DNA from: Dethiobacter alkaliphilus
Lineage (GTDB): Bacteria; Bacillota; Dethiobacteria; DTU022; UBA8154
Reading direction: 5' to 3'
Assembly (NCBI GenBank): GCA_016841605.1
Contig: JAENYV010000016.1
Location: 1-64,000 of the forward strand
DNA length: 64,000 nucleotides
Shown here: positions 1 to 64,000 of the stretch, piece by piece
How the letters are laid out: each line of letters opens with the position of its first letter
Position numbering within the stretch: position 1 is the first letter of the stretch
Program-made: the position numbers and the translations under genes
The notes under the pieces: generated by a model
Database searches by the model: none
Told to the model about the DNA's origin: nothing
What the model saw: the letters and a program-made list of their open reading frames with translations, nothing else

Positions 1-50
1 GATGGTACTTGGGGCGCAAGCCCCCGGAAGAGTAGGTCCCTGCCGGATTT
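1..50 (+). rRNA. rrf: 5S ribosomal RNA, 3' end (partial)
   Basis: The first ~50 bases match the 3' third of a bacterial 5S rRNA: a GAUGGUACU start, a G-rich/C-rich helix closed by GCAA, then AGAGUAGGUCC and a final CUGCCGG that would pair with the missing 5' end. The rest lies left of the window. A terminator follows directly, as expected at the end of an rRNA operon. The exact 3' end is uncertain by a few bases. Confidence 0.85.
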
Positions 51-58
51 AATTTTAC

Positions 59-107
59 AGAAGGCCTTATTATCCCACTGCGTGTGGTAATAAGGTCTTC
101 TATTTTT
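59..107 (+). terminator. Rho-independent terminator of the rRNA operon
   Basis: A near-perfect hairpin of about 19 bp pairs 59-78 with 84-101 around a short loop and is followed by a T-rich run (TATTTTTT). It lies just after the 5S rRNA end. Confidence 0.85.
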
Positions 108-201
108 TATGCTTACCTTCCCACATTTGGGCTTAATTAAAAAGTGTCAACTCCGTCATATAGTGTCGACGTCAACATTTTTGTCAATATTATTGTTGTC
201 A

Positions 202-229
202 TTGACGCGAGCTAAAATGTGTATATACT
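202..229 (+). promoter_or_regulatory. Sigma-A type promoter of the marR gene
   Basis: TTGACG at 202-207 and TATACT at 224-229 are separated by 16 bp. The -10 overlaps a TGTATATAC element (220-228) that recurs inside the palindrome at 775-792, which suggests autoregulation by the MarR protein. Confidence 0.6.
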
Positions 230-269
230 TATATTAGAGGTCTAAATAAAATATTAAGGTGCTACTTTA

Positions 270-743
270 ATGGAACACGTTTATTCACCGAAAGAAAACT
301 TTAAGGAAATATCTAGAAAAACCGGTAAGGCATGTGTATGCTTCAACCTGCGTAAGACGGCCCGTCTGTTGAGCCAAATCTACGATCAGGCGCTTAAGCC
401 GGCTGAATTGAAGGGAACTCAGTTTTCTCTTTTGATGGCGGTTGCCGGCCAGGATAATACATCAATTGGTAAGCTTGCCCAACCTTTGGGTATGGACCGT
501 TCTACTTTGAGTCGGAATGCCAAAATTCTAGAAAAAAAAGGATTATTAACAATAGAAGAGGGTGAAGACCGGCGTCGTCAAAGTATAAAGCTAACAGAAA
601 AAGGAACATCTGTTTTGCGGAGAGCGTTGCCCCTTTGGGAGGGTGTACAAGAAAGTTTAGCCAGGGAAATGGGAGAAGAGAGATTAAAAACTCTTCTGAA
701 AGACCTGCAAAGTTTGTCGCAGTGGCTAAAAAGTGATTTCTAA
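270..743 (+). CDS. MarR family transcriptional regulator
   Basis: A 157-residue winged helix-turn-helix protein of the usual MarR length. The N-terminal segment CVCFNLRKTAR (about residues 22-32) and the LAQPLGMDRSTLSRN recognition region followed by a wing rich in Asp-Arg-Arg are typical. MarR proteins are dimeric repressors that often release DNA on binding small ligands or on oxidation; the ligand here is unknown. The ATG at 270 follows an AAGGTG site. The gene stands alone ahead of the sigma-54 activator, and a candidate operator occurs both in its own promoter and in the intergenic region before the activator, so it may control itself and the downstream gene. The two Cys at residues 22 and 24 could be redox-sensitive, which is speculation. 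Confidence 0.85.
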   Translation: MEHVYSPKENFKEISRKTGKACVCFNLRKTARLLSQIYDQALKPAELKGTQFSLLMAVAGQDNTSIGKLAQPLGMDRSTLSRNAKILEKKGLLTIEEGEDRRRQSIKLTEKGTSVLRRALPLWEGVQESLAREMGEERLKTLLKDLQSLSQWLKSDF

Positions 744-774
744 AAGTTAGACAAAGGGTAAAAATTTAATCTAA

Positions 775-792
775 TATATGTATATACATATA
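775..792. promoter_or_regulatory. 18-bp palindrome, candidate MarR operator
   Basis: A perfect 18-bp inverted repeat, TATATGTATATACATATA, between marR and the sigma-54 activator. It contains the 9-mer TGTATATAC (779-787) that is also present across the -10 box of the marR promoter (220-228). MarR sites are commonly AT-rich palindromes of 16-20 bp. Confidence 0.45.
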
Positions 793-861
793 CACCCTCT
801 CCTAAAGATATTGTCTTCAAACCGTTAAAATAAAAGTAAAGAGAAATGGAGATGGAATAAT

Positions 862-2787
862 ATGTTTTCTCTTACAAAAAAGAAAGAAAGTTTAACAAAA
901 GCATGGGAATTATTTATTTCTACCGGTGCTATTTCTTCAGATATCAGACCAATTATTGCAAAATCATGGGAACGTTGCCGAAAAACAGCAATTGACCCAT
1001 ATTTAAAAGTAGAAGAAAAAGTAAACCAAACGAAACTGCAAGACGAAATTGAAAAACACAGGAATTTATTGGAAGTATCCCTTCCGATTATAAAGAATTT
1101 ATATGATTTTGTCCAGGGTTCCGGTTTTTTAATTTCCCTGGCAACGGAAAAAGGCATAGTAATAGAAATACAAGGAGATGCTGAATTATTAAGAAAATCC
1201 AAATTATGCCGAAGCAATATTCTGACCGAAAATTCTGTCGGCACTAATTCAATCGGCCTTTGTCTTATCAACAAAAAACCCGTCCAAGTTTTTGCCGCCG
1301 AACATTTTCGTAAGTCTTTTCATGAATGGACGTGTTCTTCAGCACCTATCTTTGACGAAAATAAAAATCTCCTGGGCATTTTAAATATGAATGGCGATTA
1401 CGAAAAAGTCCATTTACACACCCTGGGAATGGTTGTGGGAGGTGCCAATGCTATCGAAAATTCCCTTCTTATGCAAAAATCTTATAATGAAGTCGTCGTT
1501 TCAAATACTTTAAAAACTGCTATTATGGAATCAATTGACGAAGGATTAGTTGTTTTAAACCAAGATAGAAGTATTACTCATATTAACGATCGTGCGAAAA
1601 AAATTCTTAAGATAACCGAACTAAAAGAAAAAATACTTTATCGAAAAATCAGTGAATTATTAGGAGTTGAACATCCTCTTATTGCTGAGATAGACAATTG
1701 TTTTAAGAAAGTTAACTATGAGAATATTTTTTTAGAAGAAGATTATACGGTCACTTTTAAATTAATTAACCCCCGGGATAAATCTCCTATCGGTTTAATT
1801 TTAGTATTAAAAGAAACTGAAAAAATGAAAAAAATTGTTAATAGATTTGTTGGGGCAAGGGCTATGTATACATTTAACGAATTAATCGGAAATAATGAAT
1901 CCTTTTTGTCAGCAGTTAACATGGCGAAGTTTGCCGGCCAGAGTGTCTCAAATATCTTACTTACAGGAGAAAGTGGTACAGGTAAAGAAATTTTCGCTCA
2001 AGCAATTCATAATTTTAGTAAACGTAAAGAGGGTCCTTTTTTAGCGATCAATTGCGGCGGTCTTCCTCGGAACCTGGTTGAAAGCGAATTATTCGGTTAT
2101 GCAGAAGGTGCATTTACAGGCGCGCAAAAAGGCGGCAATCCGGGAAAATTTGAGTTAGCTGACGGAGGTACATTATTTTTAGATGAAATCGGCGAAATGC
2201 CTCTTGAGTTTCAAGTGCTCTTGCTGCGGGTATTACAGGAAAGAACGATTATGAGAATCGGAGGGAAAAAACTTATTCCTATAGATGTACGAATTATTGC
2301 GGCAACAAATAAAAATCTCAAAGAAGAAGTAAAATCCGGCAATTTTAGAGAAGATCTTTATTACAGGCTAAATGTTTTAACAATAAATATACCTCCTCTC
2401 AGGGAAAGACCTGATGATATTCCCCTTTTAACAGAGTATTTATTTGATAAGCTGAAGAAAGGCCTCAACAAAAATGTAAAAAAGATAGACCACGAAGTAA
2501 TTGAAACATTGAAAAATTATAACTGGCCGGGTAATATCAGAGAATTGCAAAATGTTTTGGAGAGGGCCTTAAACCTGAGTACTACCGAAAACATTCATAT
2601 TTCTAGCATACCTGACAATATTGCCGGCTGTAAAAAGGAGCTGAAAAATATTTCGCCTTTAAATGTGTACGAAAAACAATTAATTACCTCTTTGTTAAAA
2701 GAAAATAACGGAAACAAAACAAAAGTTGCCCAAATCTTAGGGATTTCACGTACGACATTATATAAAAAACTAAAACAGTATCATTAA
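862..2787 (+). CDS. Sigma-54-dependent transcriptional activator (AcoR-like)
   Basis: A 641-residue enhancer-binding protein. Domain order by eye: N-terminal AcoR/GAF-type sensor (about 1-200), PAS-like region (about 215-320), AAA+ ATPase (about 335-565) with Walker A GESGTGKE near residue 369 and the sigma-54 contact loop GAFTGA near 416, and a C-terminal Fis-type HTH (about 605-640, [13 protein letters not shown]). It would use ATP hydrolysis to remodel sigma-54 polymerase on promoters carrying -24/-12 elements. Such a promoter lies about 285 bp downstream (3073-3089), ahead of a molybdopterin oxidoreductase, making that gene the obvious target. The start ATG has a GGAGATGG site. The sensor ligand cannot be read from the sequence; AcoR relatives respond to small metabolites. 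The gene is AT-richer than the housekeeping genes. Confidence 0.9.
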
Positions 2788-2829
2788 ATACCCGAAAGAA
2801 ATAACCGAAAGGCCATTACTCCATTTTAA

Positions 2830-2866
2830 ATACGTAAGTAATATGTACGTCCTGAATATGTACGTA
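2830..2866. promoter_or_regulatory. Candidate enhancer (UAS) with repeated GTACGT motifs
   Basis: Between the activator and its presumed target the 10-mer ATATGTACGT occurs twice (2841-2850, 2856-2865), 15 bp apart, and TACGTA occurs at 2831-2836. Repeated or palindromic sites about 100-250 bp upstream of a -24/-12 promoter are typical binding sites for sigma-54 activators. The rest of the 477-bp gap (2788-3264) holds the sigma-54 promoter and no convincing gene. Confidence 0.45.
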
Positions 2867-3072
2867 AACATAATGGACGGAATATTGTTATTGAACAAAC
2901 AATCTTCGCTGTCCTCATTTTAGCTATTCTCCCTGTTAAAGGTTTTGTGCTTTTCCTACCTCTACGTTTTTTCTTCAACCCCAATTATTCTCTCTTTTTA
3001 TTGTAAAGATAATGAACGGTGCGAGAAGCGAAGCAAGAAAAAATTATCGCTTAAAGCCCATATTTACATTAA

Positions 3073-3089
3073 TGGCATGATTATTGCAT
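3073..3089 (+). promoter_or_regulatory. Sigma-54 (-24/-12) promoter
   Basis: TGGCAT, five bases, then TTGCAT. The GG (3074-3075) and GC (3086-3087) are exactly 10 bases apart, matching the sigma-54 consensus TGGCAC-N5-TTGCA. It lies about 175 bp upstream of the oxidoreductase start and downstream of a gene for a sigma-54 activator. Confidence 0.8.
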
Positions 3090-3264
3090 GAAAGATATAA
3101 TGTATTACCTTTTTACCCCGGCAAACTATATCAATAGGAAAAGAGGTGAACATTTATTTTTCATGTTATTAAAAGTAAGAAAAGTAATTTGTTAAAGCAG
3201 AAAGTTTAGAGTAAAACCAAATTCTCGAGGGCTGTAAATTGAATAACTTGGGAGGTTGAGCAAT

Positions 3265-5319
3265 ATGGAAGTAATTAAAACAGATTGTGGTTTATGCATT
3301 AATTCCTGCGGTATAGACGCCTATGTGGAAAACGGAAAACTGGTTAAGGTAGAGGGCACAAAAGAAAACTGGCTGAACAAGGGTGAATTATGTGAAAAAG
3401 GCAAGCACCTGGTGGAAGGAATCTATTCTCCCACTCGCGTAAAATACCCCATCAAAAAAGTAGACGGGCATTTTCAAAGAATATCCTGGGACCAGGCCCT
3501 GAGTGAAATTGCTGCTAAACTGCTGGAGCTGAAGGAAAAATACGGTGCCCGCACCCTGGCCACCTGGACCGGTTCAGTGGGAACGGAACACTTTGAGATG
3601 GCGGCTTTTAACCAGCGTTTGGCCAAGGCTTTCGGTACTCCGAACTTTTTTAATCCGGAAGGCATCTGTTTTCGCACCCGTATTCTGGCCCGCCAGATTA
3701 CCTTTGGCCGCTATCCTGTGGAAGAACCGAGGAATGCCAATTGTATCATCCTCTGGGGGCATAATCCTGATGAAAGTTATTTTCCCCAGGCCAGAATAGT
3801 CCGTCAGAGGGTCAGAGAAGGGGCTAAGCTGATCATCATTGACGTGCGGCGTATTCCGATAGCGAAAGAGGGGATCTATCTACAGCCCCGTCCGGGCACC
3901 GACGGCGCTATAGCCCTGGCCATGATGAACGTTATAATTGCAGAAAAGTTATGGGATAAAGAATTTGTCGACAAATGGACAACGGGCTTTGACCGGCTGG
4001 TAGAACTCGTCAAAGAATATACACCGGAGAAAGCCGAAGCCATCAGCGGTGTAGCGGCATCGGAGATAAAACGTATAGCGCGAATTTTTGCCACTACCGA
4101 CAGTTCCTGCATCTTGGAAGGGGTGGGGCATCTGCACCAGTACACCAACGGTCTCCAGATGGAAAGGGCCTTTGCCATATTAATGGCCATCACCGGCAAC
4201 ATTGATAGACCGGGCGGATGGGTCACCTGCCCCCAAATTCGTCTGGCAGACCTGCGTGTGCCGGTAGAAGAAAAGAACCTCGGATACGAAGAATATCCCG
4301 TCTTTCACCAGTTCGGCAAGCGCACTCCTCCGTACGGTTCAGCCTCAATGATGACGGAGACCATGATTACCGAAAAGCCCTACCCCATAAAGGCCTTTTT
4401 CAGCTCAGGCAGCAACCCGGCCGTGACTTTCCCCGATACCAAGAAATTTTTAGAAGCGTTGGAAAATCTCGAGCTATTTGTCTGTATAGACCCGTATATG
4501 ACCGAAACCGCGGAACTAGCTGATTATGTTCTCCCCTCCTGCACATCCCTGGAAGAAACCGGTATAGGCGGCTTCCCCTATGCCATTTCCTTCTGCGTCC
4601 CCTATATATTACTGCGTAAAAAGGTTATCGAACCCCTTTATGAGAGCAAGCCCATCTGGAAAATTTGGAGTGATCTGGGACACAAGATTGGCTTGGGGGA
4701 ATACTTCCCCTGGAAAACAGACGAAGAAGTAGCAGAACACTTTTTTTCCACCTCCGGGGTTACAATGCAGCAGCTGAAAGAAAATCCAGAAGGAGTCTAT
4801 TTCGGTAAAAAGGAATATGAAATTTATGACAAAATAGGTTTTTCGACTGACAGCAAAAAAATTGAACTATATTCCGCAAGAATGGAACAATTGGGTTTCC
4901 CCGGTATTCCTACGCACGTTGAACCGCAACAGAGCCCGGCGGCGAATCCCGAACTAGCTCTGCAATACCCTGAAATCCTGCTTACCGGCGCCAGACGTCA
5001 GGAATACATCGGTGCCCAGATGCGTGATGTACCAGGTTTGCGCGCCAGGATACCGGAAGCGGAAGCGGAAATAAATCCTCTCACAGCCAAGAAATATAAT
5101 ATTATTAACGGCGAGATGATCGGAGTGGAAACTCCGCGCGGCATGATCAAGCTAAAAGCAAACGTCACCGATGATATCAGGCACGGTGTGGTCTCCGTTC
5201 CCCACGGTTGGGCGGCTGCCAACTGCAACATACTGCTGGATGCCAAGCTGCGGGACGATGTGTCCGGTTACATTACAATGAGAGGCCATGCCTGCCGTCT
5301 CGTCAAGCTAACTGCATAA
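3265..5319 (+). CDS. Molybdopterin oxidoreductase, [4Fe-4S] CISM family
   Basis: A 684-residue catalytic subunit of the complex iron-sulfur molybdoenzyme (DMSO reductase) superfamily. The N-terminus has the [4Fe-4S] ligands Cys8, Cys11, Cys15 and Cys43. A Cys near residue 135 (NPEGICFRTR) sits where the residue ligating Mo or W is expected. A C-terminal molydopterin-dinucleotide binding domain follows (roughly residues 560-680). No twin-arginine signal is visible, so the enzyme is probably cytoplasmic, and no ferredoxin-like or membrane subunit is adjacent. By family it could be formate dehydrogenase-, thiosulfate/polysulfide reductase- or acetylene hydratase-like; the substrate cannot be assigned. 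I chose ATG 3265, 9 nt after GGAGG; an in-frame TTG at 3256 abuts that site. Expression is probably sigma-54 dependent. Confidence 0.88.
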   Translation: MEVIKTDCGLCINSCGIDAYVENGKLVKVEGTKENWLNKGELCEKGKHLVEGIYSPTRVKYPIKKVDGHFQRISWDQALSEIAAKLLELKEKYGARTLATWTGSVGTEHFEMAAFNQRLAKAFGTPNFFNPEGICFRTRILARQITFGRYPVEEPRNANCIILWGHNPDESYFPQARIVRQRVREGAKLIIIDVRRIPIAKEGIYLQPRPGTDGAIALAMMNVIIAEKLWDKEFVDKWTTGFDRLVELVKEYTPEKAEAISGVAASEIKRIARIFATTDSSCILEGVGHLHQYTNGLQMERAFAILMAITGNIDRPGGWVTCPQIRLADLRVPVEEKNLGYEEYPVFHQFGKRTPPYGSASMMTETMITEKPYPIKAFFSSGSNPAVTFPDTKKFLEALENLELFVCIDPYMTETAELADYVLPSCTSLEETGIGGFPYAISFCVPYILLRKKVIEPLYESKPIWKIWSDLGHKIGLGEYFPWKTDEEVAEHFFSTSGVTMQQLKENPEGVYFGKKEYEIYDKIGFSTDSKKIELYSARMEQLGFPGIPTHVEPQQSPAANPELALQYPEILLTGARRQEYIGAQMRDVPGLRARIPEAEAEINPLTAKKYNIINGEMIGVETPRGMIKLKANVTDDIRHGVVSVPHGWAAANCNILLDAKLRDDVSGYITMRGHACRLVKLTA

Positions 5320-5363
5320 GGGTAGCTAACTTTATAATATTATAATAGTTTCGTAAATAATGA

Positions 5364-5495
5364 AGGGTGCGGTTTTTGTCTTTACAGATGGCCGGAAAAG
5401 GCAAGCCGCAAAAGCTTGACGGATGCTTACTGGTGGGGTATCCTGATTTGGAGGTCTTCTCTTGCGGTATTAGGAAGCCTGGTAAACCGCACCCT
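5364..5495 (+). ncRNA. Structured leader RNA, candidate Moco/Tuco riboswitch
   Basis: A perfect 12-bp helix (5364-5375 with 5484-5495) closes a ~108-nt domain with internal hairpins, for example 5402-5406/5413-5417 and 5421-5426/5438-5443. It sits in the 339-bp gap between the molybdoenzyme and a tatA-mobA-moaA run. The Moco RNA motif is known to precede Moco biosynthesis, transport and Moco-enzyme genes. Structure plus context support the call; I could not match the published consensus base by base. A spurious ORF (5367-5618) covers the element. Confidence 0.55.
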
Positions 5496-5658
5496 ACAAA
5501 TAAATATTATAATCGTTCTGATCCCTTCAAATCTTTAACTGTTGACGAAATGCGTATAAAAAGGGATAATGGATTAAGAAATTATTATAAAAGGGAAAGA
5601 AAAAACAACACCCGCTGAAGAAAGTCGAAAACTCACGAAAGACGAAAGTTTATAGGGG

Positions 5659-5856
5659 GTGAGGATAACGCCTTTTTTCGGAAAGATCGGTTGGCTGGAG
5701 GCCGCCTTAATTATCGGGATTGTGCTGGTTATCTTTGGTCCCGATAAATTTCCAGAATTAAGCAAGTCTATTGGACAGGCTATACGAAATTTAACAGACA
5801 GTCTGTCCGGAAAAAACAGTGATAAAGAAAAAAGTACAAAAAAAACAGAAACCTAA
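5659..5856 (+). CDS. tatA: Sec-independent translocase protein TatA/TatE
   Basis: A 65-residue protein: short N-terminus, one hydrophobic segment (about residues 10-28), the FGPDKFPEL motif at the membrane-amphipathic helix hinge, an amphipathic helix and a charged Lys/Glu tail. TatA oligomers form the pore that exports folded, often cofactor-loaded, proteins. No tatC is seen nearby and the neighbouring oxidoreductase lacks a Tat signal, so its partner substrate must be encoded elsewhere. The start is odd: GTG at 5659 lies inside the GGGGGTGAGG segment that would otherwise be the ribosome-binding site, and no ATG/TTG occurs before the membrane helix; a non-canonical start a few codons downstream is possible. 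It follows the leader RNA and precedes mobA by about 155 bp. Confidence 0.85.
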   Translation: MRITPFFGKIGWLEAALIIGIVLVIFGPDKFPELSKSIGQAIRNLTDSLSGKNSDKEKSTKKTET

Positions 5857-6013
5857 TAGAATTGCTAAAATTGATATATTTCGTTACTCTTTCTTGCCTG
5901 GGGCTTGTCTTCTTCCGGTTTATCGGATAAGATTAATAATACTATATTTTGAAAGCGAGGATGATTAACGCAGACCATATTAAAAACGTATTTTAAAGAA
6001 AGGATTTGTCGTA

Positions 6014-6643
6014 TTGAAGAAAAAATTTTCACTTTCCGCCATTCTTCTAGCCGGTGGGGAAAACAAGCGCATGGGAATAAAAAAAGCTTTTTTAAAAGTT
6101 GGCGGTAATACTTTTATTGATATTATCTACCGAAAAATGGACGAACTTTTTTCGGAAATTATTGTCGTCACAGATTTACCTCAGGATTTTTCCTATCTAA
6201 AGGCTAGGATAACCACCGATTTAATTCAGAACGGCGAAAAAAATGCCCTGAGAGGTATTCACGCGGGACTGTCTGTTGCATCAAATCCTGCTTGTTTTGT
6301 TGTTGCCTGTGACATGCCCTTTCTATCCCTCTCCTTAATAAAACATATGTCACAATTCGCACTTGGTTATGATGTTGTTGTCCCACTCCTTGATGGATAT
6401 TATCAGCCGCTTTTTGCTTTTTATAATAAGAAAGCCCTCAATTTGATCCAACAGAGGTTAGAAGAAAAACGGTATAAAATCGTTGACCTTTATCCGCATT
6501 TCCATTTAAAAGCGATTACCGAGGAAATAGTAAGGCAGCACGATCCTTTATTATTATCCTTTTCTAACATTAACAGCCCGGAAGATTACCGGAAAATACA
6601 AGAGTACTGGGAGATAAAGAAAGAAAACGGTTCTTCAGTTTAA
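6014..6643 (+). CDS. mobA: Molybdenum cofactor guanylyltransferase MobA
   Basis: A 209-residue nucleotidyltransferase. The N-terminal LAGGENKRMG motif (residues 12-21) is the GTP-binding signature, and VACDMPF near residue 100 carries the metal-binding Asp. MobA joins GMP to molybdopterin to give the bis-MGD cofactor needed by CISM enzymes such as the one at 3265. Start is TTG 6014 after an AAAGGA site. It is followed by moaA after about 45 bp, probably in one transcript beginning at the leader RNA. Confidence 0.9.
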   Translation: MKKKFSLSAILLAGGENKRMGIKKAFLKVGGNTFIDIIYRKMDELFSEIIVVTDLPQDFSYLKARITTDLIQNGEKNALRGIHAGLSVASNPACFVVACDMPFLSLSLIKHMSQFALGYDVVVPLLDGYYQPLFAFYNKKALNLIQQRLEEKRYKIVDLYPHFHLKAITEEIVRQHDPLLLSFSNINSPEDYRKIQEYWEIKKENGSSV

Positions 6644-6689
6644 AGCTATTTTTTTAATTTTAATTCTTACCACCAGGGGGCTGTTGTAC

Positions 6690-7688
6690 ATGCGGAAATT
6701 AACAGACCAGTATGGAAGAGAGATAACCTATCTACGGCTTTCCGTAACGGAAAAATGTAACCTGAGTTGCTTTTATTGTCGTTCAGATCCTGGAAAGTGC
6801 GGTATTGAACCGGTCGAAGGATCTCTGGAAGTAAAGGATTACTTGAAGATAGGCCGGATTGCCGCAGGATTGGGAATTAACAGAATCAGGTTGACTGGAG
6901 GTGAACCGCTTGTCCACCCTGACATTCTGGAAATAGTAAGCGGTTTAGCAAATCTGGACGGAATTAATGACCTTTCCTTAACGACAAATGGTATTCTTCT
7001 GGAAAAGATGGCCTCACAGTTGGCAAAAGCCGGATTAAACAGGGTAAATATTAGCCTTGATTCCCTGGATGAGTCTAATTTCCGCCAGATTACCAATGGG
7101 GGGAAGCTGGCGAGTACATTGAAGGGGATCGATCGTTCGCTGGATGAGGGCTTAAAACCTGTCAAGATAAATGTTGTCCTTTTAAAGGGTATTAATGAAC
7201 ACGAAATTGAAAATTTTGTGCGGTTAACTTTGAGCCGTGAACTGGATGTTCGTTTTATCGAGTACATGCCTGTCGGGGGGCAGCACGGCAACTGGTCACG
7301 CTATTTTTTACCTCTGGACAGGGTTCTTGAAATCGCACATACTATCGCTCCTCTGTCGATAGTTGAAGGAAACCACGGTGGTGGCCCGGCCAGATATTGT
7401 CGCCTGGAGGGGGCCATTGGGAAACTGGGGTTGATTTCTCCTTTAAGCCGTCATTTTTGTGACCGCTGTAACCGGCTGAGGGTTACCTCTGACGGCAAAG
7501 TTAAACCCTGCCTTTTTTCTGATCAAGAACTGGATTTGCGACCGCATCTTGATCATCCTGAACAGTTGAAAAATGTTTTACTGGAAGCAATAAAACGTAA
7601 GCCCGATCCCGGGAAGAGCGCTTCTAATTCCCTGGCGAGAATGAAGCAGTTTGAAGGGAAGCGTCCGATGATAAATATCGGAGGATAA
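6690..7688 (+). CDS. moaA: GTP 3',8-cyclase MoaA
   Basis: A 332-residue radical SAM enzyme that converts GTP to 3',8-cyclo-GTP, the first step of molybdopterin synthesis. The SAM cluster motif is CNLSCFYC (Cys23, Cys27, Cys30); the second cluster ligands are CDRC near 257-260 and a Cys near 274 (KPCLFS). The chain ends in Gly-Gly, the functional C-terminal tail of MoaA. ATG 6690 lies 9 nt after AGGGGG; a TTG at 6684 is too close to that site. Other moa/moe genes are not in the window. Confidence 0.95.
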   Translation: MRKLTDQYGREITYLRLSVTEKCNLSCFYCRSDPGKCGIEPVEGSLEVKDYLKIGRIAAGLGINRIRLTGGEPLVHPDILEIVSGLANLDGINDLSLTTNGILLEKMASQLAKAGLNRVNISLDSLDESNFRQITNGGKLASTLKGIDRSLDEGLKPVKINVVLLKGINEHEIENFVRLTLSRELDVRFIEYMPVGGQHGNWSRYFLPLDRVLEIAHTIAPLSIVEGNHGGGPARYCRLEGAIGKLGLISPLSRHFCDRCNRLRVTSDGKVKPCLFSDQELDLRPHLDHPEQLKNVLLEAIKRKPDPGKSASNSLARMKQFEGKRPMINIGG

Positions 7689-7744
7689 ATTATCTTTGGA
7701 GATGCTATTGGAGTGATTTTGTTTTATCGGGGGGTGAAACAGTT

Positions 7745-8503
7745 ATGGCAGGACATTCAAAATGGGCAAATGTTAAACACCGGAAAGCTCGTGTCGATGC
7801 GCAAAAAGGTAAGGTCTTTACCAAACTGGCCCGGGAAATTACGGTTGCCGCCAGGGAAAGTGGGGGAGATATTGAGTTAAACTTTCGCTTAAGGCTGGCG
7901 GTCCAGAAGGCCCGGGAAGCTAATTTGCCCGGTGAGAATATTAACAGGGCGATCCAGAAAGGCTTGGGAGAAATTGAAGGGGTAGAACTGGAACAGGTAA
8001 CTTATGAAGGTTACGGCCCCGGCGGTATTGCCGTTTTAATTGATATTCTGACCGATAATCGAAACAGGACCGCTCCGGAAATCCGGCACATTTTCTCACG
8101 ACGTGGAGGCAATATGGGGGAATCCGGTTGTGTATCCTGGATGTTTAAGCGCAAGGGTTATTTTACACTGGAAAAGCAAGCGTCCTTACCGTCGGAAGAT
8201 GACTTGATGATGTTGGCCCTTGAAAACGGAGCAGAGGACTTTAAAGAAGAAGACGGTAATTATGTTATCATTACACCTCCGGAAGATTTTGAAAACTTGA
8301 AAGAAACCTTTCTGGAGAAAAAATTTGAGTTTACATCTGCAGAAGTAACAATGGTGCCCGAAAATACGATCCAGGTTAACGATCCGGAAGAAGCTGCGAA
8401 GGTGCTTCGTTTGTTGGAAGCACTTGAAGAACATGATGATGTCCAGAATGTATATGCAAATTTTGATATTCCTGAGGAGATTATGCAGTCTTTGGAGACG
8501 TAA
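7745..8503 (+). CDS. YebC/PmpR family regulatory or translation factor
   Basis: A 252-residue cytoplasmic protein beginning MAGHSKWANVKHRKARVDAQKGK, the invariant family start, and of full family length. YebC-type proteins were annotated as transcriptional regulators; members have also been linked to relieving ribosome stalling. The order yebC, BofC-like gene, ruvCAB is common in Clostridia. Start ATG follows GGGGGGTGA. Confidence 0.93.
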   Translation: MAGHSKWANVKHRKARVDAQKGKVFTKLAREITVAARESGGDIELNFRLRLAVQKAREANLPGENINRAIQKGLGEIEGVELEQVTYEGYGPGGIAVLIDILTDNRNRTAPEIRHIFSRRGGNMGESGCVSWMFKRKGYFTLEKQASLPSEDDLMMLALENGAEDFKEEDGNYVIITPPEDFENLKETFLEKKFEFTSAEVTMVPENTIQVNDPEEAAKVLRLLEALEEHDDVQNVYANFDIPEEIMQSLET

Positions 8504-8573
8504 AATGTAACGTCGGGAGTAATATCGCCATTTTCAGGGAAAGATAAAAAAATCTTTCTCAGAGGTGATGAAG

Positions 8574-9008
8574 TTGGCGGGTAAGAAAATGCCATTCCGG
8601 CAAAAAAGGGTTTTTATCCTCTTTTGTTTGTCCATTTTTTTCTTATCTGTTCTTTTTGTCAATACGGTACAAATTGATAAAAGGCAGGAAGAAAATAAGG
8701 GAGAAATAGAAGAGGATAGTGAACTCCCATATGAAGCAAATGAAATAAAAGTTTCTCCGGAAAATGATACATCAAAGAATATGACGGCTGAAACAGACTC
8801 CGGACAGGAAAGCGAAGACAAAGAATATTTTTTAGGTATATATGGTGAGCGAATTGCTGTTTATTCCAGGCATTCCTCCGGGGAGGCCACTCTGGAGGAA
8901 GTATTGCCCTATTTGGTGAAAAGTGTTTATTATGATGAATTAACCAGAGGAATTCCATTTTATTCCTCGGAAGAAAAACTCTTGCTTTTGGAAAATTTAA
9001 CTTCATAA
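8574..9008 (+). CDS. BofC-like C-terminal-domain membrane-anchored protein
   Basis: About 144 residues: a basic N-terminus, one hydrophobic segment (about residues 10-27), a long acidic low-complexity linker, and a C-terminal domain starting YFLGIYGERIAVY that resembles the BofC C-terminal/intracellular-delivery fold found at this locus in many Clostridia. BofC in Bacillus tempers the SpoIVB signalling protease for sigma-K activation; whether this protein does so is not known. TTG 8574 fits the AGAGGTGA site at 8561 best; GTG 8565 and ATG 8568 overlap it. Located between yebC and ruvC. Confidence 0.6.
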   Translation: MAGKKMPFRQKRVFILFCLSIFFLSVLFVNTVQIDKRQEENKGEIEEDSELPYEANEIKVSPENDTSKNMTAETDSGQESEDKEYFLGIYGERIAVYSRHSSGEATLEEVLPYLVKSVYYDELTRGIPFYSSEEKLLLLENLTS

Positions 9009-9052
9009 AACATCTTTTCTTTATTGCTGCGGGGCAGGGAAAAGGTGTTTTT

Positions 9053-9080
9053 TTGTAGAATATACTAATTGAGGTATAAT
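9053..9080 (+). promoter_or_regulatory. Putative promoter of the ruvCAB run
   Basis: TTGTAG at 9053-9058 and a consensus TATAAT at 9075-9080, 16 bp apart, lie about 70 bp before ruvC. The -35 is weak. Confidence 0.45.
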
Positions 9081-9149
9081 AGTGTAATTAAGTAGTGCAA
9101 TAAGTGTTGATACCCTAATGTTTTGGGGAGAGAAAGTTGGAGAAAATTA

Positions 9150-9647
9150 ATGTTAATTCTGGGAGTCGATCCGGGCTTGGCTACAACGGGTTATGGCCTT
9201 GTCCGAAAAACGGGGGAACAACTCCAGGGGGTTGATTATGGATATATCGGCACCCCGGCTAATTTACCGTTGCCTGAGCGTCTCTTCATAATCTTTCAAG
9301 ATCTAAAAGCCTTAATACAAAAATATTTACCCGATGCCCTGGCTGTCGAACAGTTGTTTTTCTGTAAAAATATCCGGACAGCTCTACAAGTTGGACAGGC
9401 GAGGGGCGCTATCCTTACCGCAGCAGCCCATATGGGCCGTCCGGTTTACGAATATACACCACTCCAGATCAAACAAACGATTACAGGTTATGGAAAAGCA
9501 GATAAAAAACAGGTTCAACAGATGGTTCGTATGGTTCTCAATTTAAAAGAAATCCCGAAACCCGATGATGTTGCGGACGCTTTAGCCATAGCCGTCAGTC
9601 ATATTCAAACAGCGAGGTGGCATCAGCTTTTAGAAAAACAGGAGTAA
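9150..9647 (+). CDS. ruvC: Crossover junction endodeoxyribonuclease RuvC
   Basis: A 165-residue Holliday-junction resolvase. The catalytic acidic residues are visible: Asp7 in GVDPG, Glu in VEQLFF (about 68), and the Asp pair in DDVADALAIA. ATG 9150 has GGAG 7 nt upstream and gives the usual N-terminus MLILGVDPG; a longer frame opens at 9123 but adds non-family residues. It leads the ruvC-ruvA-ruvB cluster. Confidence 0.95.
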   Translation: MLILGVDPGLATTGYGLVRKTGEQLQGVDYGYIGTPANLPLPERLFIIFQDLKALIQKYLPDALAVEQLFFCKNIRTALQVGQARGAILTAAAHMGRPVYEYTPLQIKQTITGYGKADKKQVQQMVRMVLNLKEIPKPDDVADALAIAVSHIQTARWHQLLEKQE

Positions 9648-9731
9648 ACACGTTTTTCTTGTATTTTCATCCATCTGATGGTGAAGCGAAGCTTCCATGG
9701 GGGTCTGCCCCGGAAAGGTGCGGTAGAAGAG

Positions 9732-10322
9732 ATGCTGGATTATCTGAGGGGGACACTGGAGGAGAGTCATCCCCAATATCTTATTCTACAATGGATGGGA
9801 CTGGGTATACAGGTACAGATCCCGGCTTCTCTGTATTTTAAAACACCAGGGATTGGAGAAAAAATGACGGTTTTTACATATTTACAGGTAAAAGAGGATG
9901 GAATGAACCTTTATGGTTTCTTAAGCGGGGAAGAAAGGAATTTTTTTAAAACTCTTCTGGGAGTAAGCGGTATCGGTCCAAAGGCAGCTTTATCATTAAT
10001 GGGTCATTTGACTCTATCTCAGTTGTATAGCGCAATTTCTCGGGAAGAGATACAGGTTCTGACCAATGTGCCCGGTATTGGACAAAAAACTGCCGGCCGC
10101 CTGATTTACGAGCTTAAAGACAAACTGAAATTAAGTGGAGAAGAAACGTTTTCCTTAAGCAAGGATGAGCTTAAAGCATGGAATGATGTTGAAGCGGCTC
10201 TACTTTCCCTGGGTTATTCAGTAGCAGAGGTTACAAAAGTCAGAAAAGAGCTGGAAGGAAAAATGGAACTGCAAATGGATGAGCTCTTTAGAAAGGCCCT
10301 GGTTTTGCTGGGAAAATATTAG
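9732..10322 (+). CDS. ruvA: Holliday junction DNA-binding protein RuvA
   Basis: A 196-residue protein starting MLDYLRGTLEE, as RuvA does. It has an OB-like N-terminal domain, helix-hairpin-helix motifs (GVSGIGPKAAL and NVPGIGQKTAGR) in the middle, and a C-terminal domain that contacts RuvB. RuvA tetramers bind four-way junctions and load RuvB. ATG 9732 follows AAAGGTG; the frame is open from 9678 but the extension is not family-like. There are 84 bp between ruvC and this start. Confidence 0.94.
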   Translation: MLDYLRGTLEESHPQYLILQWMGLGIQVQIPASLYFKTPGIGEKMTVFTYLQVKEDGMNLYGFLSGEERNFFKTLLGVSGIGPKAALSLMGHLTLSQLYSAISREEIQVLTNVPGIGQKTAGRLIYELKDKLKLSGEETFSLSKDELKAWNDVEAALLSLGYSVAEVTKVRKELEGKMELQMDELFRKALVLLGKY

Positions 10323-10352
10323 CTTTACTCACGGGCAGGGGGATAATGATAC

Positions 10353-11369
10353 ATGAAGGACAGAATTATTTCTTCCCGTTTAAAAGGTGAAGAAATTTCC
10401 TATGAGACCAATCTCAGGCCAGAGAAGCTAGGTGATTTTATCGGCCAGGAAAACCTGAAAGAAAAACTGGATATCTATATTCAGGCAGCCAGGGAGCGCG
10501 GTGAGCCGCTGGATCATGTTTTGCTTCACGGTCCTCCGGGCTTGGGTAAAACGACCCTGGCTAATATTATCGCCAGGGAAATGGGAGTAAATATCAGGAT
10601 CACCTCCGGTCCGGCCATAGAAAGGCCCGGAGACCTTGCCGCCCTTTTAACCAACCTTGCTCCCAAAGATATTCTCTTTATTGATGAAATTCATCGGCTC
10701 CACCGTAGTGTGGAGGAAATTCTTTATCCGGCCATGGAAGATTTCGCCCTGGATATTATTATTGGAAAAGGGCCGGGAGCCCGTTCTTTACGGCTGGACC
10801 TGGCTCATTTTACGCTAATCGGCGCTACGACAAGGGCCGGACTGCTCTCTTCACCTTTAAGAGACCGATTTGGTATTATGGAAAGGGTAGAATTTTATAA
10901 CCCGCAGTCCCTTAGCATGATTATCGAACGTTCTGCAGCTCTTCTCGGAATTAAGATGGATAGTAATGGGATGGATAAGATTGCTCTGGCCTCCAGAGGA
11001 ACTCCCCGTATTGCTAACAGGCTGCTTAAAAGGGTCAGGGACTATGCCCAGATCAGGGCTGACAGCGTTGTCACATCGCGGGTTGCGGACGAGGCCCTAC
11101 AGATACTGGAAATTGATGCTCTCGGATTGGATAAAACCGATTATCTTCTTCTTCATACTATTATTGATAAATTTAATGGTGGACCTGTTGGAGTGGAGAC
11201 AATTGCCGCTTCACTTAACGAGGAGGCGGGGACAATTGAGGAACTTTATGAGCCGTATTTAATGAAAATCGGTTTTCTCAAACGAACTCCCAGAGGGAGA
11301 GTTGTGACGGAAAAACTATATTCCCATCTGAAGATTTATCATGACGGCTATAAACAACAGAGCCTCTAG
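10353..11369 (+). CDS. ruvB: Holliday junction helicase RuvB
   Basis: A 338-residue AAA+ motor driving branch migration with RuvA. Walker A is GPPGLGKT (about residues 61-68), Walker B is FIDEIHRL (about 109-116), the sensor is ATTRAG, and the C-terminal winged helix ends RTPRGRV. Normal length, ATG start with AGGGGG upstream. Confidence 0.97.
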
Positions 11370-11399
11370 CAAATTATTAAGAAAGGGGAGAGGTTAAAA

Positions 11400-11960
11400 A
11401 TGGGTAAACCTGTTCTCCTGCATATTTGCTGTGCACCGTGCAGCATCGCCACCCTGAAAGTTTTGAAAGAAAACGGCTTTGAGCCGCTGGGATACTTTTT
11501 TAATCCGAATATTCATCCTTACAAGGAATTTTCCCGGCGGAAGGAAACGTTGCGCCAGTATTTAGAGGAAGAAAAAGTCCCTCTTGTTATTGAAGAGGAT
11601 TATCTTCTGGAAGATTTTCTACGGATGGTGGTTCACAAGGAAAAACAGCGTTGTCCGCACTGTTATCGTCTGCGCCTGGAGACCGCGGCCCGCTACGCCA
11701 GGGAAAAAGGAATGGAGCGTTTTTCCACAACACTTCTCATCAGTCCGTACCAGAAACACGAGAGCATTAAAGAAATTGGCGAAGAGATGGCTGATAAATA
11801 CGGTGTGCAATTTGTCTATCTGGACCTTCGTCCGGTCTTCAGGGAAAGTTTACGCCAGGCCAGGGAGAGAGGTCTCTATCTTCAGGGCTACTGCGGCTGT
11901 ATCTTCAGTGAAAAAGAACGATACTATAAGCCGAAAGTAAAAGTTCAAAATCAAAAGTAA
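11400..11960 (+). CDS. queH: Epoxyqueuosine reductase QueH
   Basis: A 186-residue DUF208-family protein. The Cys-rich N-terminus HICCAPCS (Cys10, 11, 14), the central CPHCYRLR and the C-terminal GYCGCIF provide the conserved cysteines that hold iron-sulfur centres. QueH performs the last step of queuosine synthesis in tRNA, replacing QueG. queA and tgt, the preceding steps, lie a few genes downstream in the same direction, which supports the assignment. Confidence 0.93.
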   Translation: MGKPVLLHICCAPCSIATLKVLKENGFEPLGYFFNPNIHPYKEFSRRKETLRQYLEEEKVPLVIEEDYLLEDFLRMVVHKEKQRCPHCYRLRLETAARYAREKGMERFSTTLLISPYQKHESIKEIGEEMADKYGVQFVYLDLRPVFRESLRQARERGLYLQGYCGCIFSEKERYYKPKVKVQNQK

Positions 11961-11999
11961 GAAAACCTCTATATTTTCTTCCTCCCGGGGTGATTCATT

Positions 12000-12221
12000 T
12001 TGTTTGGTTTCGACAGCATTGGTAAAACACTGCTTGTGATTGGAGGAATTATTGCCTTTACAGGTATTCTTTTCCTTCTCCTGGGGCGGGTCGGACTGGG
12101 ACGTCTCCCCGGTGATATTATTATCAGGAGGGAAAATCTGACCATCTTTTTTCCGATCACGACCATGATTATTATCAGCATCCTCTTAACTATACTTTTT
12201 AATTTTTTTAGGAGATTTTAA
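12000..12221 (+). CDS. DUF2905 family small membrane protein
   Basis: A 73-residue protein with two predicted membrane helices (about 9-27 and 49-68) joined by a loop containing GRVGLGRLPGDI, the hallmark of DUF2905. Function unknown; it is commonly found near ruvB/queA/spoIID in Firmicutes. TTG start at 12000 with GGGGTGA 7 nt before it. It ends 2 nt before spoIID. Confidence 0.85.
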   Translation: MFGFDSIGKTLLVIGGIIAFTGILFLLLGRVGLGRLPGDIIIRRENLTIFFPITTMIIISILLTILFNFFRRF

Positions 12222-12223
12222 CT

Positions 12224-13633
12224 ATGGGGCAATTTTTGCACTCTTTCCGCATGCTTCTTCTCTGCATACTTTTAACGGGCTTGCTTTTTTCTTTACCCCC
12301 TTTTCATTCCGCATGTACTTCCACTGCAGCGCCTCCCCAGATAAAAGTGGGAATCACTTTACCGGACAGTTTCCTGCAGCTCTCTTTTGATAGTGGATAC
12401 AGGTTGGTTGACCGGAGTAGCGGTTCATTTGTGGGGATACCTGCCGGGGAATACAGTTTTTTTGTTTCCGGAAACGGTATGGAAATACAAGACCAATTAG
12501 GGAAAAGTTACGGAACTTTTGGGGCTTCCCTGTACCTGGAGTCTCTTACTTCTCCTGTTGACTCTGTCTTTGAGATATTAAATGCCTGTTATGGGAAAGA
12601 ATACAGAGGTGAACTGGAGATAGTGTTTGACGGCAGCGGCCAAAAAATTAACGCGGTCAATATTATTGACCTGGAAACATATCTGCGGGGAATTGTCGCC
12701 AGGGAAATACCTCCGTCCTGGGGAAATTACGGGGGAATGGAGGCTTTAAAAGCCCAAGCAGTTGCCGCCAGGACTTATGCCCTTTATCAACAGGGTTTGC
12801 AACGGCATAGCGGTTACCATCTCTGTGATACCCGGCATTGTCAGGTTTACGGAGGTAAGGGAACCGAATCTTCCAATACGGACCTGGCAATTGCCGAAAC
12901 GCGGGGAGAAATATTAACCTATGACGGGAAGGCGATAGAACCTGTTTATCATGCCACAAACGGCGGTTATACCGAAGAAGCTCAAAATGTCTGGAGCAAC
13001 CCTGTTTCGTATTTCCGCTCGGAACCGGACCCCTATGACGACCCTGATAACCCCCTCGAGATCGGTAATATGGTCATCCATACTTATGCTACCTGGGAAG
13101 CGGACATTCCCTGTGAAAAAGTCGCGGATCATCTAGTTTCCGGGGGATATACGGATCCCGGCGTGGTAGAACGCATTATAATCGCCTCTTCTTTTCCCAG
13201 CAGGAGAGTCAATGAACTGGTCATTCAGGGAAGCGGAGACAGGATTGTATCTCTCTTTAAGGAAAAGATCAGAACCGTGCTGGGTTTGAATAGTCAGCTC
13301 TTTACCGTTAGGGAAGAACCTGAACCCAGGGTATGGATTGCCTCCAGCGTTAACGGAACTGAAAGGAAGGAAAAATATTCCGAATTGGAGGGCAAATGGG
13401 TTATCGGCAGGACAGGCACAAAAAGAATGCTTCTGGGGGAGATTTTTCCGGTTCTCGGTTCCGAAGGAAATTCAACAGTTCCCTATCTTTCCTTTATTTT
13501 TGAGGGGCAAGGACTGGGGCACGGAATCGGCATGAGTCAGAACGGGGCTTACAACCGTTCCAGGGAAGGGCAAAATTACAGGGATATCCTTTCCTTTTAT
13601 TACCCCGGAACAGAAATTACTTCCGGATATTGA
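12224..13633 (+). CDS. spoIID: SpoIID/LytB domain sporulation protein
   Basis: A 469-residue protein with an N-terminal signal or anchor sequence (about 8-30) and a SpoIID amidase-like domain (roughly 140-460), including AREIPPSWG, KAQAVAARTYA, ATNGGYTEEA and the C-terminal GQGLGHGIGMSQNGA. SpoIID is a lytic transglycosylase acting with SpoIIP and SpoIIM in peptidoglycan degradation during forespore engulfment. The gene lies in the ruv-que cluster, not at the classic spoIID-spoIIQ site, so it may be a SpoIID-type paralogue. RBS AGGAG is 9 nt before the ATG. Confidence 0.85.
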   Translation: MGQFLHSFRMLLLCILLTGLLFSLPPFHSACTSTAAPPQIKVGITLPDSFLQLSFDSGYRLVDRSSGSFVGIPAGEYSFFVSGNGMEIQDQLGKSYGTFGASLYLESLTSPVDSVFEILNACYGKEYRGELEIVFDGSGQKINAVNIIDLETYLRGIVAREIPPSWGNYGGMEALKAQAVAARTYALYQQGLQRHSGYHLCDTRHCQVYGGKGTESSNTDLAIAETRGEILTYDGKAIEPVYHATNGGYTEEAQNVWSNPVSYFRSEPDPYDDPDNPLEIGNMVIHTYATWEADIPCEKVADHLVSGGYTDPGVVERIIIASSFPSRRVNELVIQGSGDRIVSLFKEKIRTVLGLNSQLFTVREEPEPRVWIASSVNGTERKEKYSELEGKWVIGRTGTKRMLLGEIFPVLGSEGNSTVPYLSFIFEGQGLGHGIGMSQNGAYNRSREGQNYRDILSFYYPGTEITSGY

Positions 13634-13640
13634 GAGGATA

Positions 13641-14687
13641 ATGCACAAGCAGATGCTTAAAACCGATGATTTTATCTACCACCTTCCCCCGGAACTGATT
13701 GCCCAGGAACCCCTCCCCCAAAGGGACCATTCCAGGCTTTTACTTCTTCACCGTAAAACCGGTGTCACGTCCCATCATTGTTTTTATGATTTGCCTTCTT
13801 TGCTGGATCCTGGGGATCTCCTCGTACTAAATGATACCAGAGTGTTGCCGGCTCGTCTTTTTGGCCGGAAAAAAGGCGGCGGCACAGGGCGCGTGGAAAT
13901 ACTTCTTCTACGGCCCATGGACGAGTTTTCCTGGGAAGTCCTCTGTTCTCCGGGGAAAAGAGCCCGTCCCGGAACCAGGCTTCTCTTTGGAGAAGGACGA
14001 CTTGAAGGGGAAATTTTGGAGGTGCTGCCTTCCGGAAACAGAATTATCTTATTTAGTACCTTTGGTGAGGCCCTTTATCCGCTTCTTAACGACCTGGGAG
14101 AAGTTCCTCTTCCCCCTTATATCAAAAAAAAATTGCCGGACGGGGAACGTTATCAGACCGTGTACTCCAGAAAAAAAGGTTCCTCTGCCGCTCCTACTGC
14201 AGGGCTCCATTTTACTCCTTCTGCCTTCGAGAACCTGAGAGCGCGGGGAGTTGACTGGGTATTCCTGACCTTGCATATCGGACTGGGAACTTTTCGTCCG
14301 GTCAAAACACAGTTTCTTCAGGATCATCGGATGCACAGCGAATATTATGAAATTTCCGCTGCCGCGGTGGAAAAAATTAATCAAACCCAAAAAGCAGGCC
14401 GCAGAGTAATCGCGGTGGGAACAACTTGCTGCCGGGTCCTGGAAACACAGAGTGACGAACAAGGCCTGCTGAGGGAAGGTCAGGGCGAAACCGACATTTT
14501 CATCTATCCGGGTTATACAATTAAAGCCACAGATGCCCTGCTGACAAACTTTCACCTTCCCCGCTCTACTCTTCTGATGCTTGTTTCAGCTTTTGCCGGA
14601 AGAGAGAACACATTGCGGGCTTATCAGGAAGCAGTGCAATTAAAATACCGATTTTATAGTTTTGGGGACTGTATGCTCTTACTTTAA
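13641..14687 (+). CDS. queA: tRNA preQ1 ribosyltransferase-isomerase QueA
   Basis: A 348-residue enzyme that transfers the ribosyl moiety of SAM to preQ1 in tRNA to form epoxyqueuosine. Family segments include FIYHLPPELIAQEP near the start, the central VLNDTRVLPARLFG, and SAAPTAGLHFT. It starts 7 nt after spoIID; an in-frame ATG at 13653 is an alternative start. It precedes tgt, the enzyme acting just before it in the pathway. Confidence 0.96.
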   Translation: MHKQMLKTDDFIYHLPPELIAQEPLPQRDHSRLLLLHRKTGVTSHHCFYDLPSLLDPGDLLVLNDTRVLPARLFGRKKGGGTGRVEILLLRPMDEFSWEVLCSPGKRARPGTRLLFGEGRLEGEILEVLPSGNRIILFSTFGEALYPLLNDLGEVPLPPYIKKKLPDGERYQTVYSRKKGSSAAPTAGLHFTPSAFENLRARGVDWVFLTLHIGLGTFRPVKTQFLQDHRMHSEYYEISAAAVEKINQTQKAGRRVIAVGTTCCRVLETQSDEQGLLREGQGETDIFIYPGYTIKATDALLTNFHLPRSTLLMLVSAFAGRENTLRAYQEAVQLKYRFYSFGDCMLLL

Positions 14688-14725
14688 AGCAAAAAGCAGG
14701 AAATTAATGCGAAAAGAGGTTGGAT

Positions 14726-14754
14726 TTGACATAGGGGTTCTTCTCCTTTATACT
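14726..14754 (+). promoter_or_regulatory. Sigma-A promoter of tgt-yajC
   Basis: TTGACA at 14726-14731 and TATACT at 14749-14754 with an ideal 17-bp spacer, 19 bp before the tgt start. Confidence 0.75.
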
Positions 14755-14763
14755 GGGGGATAA

Positions 14764-15906
<1,143 letters not shown>

Positions 15907-15911
15907 AGAAA

Positions 15912-16184
15912 ATGGACACAAATACCCTTGTTAGTTTTCTGCCGATTATTCTACTGTTTGTCGTTTTTTATTTTTTGCTGATCAGACCGCAGCAGCAACA
16001 GCAAAAAAAGAGGAAAGAGATGCTCTCTGCTCTCCAAAAAGGGGATCGTGTTATCTCAATTGGCGGCATCTACGGCATGATTAAGGAGATCAAGGAAGAT
16101 ATCGTAATATTGCGGATTGCCGATAATGTCAACATAAGGATAGCACGTACCGGCATTGACCGTGTTGTTCAAGATAGTGAATAG
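15912..16184 (+). CDS. yajC: Preprotein translocase subunit YajC
   Basis: A 90-residue protein with one N-terminal membrane helix (about 7-25) followed by IRPQQQQQKKRKEM and a small beta domain (KGDRVISIGGIYG), the standard YajC pattern. It associates with SecDF. It starts 5 nt after tgt, the usual tgt-yajC pairing; secD/secF do not follow here. Confidence 0.95.
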   Translation: MDTNTLVSFLPIILLFVVFYFLLIRPQQQQQKKRKEMLSALQKGDRVISIGGIYGMIKEIKEDIVILRIADNVNIRIARTGIDRVVQDSE

Positions 16185-16286
16185 GAAGTATATTTCCAAA
16201 AGAAGATACATATATAAGCAGTAAAAGGGGCTTGCGCAGGTTGTTTCAGGCCCCATCCTATTAATAAACTTGAGGAGGTTAGCGGA

Positions 16287-16694
16287 GTGAATAAAAAAGG
16301 TCGCTCCTCGGTTCAAAACGGGATGCTGCTTACAAGTTCGGAACCTTTGGTCCTTTGTAAAGGTCTGCTCGTAACTTTGTTCTTATCCTTCCTTTTACTG
16401 TTGTTCAATACAATGCTGTTTTTTTTCTTTCCTTTATCGGAAATTTTTGTCCCCTATTTTATTTTTGGTTTTACTCTGGTCAGTATCCTGGTGGGCTCAG
16501 TTTACATCGGAAAGAGAGTCCAGAAAAAAGGATGGCTCAAAGGCGGGATGATTGGATTTACCTACGTGCTTATCCTGATTATTCTGGGTATCTCTTTGCT
16601 ACCGGATCTTGGTTTAGGTTTGAACACTTTAACGAAGCTTTTTATTGGCTTTTCATTTGGAACGATAGGTGGCGTGCTTGGTATCAACTCTTAA
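16287..16694 (+). CDS. TIGR04086-like membrane protein
   Basis: A 135-residue protein with about four membrane helices and the glycine-rich C-terminal GFSFGTIGGVLGIN typical of the TIGR04086 family, often found after yajC in Clostridia. Function unknown. The GTG start at 16287 follows GAGGAGG. Its 3' end overlaps the convergent GDT1 gene by 4 bp. A GC-rich imperfect hairpin (about 16227-16254) lies between yajC and this gene. Confidence 0.7.
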   Translation: MNKKGRSSVQNGMLLTSSEPLVLCKGLLVTLFLSFLLLLFNTMLFFFFPLSEIFVPYFIFGFTLVSILVGSVYIGKRVQKKGWLKGGMIGFTYVLILIILGISLLPDLGLGLNTLTKLFIGFSFGTIGGVLGINS

Positions 16695-16966
16695 ATTTTC
16701 CCGAGGAGGAGCAGGAAGCCGATGACAACAAAGGCCAAACCTGCTCCTTTTTGTATGTAAAGAGTCGGAAGGTAACGAGCCAGAGACGCCCCCACTATTA
16801 CTGCCAGCAGTGAGGCAATAATTAGTGCCCCTACTGCGCCGAGGAAAACTCCCCAGATGGGCCGATCCTGGGCGGCCAGAAGCATCACCGAAAGCTGCGT
16901 TTTATCCCCCAATTCAGCGAGAAGAACCAGAGTAAAAGTAGATATAAACGTTTGCCAGAAAGTCAT
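16691..16966 (-). CDS. TMEM165/GDT1 (UPF0016) family transporter, half-size
   Basis: A 91-residue protein with three predicted membrane helices and the signature ELGDKTQ (residues 18-24). The family transports Mn2+ and/or Ca2+ and normally has two inverted copies of this three-helix unit in about 190 residues; here only one unit is present, so it must act as a homodimer or pair with another half elsewhere. It is the only core gene on the minus strand between 1 and 49 kb. No manganese riboswitch is apparent upstream. Confidence 0.88.
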   Translation of the reverse strand: MTFWQTFISTFTLVLLAELGDKTQLSVMLLAAQDRPIWGVFLGAVGALIIASLLAVIVGASLARYLPTLYIQKGAGLAFVVIGFLLLLGKI

Positions 16967-17070
16967 TTCTTTACCTCCGTTGTATAAGTATTCAGGTATT
17001 AAATATTATAGCTTATGACTTTAAGTTTGCAACTATTAATCAAAAGTGCAGGCCTATGCCAAAAAGTGCC

Positions 17071-17099
17071 TTGACGGGCGAGAATCTTCATTATAGAAT
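17071..17099 (+). promoter_or_regulatory. Putative promoter of the SCIFF operon
   Basis: TTGACG at 17071-17076 and TAGAAT at 17094-17099, 17 bp apart, about 40 bp before the SCIFF peptide start. Confidence 0.5.
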
Positions 17100-17137
17100 A
17101 AACACGGGAATTGAAAAAGATGGGGGAGGGAATTATT

Positions 17138-17287
17138 TTGAAACAACATATCCGGTTAATCAAAAAGGGGAACTTACAGGAACTGGAGTTTGGCAACTGT
17201 CGGGAATGTCAGGCATCATGCCAGTCAGCCTGCAAAACTTCTTGCACCGTCGGTAACCAACCATGTCGGCAGCAGGAAAAAAGATAA
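17138..17287 (+). CDS. scfA: SCIFF ribosomally made peptide precursor
   Basis: A 49-residue peptide starting from TTG 17138, 7 nt after GGGGGAGGG. It begins MKQHIRLIKKGNLQELEFGN and its second half has six cysteines (residues 21, 24, 28, 32, 36 and 43), the defining 'six cysteines in forty-five' pattern. SCIFF peptides are modified by a dedicated radical SAM enzyme that forms Cys-to-alpha-carbon thioether bonds; the mature product's role is unknown. The maturase gene follows after a hairpin. The ORF is short enough for automatic callers to miss. Confidence 0.95.
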   Translation: MKQHIRLIKKGNLQELEFGNCRECQASCQSACKTSCTVGNQPCRQQEKR

Positions 17288-17312
17288 AGAAGTCCCTATA
17301 AATTGCTCGCTG

Positions 17313-17338
17313 AGTAGTCCTTCGGGACTACTTTTTAA
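17313..17338 (+). terminator. Terminator/attenuator between SCIFF peptide and maturase
   Basis: An 8-bp stem (AGTAGTCC/GGACTACT) capped by a UUCG tetraloop and followed by TTTTT. Its place between precursor and enzyme suggests partial read-through giving more peptide than maturase. Confidence 0.75.
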
Positions 17339-17353
17339 TAGGAGGGTTAGTAA

Positions 17354-18718
17354 TTGACGGAGCAAAGTAAAGACATTCATTTATTTAAATATAAGAATAT
17401 GAAGCTTGTATATGATGTAAACAGCGGTTCATTGCATCAGGTCGACGATCTGGGATGGGAACTGATTACCTTGCTGTTGAAAGGTCTGGAGAAGCAGGAA
17501 ATTGTGAGCCGTTTAAAGAACAGTTATACACCTCAAGATATTGAGTCGGCCTTATTGCAGGTAGCGGAATTACAAAAAAATAAGCTGTTGTTTTCCCCGC
17601 AACATACTCTCCGGGATAACGTTTTTTCCTCTCGCGGGGTTAAATCACTCTGCCTTTTTGTTACTCACGGGTGTAACTTAAGCTGCAGATATTGTTTTGC
17701 CCGTAAGGAAGGAAATTTTCGCCCATTGCATATGGCTTCCGATGTGGCCCAAAAAGCGGTGGATTTTCTTTTAGGTGTTGACGGGCCGCGTTTCCGAGAG
17801 ATTGACTTTTTTGGCGGTGAGCCCTTGCTTCAATTTCCTTTGATTAAGGAAACTGTAGAATATGCTAAGGATCGTGCCCTTTCTCTGGGAAGAGAGGTCA
17901 CTTTTACCGTAACGACCAATGCACTGCTTCTGGACGATAAGGTCGCGGATTTTCTCGCCAGGGAAAATATCAACGTCATCATCAGTATTGACGGTAGGCC
18001 GCAGGTCCATGATTTAATGCGCATAAGGCCTAACGGAAAAGGCAGTTACGAAACGACTGTGCATAATGCTAAAAATTTTCTCATCAAAAGAAAGTTTGAC
18101 AATTACTATATTCGTGGAACCTATACCAGGGAGAACCTTGATTTCTGTCAGGATTTGCAGCATTTTTTAGACCTCGGTTTTACATCTCTCTCCCTTGAGC
18201 CTGTTGCTACCGACGCAAAAGAAACTTATGCTCTGCAGGAAGAAGATCTTCCCCGCATTGAAGAAGAATATGACCGGGTTGTTGATTTATATCTGGAACG
18301 TAAATTAAGCGGCCGGCCTTTTGTTTTCTATCATTTTGAGATGGACTTGGAGAAAGGCCCCTGTCTGTATAAGCGTCTGAGCGGTTGCGGGGCGGGAACA
18401 GAGTATCTGGCGGTTTCTCCGGGGGGCGATCTTTTTCCCTGTCATCACTTTGTTGGAGAAAAAGACTTTTTAATGGGAAATCTACTGGAAGAACCGTTTA
18501 AATTGCATAATGATGTGGGAGAGACGGTTTCCCGGGCAGCAAGAGAAAGAACGGAATGCAATTTATGTTGGGCCCGTTATCTTTGCGGGGGCGGTTGCTC
18601 CGCGAACTCCTTCTTTATGACAGGCAGCCTGAAAAAAAACAACCGGATGGCTTGCATTCTGCAAAAAATGCGTCTGGAAAGAGCACTCTTCATCCAGGCT
18701 GCTTCTGCTGAAGCTTGA
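17354..18718 (+). CDS. scfB: SCIFF thioether maturase, radical SAM/SPASM
   Basis: A 454-residue enzyme: an N-terminal precursor-recognition region (about 1-90), the radical SAM core with CNLSCRYC (Cys107, Cys111, Cys114), and a C-terminal SPASM domain whose auxiliary-cluster cysteines appear in GCGAGTEYL, FPCHHF and CNLCWARYLCGGGC. It reductively cleaves SAM to start thioether formation on the SCIFF peptide encoded 66 bp upstream. TTG start 17354 with GGAGGG. Confidence 0.95.
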   Translation: MTEQSKDIHLFKYKNMKLVYDVNSGSLHQVDDLGWELITLLLKGLEKQEIVSRLKNSYTPQDIESALLQVAELQKNKLLFSPQHTLRDNVFSSRGVKSLCLFVTHGCNLSCRYCFARKEGNFRPLHMASDVAQKAVDFLLGVDGPRFREIDFFGGEPLLQFPLIKETVEYAKDRALSLGREVTFTVTTNALLLDDKVADFLARENINVIISIDGRPQVHDLMRIRPNGKGSYETTVHNAKNFLIKRKFDNYYIRGTYTRENLDFCQDLQHFLDLGFTSLSLEPVATDAKETYALQEEDLPRIEEEYDRVVDLYLERKLSGRPFVFYHFEMDLEKGPCLYKRLSGCGAGTEYLAVSPGGDLFPCHHFVGEKDFLMGNLLEEPFKLHNDVGETVSRAARERTECNLCWARYLCGGGCSANSFFMTGSLKKNNRMACILQKMRLERALFIQAASAEA

Positions 18719-18748
18719 GTGCCTGAATAAAACAAGGGAGTCTTATTA

Positions 18749-20104
18749 TTGGACATTTTTTCTTATCGCTGGGAGGAACATCTTAAAAAAGGCGGCCCGC
18801 TGGCCAGGCGCATGGCACCCCGTTCCCTGGCGGAGTTTTACGGACAGGAACATCTGGTAGGGGAAAACAAGCCTCTGCAAAAAGTTGTGGAGGGAGATGT
18901 TTTCTCCTCGCTGATTTTTTTTGGTCCGCCGGGAACAGGTAAAACAGCCCTGGCCAGGATTATTGCCGCAACCACTAAAGCACGTTTTAGCCGTTTAAAT
19001 GCCGTTTCTGCAGGAGTAAAGGACGTACGTGCCGTAGTAGAAGAAGCCAAAGAACTGCAAACGGGTTGGGGAAAAAACACCATCCTTTTCATTGATGAGA
19101 TCCACCGTTTCAATAAAGCGCAGCAAGATGCCCTGCTTCCGGCAGTAGAGGAAGGACTCGTTTACCTGATCGGCGTAACAACAGAAAATCCGTTTTTCTC
19201 CATTATTCCCCCCTTAATGTCTCGCTCGCTCTTATTTACTTTTGAAAGCCTTTCCACAGATGCTCTCAAAAAAATTCTGTTAAAAGCCCTCTCCGATACA
19301 GAAAGAGGTCTGGGGAAATTGGGAATAACCCTTACAGATGAAGCCCTGCAATTTTTGGCTGAGACAGCCGAAGGAGATGCCCGGAATGCCCTGAACGTTC
19401 TGGAAATGGTCGCAGTAAACCGGACTTCAGCTGTGGAACAAAAAGAAGGGGTCCTTATTAAGCTCGGAGATATCAAAGAAGTGCTGCAAAAAAGATATTT
19501 GAAGTATGATCAGGACGGAGATTATCATTATGATATCATTTCCGCGTTTATTAAATCCATTCGCGGTTCGGATCCGGATGCCGCACTCTACTGGCTGGCG
19601 CGTATGCTGGAGGGGGGAGAAGACCCCCTTTTTATTGTCCGCCGTTTAATAATCAGCGCGAGTGAAGATATCGGCAATGCCGATCCTGCCGCCCTTCCAC
19701 TGGCTGTAGCCGCAGCACAGGCTCTTCAACAGATAGGCATGCCGGAAGGCCGCATCTGTCTGTTCCAGGCAACGGCATACCTGGCTGCAGCCCCCAAAAG
19801 TAATGCTGCTTATCTTGCCGGGGAGCAGGCTTTGGCTTCCGTTAAAAATGCTCCGGGAAAACGGGTGCCGCCTTATCTGAGGGGTACCGGGTACAGGGGA
19901 GCGGCTAAGATGGGGCATGGAGAGGGATATCTTTATCCCCATGATTTTCCAGATCATTTTGTCGTACAATCTTATCTTCCCGCAGGGATGGAAAGGGAAA
20001 TTTATTATAAACCGACCGACCAGGGAAAAGAAAAAGAGGTCGCCGAACGTCTCAGGCTCTGGAGAATACTCATGGGTAAAGAAGATGGGGAAAAAGGGGA
20101 ATAA
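18749..20104 (+). CDS. rarA: Replication-associated recombination protein A (RarA/MgsA)
   Basis: A 451-residue clamp-loader-like AAA+ ATPase. Walker A is GPPGTGKT (about residues 57-64), Walker B is [10 protein letters not shown], and the C-terminal MgsA domain includes GSDPDAALYWLARMLEGGEDP. It works at stalled replication forks. TTG start 18749 with GGGAG 8 nt before. The next gene begins within 2 nt of its stop. Confidence 0.95.
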   Translation: MDIFSYRWEEHLKKGGPLARRMAPRSLAEFYGQEHLVGENKPLQKVVEGDVFSSLIFFGPPGTGKTALARIIAATTKARFSRLNAVSAGVKDVRAVVEEAKELQTGWGKNTILFIDEIHRFNKAQQDALLPAVEEGLVYLIGVTTENPFFSIIPPLMSRSLLFTFESLSTDALKKILLKALSDTERGLGKLGITLTDEALQFLAETAEGDARNALNVLEMVAVNRTSAVEQKEGVLIKLGDIKEVLQKRYLKYDQDGDYHYDIISAFIKSIRGSDPDAALYWLARMLEGGEDPLFIVRRLIISASEDIGNADPAALPLAVAAAQALQQIGMPEGRICLFQATAYLAAAPKSNAAYLAGEQALASVKNAPGKRVPPYLRGTGYRGAAKMGHGEGYLYPHDFPDHFVVQSYLPAGMEREIYYKPTDQGKEKEVAERLRLWRILMGKEDGEKGE

Positions 20105-20105
20105 T

Positions 20106-20726
20106 ATGTTTAAGTACCGTTCTGTTTCCGGCCCGTCAAGATGTAAAATTGCTGTTGGTGCATGCCGCTTTATTTCTTCCCTCTCACCCTGTGAAACGGA
20201 AGAGGAAGCTCGTGCTTTTATTAACCGGGTAAAAGAAGAGCTTCCGGGTGCAACCCACCATGCTTACGCCTATCGGTTGGGTCTGGGGGAAAAGCTGCTC
20301 ACCCGCTTCAGCGATGACGGTGAACCTGCATTAACAGCCGGTCCGCCTATGCTGGGAGTATTGGAGAAAGAAGAGCTGACCAATGTTGTCCTGGTCGGCA
20401 CCCGTTATTTTGGGGGGGTTAAACTGGGGATTGGAGGACTTGTTAGAGCCTACCGTTCTTGTGCCCAGGCCGGTGTGAAAGAAGCTGAAATTCTTGAAAA
20501 GGAATTGCAGATAAAAGTTCAAATTCAGGTTCCTTATGATTACCTGGGGGGAGTTTTAAAAGAGATTGAAGCAAGAGAAGGGAAAGTTCTCGACTTACAG
20601 TACCGTCAGGATGTCCGGATTCGAGGAAGCTTCCCTCTGAGAGAGAAGGAGATACTCTTCAGACAGGTGAGGGAAGCAAGCCGGGGGTCTGCAGTGATTG
20701 AAACTGATGAAAATACCGCGGAGTGA
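20106..20726 (+). CDS. YigZ/IMPACT family protein
   Basis: A 206-residue protein with the UPF0029 N-terminal domain, FSDDGEPALTAGPPML and RYFGGVKLGIGGLVRAY, and a C-terminal DUF1949-like domain. YigZ relatives are related to eukaryotic IMPACT; bacterial function is unsettled. ATG 20106 follows GGGGAAT; the frame is open from 19917 inside rarA but that extension is not family-like. Confidence 0.9.
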   Translation: MFKYRSVSGPSRCKIAVGACRFISSLSPCETEEEARAFINRVKEELPGATHHAYAYRLGLGEKLLTRFSDDGEPALTAGPPMLGVLEKEELTNVVLVGTRYFGGVKLGIGGLVRAYRSCAQAGVKEAEILEKELQIKVQIQVPYDYLGGVLKEIEAREGKVLDLQYRQDVRIRGSFPLREKEILFRQVREASRGSAVIETDENTAE

Positions 20727-20730
20727 GAGG

Positions 20731-21858
20731 ATGAACATCAAAGTGGAAAGACCCGGGTTACAAAAGGGAACAAAAATTGCGGTGGCAATGAGCGGAGGCG
20801 TAGACAGCTCGGCAGCAGCTCTTCTTCTTAAAAATGCAGGTTTCCTGCCCATAGGCGTAACCCTGCGCTTTTGGGTTGACCCCCAGGCTAAAAAGCAGGC
20901 GCAGCGAGAGGGGAGGGGCTGTTCTTCCCAGAGAGATATAAACGATGCCCGCAAAGTAGCGGACGATCTTGATATTCCCCATTATATATTAGATATGCAA
21001 GAGGACTTTTATGAAAAAGTCGTCAATTATTTTCTACGGGAATACGAGGAAGGTAGGACTCCAAATCCTTGTATACCCTGCAATCGTTACCTGAAGTTTA
21101 CTCTTCTCCTGCAAAAAGTCCGTTCTTTAGACATTAATTTCTTGGCAACCGGACATTATGCGCGCAATATTTATGAACCTATCTCAGGAAAATATAAACT
21201 TTTTCGCGGAAAAGATACGGCAAAAGACCAGAGTTATATGCTGTACATGCTTACTCAGAAGCAGCTCTCCGCTGTGCTCTTTCCCCTGGGAGACTTTACC
21301 AAGAAAGATATTCGTAAAATGAACAGGGATGCCGGACTCCGGGTTGCTGAGAAAAAAGACAGCCAGGAAATCTGTTTTCTCCCTGACAATGACTACCGGA
21401 GCTTCTTGCAAAGAGTTAACCCCCAATCAATTTTCAAGGGGAATATTCTCTCTACCGACGGCGAGAAATTGGGAGAGCATCGCGGCCTGCCCTTCTATAC
21501 GATTGGGCAACGAAAAGGGCTGGGTTTAACATCATCCTCTCCCCTTTATGTAGTGGATATGGATTCGAGGCAAAATGTCCTGATCGTGGGAAAAGAAGAG
21601 GAAATTTATCATCGCGGGCTCAGCACCGGGGAACTTAATTTTGTCTCGGGAGAAGTTCCGGAGAAGAAGCTGCCGGTTCAGGTCAAAATACGTTACCGGG
21701 CACCTTCTGTTCCCGCAATCCTTTACCCTCCGGAGAAAGGGGAAGCCAAAGTTATTTTTGATAAAGAGCAGAAGGCCGTAACACCCGGACAGGCTGTTGT
21801 TTTTTACCGGGATGAAGAAATTTTAGGCGGAGGAACGATTAAAAGCTCCCTCCGTTAG
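20731..21858 (+). CDS. mnmA: tRNA 2-thiouridine synthase MnmA
   Basis: About 375 residues. PP-loop ATP pyrophosphatase motif AMSGGVDSS near the N-terminus, catalytic Cys in NPCIPCN and the second catalytic Cys in SQEICFLPD. It thiolates U34 of Lys, Glu and Gln tRNAs with sulfur from a cysteine desulfurase; no desulfurase gene is adjacent. The start is not certain: ATG 20731 abuts its purine-rich site, GTG 20743 has better spacing, and the frame opens at 20698. The last codons form one arm of a hairpin with 21876-21887. Confidence 0.94.
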   Translation: MNIKVERPGLQKGTKIAVAMSGGVDSSAAALLLKNAGFLPIGVTLRFWVDPQAKKQAQREGRGCSSQRDINDARKVADDLDIPHYILDMQEDFYEKVVNYFLREYEEGRTPNPCIPCNRYLKFTLLLQKVRSLDINFLATGHYARNIYEPISGKYKLFRGKDTAKDQSYMLYMLTQKQLSAVLFPLGDFTKKDIRKMNRDAGLRVAEKKDSQEICFLPDNDYRSFLQRVNPQSIFKGNILSTDGEKLGEHRGLPFYTIGQRKGLGLTSSSPLYVVDMDSRQNVLIVGKEEEIYHRGLSTGELNFVSGEVPEKKLPVQVKIRYRAPSVPAILYPPEKGEAKVIFDKEQKAVTPGQAVVFYRDEEILGGGTIKSSLR

Positions 21859-22001
21859 AAGTACGAAAAAATAAGCTAACGGAGGGAAAAAAGGGAGGCT
21901 AAAACCATCTTCTTTCTTTATAAAAAAGTTGGAAAATCGTATGAAAAAAAAGGAGTTTTCATAAAAATAGAGAATATTATTTTAGAAAAGTGCATAATTC
22001 C

Positions 22002-22090
22002 TCGAAACGGCAAACTTCGTGAAAACGAAGGACGCAAAGCCACGGATCTAAACTCCTTAATCAGGAGCATGATAGCCGGTTACCGAAAGG
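22002..22090 (+). ncRNA. Cyclic di-GMP-I (GEMM) riboswitch
   Basis: The aptamer shows the GEMM-I order: CGAAACGGCAAAC, a P2 hairpin CTTCGT-GAAA-ACGAAG with GNRA tetraloop, the invariant GGACGCAAAGCC, then the P3 arm with the TCTAAAC...GATAGCC receptor region and closing GGTTACCG. It lies in the 468-bp gap 21859-22326, ahead of a terminator, the arrangement of a transcriptional riboswitch. The segment 22095-22099 (CAGAC) could pair with GTCTG in the terminator's 5' arm, giving an antiterminator. Confidence 0.93.
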
Positions 22091-22111
22091 AAAGCAGACA
22101 GTTTTTATAGT

Positions 22112-22149
22112 AAAGTCTGTTCCGAGAGGTAAACGGAACAGACTTTTTA
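22112..22149 (+). terminator. Riboswitch-controlled terminator
   Basis: A 13-bp perfect stem (22112-22124 with 22134-22146) and a T run follow the c-di-GMP aptamer by about 22 nt. Confidence 0.88.
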
Positions 22150-22212
22150 TTTGTTAGTAATGAGAGTAGCCCCCCATAAGCCGGCTTTTCGGAGCAGGCT
22201 TTAACTCACCCT

Positions 22213-22244
22213 ATACTGCCCAGGCAAAGTAGCCTGGGCAGTAT
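22213..22244 (+). terminator. Second strong hairpin in the riboswitch leader
   Basis: A perfect 13-bp GC-rich stem (ATACTGCCCAGGC with its complement) and a 6-nt loop, followed after about 13 nt by a run of ten T. It may be a second terminator or an RNA-stability element upstream of the zinc-ribbon gene. Confidence 0.5.
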
Positions 22245-22326
22245 GCATTAAAAGAATTTTTTTTTAACAATCCGGCAATAATACTTGAAAAAAGAAGGAA
22301 CTGATTAAAAAGGAGAGTAGAGGGTT

Positions 22327-22572
22327 ATGAACTGCCCCGTCTGTGGGAGCAACAATACAGGAAAAATCGGCAGTGATGAATATTACTGCGCTAACTGCTT
22401 GCTGGAATTTTCGAAGTATGGTGGAAAAATGCAGTATTATTATATCAACGAAGAAGGAACGGCTGTTTTATTAAAAAATAAAACTGCTGCCAAGAAAATG
22501 GCAGCTTTGATTCAAACTGCAGAGAAAGGCCCGGAAGATTTAGCCGGGACAGGGACGCTCCATCTTAAATAA
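22327..22572 (+). CDS. Small zinc-ribbon protein downstream of c-di-GMP riboswitch
   Basis: An 81-residue protein of unknown function with a CxxC...CxxC zinc ribbon (Cys3, Cys6, Cys21, Cys24: NCPVCG and YCANC) and a Lys/Ala-rich helical tail. It is the first gene after the c-di-GMP riboswitch, so its level should depend on c-di-GMP. A permease gene follows after 75 bp. ATG start with GGAGAGTAGAGG upstream. Confidence 0.75.
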   Translation: MNCPVCGSNNTGKIGSDEYYCANCLLEFSKYGGKMQYYYINEEGTAVLLKNKTAAKKMAALIQTAEKGPEDLAGTGTLHLK

Positions 22573-22647
22573 AACATTTACCAAATTGCGAGCGAAGCGG
22601 GTTCGCAAGGTAATGTGGGAAAATGGGGTAAGGAGAGAGGAAAAATA

Positions 22648-23640
22648 TTGGGTAGTGTGACAGGAGTTATTTTAACTCCTTTTCTTTTGGCCGTATTGCT
22701 CGCGATCATGTTTTTTCCCCTGGTAAACTATCTGGAAAAACAGGGGCTCTCAAGGAGTATAGGAATAGTAGCTGTTTATCTTTTTTTTACCGCGCTCTGT
22801 CTGCTCTTCTGTATGAATTTACTTCCGTCATTATTTAACGAACTCCAGGAACTCGCGACAGTTTTGCCCGAATATACGGATAGATTATTGTGTTTTATGG
22901 AAGAAATAGAAACAGATTACCGGAGATATGACCTTCCCGGGGGGATTCGTTCAGCAATGGATGAAAACATCCGGCAGATGCAACAAGCACTGGTCATTAA
23001 TCTGGAAAAGTTTTCGCAGTTTTTAATCATGCTGCTGAGTCAGGCTTTCGGACTGTTGTTAATTCCCGTTATTTTATATTACCTGTTACGCGATTGTACT
23101 GTTATCAAAGAAAAATTTTTGGGAGTACTTCCGGAAAAATATCGCCTTAGAATGGAAATTACCGTTGGAGAAATCGGAAAAACACTGGGGGCTTATTTAA
23201 GAGGAGTTGTCATTATCAGCCTCTTTGTCGGTGGCTTACTTTACGGCGGACTCATAGCCCTGGGCGTAAAATTCGCTCTTTTTCTCGCCATTATTAATGC
23301 GTTGACCAATGTCATCCCTTATTTTGGTCCACTTATCGGTGCATTTCCCGTCGTGATCATTGCTTACCTGCAATCTCCGGTCCTTGTTTGGAAAGTTATC
23401 GCGTTAATCTTTATTATTCAACAGGTGGAGAGCCAGTTTATTGCACCGCAGATTCTGGGCCGAAATCTCGGTTTTCACCCTTTAACGGTCATCCTTGTCC
23501 TTTTACTGGCAGGCAAGTTCCTGGGATTTTTCGGCCTTGTTTTTATTATTCCTTTCTTAGCTATTATCCGAGTTATTTTGCTTTATTTTTCCCCGGTTAT
23601 TAAGGAAGCTTGGCGAGAAATACGCTGCTGCAAAAAATAA
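22648..23640 (+). CDS. AI-2E family transporter (PerM/YdiK-like)
   Basis: About 330 residues with 7-8 hydrophobic helices. Family landmarks are the N-terminal PFLLAVLLAIMFFPLVNYLEK, the central region GAYLRGVVIISLFVGGLLYGG, and INALTNVIPYFGPLIGAFPVV followed by QQVESQFIAPQILG. The family is named for autoinducer-2 export but members move varied substrates. TTG 22648 is 7 nt after AGGAGAGAGG; the frame is open from GTG 22615. It may share the riboswitch-controlled transcript. Confidence 0.88.
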   Translation: MGSVTGVILTPFLLAVLLAIMFFPLVNYLEKQGLSRSIGIVAVYLFFTALCLLFCMNLLPSLFNELQELATVLPEYTDRLLCFMEEIETDYRRYDLPGGIRSAMDENIRQMQQALVINLEKFSQFLIMLLSQAFGLLLIPVILYYLLRDCTVIKEKFLGVLPEKYRLRMEITVGEIGKTLGAYLRGVVIISLFVGGLLYGGLIALGVKFALFLAIINALTNVIPYFGPLIGAFPVVIIAYLQSPVLVWKVIALIFIIQQVESQFIAPQILGRNLGFHPLTVILVLLLAGKFLGFFGLVFIIPFLAIIRVILLYFSPVIKEAWREIRCCKK

Positions 23641-23665
23641 CTATTACCAGAAATTTTCATCAACA

Positions 23666-23694
23666 TTGACAGGCAAGAGAATAGCCGATATAAT
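23666..23694 (+). promoter_or_regulatory. Sigma-A promoter of alaS
   Basis: Consensus TTGACA (23666-23671) and TATAAT (23689-23694) with a 17-bp spacer, 26 bp before the alaS start. The short leader leaves no room for a T-box. Confidence 0.85.
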
Positions 23695-23720
23695 TACTGA
23701 AATGGGAGGCTTAGCAGAAA

Positions 23721-26381
23721 ATGAAAAGCGATACAATACGTGATATTTTTTTAAATTTTTTTAAAGAGAAAGAACATCTTGTCCTTCCCAGCTTTTCTCT
23801 TGTCCCCCAAAACGATCCTACTCTGTTACTTATCGGTGCGGGAATGGCCCCGTTAAAACCGTATTTTACCGGTGAAAAAAAACCTCCTCATACCCGAATC
23901 GCTACTTGCCAGAAATGTGTCCGGACACCTGATATAGAAAAAGTCGGCTTTACACCGAGACACGCTACTTTTTTTGAAATGCTGGGCAATTTTTCCTTTG
24001 GTGATTATTTTAAAGAAGAAGCAATTCAATGGGCCTGGGAACTTCTCACCGAACATTATCGTATTCCGGAAGAAAAACTTTTTATCAGCGTTTATGAAGA
24101 GGATGAGGAAGCTCTGACCATCTGGAGAGATAAAGTCGGCATTCCGGAGTCAAAAATTTACAAACTGGGCAAAGATGACAATTTTTGGGAAATAGGTCTT
24201 GGGCCTTGCGGTCCCTGTTCGGAGATTTATTATGACCTGGGGCCACAGTTTGGTTGTGGAGACCCCAACTGCCGGGTTGGTTGTGATTGTAATCGTTTTA
24301 TGGAAGTATGGAATTTGGTTTTTACCCAGTTCAGTAAAGAAGCTGACGGTAGCTATAAACTTCTGGAACAAAAAAATATTGATACCGGTATGGGACTGGA
24401 ACGGTTGGCCGTAGTCCTGCAGGGTGTTTCCAACCTCTTTGAAACAGATAACGTGAAGCCCTTGCTGGATTATTTTGTCGAACAGGGAGGAGTCAAATAC
24501 GGTCTTGACGAAAAAGTCGACATTGCCCTGCGGGTAATTACCGAGCATATGCGTGGTCTTACCTTTTTAGTGGCTGACCGTGTCTTACCTTCCAACGAAG
24601 GACGCGGCTATGTGCTGAGGAGACTTTTACGTCGGGCGGTTCGTTACGGAAGGCTTCTCGACATGGAAACCCCTTTTCTTTACCGTGCAGTACCCCTTCT
24701 GGCGGAAATAATGGGAAAAGCTTACCCTGAACTTGTTAAAAATATGGACTATATCACCCGTATTGTAAAAATTGAAGAGGAACGCTTTACGGAAACGTTA
24801 GGGCAGGGGATGGATATCCTGGAAGAAGAGGTTTCCTTCTTAAAGAAAAAAGGAGAAAATATTTTAAGTGGAGAGACGGCTTTTAAGCTTTATGATACTT
24901 TTGGTTTTCCCTTCGATCTAACACGGGAGATTTTACGGGAACATGATTTTTGTGTAGACGAGACCGCTTTTAATACAGCCATGGAGAAGCAAAGAGAAAG
25001 AGCGCGGGCTGCCCTGAATACCCGGGGAGAACAAGAAAAAGAATCATCTGTCCCGGCAGCACTCCTGAAGGGTTTTAAGACTGACTTTGTCGGTTATGAT
25101 CAATTGCAGACGGAAGGGAGAGTACTTGCCCTGGTAACTCTGCCTGAAGGAAAATTTTTTAAGGAACTAACCGCGGGAGAAAGTTCGGAAAAAGTTTGTC
25201 TTCTTTTAGATAAAACACCCTTTTATGCTGAGAGGGGAGGACAGTTGGGAGATACGGGACTCATCCAATCATCCCATGGTGAAGCTGCCATTATTAATAC
25301 GCTGACCGGACCGTCCGAAGGGCAGGTTCTGCATGTTGTGGAGATAACAAAAGGCAGTATTGCGACGGAAGAAAGAGTTCGCGCGGCCGTTGACGGGAAG
25401 CGAAGAGCGGATATTGCCCGAAACCATACGGCAACCCACCTTCTTCAGCGGGCATTAAAGGATTTACTGGGAGATCATGTCAGTCAGGCAGGTTCTCTCG
25501 TTTCCCCGGATCGTTTGCGCTTTGATTTTACTCATTATAGCGGACTTACTGACGATGAAATTCGGGAAATTGAAAAAAGCGTAAACATAGCCATCTTGGA
25601 AAACATGAAAGTAGAGACAATATCCACAGATATGGGCCAAGCTCTGGAGATGGGCGCTATTGCACTTTTCGATGAAAAATACGGTGACACAGTCAGGGTT
25701 GTTCAAATTGAAAATTATTCCAGAGAACTGTGTGGAGGAACACACGTCGCACGGACCGGGGAAATCGGCTTTTTTAAAGTTCTTTCCGAGGGCGGTGTGG
25801 GTTCCGGAATACGCCGCATTGAGGCCTTGACCGGTTGGGGAGCATATAATTATCTTACAGAACGGGATACTTTTTTCCAAGAAATAGCAGATTTAATGAA
25901 AGTACCACCGGAAAAAACCGGGGAACGGTTGAAAGACTTGCTGGAATCTCACAAGCAGTTGCAGAAGAAGATAAAACAGATGCAGCAGGCTTTGGCCGGA
26001 ACTAATATTGACAACTTACTGGAAAAAGTCGACAGGTCTCTGGGCGTTCCTGTTTTAAGTACCCAAGTAGAAGCGGAAGATATGGAAACATTACGGGATT
26101 ATCTTGATCGCCTGAGGGACAAACTGGGGAGTGGAATTATCCTTTTAGGCACAGCCAACAACGGAAAAGCACTTTTGGTTGCCGCCGTAACGAAAGATTT
26201 ACTGGAAAAGGGTTTTCACGCAGGCAAATTGGTAGGAGAAGTTGCCAAGCTTACCGGTGGAGGTGGCGGTGGCCGCCCTGATATGGCACAGGCAGGTGGA
26301 AAAGATCCGGGTAAATTATCTCACGCCCTATCTCAGGTACTCTCCCTTGTTGAGAAACAAAAGGTAAGTAAAGGAATCTAA
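23721..26381 (+). CDS. alaS: Alanyl-tRNA synthetase
   Basis: An 886-residue class II synthetase. N-terminal catalytic domain (PSFSLVPQNDPTLLLIGAGM and FFEMLGNFSFGDYFKEEA), tRNA-recognition middle, editing domain with zinc ligands NHTATHLL (about 574-581) and CGGTHV (about 673), then the glycine-rich C-Ala domain with GGGGGGRPDMAQAGGKDP. Full length. It heads the alaS-ireB-ruvX-DUF1292-mltG series typical of Firmicutes. Confidence 0.98.
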   Translation: MKSDTIRDIFLNFFKEKEHLVLPSFSLVPQNDPTLLLIGAGMAPLKPYFTGEKKPPHTRIATCQKCVRTPDIEKVGFTPRHATFFEMLGNFSFGDYFKEEAIQWAWELLTEHYRIPEEKLFISVYEEDEEALTIWRDKVGIPESKIYKLGKDDNFWEIGLGPCGPCSEIYYDLGPQFGCGDPNCRVGCDCNRFMEVWNLVFTQFSKEADGSYKLLEQKNIDTGMGLERLAVVLQGVSNLFETDNVKPLLDYFVEQGGVKYGLDEKVDIALRVITEHMRGLTFLVADRVLPSNEGRGYVLRRLLRRAVRYGRLLDMETPFLYRAVPLLAEIMGKAYPELVKNMDYITRIVKIEEERFTETLGQGMDILEEEVSFLKKKGENILSGETAFKLYDTFGFPFDLTREILREHDFCVDETAFNTAMEKQRERARAALNTRGEQEKESSVPAALLKGFKTDFVGYDQLQTEGRVLALVTLPEGKFFKELTAGESSEKVCLLLDKTPFYAERGGQLGDTGLIQSSHGEAAIINTLTGPSEGQVLHVVEITKGSIATEERVRAAVDGKRRADIARNHTATHLLQRALKDLLGDHVSQAGSLVSPDRLRFDFTHYSGLTDDEIREIEKSVNIAILENMKVETISTDMGQALEMGAIALFDEKYGDTVRVVQIENYSRELCGGTHVARTGEIGFFKVLSEGGVGSGIRRIEALTGWGAYNYLTERDTFFQEIADLMKVPPEKTGERLKDLLESHKQLQKKIKQMQQALAGTNIDNLLEKVDRSLGVPVLSTQVEAEDMETLRDYLDRLRDKLGSGIILLGTANNGKALLVAAVTKDLLEKGFHAGKLVGEVAKLTGGGGGGRPDMAQAGGKDPGKLSHALSQVLSLVEKQKVSKGI

Positions 26382-26444
26382 CTTCGTTGTTATTATTAAA
26401 CAAGCGAAGAGCGTTTACTATTTTCGACCGCCCGGAGGTGTATG

Positions 26445-26723
26445 ATGAAAAAGGGCAATTTTGACCACACAATGATGTTTAACGTAAAAACGGAAGAGGA
26501 AGTAAATGAAGCCCGACAGGTTTTAATGGAAGTGTACGAAGCTTTAAAAGAAAAAGGCTATAATCCTATAAACCAGCTTGTGGGATATCTGCTCTCCGGA
26601 GATCCGGCCTATATTACCAGCCACAAAAATGCTCGCAGCAATATCCGGAAACTGGAAAGAGATGACCTTCTGGAGGAAATAGTGAGTGTTTACCTGAAGA
26701 AAGAATTGGAAAAAGACAAGTAA
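26445..26723 (+). CDS. IreB family regulatory protein (UPF0297)
   Basis: A 92-residue protein nearly invariant in Firmicutes. It carries DHTMMFNV near the N-terminus and the segment [18 protein letters not shown]. In Enterococcus, IreB is a substrate of the IreK kinase and affects cephalosporin resistance. ATG 26445 is placed 6 nt after GGAGG; ATG 26442 is only 3 nt away from it. Confidence 0.93.
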
Positions 26724-26743
26724 AGGACAGAAAGCCCCCTTTG

Positions 26744-26776
26744 GAGGGACACAACAAAGCGTCCCTTAATTTTTTC
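26744..26776 (+). terminator. Weak terminator-like hairpin
   Basis: A 6-bp stem (AGGGAC/GTCCCT) with a 10-nt loop followed by AATTTTTT, between ireB and ruvX. It may reduce rather than end transcription. Confidence 0.4.
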
Positions 26777-26853
26777 CTTAAAATTGGAGGGTTAACGGCT
26801 TTTGAGGGGTATTATCACGGAATTTTTATAAAGATTTTATTACAGGTGATATA

Positions 26854-27276
26854 ATGCGTATAATGTGCCTGGATATTGGGGAAAAGAGAATTGGGGTTGC
26901 AGTAAGCGACCCCCTTGGTATAACCGCCCAGGGTTTGGATGTTATCCATAGAAAGGGAATAAAAAAAGATCTGCTGCAAATTCGCCGTTTCATTGATAAT
27001 TACCAGGCTGAGGAGCTAATTCTCGGTTTACCGTTGAACATGGACGGAACAAAAGGGGAAAAAGCAGAAGAGATACTTCGCCTGCAGTCTTTTCTGGCTG
27101 AAAGATTACCGGTCCCTGTTAAAACATGGGACGAAAGGTTGACAACAGTTGCTGCCCAAAGGGTCCTGCTGGATGGAAATGTTACCAGAAGCGGCAGAAA
27201 AAAAGTCATTGATAAACTGGCAGCAGTTTTTATTTTAGAAAATTACCTAAACTACAAAGCAAGATCAGCCCTTTAA
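26854..27276 (+). CDS. ruvX: Putative pre-16S rRNA nuclease / Holliday junction resolvase YqgF
   Basis: A 140-residue RNase H-fold protein. It starts MRIMCLDIGEKRIGVAVSDP with the first catalytic Asp, has LPLNMDGTKG in the middle, and TWDERLTT and an Asp near IDKLAAVFILE toward the end. The family processes 16S rRNA ends in E. coli. Start ATG after AGGTGA. Confidence 0.95.
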   Translation: MRIMCLDIGEKRIGVAVSDPLGITAQGLDVIHRKGIKKDLLQIRRFIDNYQAEELILGLPLNMDGTKGEKAEEILRLQSFLAERLPVPVKTWDERLTTVAAQRVLLDGNVTRSGRKKVIDKLAAVFILENYLNYKARSAL

Positions 27277-27321
27277 AAAACAAATAAACCTTTCTTTTAA
27301 AAAAATGGGGGAATGATAGGA

Positions 27322-27711
27322 ATGGATAACAAATTGGATATCGTTACATTGATCGATGAAGAAGGCGATAAATTTGAATTTGAAGTAGTGGACTATTTTT
27401 GGGTTAATGAGCTGGAGTATGCGGTTTTACTCCCTTTACACAGTGATCATTCCGGTCCTGATGAAGATCCCGAAAAAATGATTACTGATAGTTCTTCGCA
27501 ACAGGAAGCTGTAATATTCGATGCTGAAGAAGGCTTGGAAGATGAAGAAGAGGAAAATGGTGAAGCAATTATTTTACGGGTAGTTAACAAAAATAACGGG
27601 GAAACGACTCTCGAGGTCATTGAAGACGAAGATGAATGGCAAAAAGTTGCAGATATTGCTTTGGAAAGGATTTATGACCAGGATGAAAAATTTAATCAAG
27701 AGGAAGAATAG
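27322..27711 (+). CDS. DUF1292 domain protein (YrzB-like)
   Basis: About 129 residues, very acidic, with the DUF1292 core in two parts (VTLIDEEGDKFEFEVVDYF and VEYAVLLPL-like ELEYAVLLPL, then EAIILRV) separated by an acidic low-complexity insert. Function unknown. ATG 27322 is 9 nt after GGGGG; ATG 27313 is the alternative. Confidence 0.88.
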   Translation: MDNKLDIVTLIDEEGDKFEFEVVDYFWVNELEYAVLLPLHSDHSGPDEDPEKMITDSSSQQEAVIFDAEEGLEDEEEENGEAIILRVVNKNNGETTLEVIEDEDEWQKVADIALERIYDQDEKFNQEEE

Positions 27712-27739
27712 GTTATTTTAGGGAGGAAAGGTTTGGTTT

Positions 27740-28807
27740 ATGCCCAGAATTAAACCTGCACGTCTCTTTTTGAGTACAGTCCTGGTCCTCTTTTTTGCTC
27801 TTTCTTTTTTTGCTTTTTTGAGGATCCAGTTTTTCTTTTCACCGATGGCTTCGGATACAAATTTTACAACGAAAGAAATTAAAATTCCCCTCGGTTCTTC
27901 CACCGAGCGCATCGCCTCGATTCTACAAGAAGAAGGGCTTATTAAAAATTCCTTTCTTTTCCGTCTAATATCTAAATATAAAGGATATGACGGACAATTA
28001 CAAGCAGGCCTTTACCAGCTTTGCAGTAACATGTCCATGGATGAAATTCTGTTGGAACTGCAAAAAGGGGTTCTGCCGGCAGAAGGAATCCGCTTTACCA
28101 TTCCCGAAGGTTTTACCATTGAGCAAATAGGAGAACGTCTGGAAGAGCTGGGACTGGTGCAAAAAGAGGATTTTTTAGAGGTTTGCCGGGTTTATGAAAA
28201 GGAAGGGGTAAATCCGCTCTCGCAAATTTTAGGTAATAATTCCTCCCAGGTTTATTACTGTCTGGAAGGGTATCTGTTTCCTGATACATATGAAGTATGC
28301 AAAGACGTCTCCACGGAAAAAATTGTCGACTTAATGTTTTCCCGATTTCTGGAAGTTTTTAATGATGAGTACCGCTTGCGCGCGGAAGAAATGGGTTTCG
28401 AAATTCATCAGATTGTTACCATTGCATCGCTCATCGAAAAGGAAGCGGTTCTCCCCGAGGAAAGACCACTGATAGCCGCTGTATTTCATAACCGGCTTAA
28501 CTCCAAAGCACTGCCTTATCTCCAATCCTGTGCGACCGTTCAATATATCCTGGGTGAAACCAAACCGGTTCTTACATATCAAGACCTGGAAATTGATTCC
28601 CCCTTTAATACCTACCTTTACCCGGACCTGCCTCCCGGGCCCATCGCCTCTCCCGGCCTGCAAGCTTTGAGAGCAGCCCTCTATCCGGCTGATGTAGATT
28701 ATCTCTACTTTGTCTCCAAGGAAGACGGGAGCGGTAGCCACTATTTCAGCAGAACTCTCCCGGAACACAACAAATATAAAAAGCTCGCCCAGCAAAACCG
28801 TCACTAA
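27740..28807 (+). CDS. mltG: Endolytic murein transglycosylase MltG
   Basis: A 355-residue membrane-anchored protein: one N-terminal helix (about 8-30), LysM-like region (about 40-120) and a YceG domain with IASLIEKEA carrying the catalytic Glu and LQSCATVQYILG. It cleaves nascent glycan strands near the inner membrane. It ends the alaS cluster in the usual position. Confidence 0.95.
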   Translation: MPRIKPARLFLSTVLVLFFALSFFAFLRIQFFFSPMASDTNFTTKEIKIPLGSSTERIASILQEEGLIKNSFLFRLISKYKGYDGQLQAGLYQLCSNMSMDEILLELQKGVLPAEGIRFTIPEGFTIEQIGERLEELGLVQKEDFLEVCRVYEKEGVNPLSQILGNNSSQVYYCLEGYLFPDTYEVCKDVSTEKIVDLMFSRFLEVFNDEYRLRAEEMGFEIHQIVTIASLIEKEAVLPEERPLIAAVFHNRLNSKALPYLQSCATVQYILGETKPVLTYQDLEIDSPFNTYLYPDLPPGPIASPGLQALRAALYPADVDYLYFVSKEDGSGSHYFSRTLPEHNKYKKLAQQNRH

Positions 28808-28954
28808 AATTTATATTTTTTCATTCCTGCTCCCACCCCTCAATTTATGTCCTTTTTGTGATTCCCTTTGTTCAATTTTACCGATGAGCCTGCTGCATAG
28901 GCTTAAAACCATTGGTAAAAAATAGCTTACAAAGGGCACAAGGGGGGCGGTTTA

Positions 28955-30619
28955 TTGAATTTCAGGCGACGGCAAAGAATTTTAACGCTTCTAACTTCCT
29001 GCATCATAATTTTCTCCTTTTTCTCTTTCAGGCTTCTTTATCTTCAACTTATTCGGGGTAATTCTTTCGCCCGCGACGCTGTCAGGCAGAGAGCGCAGGT
29101 AGTTACGCTGGATTATAACCGCGGAGAGATACTGGACAGAAACGGCGTTTCACTTTTGGGCGGAGAAAAAGAAAAAGTCCTGGTCCTTTTCCCCAGTTTA
29201 TTAGCAAGAGAAGATCCCGCGACACTGGAATATGTCTCGACTCTGGTTCCTGCTTCCTCCGCATGCGACCAGCCTGCAATCGTCTTAAGAAAGTTAAATG
29301 AGCAGGAAGAAGTACTTTTTAAAGAGCTCCAGTGCAGGGGGCTGGTTGTTGCTGAAGCACAAAAACGCTACGGCTTGGATTCCCTGGCAACTCATGTCGT
29401 GGGGCATGTGGGACCTGAAGACGGAGAAGGAAAAGTAGGGCTGGAGCTTGTCTTTAACAAAGAGCTCCGGGGAAGCGTACCGAATGCCCTTGCTGCTGTC
29501 GTGGATGGTAAAAACAATCTGGTAGAGGGACTGGGGTTTCGACTGTGGGGAGAACCGGTTCCTTCACGCCCGTATGACCTGATTCTAACCATAGACGGTC
29601 ATATGCAGAGAAAAGTGGAGAAATTTATGGATGAACGGGTCAAACGAGGCGCTGTTATTGTTATGGATCCTCAGAACGGTGATATCCTAGCCATGGCCAG
29701 CAGGCCCAATTATCTCCAGGCCGATCTCTCAGGTTATTTAAAAAGTATGGATGAATACACAGCTTTTTTAGAGACTCAACCGTTTATTAATCGCTCTATC
29801 TTAAGTTATCCTCCCGGCTCTGTTTTTAAAATTGTCGTTGCTGCGGCAGCCCTGGAATCCGGTAATTATTCTTTGGGAAGTAAATTTACCTGTTCCGGTT
29901 CCGTGCAAATTGGCGAACAACTTTTCCGCTGCCACCAGAGCACAGCTCACGGTCAAATTACACTGGCTCAGGCTTTTGCCTATTCCTGCAATAGCACCTT
30001 CATCGATCTGGGTATAAAATTGGGTCGGGAAACAATATATGACTATGCCCAAAAGCTTGGGTTAGGGCAGGTAACGGGACTTCCCCTGGGAAGCAGTGCT
30101 CAGGGAGGAGAAGCTGCGGGATATATTCCTTCACCGCAGGAAATGCCTTTTCTGGGTGATCTGGCTTTAACGGCAATTGGCCAGGGAAGTGTGGAAACAA
30201 CTCCTCTGCAGATAGCCCGCTTAACAGCCGCGATTGTTAATGGGGGTTATTTGACGGAACCGCGGCTGGTAAGTGCCCTGCAAACCCCGGAGGGAATTGT
30301 GACGAAACGTTTTACCGCGGGGGAAAGAAAGCGGGTTTTAAATCCCCTTACCGCAGCCCAGATTCGTTTTATGATGCTCGGGGTCGTAGAATACGGAACC
30401 GGGAAAGCGGCATACAGCGATAAAATTATCCTGGGAGGAAAAAGCGGGACAGCAGAAACGGAACGCCTGTTAAACGGTAAACCGCAGCAATATTCCTGGT
30501 TTTCCGGATTTCTGAGCGGGAAGGATAATAATACAGTCATTACGGTTTTTATTGAAGAAGCCCGCCAGGGAAATGCTGTGGAACTTTTCGGTGCTATTGC
30601 CGCAGAGATTGCCCCCTAA
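28955..30619 (+). CDS. Class B penicillin-binding protein (transpeptidase)
   Basis: A 554-residue protein with an N-terminal anchor (about 11-30), a dimerisation/pedestal domain and a transpeptidase domain. Motifs: SxxK in PPGSVFKIV (about residue 290), SxN in YSCNSTF (about 345), and KSG instead of the common KTG in GGKSGTAE (about 493). No PASTA repeats. By size and context it is a PBP2/SpoVD-like enzyme that crosslinks cell-wall or cortex peptidoglycan; which one cannot be decided. TTG start 28955 after GGGGGGCGG. Confidence 0.88.
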   Translation: MNFRRRQRILTLLTSCIIIFSFFSFRLLYLQLIRGNSFARDAVRQRAQVVTLDYNRGEILDRNGVSLLGGEKEKVLVLFPSLLAREDPATLEYVSTLVPASSACDQPAIVLRKLNEQEEVLFKELQCRGLVVAEAQKRYGLDSLATHVVGHVGPEDGEGKVGLELVFNKELRGSVPNALAAVVDGKNNLVEGLGFRLWGEPVPSRPYDLILTIDGHMQRKVEKFMDERVKRGAVIVMDPQNGDILAMASRPNYLQADLSGYLKSMDEYTAFLETQPFINRSILSYPPGSVFKIVVAAAALESGNYSLGSKFTCSGSVQIGEQLFRCHQSTAHGQITLAQAFAYSCNSTFIDLGIKLGRETIYDYAQKLGLGQVTGLPLGSSAQGGEAAGYIPSPQEMPFLGDLALTAIGQGSVETTPLQIARLTAAIVNGGYLTEPRLVSALQTPEGIVTKRFTAGERKRVLNPLTAAQIRFMMLGVVEYGTGKAAYSDKIILGGKSGTAETERLLNGKPQQYSWFSGFLSGKDNNTVITVFIEEARQGNAVELFGAIAAEIAP

Positions 30620-30767
30620 ATTTGAAAATTTTAAGAAGAAATGCTGTAGTAATAGCCAGAAGAAAAAAATCCTGCTAAAATAAGAAAAAGGAGATGCCTA
30701 TTTTTCTAATTTTTTTTAATTTTTAACTTTAAAGTATTATTCCAGTATTTGAAGGGAGAAATTTACC

Positions 30768-31979
30768 ATGAAATATATAGTTATCCTGGGTGATGGGATG
30801 CCTGATTATCCCCTGGAGGAACTGGGAGGGAAAACACCTTTGGAATATGCGCATACCCCCAGGCTTGACATGCTGGCCAAATGCGGAGAAATGGGGTTGG
30901 CAAAGACCGTTCCGGATGAACTTTCACCCGGAAGCGATGTGGCCAATCTTTCTGTTCTGGGTTATGACCCTTCCAGGTATTATACAGGCCGGTCGCCCCT
31001 TGAGGCCGCGGGTATGGGCGTCGAACTGGGTGCCGAGGACCTCACATTCCGCTGCAATCTGGTAACGCTCTCGGAGCATGAACCCTATGCAGGGAAGACA
31101 ATGTTGGATTATAGTGCCGATGAGATCGGTTCTGAAGAAGCTGCTGTTTTAATCGACGAAGCCGCCCGGCAGTTGGGAAATGAAACGCTGAAATTTTATC
31201 CCGGAATCAGTTACCGGCACCTGCTGGTCTGGGAAAACGGACCTTTGCCGGAACTGTTCCGTTTGACGCCTCCCCATGATATCTCCGGACGGGAAATCGC
31301 CCCCTTTCTTCCCGGGGGAGAAAAAGGAAGATTCATTCTATCGTTAATGGAGAAAAGCAGCACTATCTTAGCAGGTCATCCCATAAACAATCAACGCCGG
31401 GCAAGAGGCCTTAAACCGGCCAACTCTCTCTGGTTGTGGGGCCAGGGTAAAAAGCCGCTGATGGATAGTTTCAGGGATAAATATGGACTTGAAGGAGCAG
31501 TCATCTCAGCGGTAGATCTTATCAAAGGCCTGGGCCGCTGCGCATCCTTACAAGTTATGGAGGTCCCGGGAGCAACGGGAACAGTGCAAACCAATTACGC
31601 GGGCAAAGTATCCGCTGCCCTCGAATCGCTGCAAGAAGGGCTGGATTTTGTCTTTATACATATTGAAGCCCCTGACGAAGCAGGACACCGCGGAGAACCG
31701 GAGACAAAAATAAAAGCCATTGAAGAGATCGATGCCAAGATTGTTGGAGAGATGCTTCGGGGCCTGGACGACTTTTTAGATTACAAACTGCTGGCCCTCT
31801 CCGATCATCCGACTCCCCTCTCTCTCCGGACACACACCCGGGAAGCAGTTCCTTTTTGTATTTACCGGAAAGGAGAGCCGGTACGCCATTCTAAGCGGGT
31901 TTTCAGTGAAAAAGCAGCCGTAGGAGGCCTCTCCTTTAATCCTGCCTGGAAGCTAATGGACTATTTTCTAACAAAGTGA
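30768..31979 (+). CDS. apgM: Cofactor-independent phosphoglycerate mutase, archaeal type
   Basis: A 403-residue alkaline phosphatase-superfamily enzyme. The metal site starts VILGDGMPD; the phosphorylated Ser is probably in SPGSDVANLSVLGYDP; IEAPDEAGHRG and LSDHPTP carry further metal ligands. This ApgM-type family interconverts 2- and 3-phosphoglycerate; in several bacteria a close relative beside threonine genes was proposed to be an alternative homoserine kinase. No threonine genes are visible here, so the mutase reading is preferred. ATG with GGGAG 10 nt before. Confidence 0.88.
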   Translation: MKYIVILGDGMPDYPLEELGGKTPLEYAHTPRLDMLAKCGEMGLAKTVPDELSPGSDVANLSVLGYDPSRYYTGRSPLEAAGMGVELGAEDLTFRCNLVTLSEHEPYAGKTMLDYSADEIGSEEAAVLIDEAARQLGNETLKFYPGISYRHLLVWENGPLPELFRLTPPHDISGREIAPFLPGGEKGRFILSLMEKSSTILAGHPINNQRRARGLKPANSLWLWGQGKKPLMDSFRDKYGLEGAVISAVDLIKGLGRCASLQVMEVPGATGTVQTNYAGKVSAALESLQEGLDFVFIHIEAPDEAGHRGEPETKIKAIEEIDAKIVGEMLRGLDDFLDYKLLALSDHPTPLSLRTHTREAVPFCIYRKGEPVRHSKRVFSEKAAVGGLSFNPAWKLMDYFLTK

Positions 31980-31989
31980 GTGGAGATAG

Positions 31990-34900
31990 ATGCTGAGACT
32001 GATTTTCGGGAGAGCCGGGAGTGGCAAAAGCAGACTCTGTCTCGAAGATATTAGTAATAAACTGAAAGAAACCTCTTCTTCTTTTCCGCTAATTTATCTA
32101 ATCCCAGAACAGGCATCATTCCAGGCGGAATATGCCCTGGCGACAGCTTCCCCGCCTGGAGGGTCCATTCGCGCTCAGGTATTTAGTTTCAAACGCCTGG
32201 CCTGGAAAGTTATGCAGGAAACAGGGGAAAAACAGCACCTTTTTATTGATGATACGGGAAAAAGTATGATGATGTTGCGGATACTGGAGAAGAAGAAACG
32301 AAAACTGCAGCTTTTTAAACATGCCGGGGAGCAACCCGGAACCGTGGTAAGTCTTGTCCGGCTTTATAACGAAATGAAAAGATATTGCCTTACTTCCTCC
32401 CATCTTCGGCATATTCTTCATCAAAGAGAGGCGGGAATGCCTCTTCTCCTGCGGGACAAGCTGACGGATCTCTCCTTGATCATGGAGGAAATGGAACAGG
32501 AGATGGAGGGGCACTACCTGGATGGAGAAGGGACACTAGGTGTGCTGAGCAGAAAAATAGCGGATTCGGAATATTTGCGCCAGGCAGAAATTTGGGTGGA
32601 CGGCTTCTATAATTTTACCCGCCTCGAAGAACAGGTTCTCAGCAAGTTAATCCAGGAAAGCAAAGGAGTAACAATAACCTTCTGCCTGGAAAGGGATTAT
32701 CCTCCGGAAGAAAAGTTGCCGCTGACGAGTCCTTTTTACTCCGCGGCCCTGGCCTGCCGGAGGCTGACGGAAGAAGCTTGCAGATACGGCCTTTCTGTCG
32801 AAAAAATATTTCTCCCCGGAAAAAAGGCGACCCGTTTTACCGATAATGTTGTTTTACAACACCTGGAGAAAAACATCCACCGCTTTCCCACAAACCCTTT
32901 TTCCGCTCGCAAGAGGGCAGACAAAGATTTTCCACTGATTCTGGCAACGGCACAAAACCGCCGCGGCGAGGTTGAGGCCGCGGCACGCAAGATTATTCAC
33001 CTGACCAGGGAATGCGGTTATCGGTGGCGGGAGATGGTTCTCCTGGTCAGCAACCTGGAGGAGTACGGCAGTCTTTTAACAACTGTATTACATGATTACG
33101 ATATACCTTATTTTCTGGATCAGGAACGTTCTGCCTCCTTTCACCCTCTTTTGGAATTTATTCGCTCATCCATGGAAGTTATTATCCGGGGGTGGCGTTA
33201 TGATGGAATTTTTCGTTGTATTAAAACAGGTTTTCTTTTTCCCCGAACCCAAAAGGGGAATGTGGAGCAGGAGTGGAGAAAGAAAGCTGCCCGTCTGGAA
33301 AACTATGTCCTTGCTTTAGGCATACAAGGTAATCGCTGGCTGGATGAAAGGCCCTGGAGCTATTCTTTCCGAGATACACTGGAAGAAGATTTCACGGATC
33401 AAAAGAAAATTACCCGCGTAGAAGAGAAAGCTCTTCGTGAGATAGATGAAACCAGGCGTTTTTTGGCAGCTCCCCTGGCCGTGTTCCAGGCGGAATTTAA
33501 AAAAGCTGCCGAAGTTAAGGAGAAAGCTTCGGCCTTATTTTACTTTCTGGAAAGCGTTTCAGTTGTAGAGCGCCTGGAGTCCTGGAGTAAAGAAGACCTA
33601 GAAAAAGGAGACCTGGAGAAATCCCGTGAGCATATCCAGGTTTATAACGGGATTATCAATCTGATGGAGCAATTGGTCGAATTGATGGGGGAGATGGAAA
33701 TTTCCTCCGCCCAGTTTGCCAGGATTTTTGAAACAGGACTTGATAATCTCTCTCTGAGCCTGGTTCCCCCTTCACTAGACCAGGTTATGGTGGGAGATAT
33801 TTCCAGAACCAGACCGGGAAACATACGCTGTGCCTTTATTCTTGGAGCGAATGACGGCATGCTGCCTTCCCGTCTTCAGGATGAAGGTATTTTCACGGAA
33901 GAAGAACGTCAAAACCTGGAAAATGTCGGCATAGAGCTGGCTCCCGGGGTGGGAAGGCGCCTTTTGGAACAGCAGTTTCTTCTTTATATGGCCTTAACGC
34001 GCGCTTCCTCTCTCCTGTGGATCAGTTACCCGCGGTCCGATGAAGAAGGGAGGGCTTTAATGCCCGCCCTGCTAATTGCCCGTCTGAAAGATCTTTTTCC
34101 TTCTTTAAAAGAACAATTTCTGCAGATCGAGCCGGAGGAAAATCCGGAACCCCGACAAGGGGAGAAGGAAACCGAAGAGGGGGAAATATTATCTTTGCTG
34201 GCCCATCCCCGGCAGACTCTTTCACTCCTTACCGTGCAGCTCAGCCGCTGGAAAGAGGGGCGAGATATTCACCCCGTCTGGTGGGATATTTATAACTGGT
34301 ACGCCTTGGAGGAAAAATGGCGCGAAGAGGGACTGCGGCTTTTGAAGGGCATCTTTTACCGTAATAAGGAGGCCCCTCTGGCGCAAGATGTAAGCCGCCG
34401 GCTTTACGGAGAACAGTGGAAAGCCAGTGTTTCACGCCTGGAAAAGTACCGTACCTGTCCTTTTTCCCAGTTTCTCTCTTACGGCCTGAGATTGTCCGAA
34501 AGGAAATTGTACCGCTTGGAATCCCTGGATATCGGGCGTTTTTTTCACATGGCCCTGCGCAATGTAACCGTTTCATTCCAGGAAAAACAGATTGAATTTG
34601 AAGATCTTGACGAAAGAACCTGTCTTGACCTTGTGGAAGAAGAAGTTAACCAACTGGTGCCCAAGCTGCAGAAAGAAATTCTACTTAGTTCCAACCGTTA
34701 CCTCTATTTGGCCTCCAGGCTTAAAAAAACAGTGGGACTGGCCGTGCTTAAAATGGTTGAGCATTACAGGAGAAGCCGGTTCAGGCCCCTGGGCGTAGAA
34801 CTCTCCTTTGGAGCGGAAAGAAGCGACATTCCAACACTTGAATTCAGCCTGGAGAACGGGGGCCGCGTGGAAATGGTCGGTCGTATTGACCGGGTGGATC

Positions 34901-35556
34901 TGGCCCGGGATGAAGAGGGGAAAGCTTATCTGCGGGTTATCGACTATAAATCCGGTCTCGTAAACTTGAGCATCCCGGAAATTTTTTACGGCCTTTCCCT
35001 TCAACTTCTCACCTATCTGGATATTCTGCTGACAACTTCTCCGCAGTGGCTGCAAGAAGAAGCCTTCCCGGCCGGTATCTTTTATTTTCGTATTTATGCT
35101 CCTTTCATCAATGCTCAGGGAAAACTGACCGGGGATGAATTGGCCGGAGAGCTGCTGAAATGCTACAGAATGCAAGGGCACTGCCTGGCTGAGCCCGCAG
35201 TAGTCCGCCTGATGGATAATTGTCTGACAAAAGGTTACTCCCCCGTCCTACCCGTGGGGTTAAGCAAAGAAGGAAGCCTTTATAAAAATTCCGCGGTTCT
35301 CTCCGCAGAACAATTTGACGCTCTCCGTGAGCATGTGCGCTTCATGCTCCGGGAGACAGCGGAAGAAATCTTCAGAGGCAAAGTGGAGATCCGGCCCTTT
35401 AAATTCGGAAAGAAAAGAGCCTGTACATATTGCCGCTACAAAGCAGTCTGCCAATTCGACTCCTGCTCTGACGATAATGCTTTTCACCTTCTTCCGAATT
35501 TGCAAGAAAAGGATATCTGGCAGCTACTGAAAAGGGGATATGCCCATGAAAAATAA
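31990..35556 (+). CDS. addB: ATP-dependent helicase/deoxyribonuclease subunit B (AddB)
   Basis: An 1188-residue protein with Walker A GRAGSGKS at residues 6-13, inactive-helicase-like middle region and a C-terminal RecB-family nuclease domain (IDYKSG near 990). Four cysteines for the structural [4Fe-4S] cluster are present: one in YRTCPFSQF (about 820) and three at the C-terminus in CTYCRYKAVC (about 1143-1152). AddAB resects double-strand breaks to start recombination and recognises Chi-like sites through AddB. Overlaps addA. Confidence 0.95.
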   Translation: MLRLIFGRAGSGKSRLCLEDISNKLKETSSSFPLIYLIPEQASFQAEYALATASPPGGSIRAQVFSFKRLAWKVMQETGEKQHLFIDDTGKSMMMLRILEKKKRKLQLFKHAGEQPGTVVSLVRLYNEMKRYCLTSSHLRHILHQREAGMPLLLRDKLTDLSLIMEEMEQEMEGHYLDGEGTLGVLSRKIADSEYLRQAEIWVDGFYNFTRLEEQVLSKLIQESKGVTITFCLERDYPPEEKLPLTSPFYSAALACRRLTEEACRYGLSVEKIFLPGKKATRFTDNVVLQHLEKNIHRFPTNPFSARKRADKDFPLILATAQNRRGEVEAAARKIIHLTRECGYRWREMVLLVSNLEEYGSLLTTVLHDYDIPYFLDQERSASFHPLLEFIRSSMEVIIRGWRYDGIFRCIKTGFLFPRTQKGNVEQEWRKKAARLENYVLALGIQGNRWLDERPWSYSFRDTLEEDFTDQKKITRVEEKALREIDETRRFLAAPLAVFQAEFKKAAEVKEKASALFYFLESVSVVERLESWSKEDLEKGDLEKSREHIQVYNGIINLMEQLVELMGEMEISSAQFARIFETGLDNLSLSLVPPSLDQVMVGDISRTRPGNIRCAFILGANDGMLPSRLQDEGIFTEEERQNLENVGIELAPGVGRRLLEQQFLLYMALTRASSLLWISYPRSDEEGRALMPALLIARLKDLFPSLKEQFLQIEPEENPEPRQGEKETEEGEILSLLAHPRQTLSLLTVQLSRWKEGRDIHPVWWDIYNWYALEEKWREEGLRLLKGIFYRNKEAPLAQDVSRRLYGEQWKASVSRLEKYRTCPFSQFLSYGLRLSERKLYRLESLDIGRFFHMALRNVTVSFQEKQIEFEDLDERTCLDLVEEEVNQLVPKLQKEILLSSNRYLYLASRLKKTVGLAVLKMVEHYRRSRFRPLGVELSFGAERSDIPTLEFSLENGGRVEMVGRIDRVDLARDEEGKAYLRVIDYKSGLVNLSIPEIFYGLSLQLLTYLDILLTTSPQWLQEEAFPAGIFYFRIYAPFINAQGKLTGDELAGELLKCYRMQGHCLAEPAVVRLMDNCLTKGYSPVLPVGLSKEGSLYKNSAVLSAEQFDALREHVRFMLRETAEEIFRGKVEIRPFKFGKKRACTYCRYKAVCQFDSCSDDNAFHLLPNLQEKDIWQLLKRGYAHEK

Positions 35557-38500
35557 TCCTGATTTTGAACACTCCGCAGAAAAATGGACTGAGGAGCAGC
35601 AAGAGGCAATTTCACTCCGAGGCAAGGAGATCCTGGTGACGGCAGGAGCAGGTTCGGGTAAAACACGGGTTCTGGTCGAACGCCTTCTTCGGCGCATTAC
35701 TGATCCGCAAAATCCTGTAGATTTAGATAGGCTGCTTGTCGTTACTTTTACGAAAGCCGCTGCCTCTGAGATGAAGCAGCGAATCGGCATTGCTCTGGAA
35801 AAAGCACTTCAGGATAATCCCCGTTCGAAAAATTTACATCGCCAGCTGCTGTTGCTCAACCGCGCCACCATCACCACAGTACACTCCTTTTGCTTCGACG
35901 TCATCCGCCGTTACTATTACCTGGAGAACCTGGATCCTTCTTTCCGCATCCTGGACGAAACTGCGGCAGAACTGCTCCGGCAGGAAATATTGGAAGAAAT
36001 TTTGGATGAATATTATGATAACCATAAACCGGGTTCTTCTTTTTACCGCCTGGTGGAAGCCTTTAGCAATGATCGCGGGGATCAGGCTCTGCAGCTCCTT
36101 GTAATGCGTCTCTATTCCTTTGCGCGAAGTCATCCCTTCCCCGGGTTGTGGCTGCAGCAAAAACGGGATATTTTTCGTCCCGGCTTTACTGCTCACGGAG
36201 CAGATACCCCCTGGGTGGGAGTTCTTCTTAATGAATGCCGGGAAGAACTGCAGATGATTGTAGAATTTCTGGAGGAGAGCATGCGCATTGCTTCCCTGCC
36301 GGGAGGCCCTACTCCATACCTGGAGACTCTCAGCGCGGAATTAAAAGTGCTCCGGAAAATGTGGGAGGCATCCCACCGGAACTGGGACGAACTGTTTGTT
36401 GCCATGCATAAAAATCCCTTTGGGAGGCTGAAACCCTGCAGGGGAGATACTTTCGACATGGAACTTAAGGAACAGGCCTCCCGCATCAGGGAGAAAGCCA
36501 GGAAAGACCTGTCTAAAATGCGGGAGAATTATTTCCAACGCTCTCTGGCTGACCAGCTGGCGGAATTGGAAAGCTTTACGCCTCTTCTCAGCTCCCTTGT
36601 GGAACTGATAGAAGATTTTTCCTCACGCTACCTGCAGGCTAAAAAGGAGAAAGGGGTTGCCGACTTTTCCGACCTGGAACATTTTGCCTTGCAAATTTTA
36701 AATCAGGCGGACAACTTAACGGAAACGCTCTCTCCCTCCCGGGCTGCCCTGGAATATCAAAATTATTTTTCTGAGATTATGGTGGATGAATATCAGGATA
36801 TTAACCAGGTTCAGGAGGCAATTCTGGGATTAATCGCTTCCCCGGAGCCATATGGCAATCGTTTTATGGTCGGGGATGTTAAACAGAGCATCTATCGTTT
36901 TCGGCTGGCCGACCCGGACCTTTTTCTGCAAAAACAGCGACGTTATAGCGGGGATCATTCCGGAGGACGCTGCATACATCTGAATAAAAATTTTCGCAGC
37001 CGAAAAGAAATTCTGGCCGGAGTTAATTTTCTTTTCAGCCGCATCATGGATGAAACTGTCGGGGAAATCAGCTATGACGGAGCTGCCCGGCTGCGTTACG
37101 GAGGGCTTTATTCTCTTCCTGAAGCTGCTGCGCCCTCCGACCGATCCATTGATTTTTTACTTATTCATCGTTCGGGTTCGTCTGACGGACAGGGGAAAAG
37201 AGAGTTTGCTGAATTAAATGAGGAAGAAGAAGGGGAAAGCGAAGGGGAAAACGAAACGGACCGACAGGATAAGCAAGATGAAGAGTGGGAAACTGCTTCC
37301 CTGGAAGGACAACTTATTGTCCGGAAAATTAAAAAATTATTGGGAGAAGAAAACAGCCATCCCCTCATGCTCTATGATCGAAAAACAAACTGTCGGAAAA
37401 AGGTTACGTATCGTGATATCGTCATCCTGCTCCGATCGGCAAGAAATTATGCTCCGGCAATTTTGGAAGAGCTTCGGCGGGCAGGAATTCCCGCCTATGC
37501 GGAACTGGGCGGGGGGTTTTTTGATGCTGTGGAGGTACAAGTGATGCTTTCCTTGCTGGCAGTTGTGGACAACCCTTTTCAGGATCTGCCCCTTGTTGCT
37601 GTTTTGCGTTCCCCGATCCTGGATCTAACCGCGGAAGAACTGGCGCTCATCCGCACCGCCGCTCCTTCAGGACGCTTTTACGATGCACTTCTGTCGGGCT
37701 CAGCTCTGGAAGCGCTTTCCCGACCCCGCCGGGAAGAAGTGCAGCGATTCCTGCATTATCTGGAATGTTGGCAAAAGTCTGCTGTGCGGGGATCTCTTGC
37801 CGATTTAATCCGGCAAATATACCGGGAGACAGGCTATTATGACCTGGTTGGGGGAATGCCCGGGGGGAAACAGCGCCAGGCCAACTTGCGGGCCCTATAC
37901 GACAGGGCCGGGCTGTACGAGGCATCCTCATCACGAGGTCTTTTCCGTTTCTTAAAATTCGTGGAGAAGTTGAAAGACAGGGGTGAAGACCTAGAAGCAG
38001 CCCGCATTCTGGGTGAGCAGGAAAATGTTGTCCGCATCCTGACGGTCCATAAAAGCAAGGGACTGGAATTTCCCGTAGTTTTTCTGGCCGGATTAAACAG
38101 GTCCTTTAATAAAAAAGACCTGAACCATCATTTTCTTTTACATAAGGAACTGGGGTTTGGCCCAAAATATATTGATACGGAAAACCGCCTCATTTATCCG
38201 ACCATTCCATGGTTTGCCCTCAAGAAACGTTTGCATGCAGAGCTTCTGGCGGAAGAAATGCGCATTCTCTACGTGGCCATGACCAGGGCGGAAGAAAAGT
38301 TAATTCTCATCGGGACAGTAAATAACCTGGAAAAAGAGTTTCTTCACTGGGAGATAGCTTTCCGGTCCGACTCACAGTTTCTTTCCACCTATTTTCGCGC
38401 CAGGGCCAAAAGTTACCTGGACTGGGTCGGCCCGGCCCTCTTCCGCCATCCGGACCTTGCCAGGCGGAAAACGGCCGAAGAACCGCGGGGGAGTCTTTCC

Positions 38501-39463
38501 CGAGAAGCAGGGGATGAAACATGTGCAATATCTTCTTGGAATATCTCTTTTTATGCCTCATCCGAAATCATCGCCGGAGCAGCTGAAAAAACAACAGAGG
38601 AACCGTACGAGGAGCAAGAAAAGGAACGGGAAAAGTATCTCGGCAAAATTTTCCGCATGGAACCCCTTTCTTTGGACAGAGAAAAAAAGAAAACAGCGGA
38701 AGTGTTTCAATGCCTCTCCTGGCGCTACCCCCGGCAGTGGTCCACCACGCGCTATGCCAAGGTGTCCGTGTCCGAATTGCCGAAGTTAATCCTGGCCGGG
38801 CTAACGGGAAGTGAAGGAAATATTTTTCCCCTGGATACAGGGGAAAAAAGTTTCCCTGTGTATCTAAAACGCCGTCCCCGTTTCCTGGAGGAAAAAGAGT
38901 TAAGCGGTGCAGAGAGGGGAACAGCCTATCATACTGCCCTGCAGCATCTGGAGCTGATTCCTCCGCTGAATACGGAAACGATCCGGCAACAACTTGAAAA
39001 ACTGCTCTCAAAAGAATTTCTGGCTCCCAAAGAATATGATGCGGTTGATCCTGCTTTACTGGCCGGCTTTTTTACAACTCCCCTGGGGGAAAGAATTGTC
39101 CGGGCCTTCCCCTCCGACCTGTGGAGAGAACTTCCTTTTACACTGGCTCTTCCTGCAGAGGAAATTTATCATTTTGAGAATAAAATAAATCAACCGGCAG
39201 AAAATCCTGCCCGGGATAACCCTAGCCGGGAGGACTTCGTCCTGATCCAGGGTGTGATTGACTGTCTTTTTCAAGAAAATAACGAGTTGATTTTGATCGA
39301 TTTCAAAACCGGTAATATTGCGGGACCGGAAAAAGAAGGGCGAAGGCAGCATTACTTCCGGCAGCTCTCCTATTATGCCCTGGCCATTGAAAGAATCTGG
39401 GAGAAAAAGGTCCGGGAGAAGTACCTCTATTTCTTGGACGGAGGGGATCTGCTGGAATTATAA
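35546..39463 (+). CDS. addA: ATP-dependent helicase/nuclease subunit A (AddA)
   Basis: About 1305 residues. UvrD/Rep-type SF1A helicase with Walker A AGAGSGKT (about 33-40), motif II VDEYQDIN, GDVKQSIYRFR, later motif LTVHKSKGLEFPVVF and VAMTRAEEKL, and a C-terminal RecB nuclease domain (LILIDFKTG, then RQLSYYALA). ATG 35546 is 7 nt after AAAGGGGA and overlaps the end of addB by 11 bp, implying coupled translation; ATG 35540 is an alternative. An acidic low-complexity insert lies near residues 555-590. Confidence 0.96.
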   Translation: MKNNPDFEHSAEKWTEEQQEAISLRGKEILVTAGAGSGKTRVLVERLLRRITDPQNPVDLDRLLVVTFTKAAASEMKQRIGIALEKALQDNPRSKNLHRQLLLLNRATITTVHSFCFDVIRRYYYLENLDPSFRILDETAAELLRQEILEEILDEYYDNHKPGSSFYRLVEAFSNDRGDQALQLLVMRLYSFARSHPFPGLWLQQKRDIFRPGFTAHGADTPWVGVLLNECREELQMIVEFLEESMRIASLPGGPTPYLETLSAELKVLRKMWEASHRNWDELFVAMHKNPFGRLKPCRGDTFDMELKEQASRIREKARKDLSKMRENYFQRSLADQLAELESFTPLLSSLVELIEDFSSRYLQAKKEKGVADFSDLEHFALQILNQADNLTETLSPSRAALEYQNYFSEIMVDEYQDINQVQEAILGLIASPEPYGNRFMVGDVKQSIYRFRLADPDLFLQKQRRYSGDHSGGRCIHLNKNFRSRKEILAGVNFLFSRIMDETVGEISYDGAARLRYGGLYSLPEAAAPSDRSIDFLLIHRSGSSDGQGKREFAELNEEEEGESEGENETDRQDKQDEEWETASLEGQLIVRKIKKLLGEENSHPLMLYDRKTNCRKKVTYRDIVILLRSARNYAPAILEELRRAGIPAYAELGGGFFDAVEVQVMLSLLAVVDNPFQDLPLVAVLRSPILDLTAEELALIRTAAPSGRFYDALLSGSALEALSRPRREEVQRFLHYLECWQKSAVRGSLADLIRQIYRETGYYDLVGGMPGGKQRQANLRALYDRAGLYEASSSRGLFRFLKFVEKLKDRGEDLEAARILGEQENVVRILTVHKSKGLEFPVVFLAGLNRSFNKKDLNHHFLLHKELGFGPKYIDTENRLIYPTIPWFALKKRLHAELLAEEMRILYVAMTRAEEKLILIGTVNNLEKEFLHWEIAFRSDSQFLSTYFRARAKSYLDWVGPALFRHPDLARRKTAEEPRGSLSREAGDETCAISSWNISFYASSEIIAGAAEKTTEEPYEEQEKEREKYLGKIFRMEPLSLDREKKKTAEVFQCLSWRYPRQWSTTRYAKVSVSELPKLILAGLTGSEGNIFPLDTGEKSFPVYLKRRPRFLEEKELSGAERGTAYHTALQHLELIPPLNTETIRQQLEKLLSKEFLAPKEYDAVDPALLAGFFTTPLGERIVRAFPSDLWRELPFTLALPAEEIYHFENKINQPAENPARDNPSREDFVLIQGVIDCLFQENNELILIDFKTGNIAGPEKEGRRQHYFRQLSYYALAIERIWEKKVREKYLYFLDGGDLLEL

Positions 39464-39601
39464 AAATAAACCAGATTTCGCCGGGACTTTGCACGGCAGG
39501 AAAAAGTCGCACCTTGCCCGGCGTTTCACCCGAGCACCTGGCGTATACGAAGCCTAAGAGGAAGCAATTTTTCGCTGTAGTGCTATAATAGGGAGAGTGT
39601 T

Positions 39602-40234
39602 ATGGGATTTATTGAGAAATTCGTTAAACAATGCAGAAAACCTTCCGGATTTTTTGGCAAATTTGTTGGGAAATTAATGAATTTTGGTCATCGTGGAATT
39701 CGAGACTGGGGGATTAGTCACGTTACAATTAGCCCTCAGGCTAACATCCTTGATATTGGTTGTGGTGGAGGAAAAACCGTTCAAAAGTTGGCCATGCTTA
39801 CTCCTAATGGAAAAGTTTATGGAATAGATTATTCTGAAGACATGGTTAAATTGTCAAAAAAGGTAAACAGAAAACTTATACTAAAGTGCTTGGTTGAAAT
39901 ACAAAATGGAAATGTTTCATCTTTACCTTTTGATGATAATGTCTTTGACCTCGTAACGGCATTTGAAAGTTATTACTTTTGGCCAAACCTAATTGATAAC
40001 TTAAAAGAGATTAAGCGAGTTCTAAAACCGACGGGTATTTTATTGATAGCTAATGAGGTATATAAGCATGAGAAATTTGAGAAACGGAATTCAAAATGGG
40101 CACAATTGCTTGATATGAGGATTCATACTCCTGATGAATACCGTAATTTTCTTGCTGAGGCAGGATATATGCTAATAGAGATAGATGAAAAGGCTGAAAG
40201 AAACTGGATCACAGCCGTTGCCAAAAACAAGTAG
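39602..40234 (+). CDS. Class I SAM-dependent methyltransferase
   Basis: A 210-residue protein with motif I ILDIGCGGGKT (about 49-59), GIDYSEDMVK, and the post-motif region FDLVTAFESYYFWPN. It resembles UbiE/Methyltransf_11 enzymes; the substrate is unknown. The gene is more AT-rich than addA and the next gene, which may indicate recent acquisition. ATG with AGGGAGA. The 138-bp gap before it has a TATAAT at 39584 without a good -35. Confidence 0.85.
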   Translation: MGFIEKFVKQCRKPSGFFGKFVGKLMNFGHRGIRDWGISHVTISPQANILDIGCGGGKTVQKLAMLTPNGKVYGIDYSEDMVKLSKKVNRKLILKCLVEIQNGNVSSLPFDDNVFDLVTAFESYYFWPNLIDNLKEIKRVLKPTGILLIANEVYKHEKFEKRNSKWAQLLDMRIHTPDEYRNFLAEAGYMLIEIDEKAERNWITAVAKNK

Positions 40235-40401
40235 AGTTAACGAGTAGCAGCTTTCAGCCTCGTCTTAAAGATCATATTATGATATAATACTCAAAAGTCA
40301 GGCATGAAGAGTCAGAGGGGAACCGACGAAAGTATCAGTAATAACGCTACATTTTACCGAAGGAGGTGTCACCCGGTTCAAAGCTGCAGGAGGTTTTTCT
40401 C

Positions 40402-41322
40402 ATGTGGGGAAAGAGCCTCTGGTTTGTTTTAGGACCGGGTCCAAAAATGGAATACGAAGGGGCAATTTACCGCCCTCCAAGTGAAGCAGGAAGTTTTATT
40501 CTCCAGGTAACCATCGGCTGCTCTCATAACCGCTGTACATTTTGCGTTTCTTTTAAGGACAAAAAATTTCGGGAGAGAGAGCTGAAAGATATTTTTACCG
40601 ATATTGAAGAGGTAGCGGCAAAAATTCGGGGTGTTGATAGAGTATTCCTGGCGGACGGCAATGCCATGGTCATGAATACAAATAAATTGCTGGCAATACT
40701 GGATAAGCTGTACAGATCGTTTCCTGAACTCCAGAGAGTGGGACTTTATGCCACTCCTCAAGACTTGCTCCACAAGAGCCGGGAGGAGCTGGTTGAACTG
40801 CAGGAAGCAGGTTTGGTCATTGTATATCTGGGGGTAGAGACGGGAAATGATAATCTCCTCTCCTGGATCCACAAAGGAGCAACCCGCACGGAGATCGCCG
40901 CAGCAGGTATCAAAGCCAGAGAAGCAGGGCTCATTCTTTCCGCAACGGTAATCAACGGTCTGGGGGGAATGGAAAAAATGGCTGAGCATGCAGCGGAAAC
41001 GGCCACGCTCATTAATGAAATTGATCCCCATTATCTGGGCTTGTTGACACTTATGGTCTGCAACGGGACAACAATAGCCAGAAAAGTACAACGGAATGAA
41101 TTTCAGGTCCCCACACCTCTGCAAATCCTTGCTGAGATAAAAATGATGGTGGAAGGTCTGGAACTAAGCGATTGCATCTTTCGCGCCAACCATGCATCCA
41201 ATTACCTTCCTCTAAAGGGAACGCTTCCCGGTGATAAGCAAAAATTGCTTCATACCCTGAATACGTTGCTGCGCAGCGGGGACACACGGAAGCTCAGACC
41301 TGAATATTTGCGAGGTCTCTAA
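40402..41322 (+). CDS. Radical SAM protein with CX4CX2C motif
   Basis: About 306 residues. The cluster motif is CSHNRCTFC (Cys40, Cys45, Cys48), a CX4CX2C variant of the usual CX3CX2C, preceded by YRPPSEAGSFILQVTIGC. No B12-binding or TRAM domain is seen. Relatives are widespread in Firmicutes and are of unknown function. ATG 40402 is 9 nt after GGAGGT; the frame opens at GTG 40366, which overlaps another AGGAGG. It precedes sigK. Confidence 0.85.
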   Translation: MWGKSLWFVLGPGPKMEYEGAIYRPPSEAGSFILQVTIGCSHNRCTFCVSFKDKKFRERELKDIFTDIEEVAAKIRGVDRVFLADGNAMVMNTNKLLAILDKLYRSFPELQRVGLYATPQDLLHKSREELVELQEAGLVIVYLGVETGNDNLLSWIHKGATRTEIAAAGIKAREAGLILSATVINGLGGMEKMAEHAAETATLINEIDPHYLGLLTLMVCNGTTIARKVQRNEFQVPTPLQILAEIKMMVEGLELSDCIFRANHASNYLPLKGTLPGDKQKLLHTLNTLLRSGDTRKLRPEYLRGL

Positions 41323-41362
41323 ATTCGCAAGTCTTCTAAAAATAATTCAAGATGAGACACGC

Positions 41363-41389
41363 ACTAAATTCCTTTTACCGCCATATAAT
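41363..41389 (+). promoter_or_regulatory. Candidate sigma-K/sigma-E promoter of sigK
   Basis: CATATAAT at 41382-41389 fits the CATAnnnT -10 shared by sigma-E and sigma-K promoters; an AC at 41363-41364, 17 bp upstream, fits the sigma-K -35. It lies about 50 bp before the sigK start, suggesting mother-cell expression and autoregulation. Confidence 0.5.
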
Positions 41390-41438
41390 TATAGGACAGT
41401 TAAATAGCTTTCCAAATAATGAGAAGGTGGTAAAAGGA

Positions 41439-42143
41439 ATGTTTACTGTCTTGGCAACTGTTGCCCTGGTTTTACGGGGTATTATGCTCCTGGTCTCCTA
41501 CATTACAACGGATTCTTTTCCTCAGCCTCTTACCCGCCAGGAGGAGAGGTATTATTTGCAGATGTTGGAACAGGGCAATGAATTTGCCAGGCAGATTTTG
41601 ATAGAACATAACTTAAGGCTGGTAGCCCACGTCGTAAAAAAATTTGAAAATACTGGTGATGACAGAGAAGATCTCATCTCCATCGGCACGATTGGACTTA
41701 TCAAAGCGATTAACACCTTTAATATCTCCAAAGGAGCACGTCTGGCTACTTATGCGGCAAAATGTGTTGAGAACGAAATTCTCATGCATATCAGGGCCAG
41801 GAGAAAGAACAAGCAGGAGGTTTCTCTCCACGAGGCTATAGGTGTAGATAAAGACGGTAATGAAGTATGCTGGATTGACGTGCTGGGAAGCGCACCTGAT
41901 GAAGTATTGAACCGCGTCGAAATGGTCCTTTTAGACGAAAAATTAAAAAGAATTATTAATAAATTAAATATGAGGGAAAGAAAAGTCCTCATCATGCGTT
42001 ATGGGTTGGAAGGGAAAAAAAGGTATACTCAGCGGGAAGTTGCCCGTGAATTGGGTATATCACGCTCATATGTCTCCAGGATAGAAAAAAAGATACTTTT
42101 TAAAATTTCTGAAGAATTTCATCTGGACCAAACCCGTCACTAA
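41439..42143 (+). CDS. sigK: RNA polymerase sporulation sigma factor SigK
   Basis: A 234-residue sigma-70 family factor. The N-terminal hydrophobic segment LVLRGIMLLVSYITTDSFPQPL is the pro-sequence region, followed by region 2 (ENLIS-type DREDLISIGTIGLIKAINTFN) and region 4 (YTQREVARELGISRSYVSRIEKK). SigK directs late mother-cell genes. The gene is continuous, with no skin-type insertion. ATG 41439 is 8 nt after AAGGTGG; the frame opens at 41352, but those residues cover the promoter and are unlike SigK. Confidence 0.93.
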   Translation: MFTVLATVALVLRGIMLLVSYITTDSFPQPLTRQEERYYLQMLEQGNEFARQILIEHNLRLVAHVVKKFENTGDDREDLISIGTIGLIKAINTFNISKGARLATYAAKCVENEILMHIRARRKNKQEVSLHEAIGVDKDGNEVCWIDVLGSAPDEVLNRVEMVLLDEKLKRIINKLNMRERKVLIMRYGLEGKKRYTQREVARELGISRSYVSRIEKKILFKISEEFHLDQTRH

Positions 42144-42170
42144 GCTGTTCTCCCCAAACAACTTAAGGGA

Positions 42171-42221
42171 AAGAACAACAAAGCGATTTTTGTTTAGACA
42201 ATCGCTTTGTTGTTCTTTTTT
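42171..42221 (+). terminator. Rho-independent terminator after sigK
   Basis: A perfect 18-bp stem (42171-42188 with 42200-42217), 11-nt loop and T run. Confidence 0.92.
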
Positions 42222-42332
42222 ACGTGCAGGATTATGTAAAATATTTAACGAAACCTCATTAAAAGTTTATTCTAAATGACCCTCCTAAAAAAAGAATCAA
42301 TTGCGTAAAAAGCTGTAGGAGGAGACTTAATT

Positions 42333-43046
42333 TTGCAGAATTTTGCAGCTCTAATTCAGGAAATTCAGCAGGGGAATGAAAAATTACGTGAGGAACTGCT
42401 GTCATCCCAAAAAGATTTTATTTCAAGGTATTCCTCGTTTTTGTGCAAGAGAAAACTAGACTGGCAGAACGATGATGAACTGAGCATTGCTTTAATGGCA
42501 TTTAATAAAGCGATAGACAATTTTAACCCGTCTCTGGGAAACAGTTTTATTACCTTTTCCAGAGTATTAATTAAAAACAGCCTCATTGACTATTTTCGAA
42601 AACAGCGTAAAGAACAGTTTGTACAATTCTCTCCGAGTAATAGGGAAAACTCCTCCCTTGTGGAAGATAAAGTGTCAAATGAAGCTTTTTTTCTTGAAGA
42701 AGAAAATAGGGAAAGAGCTTATGAAGTTCAGCGTTTTAAAGAAGTTTTAGAACAATTCGGCCTCTCCCTGCAAGATTTGCTCCACAGGTCGCCCCGACAT
42801 TTCGATACCCGGGCTAAATTAAAAGAAATAGTGCGGAAAATTTGTTGCGAGGAAGAATTAATCGCGCGTATTTATCGACAGAAACGGCTTCCTTTAAAAG
42901 AAATGCAAATACTTACCGGAGCAAAAAAGAAGTTGCTGGAAAAATGGAGGCCTTATCTTCTCGCGATGATTCTGATTTCAACCCATAATGAATTAGAATC
43001 CTTATCTATTTATATCTGGGGAAAGGAGGTTTTTACTCCGAAATGA
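42333..43046 (+). CDS. sigI: RNA polymerase sigma factor SigI
   Basis: A 237-residue SigI-type factor with region 2 near the N-terminus (DDELSIALMAFNKAIDNFNPSLGNSF and FSRVLIKNSLIDYFRKQRKE) and a C-terminal SigI-specific helical domain in place of a standard region 4. In Bacillus it acts in heat stress; in cellulolytic clostridia, SigI/RsgI pairs sense extracellular polysaccharides. TTG 42333 after TAGGAGGAG. Overlaps rsgI by 4 bp (ATGA). Confidence 0.93.
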   Translation: MQNFAALIQEIQQGNEKLREELLSSQKDFISRYSSFLCKRKLDWQNDDELSIALMAFNKAIDNFNPSLGNSFITFSRVLIKNSLIDYFRKQRKEQFVQFSPSNRENSSLVEDKVSNEAFFLEEENRERAYEVQRFKEVLEQFGLSLQDLLHRSPRHFDTRAKLKEIVRKICCEEELIARIYRQKRLPLKEMQILTGAKKKLLEKWRPYLLAMILISTHNELESLSIYIWGKEVFTPK

Positions 43047-44200
43047 AAAGGGTTAAGGGGATTATTTTGGAAACCGGCGATAAATGGGCCACATTACTGA
43101 CCGGAGAAGGCCAATTTATTAAATGTTTAAATAAAAACTTTTACTTGCCAGGTATGGAAATAGAAGTAGAATATCCCCCGGTAAGAAATAAGTATTTTAT
43201 TGCCTCCATCGCTGCGGCTTCAATAATATTTGTATTTGCCACATTGCTTGCTTTTTATAATTTTTATATACCTGCAGCTTACGTTGCTGTGGATATCAAT
43301 CCAAGCCTTCTGCTTTCATTAAACAGGTGTGCTGAAATTATTAAAGTTGAAGGGGTCAATCCGGACGGAGAGTTATTTATCGGCAACCTTGACTTGAGAG
43401 GAAAAAATATTGAGGAAGCAATGGGCATAATCATTCAAAAATGCTATGCCGAAGATTATTTGACTTCTAATAAAGACAATCTCATTTATATCTCCCTGGC
43501 TTCACCTGAGGGTTATCCTTTGCATGAGGATGCATTGAAATTGTCTGCCTGCCGTGAAATAGTTGCTCTCGGTTTAGATGCTTATCTGAAAGTTAAAAAC
43601 GTTGACCGGAGAAAATTTCTCAGCGCAAAAGAAAAAAACATTTCCGTCAATACTCTGCTTTTAATTGAAGAGATGGAGGAAAAAGGCTTTTTGGAGGAAG
43701 AGTCTTCAAGTCCGGATATAACTTCTGATCTGAGCATAGGCACCCTGCTTAAAAACGTCAGACCGGACGCTCTTTTTGAGAAGAAAGAGTTTATCGCCGG
43801 GAAAAAAGAAAATGGAGTTTCTGACTTTACGGCTGAAAAACAGGAAACAACACTTCCTGAAGAATCCGAAGAAATGGAAAATAATTCGGCAAATAATTCC
43901 CCCCAGAAATTGGATCAAGAAACAAACAAACAAAATAAACCGTTAAAAGAGAAAATAAAAGAAAAATCTTCTCAAAAAAAATTGACGAATTATAAAGAAA
44001 AGGAAGCTGGTAAAGAACCGGAAGCAAAACAGCTTGAAGAGATAAAGTCTGTGAATGAAAAGGAAAACGAAAAGAAAAACGGAGACAAAAGAGAAAAGGA
44101 AAAGGAAAATGAAAAGGAGAGCTCCAACCAAAGCCGTTCTCCTGAGGATAAAATGGATACAGCAAGCAGGAGGAAGATCTTCAATCGTTTTTTATATTGA
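43043..44200 (+). CDS. rsgI: Anti-sigma-I factor RsgI
   Basis: A 385-residue membrane protein: RsgI N-terminal anti-sigma domain (about 1-50), one membrane helix (about 52-76), a conserved periplasmic RsgI-type domain starting AAYVAVDINPSLLLSLN (about 77-210), then a long Lys/Glu-rich disordered tail. No carbohydrate-binding module is present at the C-terminus, unlike the polysaccharide-sensing RsgI proteins of cellulosome formers. It should hold SigI inactive. Confidence 0.92.
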   Translation: MKRVKGIILETGDKWATLLTGEGQFIKCLNKNFYLPGMEIEVEYPPVRNKYFIASIAAASIIFVFATLLAFYNFYIPAAYVAVDINPSLLLSLNRCAEIIKVEGVNPDGELFIGNLDLRGKNIEEAMGIIIQKCYAEDYLTSNKDNLIYISLASPEGYPLHEDALKLSACREIVALGLDAYLKVKNVDRRKFLSAKEKNISVNTLLLIEEMEEKGFLEEESSSPDITSDLSIGTLLKNVRPDALFEKKEFIAGKKENGVSDFTAEKQETTLPEESEEMENNSANNSPQKLDQETNKQNKPLKEKIKEKSSQKKLTNYKEKEAGKEPEAKQLEEIKSVNEKENEKKNGDKREKEKENEKESSNQSRSPEDKMDTASRRKIFNRFLY

Positions 44201-44225
44201 AAATTATGCTATTTTACTGTATAAA
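44197..44225 (+). promoter_or_regulatory. Sigma-A promoter of the HD-GYP gene
   Basis: TTGAAA (44197-44202) and TATAAA (44220-44225) with a 17-bp spacer, overlapping the rsgI stop and 44 bp before the HD-GYP start. Confidence 0.6.
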
Positions 44226-44268
44226 TAAAGGTAATCACTACGAGTTCTTCCATAAGAGGTGGTCTAAA

Positions 44269-45396
44269 ATGCGAAAGGTTCCCATCACGTTACTAAAGCC
44301 AGGAATGAAGGTAGGCCGACCTGTTTATGATTCCATGGGTTTTTTACTCTTAAACAGCGGCGTTATCTTAAAGCAAGAATATATTAAAAAGCTGCATCAA
44401 CTATCCATTTCTTCTATTTATATCCAGGACAAGAGGATCCCTGATGTTGAAATTGAAGATATAATCCTGGATGAGACAAGACAAGAAGCCGCGGGTCTAG
44501 TAAAAAATATTCTTACTGATTTTGGTAAAGAACAGAAAAAAGCCTTTAATTCTTTGCTTATCGCCAAAAAGAAATTAAATAATGTTCTTGATGATATTAT
44601 CTCGCAATTGCTGCATAACCCAAACTTAATTATTAATTTATCAGATATACGCCTGGCAGACAACTATACTTTCTCCCACTCTGTTAATGTCGCTGTCTTA
44701 GCTGTTACTACCGCCATTTCACTGGGGCTGCCGCGAAGCGATCTTCAAAAGCTTGGTATCGGCGCATTCCTGCATGATTTAGGTAAAATAAAAATATCAC
44801 TAAAAATTCTTAATAAAAAGGATCGTCTCCTTCCGGAAGAGTTTGCCGAAATTAAAAAGCACCCCCGTTATGGGTATGATCTTGTTAAATCTCAAAACTT
44901 AATTGATTCATCTTCCTCGGCAGTAATATTTCAACATCATGAACGGGAAAACGGTAGGGGGTACCCCCAAAAGTTGAAAGGTGAACAGATTAATTACTTT
45001 GCTAAAATTTGCGCAGTAGTAGACGTTTACGATGCCCTTGTCGCTGATCGGCCTTACCGCCCTGCATTGCCTCCCCACAAAGCTCTGGAAATTATCGAAA
45101 ACGGCGGCGAGGAATTTGATCTGGCTGTTTTACAAAACTTTTACCAGCATATTGCAGCTTATCCAATTGGCACAATTGTGGGATTAAGCAATGGTTTAAT
45201 AGGTATAGTAACAAATAATACGGTAGGGTTTCCCACGCGTCCCAGAGTCAGAATTTTCTGGACCAATGAATTTGAAAAAGTACAACCTTTTGAAATAGAT
45301 CTGAAGGAAAAAATAGATATTGTTGTAAATAAGGTATTTGAAGAAAATGACCTTTCTCCAAATGCATTAACAAATACAATTGCGGTTAAGGATTAA
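44269..45396 (+). CDS. HD-GYP domain phosphodiesterase
   Basis: About 375 residues: an N-terminal DUF3391-like/regulatory segment (MRKVPITLLKPGMKVGRPVYD) and an HD-GYP domain with FLHDLGKIKI, HHERENGRGYP and VDVYDALVADRPYR. HD-GYP proteins hydrolyse c-di-GMP (or cGAMP). The HD pair and the GYP motif are present, so activity is expected. ATG 44269 follows AAGAGGTGG; the frame opens at 44197 over the promoter. The next gene, also HD-GYP, starts 18 nt later. Confidence 0.9.
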   Translation: MRKVPITLLKPGMKVGRPVYDSMGFLLLNSGVILKQEYIKKLHQLSISSIYIQDKRIPDVEIEDIILDETRQEAAGLVKNILTDFGKEQKKAFNSLLIAKKKLNNVLDDIISQLLHNPNLIINLSDIRLADNYTFSHSVNVAVLAVTTAISLGLPRSDLQKLGIGAFLHDLGKIKISLKILNKKDRLLPEEFAEIKKHPRYGYDLVKSQNLIDSSSSAVIFQHHERENGRGYPQKLKGEQINYFAKICAVVDVYDALVADRPYRPALPPHKALEIIENGGEEFDLAVLQNFYQHIAAYPIGTIVGLSNGLIGIVTNNTVGFPTRPRVRIFWTNEFEKVQPFEIDLKEKIDIVVNKVFEENDLSPNALTNTIAVKD

Positions 45397-45413
45397 GAAA
45401 TACAGGGGGAGTT

Positions 45414-47225
45414 ATGGAAGAGAAACAAATACTTGTTGTGGAAGATACTGTTTTTTATGCCAGATTAATTAATGATGCGCTTCAAAAATTCGGTTACAAT
45501 GTTTCCGCGGTTGTCCCAACCGGTGAAGAAGCCATCAGCAAAGCTAAGGAGCTAAATCCGGACCTGGTTCTTATGGATATTGTGCTTCAGGGAGAAATTG
45601 ACGGAATTGAAGCGGCAGCCAATATTCGGCGCGACGTAGATATTCCGGTTATTTACTTAACAGCATTTCCCGATGTAAAAATATTGGAACGGGCCAAAAT
45701 TACAGAACCGTTTGGTTTTCTCATCAAACCTTTTAACGAAAAGGAACTACATACCAGCATAGAAATTGCTTTATATAAATTTAAAATGGAGAAAAAACTG
45801 CGTGAATCCGAAGAAAGGTATAGAGAGATCCTTTCCTCCATTTCCGAGGGTTATTATGAAACAAATTTGCAGGGGCGTTATATTTTTTTTAACGATTCCT
45901 TTTGCCGGATAACGGGATATTCCCGGGAAGAACTTCTGGGTGCGGGTTTTTATCTTTTGCAAGCCCCCGGAGAAAAAGTATACAGCTTTTTTAACAAAGT
46001 TTATCAGACGGGAGTTGCAGAGGAAGGATTTACTTTTTTGATGAGAAAAAAAGATGGGGGCAAAATGGTTGTAGAACTGTCCATTTCTCCTGTTCGGGAT
46101 TCCGAAGGGACGTGTAAAGGTTTTCGAGGTCTGATAAGAGATATTACCGAACGAAAACGTTATGAAGAAAAATTGCAATTCCTCAGTTTTCATGATGCGC
46201 TGACTTCTGTCTACAATCGGGGCTATTTTGAGGAAGAAATGCTTCGCCTGACAAACAGCCGTGAATATCCCATCAGCATTATTGTGGTTGATCTGGATGG
46301 TTTAAAAATTGTTAACGATTCTCTGGGACATGAAAAAGGCGATTTACTTTTAAGAACTACCGCGGAGATTTTAAATAATTCCGTACGGGCAAATGATATT
46401 ATCAGCCGTATCGGAGGGGATGAATTTGCCTTGATCCTGCCCCGGACCGGAGAAGAAACGGCTATTACGATCGGAAGACGAATTAGCAAAAATATTGAAT
46501 TATACCGCGAGAAAAATCCGGAAATTCCCCTTAATCTATCTCTTGGGATCTCCACATCAGGAGACCCGTCTCATCCCATTGTGGAAATTTTTAAAGAAGC
46601 AGATAATAATATGTATAGAAACAAGATATCTCGTAGTTCCAGTTCCAGGCGAACTATCGTCAAGGCACTTCTCAGCACCCTTGCCGAGCGGGATTTTATC
46701 ACCGGCGGCCATGCAGAGAGATTGCGCATCCTTGCCCATGATCTCGGTGAATTACTGGGGCTTTCCCCACGGCAGATCAGCGATTTAAATCTTCTCTCCA
46801 GCGTCCACGACCTTGGCAAAGTGGGTATTCCGGATCGCATTCTTTTTAAACCGGGAAGATTAGACGAGAACGAGTGGGTTGAAATGCGGCGCCATCCGGA
46901 AATAGGGCACCGGATTGCCAGCGCATCTCCCGATTTGCAACATATCGCCGATTTAATTCTCTATCACCATGAAAGATGGGACGGAAGCGGTTATCCCGGC
47001 GGTTTGAGAGGAAAGGAAATACCCGTGGAATGCCGAATCCTGGCCCTGGTCGACGCTTATGATGCCATGACCAGTACGCGTCCTTACCGGAAAGGAATTA
47101 GTCCGGAACAGGCGATACAGGAAATTAGGCACTGTTCCGGAACACAATTTGAACCCCAGCTGGCCAAGGCTTTTATTGAAATGATGTCGAAAAGAATTCG
47201 TATTAAGAAGCATATTGATCAATGA
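45414..47225 (+). CDS. Receiver-PAS-GGDEF-HD-GYP signalling protein
   Basis: A 603-residue protein: receiver (about 1-120) with phospho-acceptor Asp in DLVLMDIVL (about 53), PAS (about 130-250), GGDEF with intact IGGDEF (about 340), and HD-GYP (about 415-590) with VHDLGKVGIPD and HHERWDGSGYP. Both making and breaking c-di-GMP are possible; composite proteins often use one domain for regulation. No histidine kinase is adjacent. It shares an ATGA overlap region with the YqeG gene and forms an operon with the previous HD-GYP gene. Confidence 0.93.
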   Translation: MEEKQILVVEDTVFYARLINDALQKFGYNVSAVVPTGEEAISKAKELNPDLVLMDIVLQGEIDGIEAAANIRRDVDIPVIYLTAFPDVKILERAKITEPFGFLIKPFNEKELHTSIEIALYKFKMEKKLRESEERYREILSSISEGYYETNLQGRYIFFNDSFCRITGYSREELLGAGFYLLQAPGEKVYSFFNKVYQTGVAEEGFTFLMRKKDGGKMVVELSISPVRDSEGTCKGFRGLIRDITERKRYEEKLQFLSFHDALTSVYNRGYFEEEMLRLTNSREYPISIIVVDLDGLKIVNDSLGHEKGDLLLRTTAEILNNSVRANDIISRIGGDEFALILPRTGEETAITIGRRISKNIELYREKNPEIPLNLSLGISTSGDPSHPIVEIFKEADNNMYRNKISRSSSSRRTIVKALLSTLAERDFITGGHAERLRILAHDLGELLGLSPRQISDLNLLSSVHDLGKVGIPDRILFKPGRLDENEWVEMRRHPEIGHRIASASPDLQHIADLILYHHERWDGSGYPGGLRGKEIPVECRILALVDAYDAMTSTRPYRKGISPEQAIQEIRHCSGTQFEPQLAKAFIEMMSKRIRIKKHIDQ

Positions 47226-47236
47226 AAAGGGAAATA

Positions 47237-47752
47237 ATGCAAATAATGTGGAAACATTTATGTCCCCACCAGTATGTTGAAGATATCCAACAGATTAACC
47301 TGCAACATTTAATAGAAAAAGGGATTCGGGGTATTATCGCGGACCTGGATAACACCTTAGTGCCCTGGAATGATAATACACTTTTTCCGGAGGTTCTGGA
47401 GTGGGTCAAGGAAGTAAAAGAAAAAGGGTTTAAAGTCTGTATCGTCTCCAATAATCATCCCGAACGAGGAGAAAATTTAGCCAAAACTCTGGATGTTCCT
47501 GCTATTTGGAGAGCCGTAAAACCCAGGAGGGGAGCATTTCGCCGAGCTCTGGAAATTATGGACCTGAAACCTCCGGAGGTTGCCGTGGTTGGGGATCAGG
47601 TCTTTACAGATGTCCTGGGCGGAAATCGTCTTGGCGTGTATACCATCCTGGTACGTCCCCTCAATGGACGAGAATTTGTCGGGACCAGGCTGGTACGTAA
47701 ATTGGAAAAATTAGTTCTCTTTATGCTGAACCGCTCCAACAACCTGAAGTGA
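47237..47752 (+). CDS. YqeG family HAD phosphatase
   Basis: About 171 residues, HAD superfamily IIIA. Motif I IIADLDNTLVPW, motif II VSNNH, motif III/IV VVGDQVFTD. YqeG sits before yqeH/aroE in Bacillus; here it follows a c-di-GMP gene. ATG 47237 fits the AAAAGGGA site; ATG 47222 (overlapping the upstream stop) and ATG 47246 are alternatives. Confidence 0.88.
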   Translation: MQIMWKHLCPHQYVEDIQQINLQHLIEKGIRGIIADLDNTLVPWNDNTLFPEVLEWVKEVKEKGFKVCIVSNNHPERGENLAKTLDVPAIWRAVKPRRGAFRRALEIMDLKPPEVAVVGDQVFTDVLGGNRLGVYTILVRPLNGREFVGTRLVRKLEKLVLFMLNRSNNLK

Positions 47753-47793
47753 CCAAATTTGGCAGGTTTGGGTATAAAAATAAAACTATTTTG

Positions 47794-47824
47794 CCTTCTT
47801 TCTTTTTGGGAAGAAGGTTTTTTA
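47794..47824 (+). terminator. Terminator after yqeG
   Basis: CCTTCTT and AAGAAGG form a 7-bp stem with a 10-nt loop followed by TTTTTTT. It closes the HD-GYP/yqeG transcript ahead of the pilus locus. Confidence 0.75.
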
Positions 47825-47843
47825 TTTATTTATTTATTTATTT
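47821..47843. repeat. (TTTA)n microsatellite
   Basis: Nearly six tandem TTTA units directly after the terminator. Likely low-complexity intergenic DNA; copy number may vary. Confidence 0.8.
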
Positions 47844-47961
47844 GTTTTTAAAAAAGGTTTTATGTTATATTTTGCCGAATATAGAAGTATTATGCTCTGA
47901 TGCTTTGGCAGGATACAACAAGTAGGAATCAACAAGAAAGAAAAGGGGGTGAAGCAAAAAA

Positions 47962-48732
47962 ATGACTGCTTTGATGTGGATACAGGTATTAACACATATT
48001 TTCCTATTTGTTCTAGGACTCGTAATAGGCAGTTTTCTTAATGTAGTGATTCATCGCTTCCCGCGCCGGGAATCACTCATCAGGCCTCGCTCCTCCTGTA
48101 TCCATTGTAAAACAGCCCTGCAAGTTTCCGACCTTTTTCCTCTCTTCAGCTTTATCGCTTTAAGAGGGCGTTGCCGCTACTGCGGAGCCCGGATCTCCCG
48201 GCGCTATCCGCTGGTTGAACTGCTGTCTGCCTTAATCTTTATTTTTTGTCACGTTTCTTATGGATTTTCCCCCTTTTTCTTTAAGTATGCCGTCTTTTTT
48301 AGTATTCTTTTAGTTATATCTTTTATTGACCTGGACGAAAGCATTATTCCCAATCGCCTTGTCCTGCTTCTGCTGTTGTGGAGCATTGCCTGGCAGTTCC
48401 TCTACCCTGAAGTTCCGTTGACAGGTGCAACTCTCGGTTTGCTGGCCGGCGGAGGTCTATTTTTTCTCATCGCGGTCCTGAGTAAGGGTGGTATGGGAGG
48501 AGGCGATATCAAGCTGATGGCTGTCCTGGGCTTTGCAGTCGGCTGTCCCCTGGTCTTCGTAGTTTTTCTCCTCGCTTTTATCCTTGGTGCGGCTGTAGGT
48601 GTCGCTTTGTTAATCTATCGAAATAAAATGCGGCATGACCCCTTACCTTTTGCTCCCTTCCTTGCACTGGCCTTTTTTATCTCCGTTTTTTGGGGTTGGC
48701 AGATCTGGTACTGGTACACGTTATACCTTTAA
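47962..48732 (+). CDS. pilD: Prepilin peptidase (A24 family)
   Basis: A 256-residue membrane protein with about seven helices. N-terminal LGLVIGSFLNVVIHR, zinc-binding cysteine pairs CIHC and CRYC in the cytoplasmic domain, and the catalytic Asp residues in IDLDESIIPN and GGGDIKLM. It cleaves and N-methylates type IV prepilins or competence pseudopilins (ComC). A pilus ATPase gene follows after 26 bp. ATG with AGGGGGTGA. Confidence 0.95.
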   Translation: MTALMWIQVLTHIFLFVLGLVIGSFLNVVIHRFPRRESLIRPRSSCIHCKTALQVSDLFPLFSFIALRGRCRYCGARISRRYPLVELLSALIFIFCHVSYGFSPFFFKYAVFFSILLVISFIDLDESIIPNRLVLLLLLWSIAWQFLYPEVPLTGATLGLLAGGGLFFLIAVLSKGGMGGGDIKLMAVLGFAVGCPLVFVVFLLAFILGAAVGVALLIYRNKMRHDPLPFAPFLALAFFISVFWGWQIWYWYTLYL

Positions 48733-48758
48733 AAAATGTTTAAAGGAGCAGAAGGCTG

Positions 48759-49301
48759 ATGAGTAATAGAGAGGATATTAATGATGGGAAAAAAAACGCT
48801 TCCAGCCGTCCTGCGACTGATGACAGCGTAATTGAAGAGGTTAATAAAATACTGCAGGAAGGAACAGTCCGCGGTGCCAGCGATATCCACCTGGAACCGA
48901 CGGAAGACGGCCTTGCCGTACGCCTGCGTATTGACGGAATGCTCTATCCCCACCACACTTTTGCCAGGGAGATGATGCCCATGATTATCTCCCGTCTGAA
49001 GATTATGGCCGGTATGGATATTGCGGAAAAACGGCTTCCCCAGGACGGCAATATTTATCTTAGTGAAAACAACCGGAAAATCAACATTCGCGTTTCTATC
49101 CTTCCCGTAATATACGGAGAAAAAATGGTTTTACGCATTCTCGATCCGGCAGGATTAATCATGCCTTTGAATTCACTTGGCTTTAACGAAGAAAACCTCC
49201 TGAACTATTTATCTATCTTAAAGCAGGCCTGTGGCGGTATGGTTCTTGTTACCGGACCGACTGCTCCCGGAACGAAACTGCGACACATCAATATTGTTTA
49301 G
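48759..49301 (+). pseudogene. PilB/ComGA-type pilus assembly ATPase, 5' part, broken by prophage
   Basis: The N-terminal 165 or so residues match GspE/PilB ATPases: VRGASDIHLEP, RIDGMLYP, ISRLKIMAGMDIAEKRLPQDG, and GGMVLVTGPT. The Walker A should continue GSGKTTTLY, but reads GPTAPGTKLRHINIV and stops at 49301. The change falls where the serine-recombinase element begins, so the 3' part should lie beyond the right end of the element. The protein lacks the long N-terminal MshEN domain, resembling ComGA-type ATPases. As it stands it cannot bind ATP. Confidence 0.9.
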
Positions 49302-50888
49302 CAACTTTATGGCCAATTCCTCAGAATCTCCATCCCAGAATACTTTGTCGATTATCGTTCGGAGATAGGTCTTCTTTTCTCTGTTAGATAGGTTATCAAT
49401 TATGCCGGCAAAGTTTAGGATATTATTTACGACAAGCTCAAAACCCTCGGTCTCTTTTTCTTTTTCCTCTTTTTCTTTTTCCAACTTGGTGATCTCCTCA
49501 TCCAGCTTTTTCACTTCCTGGTCCCTGGCTTCAATCTGCGGTAGAATGTATTTAGATGCAGCAGCACTTTTGGAGACCTCACCGACAAGATTGTTTATTT
49601 CAGCTATAAGCCGTTCTTTCTTACTTTTTAGTTCGTCCAATACATTTGCCTTGTCTGGCAGTTTTTTCTCACTTTTAAGGGCGTGCAGTTCGGCTAGGAG
49701 GGCGTCTTTAGATTCGGATAGCTTAATTAGCTTGCCGACAACAGCATTGTCAGTATTGGCCCCATTAGCATTCGTATTCTGGCATTTTTCTTTAGATATA
49801 AATTTCAAATTGCAAGTGTAATAGTGTTTGACAGTTCCGTCTTTCTTTTTTGGACCATATGTAACATTCATTGGAGCTCCGCATTTTGCGCACCGGATAA
49901 GACCGCTAAGTAGAGCAATCTCGGAAGTTCCTGACCTCGGCAATTTCATACTATTTTTATCCATCTGATACTGTACTTTCAGCCATTTTTCAGAAGATAT
50001 ATAGCCTTCGTGCTTAGCAACGGCTCCGATCCATTCGTTGAAGTCATTCTTTCCACTTTTTTTGTCTACTTTGTTGTATAGTAAAATGGCCCGTTTACTG
50101 TTAATCCTGTCCTGGCCTGCCATTGCGATGCCTTTTCCCTGAAGATATTTAAAAACTGCGTTATCGGCCTTCGCATAGACAGGGTTACGAAGAATATCGG
50201 AAATAACGTGTTTAGAATAGAAAGTACCAGTCTTGGTTGTAATATTATTTTGGATAAGAAATTTCTGGACCTGATGAATTGAGCCCAACTCCAGGTATTT
50301 ATCGTAAATGAATTCGATTTGTTGCATTTCGTCCGCGATAGGGTTCAACTTTACCAGGGAACGCTCTTTGTATTCTTCGTCGAGGTAATTGACTCGTTCA
50401 GACTCAAAGCCGAAAGGGGCAGGGCCTCCCAGCCAACGGCCCGTCTTGGCAAGTTCCAACATATTGTCCCGGACGCGTTCCGCTATGGTTTCTCGCTCCA
50501 GCTGAGCGAAGACGGAGGCAATGAACATCATGGCTCTCCCGAGGGGAGTAGAGGTATCAAATTGCTCTCTAATGGAAACGAAGGAAATGCCATGGCTCTG
50601 AAGCTCTTCAATGAGGGAGGAGAAGTCGGCAATATTTCTGCTAACCCTGTCCAGCCGGTAGCAAATTAGGACGTCAAATTTCTTGCTTTTTGCATCCTGG
50701 AGCATTTGCTGGAAGCGGGGCCTGTCCACGTTGCCACCGGAAAATCCTTCGTCTTCGTAAATTGTATATTCTAAATCCGAAGGGCCGCAGTGTTTTTCGG
50801 CATAGTCCCGGCACATTTCTATTTGATTTTCGATGGATTCACCTTTACCGGTGAATTTTGATTTACGGCTGTAGATAGCTATTTTCAT
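49218..50888 (-). CDS. Large serine recombinase (site-specific integrase)
   Basis: A 556-residue integrase. N-terminal resolvase domain MKIAIYSRKS with the catalytic Ser in SRKS, ICYRLDRVSRN and the downstream Arg region; recombinase domain (about 160-300); a zinc ribbon CAKCGAP...YYTC...C (about 355-400); then a long coiled coil (about 420-500). It integrates the element without host factors. Start ATG 50888 gives the family N-terminus; the frame opens at 50930. Its last ~11-14 codons run across the junction into pilB DNA, so the C-terminus differs between integrated and excised forms. Confidence 0.95.
   Translation of the reverse strand: MKIAIYSRKSKFTGKGESIENQIEMCRDYAEKHCGPSDLEYTIYEDEGFSGGNVDRPRFQQMLQDAKSKKFDVLICYRLDRVSRNIADFSSLIEELQSHGISFVSIREQFDTSTPLGRAMMFIASVFAQLERETIAERVRDNMLELAKTGRWLGGPAPFGFESERVNYLDEEYKERSLVKLNPIADEMQQIEFIYDKYLELGSIHQVQKFLIQNNITTKTGTFYSKHVISDILRNPVYAKADNAVFKYLQGKGIAMAGQDRINSKRAILLYNKVDKKSGKNDFNEWIGAVAKHEGYISSEKWLKVQYQMDKNSMKLPRSGTSEIALLSGLIRCAKCGAPMNVTYGPKKKDGTVKHYYTCNLKFISKEKCQNTNANGANTDNAVVGKLIKLSESKDALLAELHALKSEKKLPDKANVLDELKSKKERLIAEINNLVGEVSKSAAASKYILPQIEARDQEVKKLDEEITKLEKEKEEKEKETEGFELVVNNILNFAGIIDNLSNREKKTYLRTIIDKVFWDGDSEELAIKLLNNIDVSQFRSGSSRSGNKNHTATGLL
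49245..49280. other. Left attachment junction (attL) of the prophage
   Basis: pilB homology is good through ACCGGACCGACTG (about 49251-49263) and lost immediately after. A large serine recombinase reads toward this point from the right. Integrases of this class cross over at a 2-bp core, which should lie in or near this segment; the exact dinucleotide cannot be set without attR. Confidence 0.7.
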
Positions 50889-51085
50889 ACGAACACCTCG
50901 TTTATACAGAATGAAAGCAAGTATGGTCAAGTTGGTTTAACAATTATAGTAAATGAAGTTTTAAGAAAAGTAATTAGCATTTAATTTGTAACTTTTATAA
51001 ATTCTTCCCTAATACATAGAAGGATATATTAGATTTATATAGAAGTAAATACCAAAAATATATGTAATGCAATGCGAGGGAAAAT

Positions 51086-52165
51086 ATGTTAAGATTACAA
51101 GACATATTGTATTTAAGCGATTTTACACGTTTACCTAAAAATCTTCTAAAAGATATTTGCACTGAGCTAAATATGGAAAGCAATGGCTCCCTATTCGATC
51201 TTGGAGAAAAAGTCTATAACGAATTAGAAGATAATTATAGTACAGTAATAGAAATGTGTGCTGACAAAATTTTTTGCGGAAAGACTGCTGCTACATGGTA
51301 TAAATTCGATCAAGATAGTTTAGGTAATCTAGACAGTTTACAAAGCGTAATTACAAAAAATTTAGGTTTTAACCCATTTGAGGATATTAAACTACCGCCA
51401 AAAGAGGAACTGTCAACACAGCCGCAAATTATTAGCGGGATAGTTGGCCAACAAAACGATTGTTTCTTAAGATTTATTGTAAAAAATGGTATAAGAAGAG
51501 ATTATTATGGTTCAAATTCTGAAGCTGTTGTGCAACCTGAAATTATTACAGCATACATTGATATTAATAATGGAATTATAGAAGTTCGTACAGACTCAAA
51601 GAAAGCAAACAAAGTAGCAGAGTCTTTTGTACGAGCTATAGGTCAAACAATATCATTAAATCACAGTACTTTGCTTGCCCCTTTTGGCAATAATGTAGAA
51701 AATTTTGCTGACGCACTTAAGGGTGAATTAATTGATGCTACCTCAAAGCCAGAGTTATTATTAGAAAATTTTACAGAAGAGCAAGGTCAAGCGGTTGTAG
51801 ACATTTTGATTGCTCTTGAAAATTATTTTGAAGAAGATGATATAGAACAATTGCAAATTTGTCTACAAGATGCAAATAATAAGTTCGGCGCACATATTGC
51901 TACTGTACCGTTTAGAGCGTTGATATTGACTGGTATGGAAAAGGTAGGCATGGGAAGCCTCAGAGAATTAAGAGGAATGCCTTTATATGATTGCTTTAAA
52001 CCTTTCTTACAGCATCAGGGAGGATATATCGCATTTCCCTTTACACATGCTGGAATAGAAAGTGCATATACTATTAGAGTAGGATTAACTACAAACAGTA
52101 TATATTTTAGCACACCAGCGAATGAAGAGATACTTCGATTTGTGAGAGAACAGCTTTTTGTATAA
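51086..52165 (+). CDS. Unknown cargo protein, 359 residues
   Basis: Not recognised. A soluble-looking, acidic protein without signal peptide or membrane helix and no familiar catalytic motif. The middle (about 125-190) contains YIDINNGIIEVRTDSKKANK, which reads as a beta-rich domain; the C-terminal ~110 residues end GGYIAFPFTHAGIESAYTIRVG. It is AT-rich and the first of three co-oriented genes between the integrase and the repressor region, the usual place for lysogenic cargo (defence, exclusion or fitness genes). The ATG follows GAGGG. The 197-bp gap before it, shared with the integrase, presumably holds divergent promoters. Confidence 0.75.
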   Translation: MLRLQDILYLSDFTRLPKNLLKDICTELNMESNGSLFDLGEKVYNELEDNYSTVIEMCADKIFCGKTAATWYKFDQDSLGNLDSLQSVITKNLGFNPFEDIKLPPKEELSTQPQIISGIVGQQNDCFLRFIVKNGIRRDYYGSNSEAVVQPEIITAYIDINNGIIEVRTDSKKANKVAESFVRAIGQTISLNHSTLLAPFGNNVENFADALKGELIDATSKPELLLENFTEEQGQAVVDILIALENYFEEDDIEQLQICLQDANNKFGAHIATVPFRALILTGMEKVGMGSLRELRGMPLYDCFKPFLQHQGGYIAFPFTHAGIESAYTIRVGLTTNSIYFSTPANEEILRFVREQLFV

Positions 52166-52186
52166 AATCCATAGGAGGTTCTTTCT

Positions 52187-52636
52187 ATGCGATGGAAAGA
52201 AAAAAGAAAAATCGAAAAGTTTATTGAAACCATCGCATTCAGCGCCATTAAAAGATTTTATCCAACAGCTGTTGCAAAGCACACAGGTATACCTGTTGAT
52301 GAAGTGTTTCAGCTATTATTAGAGATGTGCGAATCTGGACAACTTAAACTAGTCTGGGAAGTAAGATGTCCAGGCTACAATTGTGCTCGAACCTTAGTAA
52401 CATTTACAACCAAAGAAAACCCTCCAGTGGAGTATTTTTGTTCTACATGCGGCGAGAATATAGAAATTGATAACAGTAATATTTTCCCAGCTTTTGAGGT
52501 AGCAGAGGAGTTTCGTGATTATATAAGAGAAGAAAGTAAAAAAAAAAATCTCTTAAGGTTGAGGGTAGTTTTATTGACTTGGTTGGCCCCCCTATCCCTG
52601 TTAGCTCTTTGGGTTTCGGTTTTTCTCCAGGTTTAG
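52187..52636 (+). CDS. Winged-helix/zinc-ribbon protein with C-terminal membrane helix
   Basis: A 149-residue protein. Residues about 10-55 look like a winged helix (AVAKHTGIPVDEVFQLLLEMCESGQLKLVW); two cysteine pairs follow (CPGYNC near 63-68 and CSTC near 85-88), a likely zinc ribbon; the last ~20 residues are hydrophobic (VVLLTWLAPLSLLALWVSVFLQV), a possible tail anchor. Function unknown. ATG 52187 has AGGAGG. It begins 21 bp after the previous gene, so the two are probably one operon. Confidence 0.7.
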   Translation: MRWKEKRKIEKFIETIAFSAIKRFYPTAVAKHTGIPVDEVFQLLLEMCESGQLKLVWEVRCPGYNCARTLVTFTTKENPPVEYFCSTCGENIEIDNSNIFPAFEVAEEFRDYIREESKKKNLLRLRVVLLTWLAPLSLLALWVSVFLQV

Positions 52637-52710
52637 AAAACATTATCAAAAATAAAGATGTTATAATTTTTGTGCAAATGGTAAATGGGATGGTTAATGG
52701 AGGGATTAAT

Positions 52711-53025
52711 ATGGGAGATAGAAAGATAGAAAATAGTTTTAATCAAGCAAACATTAAAGGAACGAATGTGCAGGGAGATAATGTTCAATTAGACTATAAT
52801 GAAGGAATTCCAACGGAATTGTTTCAGCAATTAATGCAAGATATAGGAAAAATAAAAGATGAAGAAAAAAAGGAATTAGCAAAGCATTTTGCAGAAGAAA
52901 TTCAAAAAGCCGCATCTGAAAGAAATTTTGATAAAGCTAAAAAGGGATTAAAATGGCTTTCGGGAATTCTCACGACTACAGCTTCATTAGCTAGCATTGC
53001 AACTTTTTTGGGAATTGTACTTTAA
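52711..53025 (+). CDS. Small protein with NxxGxNVQGDN motif and C-terminal membrane helix
   Basis: 104 residues, unknown. The N-terminus has Asn/Gly-rich repeats (SFNQANIKGTNVQGDNVQLDYN), then a helical charged segment (about 35-80), and a hydrophobic C-terminus (about 84-104). Such N-rich starts joined to helices and a membrane segment are seen in several phage-encoded and NTPase-associated proteins, but I cannot name the family. ATG 52711 has GGAGGG 6 nt before; the frame opens at 52579, overlapping the previous gene. Confidence 0.65.
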   Translation: MGDRKIENSFNQANIKGTNVQGDNVQLDYNEGIPTELFQQLMQDIGKIKDEEKKELAKHFAEEIQKAASERNFDKAKKGLKWLSGILTTTASLASIATFLGIVL

Positions 53026-53229
53026 GATTAAAATACCAGCTTTTCCATCAGTTGCAGATTCCTTCTCATTAGAAGCCAGGTTAATCACAAAAGGATCCTC
53101 GGCTTCCAAAAAAATAGCTGCCATGAAGGCCCTGGAGAGTAAGATGGAGACCGGGCTGGAGAGGAAACACTTAACCCACTTAAATAAATTTACAACCGTT
53201 GAAGAAAAACGAATATGTAATCAATAACT

Positions 53230-53481
53230 TTAATTTATTTCCCATATTCCTTTAGGAGTACTATCGGCTGGTTTTAAAATACCTTTTTTCCTTAACTGAG
53301 TTGCCTGCCATCTGATACGGTACTGCCAGGTAAAAAACAAGTCTCCAGACTTACGCAATTCGCTTTCGTAATTATTCCAAACATATTTACAAATTTCTAC
53401 TAATGATGCTCTTCCCCCATAATATCTTAAAGCTTCAATTATCATGTTACTCAGGTCATCCATGGTAATCATATTAAGCAT
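53230..53481 (-). CDS. Small winged-helix protein (Mrr N-terminal-like)
   Basis: An 83-residue protein resembling the winged-helix N-terminal domain of Mrr-type restriction proteins: MIIEALRYYGGRASLVEICKYV, then YRIRWQATQLRKKGILKPADS and a final GIWEI. No nuclease domain follows, so it is a free-standing DNA-binding domain or truncated. The ATG is close behind AGGGGG; internal ATG at 53472 is possible. The 204 bp between it and the cargo operon hold no convincing gene. Confidence 0.6.
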   Translation of the reverse strand: MLNMITMDDLSNMIIEALRYYGGRASLVEICKYVWNNYESELRKSGDLFFTWQYRIRWQATQLRKKGILKPADSTPKGIWEIN

Positions 53482-53487
53482 GTCCCC

Positions 53488-53640
53488 CTAAGCTTTTTTG
53501 CCCTTCTTCTTCAACTTCTCCAGCAACTCCCCGATCTTTTCCTGCTGCTTCATTTCGCCCTCCGGATCCAACTCAAAGTTCACATCCAACCAACTACCCT
53601 CGCGGGCCTCAGGGGGGGGGGAGGAGCTGCCGGGGACGTT
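53488..53640 (-). pseudogene. C-terminal remnant of an unknown gene
   Basis: On the minus strand an open frame without start codon reads VPGSSSPPPEAREGSWLDV, continues acidic, and ends in a Lys-rich helix (LLEKLKKKGKKA) with a stop at 53488-53490, 6 nt before the winged-helix gene. It is GC-richer than both neighbours and begins right after the stop of the 53640 gene, so it may be the tail of a gene whose 5' part was replaced. A G10 run interrupts it. Confidence 0.4.
53612..53621. repeat. Poly-G tract (G10)
   Basis: Ten consecutive G on the plus strand within the remnant. Such tracts slip during replication; length may also be a sequencing artefact. Confidence 0.8.
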
Positions 53641-54149
53641 TATAATTTAATAGTTAATCCCTCACCAATACATTCAATCAGCACTTTCATAATATAATCC
53701 AGATTTTTTCGTTGATATGGATTTCCCAATTGTTTCATAAGGATTTCGGCCAAGGATAATCTATGCATATTTTTACCGTCAAAATTATCATAATGGCAGA
53801 TAAATTCATCTGCTAAAATTTTTATTGCTTTTCTAATTGTTAAGTCAGATTCTTCGTAGAATTCCTCGTTTAACATGTCATCAATCTTTTTTGCTAACAA
53901 TTCTTCTCCAACCTTTCGTAGTAATATTTGTACTGTATAATTATTTTTGTTCCTTTCGCTTTCAATGCACATTGCCCGAAGCTGTACGACAATAATATCC
54001 AAATATGTAATAACATCAATATCTTTATTACCAAATGTGTTAATTTCTCGAAATCTCTTATACCTCCTGAGCAAAAGTGCAAAGTGAACATTAAAATTCT
54101 TAATATACTCCATTAAACGCAATTGTTCTGCATATGTCTCATCATCCAT
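53640..54149 (-). CDS. Hypothetical protein, 169 residues
   Basis: Not recognised. An all-helical, AT-rich protein without membrane segments; features include YIKNFNVHFALLLRRYKRF near the N-terminus and DEFICHYDNFDG in the second half. It has no clear enzyme motif. It starts 18 bp after the ImmA-like protease gene in the same direction and lies in the lysogeny cassette, so it is probably another moron gene. Confidence 0.65.
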   Translation of the reverse strand: MDDETYAEQLRLMEYIKNFNVHFALLLRRYKRFREINTFGNKDIDVITYLDIIVVQLRAMCIESERNKNNYTVQILLRKVGEELLAKKIDDMLNEEFYEESDLTIRKAIKILADEFICHYDNFDGKNMHRLSLAEILMKQLGNPYQRKNLDYIMKVLIECIGEGLTIKL

Positions 54150-54167
54150 TACCTATCCATCCTTTCT

Positions 54168-54590
54168 CTACTCTCCCCAATATACTTTTACAAGCTTGGC
54201 AGGCACCCTGCTTCTGGCTGCATAATTTTCAACCGTTTCTCCATATTCCGGAGGCTTGTCCATTAGAAGCATTGCCGCAAAAAGGTCTGCTTCGCGTTCA
54301 TATCGCCCTGGGACAAAATAAGTGTTTTCTTTAATAAAGAAATAACCGACATTCGCAGGGTGAAGCTCCTTGTGGCCGATTTCGTGAGCGATGATGGCTC
54401 GCTTTTCCGGTTCCGGCAGATTAGCTTTAACTCCGATAATTTTTCTCCCATTCAAATAGAAGATAAGTCCCCGAATTTTTTTAAAAGCATATTCAAATAC
54501 CTCAATACCCAGGTAGTCCGCCAATTCATGCGGGCACCTGGTTTTATATTTTCGAATTAGGCGGCTTACAGAATTTTTAATATGGCTCAT
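54168..54590 (-). CDS. ImmA/IrrE family metallopeptidase
   Basis: A 140-residue protein with the zinc protease motif HEIGH (about residues 68-72) preceded by EKRAIIA and followed by YEREADLFAAMLLM, which supplies the third ligand. In ICEBs1 and phages, ImmA cleaves the CI-like repressor to induce excision; the repressor gene is two genes upstream. That makes this the likely anti-repressor of this element. Confidence 0.9.
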   Translation of the reverse strand: MSHIKNSVSRLIRKYKTRCPHELADYLGIEVFEYAFKKIRGLIFYLNGRKIIGVKANLPEPEKRAIIAHEIGHKELHPANVGYFFIKENTYFVPGRYEREADLFAAMLLMDKPPEYGETVENYAARSRVPAKLVKVYWGE

Positions 54591-54725
54591 AAAATCACCT
54601 GTCGGTATTTGTATTTTTTTGTCGAAAACTTTATAAAGTAGAAAAACTACCTTGCGGTAGTTATTTATAATTTTAATGATTAAATTTTTGCAGTATCATG
54701 ACAACTCCGTTCTGTTTCTTTCCGA

Positions 54726-55466
54726 TCATTCCCCGCTCTTTATCTTTGAAGCTTTTTTCTTTAGCTTTTCAATTCTACCCTTAAATCCGTTTTTTGTTTT
54801 GTCTATTAAACCGTAGCTTAAGGCCAGGTTGCAGATTTCTATTGCTTCTTTATATCGACCTTGATTTTCATAAATAATCACAAGCCTTTGAAAAGAAGGA
54901 ACAAACAGATTAAAGGTAACGGATTCAGCCTTTTTTAATATTCTTTTTCGTTCAGATTTATTATATAGTGGGTTGTTAGCTTGTTTTATAAATCTATCTT
55001 TTTCCTCTTTGAGGTATTCTTCTTTAAATTCAGGAAATTTTATAATATCTTCCATACAATATTTTATACATCTTTCAATCCATTCTGGGCCTTCGTTTCT
55101 TCGTTTATAGCACAAATCAATTAAACTATTATATGTAAAATGCAAATCAACTTGATTTTTATTTGTTCTCAAGGCTTCTTCTAACAATTTGTCAGCAAGC
55201 TCATATTTCTTTTTACTAATGGCCCAAACCGCATAATTGCTTAAAAATCCAGAATCTGATTGGGTTGTCGAAGCCTCAACCTTTGGATTATCTAAATGCT
55301 TTGAGTTAAGGCCACCCAGAGAAGAAGCGTAGCATTCCTTAATAAATTCTCGCTCTTCAGGCAACAAAGATTCCCAAAATTTTTCTAACTTAAGGAAAGC
55401 AATTATGCCGCCGTATTTCTTCTTCGGGTCTTTTGGCTTTTTCCCAAACAACCTACCTAACACCAA
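54726..55466 (-). CDS. TPR-like hypothetical protein in lysogeny cassette
   Basis: About 246 residues with helical TPR-like repeats: NYAVWAISKKKYELADKLLEEAL and IIYENQGRYKEAIEICNLAL. TPR/Rap-like proteins in mobile elements can bind repressors or signal peptides, but no peptide gene is seen. TTG 55466 is 6 nt after AGGAG and avoids overlap with the repressor gene; ATG 55496 overlaps its end by 22 bp and lacks a site. Between this gene and the protease is a 135-bp gap with nothing clear. Confidence 0.7.
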   Translation of the reverse strand: MVLGRLFGKKPKDPKKKYGGIIAFLKLEKFWESLLPEEREFIKECYASSLGGLNSKHLDNPKVEASTTQSDSGFLSNYAVWAISKKKYELADKLLEEALRTNKNQVDLHFTYNSLIDLCYKRRNEGPEWIERCIKYCMEDIIKFPEFKEEYLKEEKDRFIKQANNPLYNKSERKRILKKAESVTFNLFVPSFQRLVIIYENQGRYKEAIEICNLALSYGLIDKTKNGFKGRIEKLKKKASKIKSGE

Positions 55467-55474
55467 TATCGCTC

Positions 55475-55828
55475 CTATTTTTTCTTCCTCTTCCATACCA
55501 TCTTTAGGAAGCCTAATATATCTTCTTTATCTTCATCGTCCAGGGGGGCACCGTCAAATTTCACGTTACTATTTCGAAGGAATTCTTCAAGTTCAGCGTC
55601 GGTGGGTTCGTCTGGGATGGATTCGTTGCGATTGTTGGTACGGCCTAATAAATAATCTGTGCTGCAGTTAAAATAATCTGCAATTTTTTGAAGAGTTTCA
55701 TGATCAGGGTGTGCTCTTCCTACCTCATAATGGCCTATTGTTTGTTGAGATAAACCAATAATCTTACCTAATTGTTTTTGAGTTATATTTTTTTCATTTC
55801 TTAGCTTTTTTAATCTTTTTGGAAGCAT
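55475..55828 (-). CDS. CI-like XRE repressor
   Basis: A 117-residue protein with an N-terminal HTH (NITQKQLGKIIGLSQQTIGHYEVGRAHP) and an acidic C-terminal tail, without a LexA-type peptidase domain. This is the ImmR pattern, in which an ImmA protease rather than autocleavage inactivates the repressor. ATG 55828 follows AAGGGG; the frame opens at 55846. It is divergent from the Cro-like gene across a 150-bp operator region. Confidence 0.88.
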   Translation of the reverse strand: MLPKRLKKLRNEKNITQKQLGKIIGLSQQTIGHYEVGRAHPDHETLQKIADYFNCSTDYLLGRTNNRNESIPDEPTDAELEEFLRNSNVKFDGAPLDDEDKEDILGFLKMVWKRKKK

Positions 55829-55864
55829 ATCGCACCCCTTCTGCACTTAATAATACTATTTCTA

Positions 55865-55953
55865 TGAGTATTTGAAAAGAAATTACTCAAAAAATCAGTA
55901 AAAAGGGTTGACTTACTCATATGCTGAGTATATAATTAATACGAAATTACTCA
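55865..55953. promoter_or_regulatory. Divergent lysogeny promoters with TACTCA/TGAGTA operators
   Basis: Rightward promoter: TTGACT (55908-55913), TATAAT (55931-55936), 17-bp spacer. The spacer is filled by a perfect inverted repeat TACTCA-N5-TGAGTA (55914-55930). Further copies of the half-site lie at 55865-55870, 55884-55889 and 55948-55953. A repressor bound at the central site would block the rightward promoter. Confidence 0.8.
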
Positions 55954-55981
55954 TATTGTTAGTTAGAGGTGGTGAAAAACA

Positions 55982-56215
55982 GTGCCCGTAATTAGAAACA
56001 ACTTGATTAAAGCAAGAGGCAAAAGGACGCAATCTGAAATAGCTAACCTCTGTGGCGTTGAACAACAAACGTATTCTCATTGGGAAAGAGGACGTTCAAA
56101 GCCGTCTATAGAGAAAATGTTGCTGATAGAAAAAATATTAGGCGTTCCTAAGGAAGAACTTTTTTTTGATATTTTTAACTCACAATATGAGTTAAAAACC
56201 AAATCCACCGCCTAA
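55982..56215 (+). CDS. Cro-like XRE protein
   Basis: A 77-residue HTH protein (RTQSEIANLCGVEQQTYSHWERGRSKP) starting from GTG 55982 after AGAGGTGG. It is the first gene rightward of the operator region and is presumably the early-switch regulator. The C-terminus has no extra domain. Confidence 0.85.
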   Translation: MPVIRNNLIKARGKRTQSEIANLCGVEQQTYSHWERGRSKPSIEKMLLIEKILGVPKEELFFDIFNSQYELKTKSTA

Positions 56216-56227
56216 AGAGGTGCCCAG

Positions 56228-56275
56228 ATGGATATATGCCGCAGTTGCCCTAACAACCCTAATAGGAAGCACTAA
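56228..56275 (+). CDS. Possible 15-residue Cys-containing peptide
   Basis: ATG 56228 is preceded by AGAGG at a proper distance and encodes MDICRSCPNNPNRKH. The CxxC and good ribosome site are the only support. It could be a leader peptide after the Cro-like gene, or chance. Confidence 0.25.
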   Translation: MDICRSCPNNPNRKH

Positions 56276-56339
56276 GCGAGCCTATTCCGGAAGGGTCAAA
56301 TCTCGCAGAAAACCTCGTGCCAGATGAGCTAAAACCTGC

Positions 56340-56600
56340 TTAGCTGATTGTGTATCGTTTCCAAGGTATACGACCGGGATGTATGTTCGCAAGAAATTTA
56401 ACAATATCGTTTTTGCCCTGATAAGTTGGAATACCGCGTGAATCTTGTGCCATTAAAATAATTGGCATACCCGGAAAAACGGAAGAAAGAGAACGTCTCA
56501 TATTGCTAGCTGCAGCAGTATTGCTGATTACATGGGATTTTACTACAACGACAGCAAAGGTAACACCCTGTTCTTTAATAACAGCACCATCAATTTGCAT
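56340..56600 (-). CDS. Hypothetical 86-residue protein
   Basis: Not assigned to a family. The fold looks alternating beta/alpha: VTFAVVVVKSHVISN, PGMPIILMAQDSRGIPTYQG, and DIVKFLANI. The ATG follows AAAGGTGG. It is transcribed with the second repressor gene, 22 bp downstream of it. Confidence 0.6.
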   Translation of the reverse strand: MQIDGAVIKEQGVTFAVVVVKSHVISNTAAASNMRRSLSSVFPGMPIILMAQDSRGIPTYQGKNDIVKFLANIHPGRIPWKRYTIS

Positions 56601-56622
56601 TTAAAATCGCCACCTTTCAGAT

Positions 56623-56862
56623 TTACTCATCATACTCAGCATTAATGAGGGGAGGGAAGTCAAAAAAATCAACTATAGAAATACCCAGACCGTTAGAAAT
56701 TTTCATAAGCGTTACAAGCTGAGGGTTACGACTCTTACCCTTCAGTATGCTGTCGATAGTGGACTGAGTAACGCCGGACAGAGTAGCAAGACGGTTAATG
56801 CTGACGCCCTTTTCCTTGCAAAGAACTTCTATTCTTTTGGCAATAGCTTTAGAAATATGCAT
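56623..56862 (-). CDS. Second XRE family repressor
   Basis: A 79-residue HTH protein (VSINRLATLSGVTQSTIDSILKGKSRNP) close to small Firmicute repressors. It is divergent from another HTH gene at 57009 and shares an operator region with perfect palindromes. A second immunity-like switch in the same element is unusual. Confidence 0.85.
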   Translation of the reverse strand: MHISKAIAKRIEVLCKEKGVSINRLATLSGVTQSTIDSILKGKSRNPQLVTLMKISNGLGISIVDFFDFPPLINAEYDE

Positions 56863-56921
56863 GTCCTACCTGCTTTACCGAAATATCGTTATTTTTAGTT
56901 TAACAGAAAATATTTAAAAAA

Positions 56922-56986
56922 TTAACGATATGTCGTTGACAAATGAAAAATATTGGTTTAATATGAAATTAACGATACATCGTTAA
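56922..56986. promoter_or_regulatory. Second divergent control region with TTAACGAT palindromes
   Basis: Rightward promoter TTGACA (56936-56941) and TAATAT (56959-56964), 17-bp spacer. A perfect 18-bp palindrome TTAACGATACATCGTTAA is at 56969-56986, and a related site TTAACGATATGTCGTTGA at 56922-56939 overlaps the -35. Confidence 0.8.
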
Positions 56987-57008
56987 TTTGAGCGGAGGCA
57001 AGTATCTT

Positions 57009-57221
57009 ATGTTTGGAACAAAAATGCGTTACCTGCGAAAAAAAATAAAACTGTCACAGCAGAAACTGGGAGAGGAGATAAACATTCCTCAAACCACAAT
57101 TTCTGACTGGGAAAACAACAAATACCTTCCCAATATCAATGAGGCCGTTAAGCTTGCTGCTGCTCTAGGTGTTTCCGTTGCAGAGCTAATAGAACAACCA
57201 AAGGATACAAAAACCGCCTAG
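57009..57221 (+). CDS. XRE family regulator (second Cro-like)
   Basis: A 70-residue HTH protein (IKLSQQKLGEEINIPQTTISDWENNKYLP). ATG 57009 lies 11 nt after GGAGG; the frame opens at TTG 56988. It starts the rightward early operon of small genes, downstream of the palindromic operators. Confidence 0.85.
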   Translation: MFGTKMRYLRKKIKLSQQKLGEEINIPQTTISDWENNKYLPNINEAVKLAAALGVSVAELIEQPKDTKTA

Positions 57222-57234
57222 CGAGGTGATCCAC

Positions 57235-57444
57235 ATGCCGAAAAAAAAATCCAAAATCAAAAGCTGCATTATCCTCAACCCTCCGGCGACCCCGAAAGAG
57301 CAGAAGGCGTTCCAGCAAAGGTCCGCTAAAGCCCTGGCGCTGGCCCTCTATCGGTCGCTAAGCCCGGAGCAGTTCGATGCCTTGATAAGGGCGCTGGAGG
57401 CAGACCTGGGGAGAGAAAAGCAAGAAAGGAGGGACGCATCGTGA
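57235..57444 (+). CDS. Small phage early protein
   Basis: 69 residues, unknown. A basic N-terminus (MPKKKSKIKS) and a helical tail (SLSPEQFDALIRALEADLG). ATG 57235 follows GAGGTGA. Overlaps the next gene by 4 bp. Confidence 0.6.
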   Translation: MPKKKSKIKSCIILNPPATPKEQKAFQQRSAKALALALYRSLSPEQFDALIRALEADLGREKQERRDAS

Positions 57445-57629
57445 ACCAAAACAAAGGGATGCAAACAGCGGAACTAATATTGGGAACAAAACTAACAGTA
57501 AACGATCTAAAAAATGCTATCTGGGACTGCAATAACGGTCTTGTTCCAATTGGCGGCATGCCGCCAGAGTGGTATCGTAACGAGCTGTTCAAGTTGACCG
57601 GCGAAACAAAAGGCTATCACGAAATGTAA
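57441..57629 (+). CDS. Small phage early protein
   Basis: 62 residues, unknown; GTG start after AAGGAGG, contains PEWYRNELFKLTGE. Tight spacing with its neighbours and strong ribosome sites support translation. Confidence 0.55.
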   Translation: MNQNKGMQTAELILGTKLTVNDLKNAIWDCNNGLVPIGGMPPEWYRNELFKLTGETKGYHEM

Positions 57630-57654
57630 ACCCAAACCGCCTAAGGAGGCTCCC

Positions 57655-57828
57655 GTGATTTCTAAAATCGTCCCCAATATCCCCAAAATTGTTCCTAAGG
57701 TATCAGAGCTCCCTGAGGGCATGACTCAAAAAGATCTGGAGAATGCATTATATCCAAATCTGCTTGCTCTGGCCCGGATTTTCGCCAGGCATGAAATAAA
57801 GGAAAGAGAAAGGAGGTCCGCCGTATAA
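57655..57828 (+). CDS. Small phage early protein
   Basis: 57 residues, GTG start 57655 with AAGGAGG at 57643-57649. The N-terminus has a repeated Ile-Val-Pro pattern (ISKIVPNIPKIVPKV) and the rest is one helix. Unknown function; between two well-supported small genes with similar gene-start signals. Confidence 0.6.
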   Translation: MISKIVPNIPKIVPKVSELPEGMTQKDLENALYPNLLALARIFARHEIKERERRSAV

Positions 57829-57866
57829 CACCACATTCATTAAACCACTGAAAGGAGGTGATCACC

Positions 57867-58409
57867 ATGTATAAACAAGCCAGAAAAAAGACCGGACTGA
57901 GCATAGAAGAGGCGGCTTTTCAGTTACATATCGCCCCCAGAACGCTTTGTAAATATGAGTCCGATGATCCGCGAGACCCGCGGCCAAGACCGGAAACAGT
58001 TCTATCTATGGGACTGGCTTACAAGACGCCAGTACTGACCATGCTGTATTGCCGACATGAATGCGCCATTGGTCGCCGCTACTGCTTTGATGTCCTTAAC
58101 AATATTGATGTATCCCCGGTAGCCATCTTAACGAAGTACCGACATGAGAAGCGGGAATTTAACGAGATGTTGGAACGGATGACTGAGATCTTACTGAACA
58201 AGCGGGGAAAGGATGATTGCACGGAAGAGGAAATCGGGTTTCTAAAAAAGGCATTTCTTGAGGCACTTGACGTTGAGCACGTCATTGAAACATTGAAAAT
58301 CAGGCTATACGATTTTTTGGACGTAGCAGAACTAATTAACGAACATAATCAAAAATGCATTGACTGCGGTTATTATGACCCGAAGCAGCCGGCACTGCAA
58401 ATTGCTTAA
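57867..58409 (+). CDS. XRE-type HTH protein, 180 residues
   Basis: An N-terminal HTH (TGLSIEEAAFQLHIAPRTLCKYE) followed by a helical region and a C-terminal segment with KCIDCGYYDP. A transcriptional regulator of the early region is likely. ATG 57867 follows AAAGGAGGTGATC, one of the strongest ribosome sites here; the frame opens at 57858. Confidence 0.75.
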   Translation: MYKQARKKTGLSIEEAAFQLHIAPRTLCKYESDDPRDPRPRPETVLSMGLAYKTPVLTMLYCRHECAIGRRYCFDVLNNIDVSPVAILTKYRHEKREFNEMLERMTEILLNKRGKDDCTEEEIGFLKKAFLEALDVEHVIETLKIRLYDFLDVAELINEHNQKCIDCGYYDPKQPALQIA

Positions 58410-58458
58410 AAGAAAGGCAGCTTAGAAAGAGAAAAGGGAAGGGGGATGGAGACCGACA

Positions 58459-58728
58459 ATGAAAAACGTCACCGCCGCAACATCTGCAACCACCGTAACC
58501 AACGCCACCGCTGCAACCGCATCCGTAAACGCCCTCGACGCCGAAACCTGGTGCAACGACTGCGGAATACCGCTTGAAGAAAGCCAGGAGTGCCCGGCAT
58601 ATAAGAGGCTGTATCAACTGAGAGACGGACTTAGGGAGATTCTGGAAACGGTGGGGGTTGAGCTGAAGACGCGGGATGGGGTGAATGTGATAATCGTGGA
58701 TAAGGACGGCCACGAAGTGGGGCTGTAG
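58459..58728 (+). CDS. Small phage protein with Cys cluster
   Basis: 89 residues. The first 25 are Thr/Ala-rich low complexity; the rest has WCNDCGIPLEESQECPAYKR, a possible metal site, and a charged C-terminus. Unknown function. A competing frame from ATG 58446 overlaps the start; codon and residue pattern favour this frame. Confidence 0.55.
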   Translation: MKNVTAATSATTVTNATAATASVNALDAETWCNDCGIPLEESQECPAYKRLYQLRDGLREILETVGVELKTRDGVNVIIVDKDGHEVGL

Positions 58729-58781
58729 ATGAATTTGTTATAGGGGAATTTGCGAGAAAAAGGGAAGGAGCTGGCGCAAGA

Positions 58782-59174
58782 ATGGAAATGCACAAAATTG
58801 CCGAGCTGTGCAGGGGGCTGGCGAAACATCATCGCCAAAAGGCCGAGCAGGCAGATCCAGACAGCCATATTTGCGGATATAACTTTGGAAATGCCGCTGC
58901 ATTTGAAATGGCGGTCGCATGGCTTGAAAAAGCTCTGAGCGCCGAAAAAGGGCATATTTTCGAGAACGACAATGGAAAGCGGTATTTTGTGGTGACAGGT
59001 GACGATCAAGAAGCGTTATTGCGGGATATGGACAGGGGCGGGTACGTGATCGCCAGAGGACTAGACTGGACGAATATGTGTTGGAGAGGCGGAAGCTATT
59101 TTGGAGCAAACGAGTTTGAGGTTGCAGTAAAAGCTTTTCTGGAAGAAAGGAGGGACGAGGAGCAATGCGAGTAG
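58782..59174 (+). CDS. Hypothetical phage protein
   Basis: 130 residues, unknown. Helical N-terminus (MHKIAELCRGLAKHHRQKAEQ) and a C-terminal alpha/beta part (YFVVTGDDQEALLRDMD). In-frame ATG at 58788 is an alternative start. Its end overlaps the next gene by 10 bp. Confidence 0.6.
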   Translation: MEMHKIAELCRGLAKHHRQKAEQADPDSHICGYNFGNAAAFEMAVAWLEKALSAEKGHIFENDNGKRYFVVTGDDQEALLRDMDRGGYVIARGLDWTNMCWRGGSYFGANEFEVAVKAFLEERRDEEQCE

Positions 59175-59407
59175 CGGTAAGACGAGTAGCAGTAGGAATA
59201 GCAAGCTTCAAGGGCAGCAACCGTGACTTCAGGGCCTGGCTCCGGGAGCAGAGAGCCGGGATGACGAGGAGCCTGGTCGGTGAGCTGGTGGCGGCGGTGG
59301 AGAGCGGGAAAGTGGTGGCGTTAGCGGAGTACAGAGCAAAAATAGCAAAGAAAAAAGCCGCGAAGAGAGCGGCTATGAGAAAATTCACTAATCCCAGTAT
59401 AGCATAG
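59165..59407 (+). CDS. Small basic phage protein
   Basis: 80 residues, rich in Arg, Lys and Ala (RAKIAKKKAAKRAAMRK near the C-terminus), so possibly nucleic-acid binding. GGAGGGACGAGGAG lies before the ATG inside the previous gene. Confidence 0.55.
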   Translation: MRVAVRRVAVGIASFKGSNRDFRAWLREQRAGMTRSLVGELVAAVESGKVVALAEYRAKIAKKKAAKRAAMRKFTNPSIA

Positions 59408-59444
59408 CTTTTTATTTCAAGCAACATGAGGAGGCAGAGAAAAA

Positions 59445-59792
59445 TTGGAAATTAGCAAAGCCGATTGGATGGCAGAAGGAAGAAAACGTTTCGGTGATAA
59501 TACGAATGCCTGGAAATTTCAATGTCCTCAATGCGGCAGAATTCAAAGCTACGATATTGTTCGGAAAGAGGTTGAAAATGGGACGTTTAAGCCAAAGCGG
59601 AATTTTCAAGCAGATGATAAGGGGCTCCCACTTAATCTATCAATATACGCAGAATGCACAAGCCCGAATTGCAATTGGTCTGCTTATGGATTGTTCTCTG
59701 GTCCGGTGACGGTGATATATGACCCGGATAAACCGCACGATGTGAACAGAAAAGAGAATTGCACGATGGCGTTTGAATTTGCAGACGCGTAG
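59445..59792 (+). CDS. Zinc-ribbon-type phage protein
   Basis: 115 residues with CPQCG (about 27-31) and CTSPNC (about 73-78), which together can form a zinc ribbon (VVPTBP-like proteins). TTG 59445 follows GAGGAGG. Unknown role; it precedes the recombination genes. Confidence 0.65.
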   Translation: MEISKADWMAEGRKRFGDNTNAWKFQCPQCGRIQSYDIVRKEVENGTFKPKRNFQADDKGLPLNLSIYAECTSPNCNWSAYGLFSGPVTVIYDPDKPHDVNRKENCTMAFEFADA

Positions 59793-59821
59793 TGAAAAAC
59801 AAAACCAAGGAGGAATGCTAA

Positions 59822-60304
59822 ATGGCAAAGATTGCTGAGGAGATTTTATCTCGCCTGGAGACCAATGTTTTAAAAGCAAAGTTGCTTGAGTTCCCATCGA
59901 TGATCCTGGATCAAAAGGCAGCCATCCGGACTTTGAAGGATGAATATGCCGAAAAGGAGCAGGAGCGTGCTATGCTGGAGGCTGATTTAATGACCCAGCT
60001 GTCGGCCGAAAGCGACCAGAATACCGGAAAAGCGAAGTTTTCTAACGACAAAGCCCGTCAGGCGGAGCTTCAGAAACGCAAATCAACCGACCCTATGTAT
60101 ATAGAAGCGGCCTTGGCAGCACGTTATGCCGGCCACCGCCTCAGTGAAGCTCAAGACGAGCTGGATGCCATGGCTGACAAGTTTAAAGCTTACCGATACG
60201 TAACCAAGTTGACGGCGGAGGAACTGGCTCTGCTTGCCAGCGAAGAGGCCGAAGCTGTAGAGGATCATGCCGTTTTTACAAGCAGCCATAAACAGCTTTA
60301 CTAA
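59822..60304 (+). CDS. Coiled-coil protein of the phage recombination region
   Basis: 160 residues, almost wholly helical and charged, with long heptad stretches (about 30-60 and 110-135). No enzyme motif. Its place directly before the ssDNA-binding-like and SMC-like genes suggests a recombination accessory, which is inference. ATG after AAGGAGG. Confidence 0.65.
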   Translation: MAKIAEEILSRLETNVLKAKLLEFPSMILDQKAAIRTLKDEYAEKEQERAMLEADLMTQLSAESDQNTGKAKFSNDKARQAELQKRKSTDPMYIEAALAARYAGHRLSEAQDELDAMADKFKAYRYVTKLTAEELALLASEEAEAVEDHAVFTSSHKQLY

Positions 60305-60347
60305 GATCATCGTTTCCCAAAATACTTTAAGGAGTGTGATTTTCAAG

Positions 60348-61178
60348 ATGACTGAACAAGCAGCAGTCCAAACACAGGGCCAAACATCTGTTCAGATAAT
60401 GGAACCCACGATAAACCTGCCCATGCTTTCCGACCCGGAAGAAGCAAAACTGACCATCCAGGAAAACTTGGACGGTCTGGGAGATATGAAATTCGACAAA
60501 ATTAATATGCCTTCCGGCGGCGGGATATCTTTTACCATCGTAGACGAAGACGGTAAAAAAATTCCTTTAACAGAACTGACAGGAGTGCTTTTGCATAAAA
60601 AACCTTTCAAGGCTTGGTATATCAAATCCTATGACGAAAAGGACGAGGACGATATCGGCATCCCTGACTGCTTCAGCGAGGACAATATCCATGGCAGCGG
60701 GTGCAAGGAAGCAGGTATACCGGAAGGGCAGCTTTGCAAAACATGCCCTAAAAATCAGTGGGGCAGCGATAGGCGTGGCGGCAAAGGGAAAGATTGCGCG
60801 GAAAAAATACGCATCCATATTCTTATGGAAGGCAACGCTTTCCCGAAGTTTATCGATCTGCCGCCGACATCTACAGGCAATTTCAAGGATTACGTAAAGC
60901 GGCTGGCCAACAAGCTTAACCCCTTTTACGGCGTAGTGACAACAACAGGCCTTGAATCGGATAAGTCGGACAAGGGAATTGAGTATTCCAAAACCACATT
61001 CGCCAAGGCCGCTAATCTGAGCAAGGAAGAAAAAGTCGCCATTAAGCAGTATATAGGCACAATTGAGTCGATCATGGAGCGCATTTCTCCGGAAAGCATT
61101 GCATCGGACGAAGCGGATGTTATTGATTATGTTGGCAACAGTGAAGGTGCGGCCAGTAGCGGAGAGCAGCTTTACTAG
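60348..61178 (+). CDS. Putative phage ssDNA-binding-like protein
   Basis: 276 residues. A cysteine group in the middle (CKEAGI...LCKTCPKNQWGSD...DCAE, about 123-156) could bind zinc; LPPTSTGNFKDYVKRLANK follows. The size, metal-like centre and neighbours suggest a gp2.5-type single-strand-binding role, but no OB fold can be proved by eye. ATG 60348 with AAGGAG; the frame opens at 60267 inside the previous gene. Confidence 0.5.
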   Translation: MTEQAAVQTQGQTSVQIMEPTINLPMLSDPEEAKLTIQENLDGLGDMKFDKINMPSGGGISFTIVDEDGKKIPLTELTGVLLHKKPFKAWYIKSYDEKDEDDIGIPDCFSEDNIHGSGCKEAGIPEGQLCKTCPKNQWGSDRRGGKGKDCAEKIRIHILMEGNAFPKFIDLPPTSTGNFKDYVKRLANKLNPFYGVVTTTGLESDKSDKGIEYSKTTFAKAANLSKEEKVAIKQYIGTIESIMERISPESIASDEADVIDYVGNSEGAASSGEQLY

Positions 61179-61334
61179 CAACTCTATTAAAAACTTTGCT
61201 AAAACCAGAATAGCAAAAAAACTATACAAATCCCTCTCCTGGCCGGGGGCTCTGCTCTCCCGGCTCCCGGCCAGGAAGTTTGTTTGAATCTCTGATACTG
61301 AAATATCCTTGAAAGGAAGGAGGCGCAAAAAAGC

Positions 61335-62918
61335 TTGAATCCAATTAAAAAGCTCATCATAGAAAATTTTCAAAGCCACGTAAAAACCATTATTGAACCC
61401 GCATCGGCAGGACAGCTTACGGTCATAGTTGGTCCGTCTGATTCAGGCAAAACAGTTATTTTTCGCAGTAAGCGCTGGGTTAGCAATAACGAGCCGGATG
61501 GAACAGGATTCATACGTGCCGGTGCAAATTTTTCCCGGGTAACAGAAGAGCTTGAAAGCGGTCATGCAGTAATTCGTCACAGGACAGCAGGCGGTATAAA
61601 CCGGTATATTGTCGTATCACCAGATGGAGAACGCCAAACTTTTGAAGGTTTTGGACGGGCGGCTGTGCCGCTTGAAGTTCAGGAAATAATAGGTGTTCGG
61701 CCAGTGACCATTGGCGATACAAAATTTAATCTAAACCTCGCTGAGCAGTTGGATAGTCCGTTTCTCGGCAGTTCCGTAAGCGCACCAGGAAGAGCTAAGG
61801 TTTTAGGTAAGCTTGCCGGTACCGAAGAGATAGATCATGCCGGAAAGTCATTAAATACAGATTTGCACCGCAGGAACCAAGACATAAAGCACCTGGACGA
61901 CGATCTCGATAACCTTGAAAGACAAATTAAGGTATACGAATGGCTACCGGCAGCTAAAGAAAAGATTTCTGTTTTGGAACAGCTGGTAGATGCAGTAAAA
62001 AGAGACCAGGAACGTCGGGAAAAGCTTATCAAACTGAAAGAATCCAGGCAACAGGTTGCTATTTGTATTGCAAATTCTGAAGCAGTTATCTACCGGCATA
62101 GAAACGTGGAGCTAATTGCTCAAATTGTCGTTGATGCAGAAAAAAAGAATGCACGCAAAAAGGCCGTTGAAGCACTGAAAACCACGCTGGGAAATAAGGA
62201 TTATCTGATTCTTGAATCTCAATGTGTAATTGTTCGCTGGCAGAGCATTGACCTGGCGTTCTACAACGTAGAAGAAGCCGAGTTCAAGAAAGTAAGAAGC
62301 AAGGACATCCGGGAAAAATTCCAAAAGTTGCAAGTTCTTAGCTCCGGCATTAGGCAGTCCGAAGATACGCTCAAGACCTGGAATGGTCTGCAGGGAGCAC
62401 AGAAAGCAGCATATAAAGCCGCCGAAAATCTGCAATTAAACCAGCGATTATCAAACCTGAGCAAGGCTTATGACAAGTCTATTACATCTATCTGCAGCGC
62501 TCAGGAGACTATCAAATGTCACCAAGCCTTGGCCGATGCCTCCGTATCAGCAGACAGGGCTACTGCAGTTATAGAGTCACGTGGCAAGATAGCCAAACTT
62601 AAGTCATTATACACCCAAGCAGATATTTGGGTAACTAATACTGAAAAAACCTTGCTTAAACTGGCCGGGCTTAATGATGTTGAGGCCGTACTATCCAGCA
62701 GCGTAGCAAACCTTGAACTGCAGCGTAAAGTTATTGACCTTTCCCGAAGATTAAGATCGCTTGAAGAAAACACCAGGCATTCCAGAGAAGCCGTTATGCT
62801 TCACGAGAACCGTGTGGCCGAATTGGAAGGGGCGTACCGTGATGAGCTGGTTACCCTTGGTAAGTGCCCAACGTGTGGAAGCATTGTAAATCTTGAAAAC
62901 CTTAGGGAGGTATGTTAA
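61335..62918 (+). CDS. Rad50/SbcC-like ATPase, N-terminal half with zinc hook
   Basis: 527 residues. An N lobe starts IKKLIIENFQSHVKT with Walker A GPSDSGKT (about 33-40); a long coiled coil (about 170-510) follows; the chain ends just after GKCPTCGS (about 515), a single zinc-hook CxxC. There is no Walker B or signature motif; these occur in the gene at 63193. This is the ascending half of an SMC-like protein, split at the hook. TTG start 61335 with GGAAGGAGG. The next gene's ribosome site lies within the end of this one. Confidence 0.85.
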   Translation: MNPIKKLIIENFQSHVKTIIEPASAGQLTVIVGPSDSGKTVIFRSKRWVSNNEPDGTGFIRAGANFSRVTEELESGHAVIRHRTAGGINRYIVVSPDGERQTFEGFGRAAVPLEVQEIIGVRPVTIGDTKFNLNLAEQLDSPFLGSSVSAPGRAKVLGKLAGTEEIDHAGKSLNTDLHRRNQDIKHLDDDLDNLERQIKVYEWLPAAKEKISVLEQLVDAVKRDQERREKLIKLKESRQQVAICIANSEAVIYRHRNVELIAQIVVDAEKKNARKKAVEALKTTLGNKDYLILESQCVIVRWQSIDLAFYNVEEAEFKKVRSKDIREKFQKLQVLSSGIRQSEDTLKTWNGLQGAQKAAYKAAENLQLNQRLSNLSKAYDKSITSICSAQETIKCHQALADASVSADRATAVIESRGKIAKLKSLYTQADIWVTNTEKTLLKLAGLNDVEAVLSSSVANLELQRKVIDLSRRLRSLEENTRHSREAVMLHENRVAELEGAYRDELVTLGKCPTCGSIVNLENLREVC

Positions 62919-62920
62919 CG

Positions 62921-63187
62921 ATGACAGTTTTAAGCGCACAGGTCGCAAATAATTCAGCGGACGTAACGCTCCGCCTTAATAACCTGAAAGATCAAATTGA
63001 AAGAGGCAAAGCCGAAAAGGCCAAAGCAGAGGCAAACCTGGAAACTTATACTAAGCAGCGCGACGAAATTGTTGCCCAATTAGCCGAGCTTGGCGTAACT
63101 CCAGAAAATTTAGAAGCGGAAATTCAGAAGCTGGACGTGGAGATTGACGAAAATTTACGTCGGGCGGAAGAGCTCCTCAGGGGGTAG
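62921..63187 (+). CDS. Small coiled-coil protein within the split Rad50-like operon
   Basis: About 88 residues, one long charged coiled coil (LRLNNLKDQIERGKAEKAKAEANLE onward), no Cys and no catalytic motif. ATG 62921 is 10 nt after GGGAGG; ATG 62912 is too close to that site. It lies between the N and C halves and may bridge or cap the coiled coil, which is inference. Confidence 0.75.
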   Translation: MTVLSAQVANNSADVTLRLNNLKDQIERGKAEKAKAEANLETYTKQRDEIVAQLAELGVTPENLEAEIQKLDVEIDENLRRAEELLRG

Positions 63188-63192
63188 GGACC

Positions 63193-63843
63193 ATGACTTT
63201 TACTCTTGCAAAAATCGAAATTGGTCTAGCGGACCTGCGGTCACGGTACCAGCAGGCCGCTGGCCAGCTGGCTCTACTGGAGAGACAAAAAGCAGAGAAA
63301 ATCGAACAGTTGTCTTCCGCCAAAAAAGATATTGAAACGTGGCAGCAAGTGCAACTCCTATTTACCAAAGCATCGGAATTTGCCCGAACTCAACTTAAAA
63401 AACGAATTGAAGAGACAGTGACAGCAGCATTACAGGCAATACTGGCCACTGACAGCATCGAATTTCAAATTGATATACGTATGCTCAGCGGTAGCCCCGC
63501 TGCAGATTGGTCCGTAGTGAGTAAATACGGCGATCTTATTGTAGCAGCTAACCCGGAGGACGGGCGCGGTGGAGGTGTCGCAGATATTGTAAGTCTGGCG
63601 TTAAGGTTAGCTCTACTGGAGTTGGCCAGGCCGAAGCCGAAGGGACCGATCTTCTTGGATGAACCCGGCAAGCATGTAAGTCGTGAGTATCTACCAAATA
63701 TGGCGGAGTTTTTGAAGCAGTACGCCCGGAAAACCGGAAGGCAAATCATCATGATTACCCATGCGGATCCCTTGGCCGATGTGGCTGACGTAAGTTACCG
63801 GGTAACGCAGGTTAATGGGATAAGTGAGGTGAGCAGGTTATGA
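63193..63843 (+). CDS. Rad50/SbcC-like ATPase, C-terminal half
   Basis: 216 residues: a coiled coil (about 12-75), then the C lobe with a degenerate signature region GRGGGVADIVSLALRLALLEL (about 118-138), Walker B PIFLDEPGKHV (about 151-161) and an H-loop ITHADP (about 192). No Walker A. With the 61335 product it would form a complete ABC-type head. Starts 5 nt after the previous gene and overlaps the next by ATGA. Confidence 0.85.
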   Translation: MTFTLAKIEIGLADLRSRYQQAAGQLALLERQKAEKIEQLSSAKKDIETWQQVQLLFTKASEFARTQLKKRIEETVTAALQAILATDSIEFQIDIRMLSGSPAADWSVVSKYGDLIVAANPEDGRGGGVADIVSLALRLALLELARPKPKGPIFLDEPGKHVSREYLPNMAEFLKQYARKTGRQIIMITHADPLADVADVSYRVTQVNGISEVSRL

Positions 63844-64000
63844 AATTTCTAATAATTGGCGACGTTCATTTTCGAGGCATGAATCCCCGCGCAAGGCTCG
63901 ATAACTACATGGAGGCAATCATAAACAAGATATTTGAGGTTTACGAACTGGCCCGGAAATATAAAGTAGAAGCCATAATCTGCCCAGGAGATCTTACGGA
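63840..64000 (+). CDS. Mre11/SbcD-like metallophosphoesterase (partial)
   Basis: The first 53 residues begin MKFLIIGDVHFRG, the metallophosphoesterase motif I (DxH), and reach CPGDLT, motif II (GD). The rest lies beyond the window. Directly after a Rad50-like C half with a 4-bp ATGA overlap, this is the expected nuclease partner. Confidence 0.88.
   Translation, partial: MKFLIIGDVHFRGMNPRARLDNYMEAIINKIFEVYELARKYKVEAIICPGDLT

Follow-up and report, generated by a model that had tools for sequence, protein, structure and literature searches.

The pilus ATPase gene pilB1 of Dethiobacter alkaliphilus was found in three pieces, separated by two prophages which are unrelated to each other and look complete. 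Taken as a whole, the observations are probably best explained by pilB1 being the attachment site of two temperate phages that use it as a self-serving target, with one of the phages trading the HTH domain of its integrase for a host-encoded tail upon integration. The window, i.e. the whole stretch of DNA analysed (64,000 nucleotides, positions 1-64000 of contig C4), holds the first piece of the gene, and the other two are located on contig C21 of the same genome (36 contigs, 4.07 Mb). The relevant host genes are:

48759 to 49261, + strand: pilB1, part 1 of 3, host DNA from codon 1 to the T of GPT (Pfam T2SSE, joined protein, homologues, synteny)
C21:20445-20780, outside the window: pilB1, part 2 of 3 (ATGSGKSTTLY...)
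C21:94807-95203, outside the window: pilB1, part 3 of 3
47962 to 48732, + strand: pilD prepilin peptidase, directly upstream of pilB1 (Pfam A24_N_bact and Peptidase_A24; syntenic in the relatives G002, G014 and G001)
C21:104347-106026: pilB2, an intact second pilB, 9 kb downstream of pilB1 in the same cluster

The open reading frame at 48759-49301 encodes the N-terminal part of an ATPase of the T2SSE/PilB family (Pfam T2SSE, 5e-40). The first-pass annotation had described this protein as normal up to GGMVLVTGPT and then departing, at a serine-recombinase prophage inserted in the Walker A codons of a pilB/comGA-type gene. This was borne out: the protein leaves the T2SSE profile exactly at Walker A, host DNA stops at the crossover 49260/49261, and the final 13 codons of the frame are phage DNA. 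The far half of the gene was absent from the 64-kb window, because the prophage extends past the window end. A PF00437 search of the genome itself returned complementary pieces at C4:48819-49271 (profile positions 5-154), C21:20431-20781 (147-263) and C21:94778-95182 (254-370), in addition to an intact 559-aa PilB (pilB2), PilT and others. The expected continuation, a GSGKTTTLY-like start with PilB homology, was thus located from C21:20445 onward, where it reads T-GSGKSTTLY. When the three pieces were joined, they gave an ATPase of 411 aa with VTGPTGSGKSTTLY and no gap, comprising a T2SSE domain with a complete Walker A. Its best matches among solved structures were PilF, GspE and PilB. Comparison with structure chains showed that the alignment of the joined protein with 588-aa PilB chains begins no earlier than about residue 192 of these chains, and that the N-terminal PilB/GspE domain of full-length PilB is absent from it; because the match starts so late, joined PilB1 was regarded as a short, ComGA-like form.

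The first break carries the marks of site-specific recombination, and the prophage found at this position is referred to as element 1:

49260 to 49261, + strand: attL crossover dinucleotide AC within the Walker A codons (common to attL and attR, centre of the inverted attP arms)
49269 to 49283, + strand: attP arm GGAACGAAACTGCGA, with an exact inverted partner at the other prophage end, just before C21:20445
49218 to 50888 (or 50930 from a TTG start), - strand: predicted large serine integrase (Pfam Resolvase, Recombinase and Zn_ribbon_recom; integrase of phrog_95)
49262 to 64000, continuing to C4:86311, across a repeat gap of about 0.5 kb and through C21:1-20444: element 1, about 58 kb overall, assuming one repeat copy in the contig gap (PHROGs and gap analysis)
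54168 to 54590, - strand: ImmA/IrrE-like peptidase (Peptidase_M78)
55475 to 55846, - strand: Cro/CI-type HTH regulator, probable phage repressor (Pfam HTH_3, 7e-19)

C4 reads ACCGGACCGAC before the break and TGCTCCCGGAACGAAACTGCGA after it, C21 reads TCGCAGTTTCGTTCCCTGCGCTAC before and AGGTTCCGGGAAATCT after, and the two share the dinucleotide AC. Joining the phage sides gave an attP with perfect 15-bp inverted arms centered on AC. In this attP 18 of 25 palindromic positions matched, whereas 2000 shuffles never gave more than 15. Since the halves rebuild a palindromic attP and the joined protein is complete, the break is not due to chance. The corresponding attB1 consists of the Walker A codons, with the core AC in GGA CCG AC/A GGT TCC GGG AAA. 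The integrase is classed as a large serine integrase from its predicted domains and from attL and attR, whose phage halves together make up a short attP, its inverted arms lying around a common 2-bp core. The integrase gene overlaps the ATPase fragment at attL. The serine integrase of phage 1 would have recombined attP with attB at the Walker A codons.

The second break was found 112 codons downstream, where a 19-bp direct repeat, ATATGGGCGTAAAACCTTA, is present at C21:20762-20780 and 94788-94806. The tyrosine integrase of phage 2 would use this repeat as its core.

C21:20781-94806: element 2, a prophage of 74,026 bp with one repeat copy
C21:20860-21939: tyrosine integrase, adjoining the 19-bp repeat

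A near-repeat (88% over 43 bp, C21:20802-20844 and 94633-94674) adjoins both ends of element 2 and possibly represents arm-type sites of the integrase. Both elements carry phage head, tail, lysis, integrase and repressor genes, and both integrases are intact. Element 1 showed PHROGs matches to terminase, portal and minor head proteins at its C4 end and, where C21 begins, to scaffold, major head, tape measure, endolysin and holin. Element 2 encodes a CI-like repressor, and its terminase, portal and capsid belong to families other than those of element 1. By analogy, the HTH/ImmA-like module together with the lysis genes suggests ordinary damage-type induction of element 1. Two genes beside the serine integrase (window 51086-52636; 359 and 149 aa) are possible lysogenic-conversion genes; they gave no convincing Pfam or PADLOC match, only one sub-threshold DUF5939. 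PADLOC gave nothing convincing for seven genes near the integrase, and its capP and AriA-like matches were taken as shared peptidase and ATPase folds.

As element 1 extends over two contigs, the pieces might have been misjoined, or C4 and C21 might be unrelated. The right end of C4 and the left end of C21 do lie within a 610-bp repeat, the ends of which (55 bp) also close the right side of C21 and C18. An intact copy of the repeat is found within a fibre-like phage ORF of element 2. Such an assembly artefact is nevertheless extremely improbable: both break points lie inside contigs and away from their ends, the att halves are complementary, relatives' loci bridge both flanks, the phage gene order runs on across the gap, and the same junction is present inside one 2.6-Mb contig of Clostridium sp. 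Cult1. We infer that the gap between C4 and C21 is closed by the repeat. The cassette of about 610 bp (C21:85593-86202, L018/L023; ends at C4:86257-86311, C21:1-55, C21:240438-240492 and C18:44085-44139) occurs in fibre-like phage ORFs at several phage loci, where it breaks the assembly, and is possibly a shuffled host-range module.

The cluster order in the genome is pilD-pilB1-...-pilT-C-M-N-O-pilB2. In a species of the same genus (G002) and a member of the family (G014), pilB1 is intact and the locus is uninterrupted, in the order HAD, pilD, pilB1, ..., secretin-like, pilT, pilC, sigma factor, pilM, pilN, pilO, pilB2; this locus bridges the C4 flank to the C21 flank. The joined PilB1 protein was matched in 56 of 60 relatives. 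A match in G047:C22 (3546-4043 of 4045 bases) stops near Walker A, and was rejected as an insertion since the contig end had been reached. In the lysogen, the product of the three-piece pilB1 would at most be an N-terminal fragment without the P-loop, and for this reason the lysogen is predicted to be without PilB1 function. Decay of the fragments was looked for as stops and as pN/pS towards six relatives: no stop and no relaxed pN/pS was found (0.23-0.27 for joined pilB1, 0.17-0.30 for intact pairs). The lack of decay indicates that the insertions are recent, or that pilB1 is still under selection. Precise excision of both prophages at the mapped att sites would, on paper, restore pilB1 exactly.

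The attP of element 1 lies inside an open reading frame, and the integrated integrase differs at its C-terminus as judged from the reading frame. In the integrated state the final 13 codons and the stop come from the host (49218 to about 49259, read antisense to pilB1), and the protein ends with the 13-residue tail RSGNKNHTATGLL. In the rebuilt circle the integrase frame stays open through attP and into an HTH protein at the opposite end of the integrated element, giving 693 aa from MKIAIY.

C21:19990-20394: HTH protein, opposite end of integrated element 1

Integration of phage 1 would consequently trade the C-terminal HTH domain of the integrase for a host-encoded tail. The fusion protein is presumably made, and its HTH domain may have a role. 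A further proposal, to which we give slightly less than an even chance, is that this family of serine integrases senses its own integration state: the HTH fusion, direct or by -1 frameshift at an A-run, would be present on the circle, cut by integration with gain of the host-encoded tail and restored by excision, the HTH domain thereby setting either the direction or the expression of recombination. The open frame across attP may also be a coincidence of neighbouring genes, the HTH protein normally being translated from its own start. The HTH frame of the window phage does contain an ATG 18 codons past the junction, a single open in-frame junction has a chance of about 15% by a rough estimate, and direct fusion is not universal, as three IMG/VR relatives (L149, L183 and L210) have their HTH ORF shifted to the -1 frame. 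In these three, however, an A8-A9 run immediately precedes the integrase stop, with the HTH frame following it. The same construction for Cult1 gave an in-frame protein of 633 aa, with the conserved linker SS..N.T.IVLY....T..K...YPEDTLG.KIRK. Linker substitutions over 19 codons were distributed 9/3/10 over codon positions 1/2/3, i.e. with few second-position changes, and the linkers of Cult1 and G454 have no ATG. Two IMG/VR relatives (L190, 667 aa; L196, an open frame of 707 codons) have uninterrupted single ORFs with Resolvase, Recombinase, Zn ribbon and HTH (Pfam). Coincidence is for these reasons considered unlikely. In ten records the HTH gene was found at the opposite record end, in the integrase orientation, as predicted by the circular order int-attP-HTH; most of these matches were more distant than the first two. 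In G454 the integrase frame closes ahead of the att site, following a T9 run. A8-A9 runs before the integrase stop are shared by many integrated distant relatives, and as the HTH ORF is found in the -1 frame wherever attP is intact in such relatives, the runs are candidates for programmed frameshifting.

The target of the serine integrase is not confined to this genome. Clostridium sp. Cult1 has a 62-63% identical integrase in the same Walker A codons of a PilB gene, with the other PilB half 43 kb away on the same contig. The split gene, interrupted by a single element, is the only PilB of Cult1, besides which there is just a PilT. In IMGVR_UViG_2913810304_000001 it is a PilT gene whose Walker A holds the end of the integrase (63% identical); this record is trimmed at the HTH gene, and the frame across attP is unreadable there. 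A PilB/ComGA gene is the target in IMGVR_UViG_2901126171_000001, where the integrase is 60% identical: the 3' half of this gene forms the host flank of attR, reading GTGSGKTTTLYSALKELN on the minus strand. Serine integrases of 43-46% identity have other targets, among them a gene for an FAD protein (identified by eye). Among 398 sampled genomes from the phylum, one further, distant integrase (45%) turned up, indicating that the family is rare in the phylum. Only one relative of the tyrosine integrase was found (59%, IMGVR_UViG_2893925626, L252). It interrupts comEC at 4142-4684, the gene being identified by a DUF4131 domain and by reading of the sequence; comEC of the present genome is intact. 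In distant IMG/VR relatives of the serine integrase (L125, L130/L197), the integrase is separated by a short stretch of an FAD-protein gene from an HTH gene that belongs to the prophage next to it, and a single host gene seems to be shared by tandem prophages there as well.

The first-pass annotation had raised a possible regulated-lysogeny switch, linking pili or DNA uptake to the prophage state. In such a switch a host cue would lead to prophage excision, restoration of pilB1 and the onset of pili or DNA uptake. The part of this proposal concerning precise excision stood insofar as GPTGSGKST is rebuilt, but the gene would still be broken by the second prophage. Exact restoration at the mapped att sites, fragments free of decay and two intact integrases would all suit a switch, as would Cult1, whose sole PilB would be restored by a single excision. 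In the present genome, however, two independent excisions are required, pilB2 is intact, and neither attB nor attP junctions of the excised state were found in the assembly. The ordinary, full lytic gene sets predict cell death upon induction, and there was no sign of conserved host control. A host switch is therefore regarded as improbable. A second intact pilB that makes this copy irrelevant had been named in advance as grounds for rejecting the switch, and an intact second copy, pilB2, is present.

Self-serving targeting is favored over a host switch because of the literature on mobile elements in comYC, comFA, comM, comK, comGA and competence genes in general. The site would be used as a conserved and dispensable target, and a broken pilus or DNA-uptake motor would protect the prophages from removal by transformation. 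Use of the same Walker A site in the PilB of Cult1, in PilB/ComGA and in PilT, and the position of the second integrase's relative in comEC, support this reading. Against it, PilB1 may not act in competence, the cluster also resembling that of a twitching pilus, and PilB2 could replace PilB1. The undecayed fragments also fit restoration by excision. Furthermore, a conserved Walker A is a good attachment site even if nothing is gained from breaking the gene. Neutral choice of a stable, widespread att site in a dispensable gene, with breakage having no selected effect, is a serious rival, albeit one that we find considerably less likely than self-serving targeting; sequence alone separates the two incompletely. 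A serine integrase family which hits the same codons in PilB and PilT may follow the P-loop sequence and not one gene, and its more distant members use the unrelated FAD-protein gene. Two unrelated integrases in one gene, the comEC relative of the second, and the enrichment of competence genes among serine-recombinase targets (PMC10083194) all speak against neutrality. Self-serving targeting is accordingly preferred, the ability of both prophages to excise and the benefit to the phage being presumed.

A prophage in a pilus or competence ATPase is of a known kind. Prophage SpST71A of Staphylococcus pseudintermedius (about 44 kb) splits comGA into a 5' part of 509 bp and a 3' part of 479 bp (PMC7029219). 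The likeness is that the same ATPase gene class is split; there it is one prophage and one break, whereas pilB1 holds two prophages, the first of them at a Walker A site that is also occupied in other hosts. Mobile elements disrupting comYC, comFA, comM and comK are argued to escape removal by transformation (PMC4774983), and competence genes are reported to be strongly enriched among the targets of large serine recombinases (PMC10083194). These elements share site-specific insertion in DNA-uptake genes with the present case; the Walker A of pilB or pilT is not among the sites named in the passages considered, nor is double occupation of one gene described in them. The earlier view that the disrupted gene class lies outside the standard examples did not hold, given the comGA prophage and the reported competence-gene enrichment. 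The sigK skin elements of Bacillus and Clostridioides (PMC5025042) and, as cited in PMC7029219, the Listeria comK prophage are cases of active lysogeny with demonstrated regulated excision. An interrupted gene that precise excision would restore is common to these and to pilB1; here two elements must leave and a paralogue is intact.

As far as found in open-licence papers, two unrelated prophages in one copy of the gene are new, as is a Walker A site common to PilB and PilT in several hosts. Double occupation of pilB1, together with the targeting of PilB, PilT and comEC in other genomes by the same integrase families, strengthens the argument that bacterial DNA-uptake and pilus machinery is repeatedly disabled by temperate phages. 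No attP inside a serine-integrase frame was found in the open-licence PMC papers, and to that extent this arrangement is new as well. It would be a simple route for a serine integrase to know its integration state and, if true, would bear on direction control and offer natural integrase-HTH fusions for engineering. The nearest analogue is mycobacteriophage BPs, where attP lies inside the repressor gene and immunity depends on integration (PMC4557955). In both cases attP is located inside a phage ORF and integration alters the C-terminus of a phage protein; BPs alters its repressor, whereas here it is a serine integrase bearing an HTH at its C-terminus that is altered, keeping its catalytic part whole and gaining a host-encoded tail. 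Archaeal SSV-type integrases are tyrosine integrases that are split by integration. They likewise have attP inside a phage ORF, but the catalytic part of the serine integrase described here stays whole.

Follow-up and report, generated by a model that had tools for sequence, protein, structure and literature searches.

Introduction

The closest described systems to the genes analysed here are the Rad50/SbcC and Mre11/SbcD proteins of bacteria and archaea, with which they share Walker A and Walker B motifs, an H-loop, a CxxC hook and a partner of the Mre11 type. A Rad50 chain normally carries a single CxxC, and how its coil and hook function is a long-standing question. Among phages, gp46 and gp47 of T4 form an Mre11-Rad50 pair, and the gp46 N-lobe aligns with the short N-halves described below (hhalign E 1.5e-10); gp46 relatives are single chains in which the hook, where measured, lies about 269 residues from the end.

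Fusion proteins of Mre11 and Rad50, including one from Bacillus phage 0305phi8-36, were described by Yoshida, Claverie and Ogata (2011; PMC3175470), who reported that one SbcC P-loop NTPase segment 'was not observed' in 0305phi8-36 and Anaerostipes. In the relevant sections of that paper the missing half is not given as a separate gene, and the words 'split' and 'fission' occur 0 times; the relevant sections of PMC6375668 likewise make no mention of a split. The families called here N, k and C are already catalogued, as the separate PHROG families 16465 (exonuclease), 18563 (unknown) and 15167 (ATPase), in a listing that does not state that they make up a split Rad50. The literature searched, which left out most subscription papers, contained no account of Rad50 in split form or with 47-residue repeats.

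Four coupled genes in a prophage

The window, meaning the whole 64,000-nucleotide stretch of DNA that was analysed (contig C4:1-64000, within a genome of 4.07 Mb), ends in a prophage cluster comprising N, k, C and Mre11-like genes (Table 1). The N-half is read from TTG 61335 and stops at 62918, while k is assigned the properly spaced start ATG 62921, as in the initial annotation, the ATG at 62912 given in the ORF list touching AGGGAGG. Two bases separate the N stop from the k start and five separate k from C; the start of the Mre11-like gene overlaps the stop of C in ATGA; and a Shine-Dalgarno-like purine run lies upstream of each of the four starts. These are four intact, coupled genes. The initial annotation had described Walker A and CxxC in one gene, then a small coil, a Walker B gene and an Mre11-like neighbour, and this held. 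It had also pointed to a single zinc-hook CxxC, which requires correction: the oddity is the position of the CxxC and not the count, the second hook cysteine lying 13 residues before the end of the chain. In the C-half, Walker B reads FLDEP and the H-loop ITH. The Mre11-like gene encodes 339 aa and extends past the window to C4:64859 (L005:3841-4860); its product has a calcineurin-like phosphoesterase domain, and TIGR00619 (sbcd) gave no match to it at E 0.01.

Table 1 Features of the split Rad50-type operon (positions in the window)
Feature	Position	Strand	Details and evidence
N-half: N-lobe of Rad50 type, coil of 47-residue repeats, zinc-hook motif at the C-terminus	61335..62918	+	527 aa; phrog_16465, 3.6e-64
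Walker A GPSDSGKT, residues 33-40 of N-half	61431..61454	+	G33, G38 and K39 nearly invariant (43 sequences)
N-half coil: seven gap-free 47-residue repeats, the last closed by the hook	61890..62876	+	repeat analysis with canonical SbcC control
CPTC zinc-hook motif, C511 and C514, within GKCPTCGS	62865..62876	+	both Cys invariant in 43 sequences
k: small coiled-coil subunit, motif LGVTPENLEAEIQKL	62921..63187	+	88 aa; phrog_18563, 8.8e-12; purifying selection in relatives
C-half: short coil and Rad50-type C-lobe	63193..63843	+	216 aa; phrog_15167, 2.7e-61
GGG at ABC signature position of C-half (canonical SGG)	63568..63576	+	Gly 185, Ala 3, Ser 1 of 189 C-halves
Walker B LDE of C-half	63655..63663	+	D and E in 189/189 C-halves
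Mre11/SbcD-like nuclease, start only in window	63840..64000	+	phrog_100; PF12850 1.8e-16, PF00149 1.3e-13

The prophage neighbours of the cluster are a RecD2-like helicase gene and replication genes, a setting that fits an inferred role in phage recombination or end-processing. Directly 3' of the Mre11-like gene, at C4 64862-65761 (L005:4863-5762), lies a member of a phage-type DNA topoisomerase family (phrog_6247, 1.4e-112), whose product resembles, by eye, a TOPRIM/topoisomerase VI A-like protein. Among the loci searched it was found beside the operon only in the window copy. If it is a Spo11-like cutter, its position adjoining Mre11-Rad50 would merit attention.

Conservation of the split

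The genome of the window contains a second copy (L006, contig C21) in identical order, with an N-half of 559 aa ending in CPLC plus 13 residues, a k of 83 aa, a C-half of 218 aa and an Mre11-like protein of 357 aa. The two copies share 60% protein identity in the C-half, 59% in k and 38% in the N-half, and 66-73% DNA identity across three stretches. Because this diverged paralogue is split at the same place, and because unrelated phages share the split, the arrangement is attributable neither to chance nor to a frameshift. The rival view, that the locus is a frameshifted or decaying SbcC gene, can point to damaged-looking single copies, with broken N frames or no hook, at five of 80 chromosomal loci considered below (L214, L227, L241, L256 and L274). 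Against it, the split is common to the paralogue and to more than 100 distinct sequences, each gene has its own start signals, and dN/dS is well under 1 in every computable comparison. The conserved split refutes the frameshift reading, and this rival can for practical purposes be set aside; the earlier claims of a break at the hook apex, separate ribosome sites and no frameshift have held. A canonical SbcC (L286, signature SGGE) is also encoded in the same genome, so the prophage copy need not be the host's main enzyme. The host's own lineage was considered as the source of the copy, and vertical inheritance was dropped: one of 71 genomes of the order gave a match, the window's own.

Two scans of viral sequences retained 80 of 187 C-half relatives and 80 of 97 N-half relatives, which together with the own-genome copies and named phages gave 147 N-ORFs and 145 C-ORFs; none of these was a joined N-to-C chain. 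The N-ORFs represent 120 distinct sequences, 115 with a complete end, and CxxC is present in all but one of these 115 viral, prophage and phage proteins. It lies 4-30 residues from the end in 113 of the 114 (4-17 residues in 111, and 22 and 30 in two), the exception being L129, where it is 138 residues from the end and k is fused after it. The sole complete N-ORF without CxxC is that of Microbacterium phage Magritte (L008, L009), in which N and C are far apart in the linear record. The same split arrangement was sought elsewhere and was found, recurring across many phages and also on chromosomes. Tunturi_5, a 309 kb phage with an acidobacterium host, has N, k and SbcD. In an uncultured 485 kb phage, labels assigned by eye place SbcD, a RecB-like nuclease, k, a sliding-clamp-like gene and C in one run (L011:1538-5618), and N was not seen in that stretch.

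The small subunit is nearly always present. Among 93 representatives picked for having N, C and Mre11 in one locus, k was matched at E <1e-4 in 75, in the orders N-k-C-M (25), M-N-k-C (25), N-M-k-C (23) and MN-k-C (2), and is fused in one further representative, L129; the other 17 were called N-M-C, and in many of them a similar ORF of 75-100 aa can be seen by eye just before C. For k, dN/dS was 0 to 0.12 in six of seven pairs, dS being saturated in the seventh, a pattern of purifying selection in these relatives. In Bacillus phage vB_BboS-125 the gene set is the same, but an AP2 gene that resembles a homing endonuclease has entered the N-k junction (L007:7416-7988). Gaps of several hundred bases between N and k recur in other prophages, and it is possible that this junction is a preferred homing endonuclease site.

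The predicted ATPase head

Both halves give profile matches to the corresponding halves of archaeal Rad50, which is the best solved-structure profile match. Walker A and both hook cysteines are conserved in the 43 sequences compared; among the 189 C-halves Walker B is intact throughout and the H-loop histidine is present in 184. The initial annotation had placed the ABC signature in the third gene, and this failed in part: the window C-half reads GGGV where the SbcC of its own genome reads SGGE, as do 12 of 12 canonical SbcCs. Such a change from serine to glycine could weaken or alter ATP-driven engagement of the heads, though this is no more than a possibility.

It might be argued that the genes encode a defence or chromosome-structuring ABC system (LmuB/GajA/SMC-like) without any nuclease complex, since PADLOC gave weak N-lobe matches to the LmuB, GajA and PtuA models. 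Those matches lie mostly in the shared ATPase head, and the defence reading was rejected on that ground. Loci with N, C and Mre11 together are moreover the rule (the 93 tree representatives were selected for it), the best solved-structure profile matches are Rad50, and a chromosomal copy adjoins recA. This alternative is accordingly considered very improbable.

An arm of 47-residue repeats

Three sets of N-half coils (66 chromosomal, 44 long viral and 41 short viral) all show an excess of self-similarity that peaks at a shift of 47 residues, 94 also being high. Of the 150 coils with at least 200 residues, 103 had exactly 47 as their best shift, against 0 of 24 canonical arms; the repeat is absent from 12 canonical SbcCs, which show the ordinary heptad peaks (7, 14, 21). 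The distance from N-lobe to hook in chromosomal copies is 260 (2 cases), 305-308 (59), 311 (1) or 354 (4) residues, and in viral copies it clusters near 157, 204, 260, 307 and 353 with scatter between. The window arm measures 354 residues and those of its near relatives 307 (L012, L013) and 260 (L014). By comparison, k has a length of 75 (s.d. 4.8), the C-half stays near 207 in matched length, and arm and k lengths correlate at only 0.34 (152 triples). Since k and C keep a constant size as the arm lengthens one unit at a time, the most likely partner of the arm is inferred to be its twin, and not k and C or the arm itself.

AlphaFold2 (AF2) models were available for monomers only and without coordinates, so that helix pairing is not visible in them. 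The model of the window N-half (pLDDT 78.6, pTM 0.36) begins with an N-lobe, continues in long helices as far as residue 508 and closes in a terminal hook loop predicted with confidence; its N-lobe matches SMC/Rad50/RecF heads with Z of about 10-13.5 over 100-180 residues. The L129 fusion (83.9, pTM 0.44) was modelled as Mre11, N-lobe, ascending helices, hook, a short helix and two k helices with a break at GVD; the top Foldseek matches to this model are Mre11 structures.

Two rival assemblies must be weighed here. In the first, a canonical arm has merely been cut in pieces, the N-coil running up to the hook and k, then the C-half coil, running antiparallel down, to give an ordinary Rad50 with two nicks. 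In favour of this, k follows the hook in the same chain in L129, whose modelled helices run about 158 residues up (470-583 and 589-627) and 26+46+42 down, plus the short coil of the C-half itself; short viral arms (about 152-167 residues) also roughly fit k plus the C coil. Against it, k and C remain constant although the majority of arms reach about 307 or 354 residues, whereas the two arms of canonical SbcC are near-equal (mean 350 and 329). The nicked-arm model nevertheless cannot be excluded. With hhalign the k profile gave no match to the post-hook, descending coil of T4 gp46, so homology between the two was not detected, and only gene order and a single fusion support the view of k as equivalent to the descending strand.

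In the second, the N-coil folds back into a hairpin or into several short stacked helices, leaving the CxxC near the head and not at a tip. A low-confidence break at residues 346-361 of the modelled window N-half, between helices 256-349 and 362-508, would allow this, as would the single Gly/Pro/Asn/Asp-rich spot at positions 24-27 of each 47-residue unit. Core spacing is coiled-coil-like throughout the unit, however, and differences between relatives of single units (260, 307, 354) would upset a long hairpin, so that this model appears unlikely. The reading preferred here remains that of paired arms with the hook at the tip. The proposal in the initial annotation that head and hook assembly must differ from normal Rad50 is supported by sequence only, through the unequal arm lengths and the homogeneous 47-residue repeat arm.

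A recA-linked chromosomal operon

A scan of genomes kept 80 of 106 C-half relatives, mostly from Bacillota (L200-L279). In most of these loci Mre11, N, k and C are adjacent and split, although contig ends truncate some of them. None of the 80 yielded a homologue in which N, a coil and C form one chain. recA is present in 62 loci, rny in 64 and both in 58; the order, with gene names read from the proteins by the analyst, is pgsA, cinA, recA, (recX), Mre11, N, k, C, rny. The description of the genes as a phage operon is thus only partly upheld. In the phylum to which Alkalihalophilus pseudofirmus (L217) belongs, an evenly drawn sample gave matches to N at 1e-15 in 66 of 398 genomes; four open frames of more than 600 aa were fetched from these, three of them coil-less fusions and one an ordinary split copy, and the other 62 genomes were not viewed individually.

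A full-length match to TIGR00618 (SbcC) was found in five of 29 carrier genomes (G076, G078, G079, G083, G095) and was absent from 24, although draft gaps may hide some. The control is weak: all 14 reference genomes give a match, one of them above the cut-off, and only matches spanning most of the profile were counted. There was no match to PF13558 in 19 of 30 genomes, one of the 30 (L269) being a prophage-type carrier. PF13558 was rejected as a counter of SbcC, its strongest matches belonging to another family, and its count is an upper bound; of 12 such proteins fetched none has CPxC and most have 'INWHY' near the printed start, and we take them to be likely JetC/MksB. The NCBIfam cut-off was reached by none of ten proteins tested. 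These results suggest that the Mre11-Rad50 system of many Bacillota, adjoining recA, has gone unnamed.

Natural fusions and phylogeny

Mre11 and N are fused in L043, L047 and L129, the last continuing through hook and k (Mre11+N+hook+k). The only single chains found to contain both N and C are three coil-less Mre11+N-lobe+C-lobe proteins of 684-700 aa, without CxxC and without k (L281:4152-6254, minus strand; L282:3083-5170, minus strand; L283:1764-3818, plus strand). As these and the Magritte N-half have no CxxC, the hook is not universal. In L281 the fusion adjoins a protein of 1151 aa that by eye is AddB-like; the neighbour in L282 is less clear.

A joint tree of Mre11, N-lobe and C-half from the 93 representatives, with SH-aLRT support only, places the window copies in a clade of prophage loci ordered N-k-C-M; a chromosomal clade (M-N-k-C) adjoins it, and both lie among other viral clades. 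In a tree made for placement of the coil-less proteins, which used 73 rows after removal of six with long branches and some of the rest, the trio is monophyletic (100), inside the chromosomal split clade (99) and sister to a split copy (97). Their nesting in the split clade indicates that the coil-less chains were re-fused from a split ancestor.

Two findings would have told against the initial annotation: continuous single-chain homologues, and a C-half that pairs with a different N-half. No continuous chain with a coil occurs in any of the viral, phage, own-genome or chromosomal sets above, and the second is contradicted by the adjacency of k and C to N in the operon and by the natural fusions of N with Mre11 and of N, C and Mre11. 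Its overall interpretation is supported, and the phenomenon is broader than was first noted.

Proposed mechanism

The gene structure, conserved split, motifs, repeats, gene linkage and natural fusions are established, and they probably describe a DNA-end nuclease of Mre11-Rad50 type with an ATPase subunit built from three chains; assembly, zinc binding, arm pairing and DNA-end nuclease activity are all inferred. The partnership of N, k, C and Mre11 has the support of conserved clusters and fusions alone. N-half and C-half would form the two lobes of one ABC head, and the heads would be bound by the Mre11-like nucleases that cut DNA. The long arm would come from the N-half only, as a coiled-coil rod whose length depends on how many 47-residue repeats it contains, with CxxC at the tip; two N-halves would join through their C-terminal CxxC motifs in one Cys4 zinc site, a clasp at the chain end and not at a hairpin bend. 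The descending strand would be replaced by k together with the short coil of the C-half, most likely placed next to the head or against the initial portion of the arm. The role would be DNA-end processing in phage recombination and replication and, in chromosomal carriers, that of the main Mre11-Rad50 system.

It is tempting to go further and combine several proposals: that two N-halves make a parallel homotypic rod, zinc-clasped at the chain ends; that its length is a multiple of a unit of about 7 nm, units being gained or lost; that C-lobes and k are detachable subunits; and that this form is old, the main Mre11-Rad50 of recA-linked carriers and the ancestor of the coil-less single-chain enzyme. 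Taken jointly, these are possible but less likely than not. Nature offers a series, from split heads with a terminal hook, through arms differing by whole 47-residue units and the hook-less Magritte, to a coil-less and hook-less single chain; and since each piece has its own gene, the hook, the head and the length of the arm can be altered one by one.

Comparison with known systems

Judged by the features of Rad50/SbcC, the split system has Walker A in an N-terminal ABC lobe, Walker B and the H-loop in a C-terminal lobe, and CxxC; it does not have the signature serine (1 of 189), both lobes and two coils in one chain, or an apical hook in mid-chain. Its lobes are instead in separate chains, the hook is at a chain end, there is an extra subunit k, glycine replaces the signature serine and the arm is made of 47-residue repeats. 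T4 gp46 differs from it in being one chain of 560 aa, with the hook 269 residues from the end and the signature SEGE. The fusion reported by Yoshida, Claverie and Ogata has a counterpart in L047, which we take to be probably Bacillus phage 0305phi8-36: there the Mre11+N fusion ends at the hook, and k and C come next as separate ORFs.
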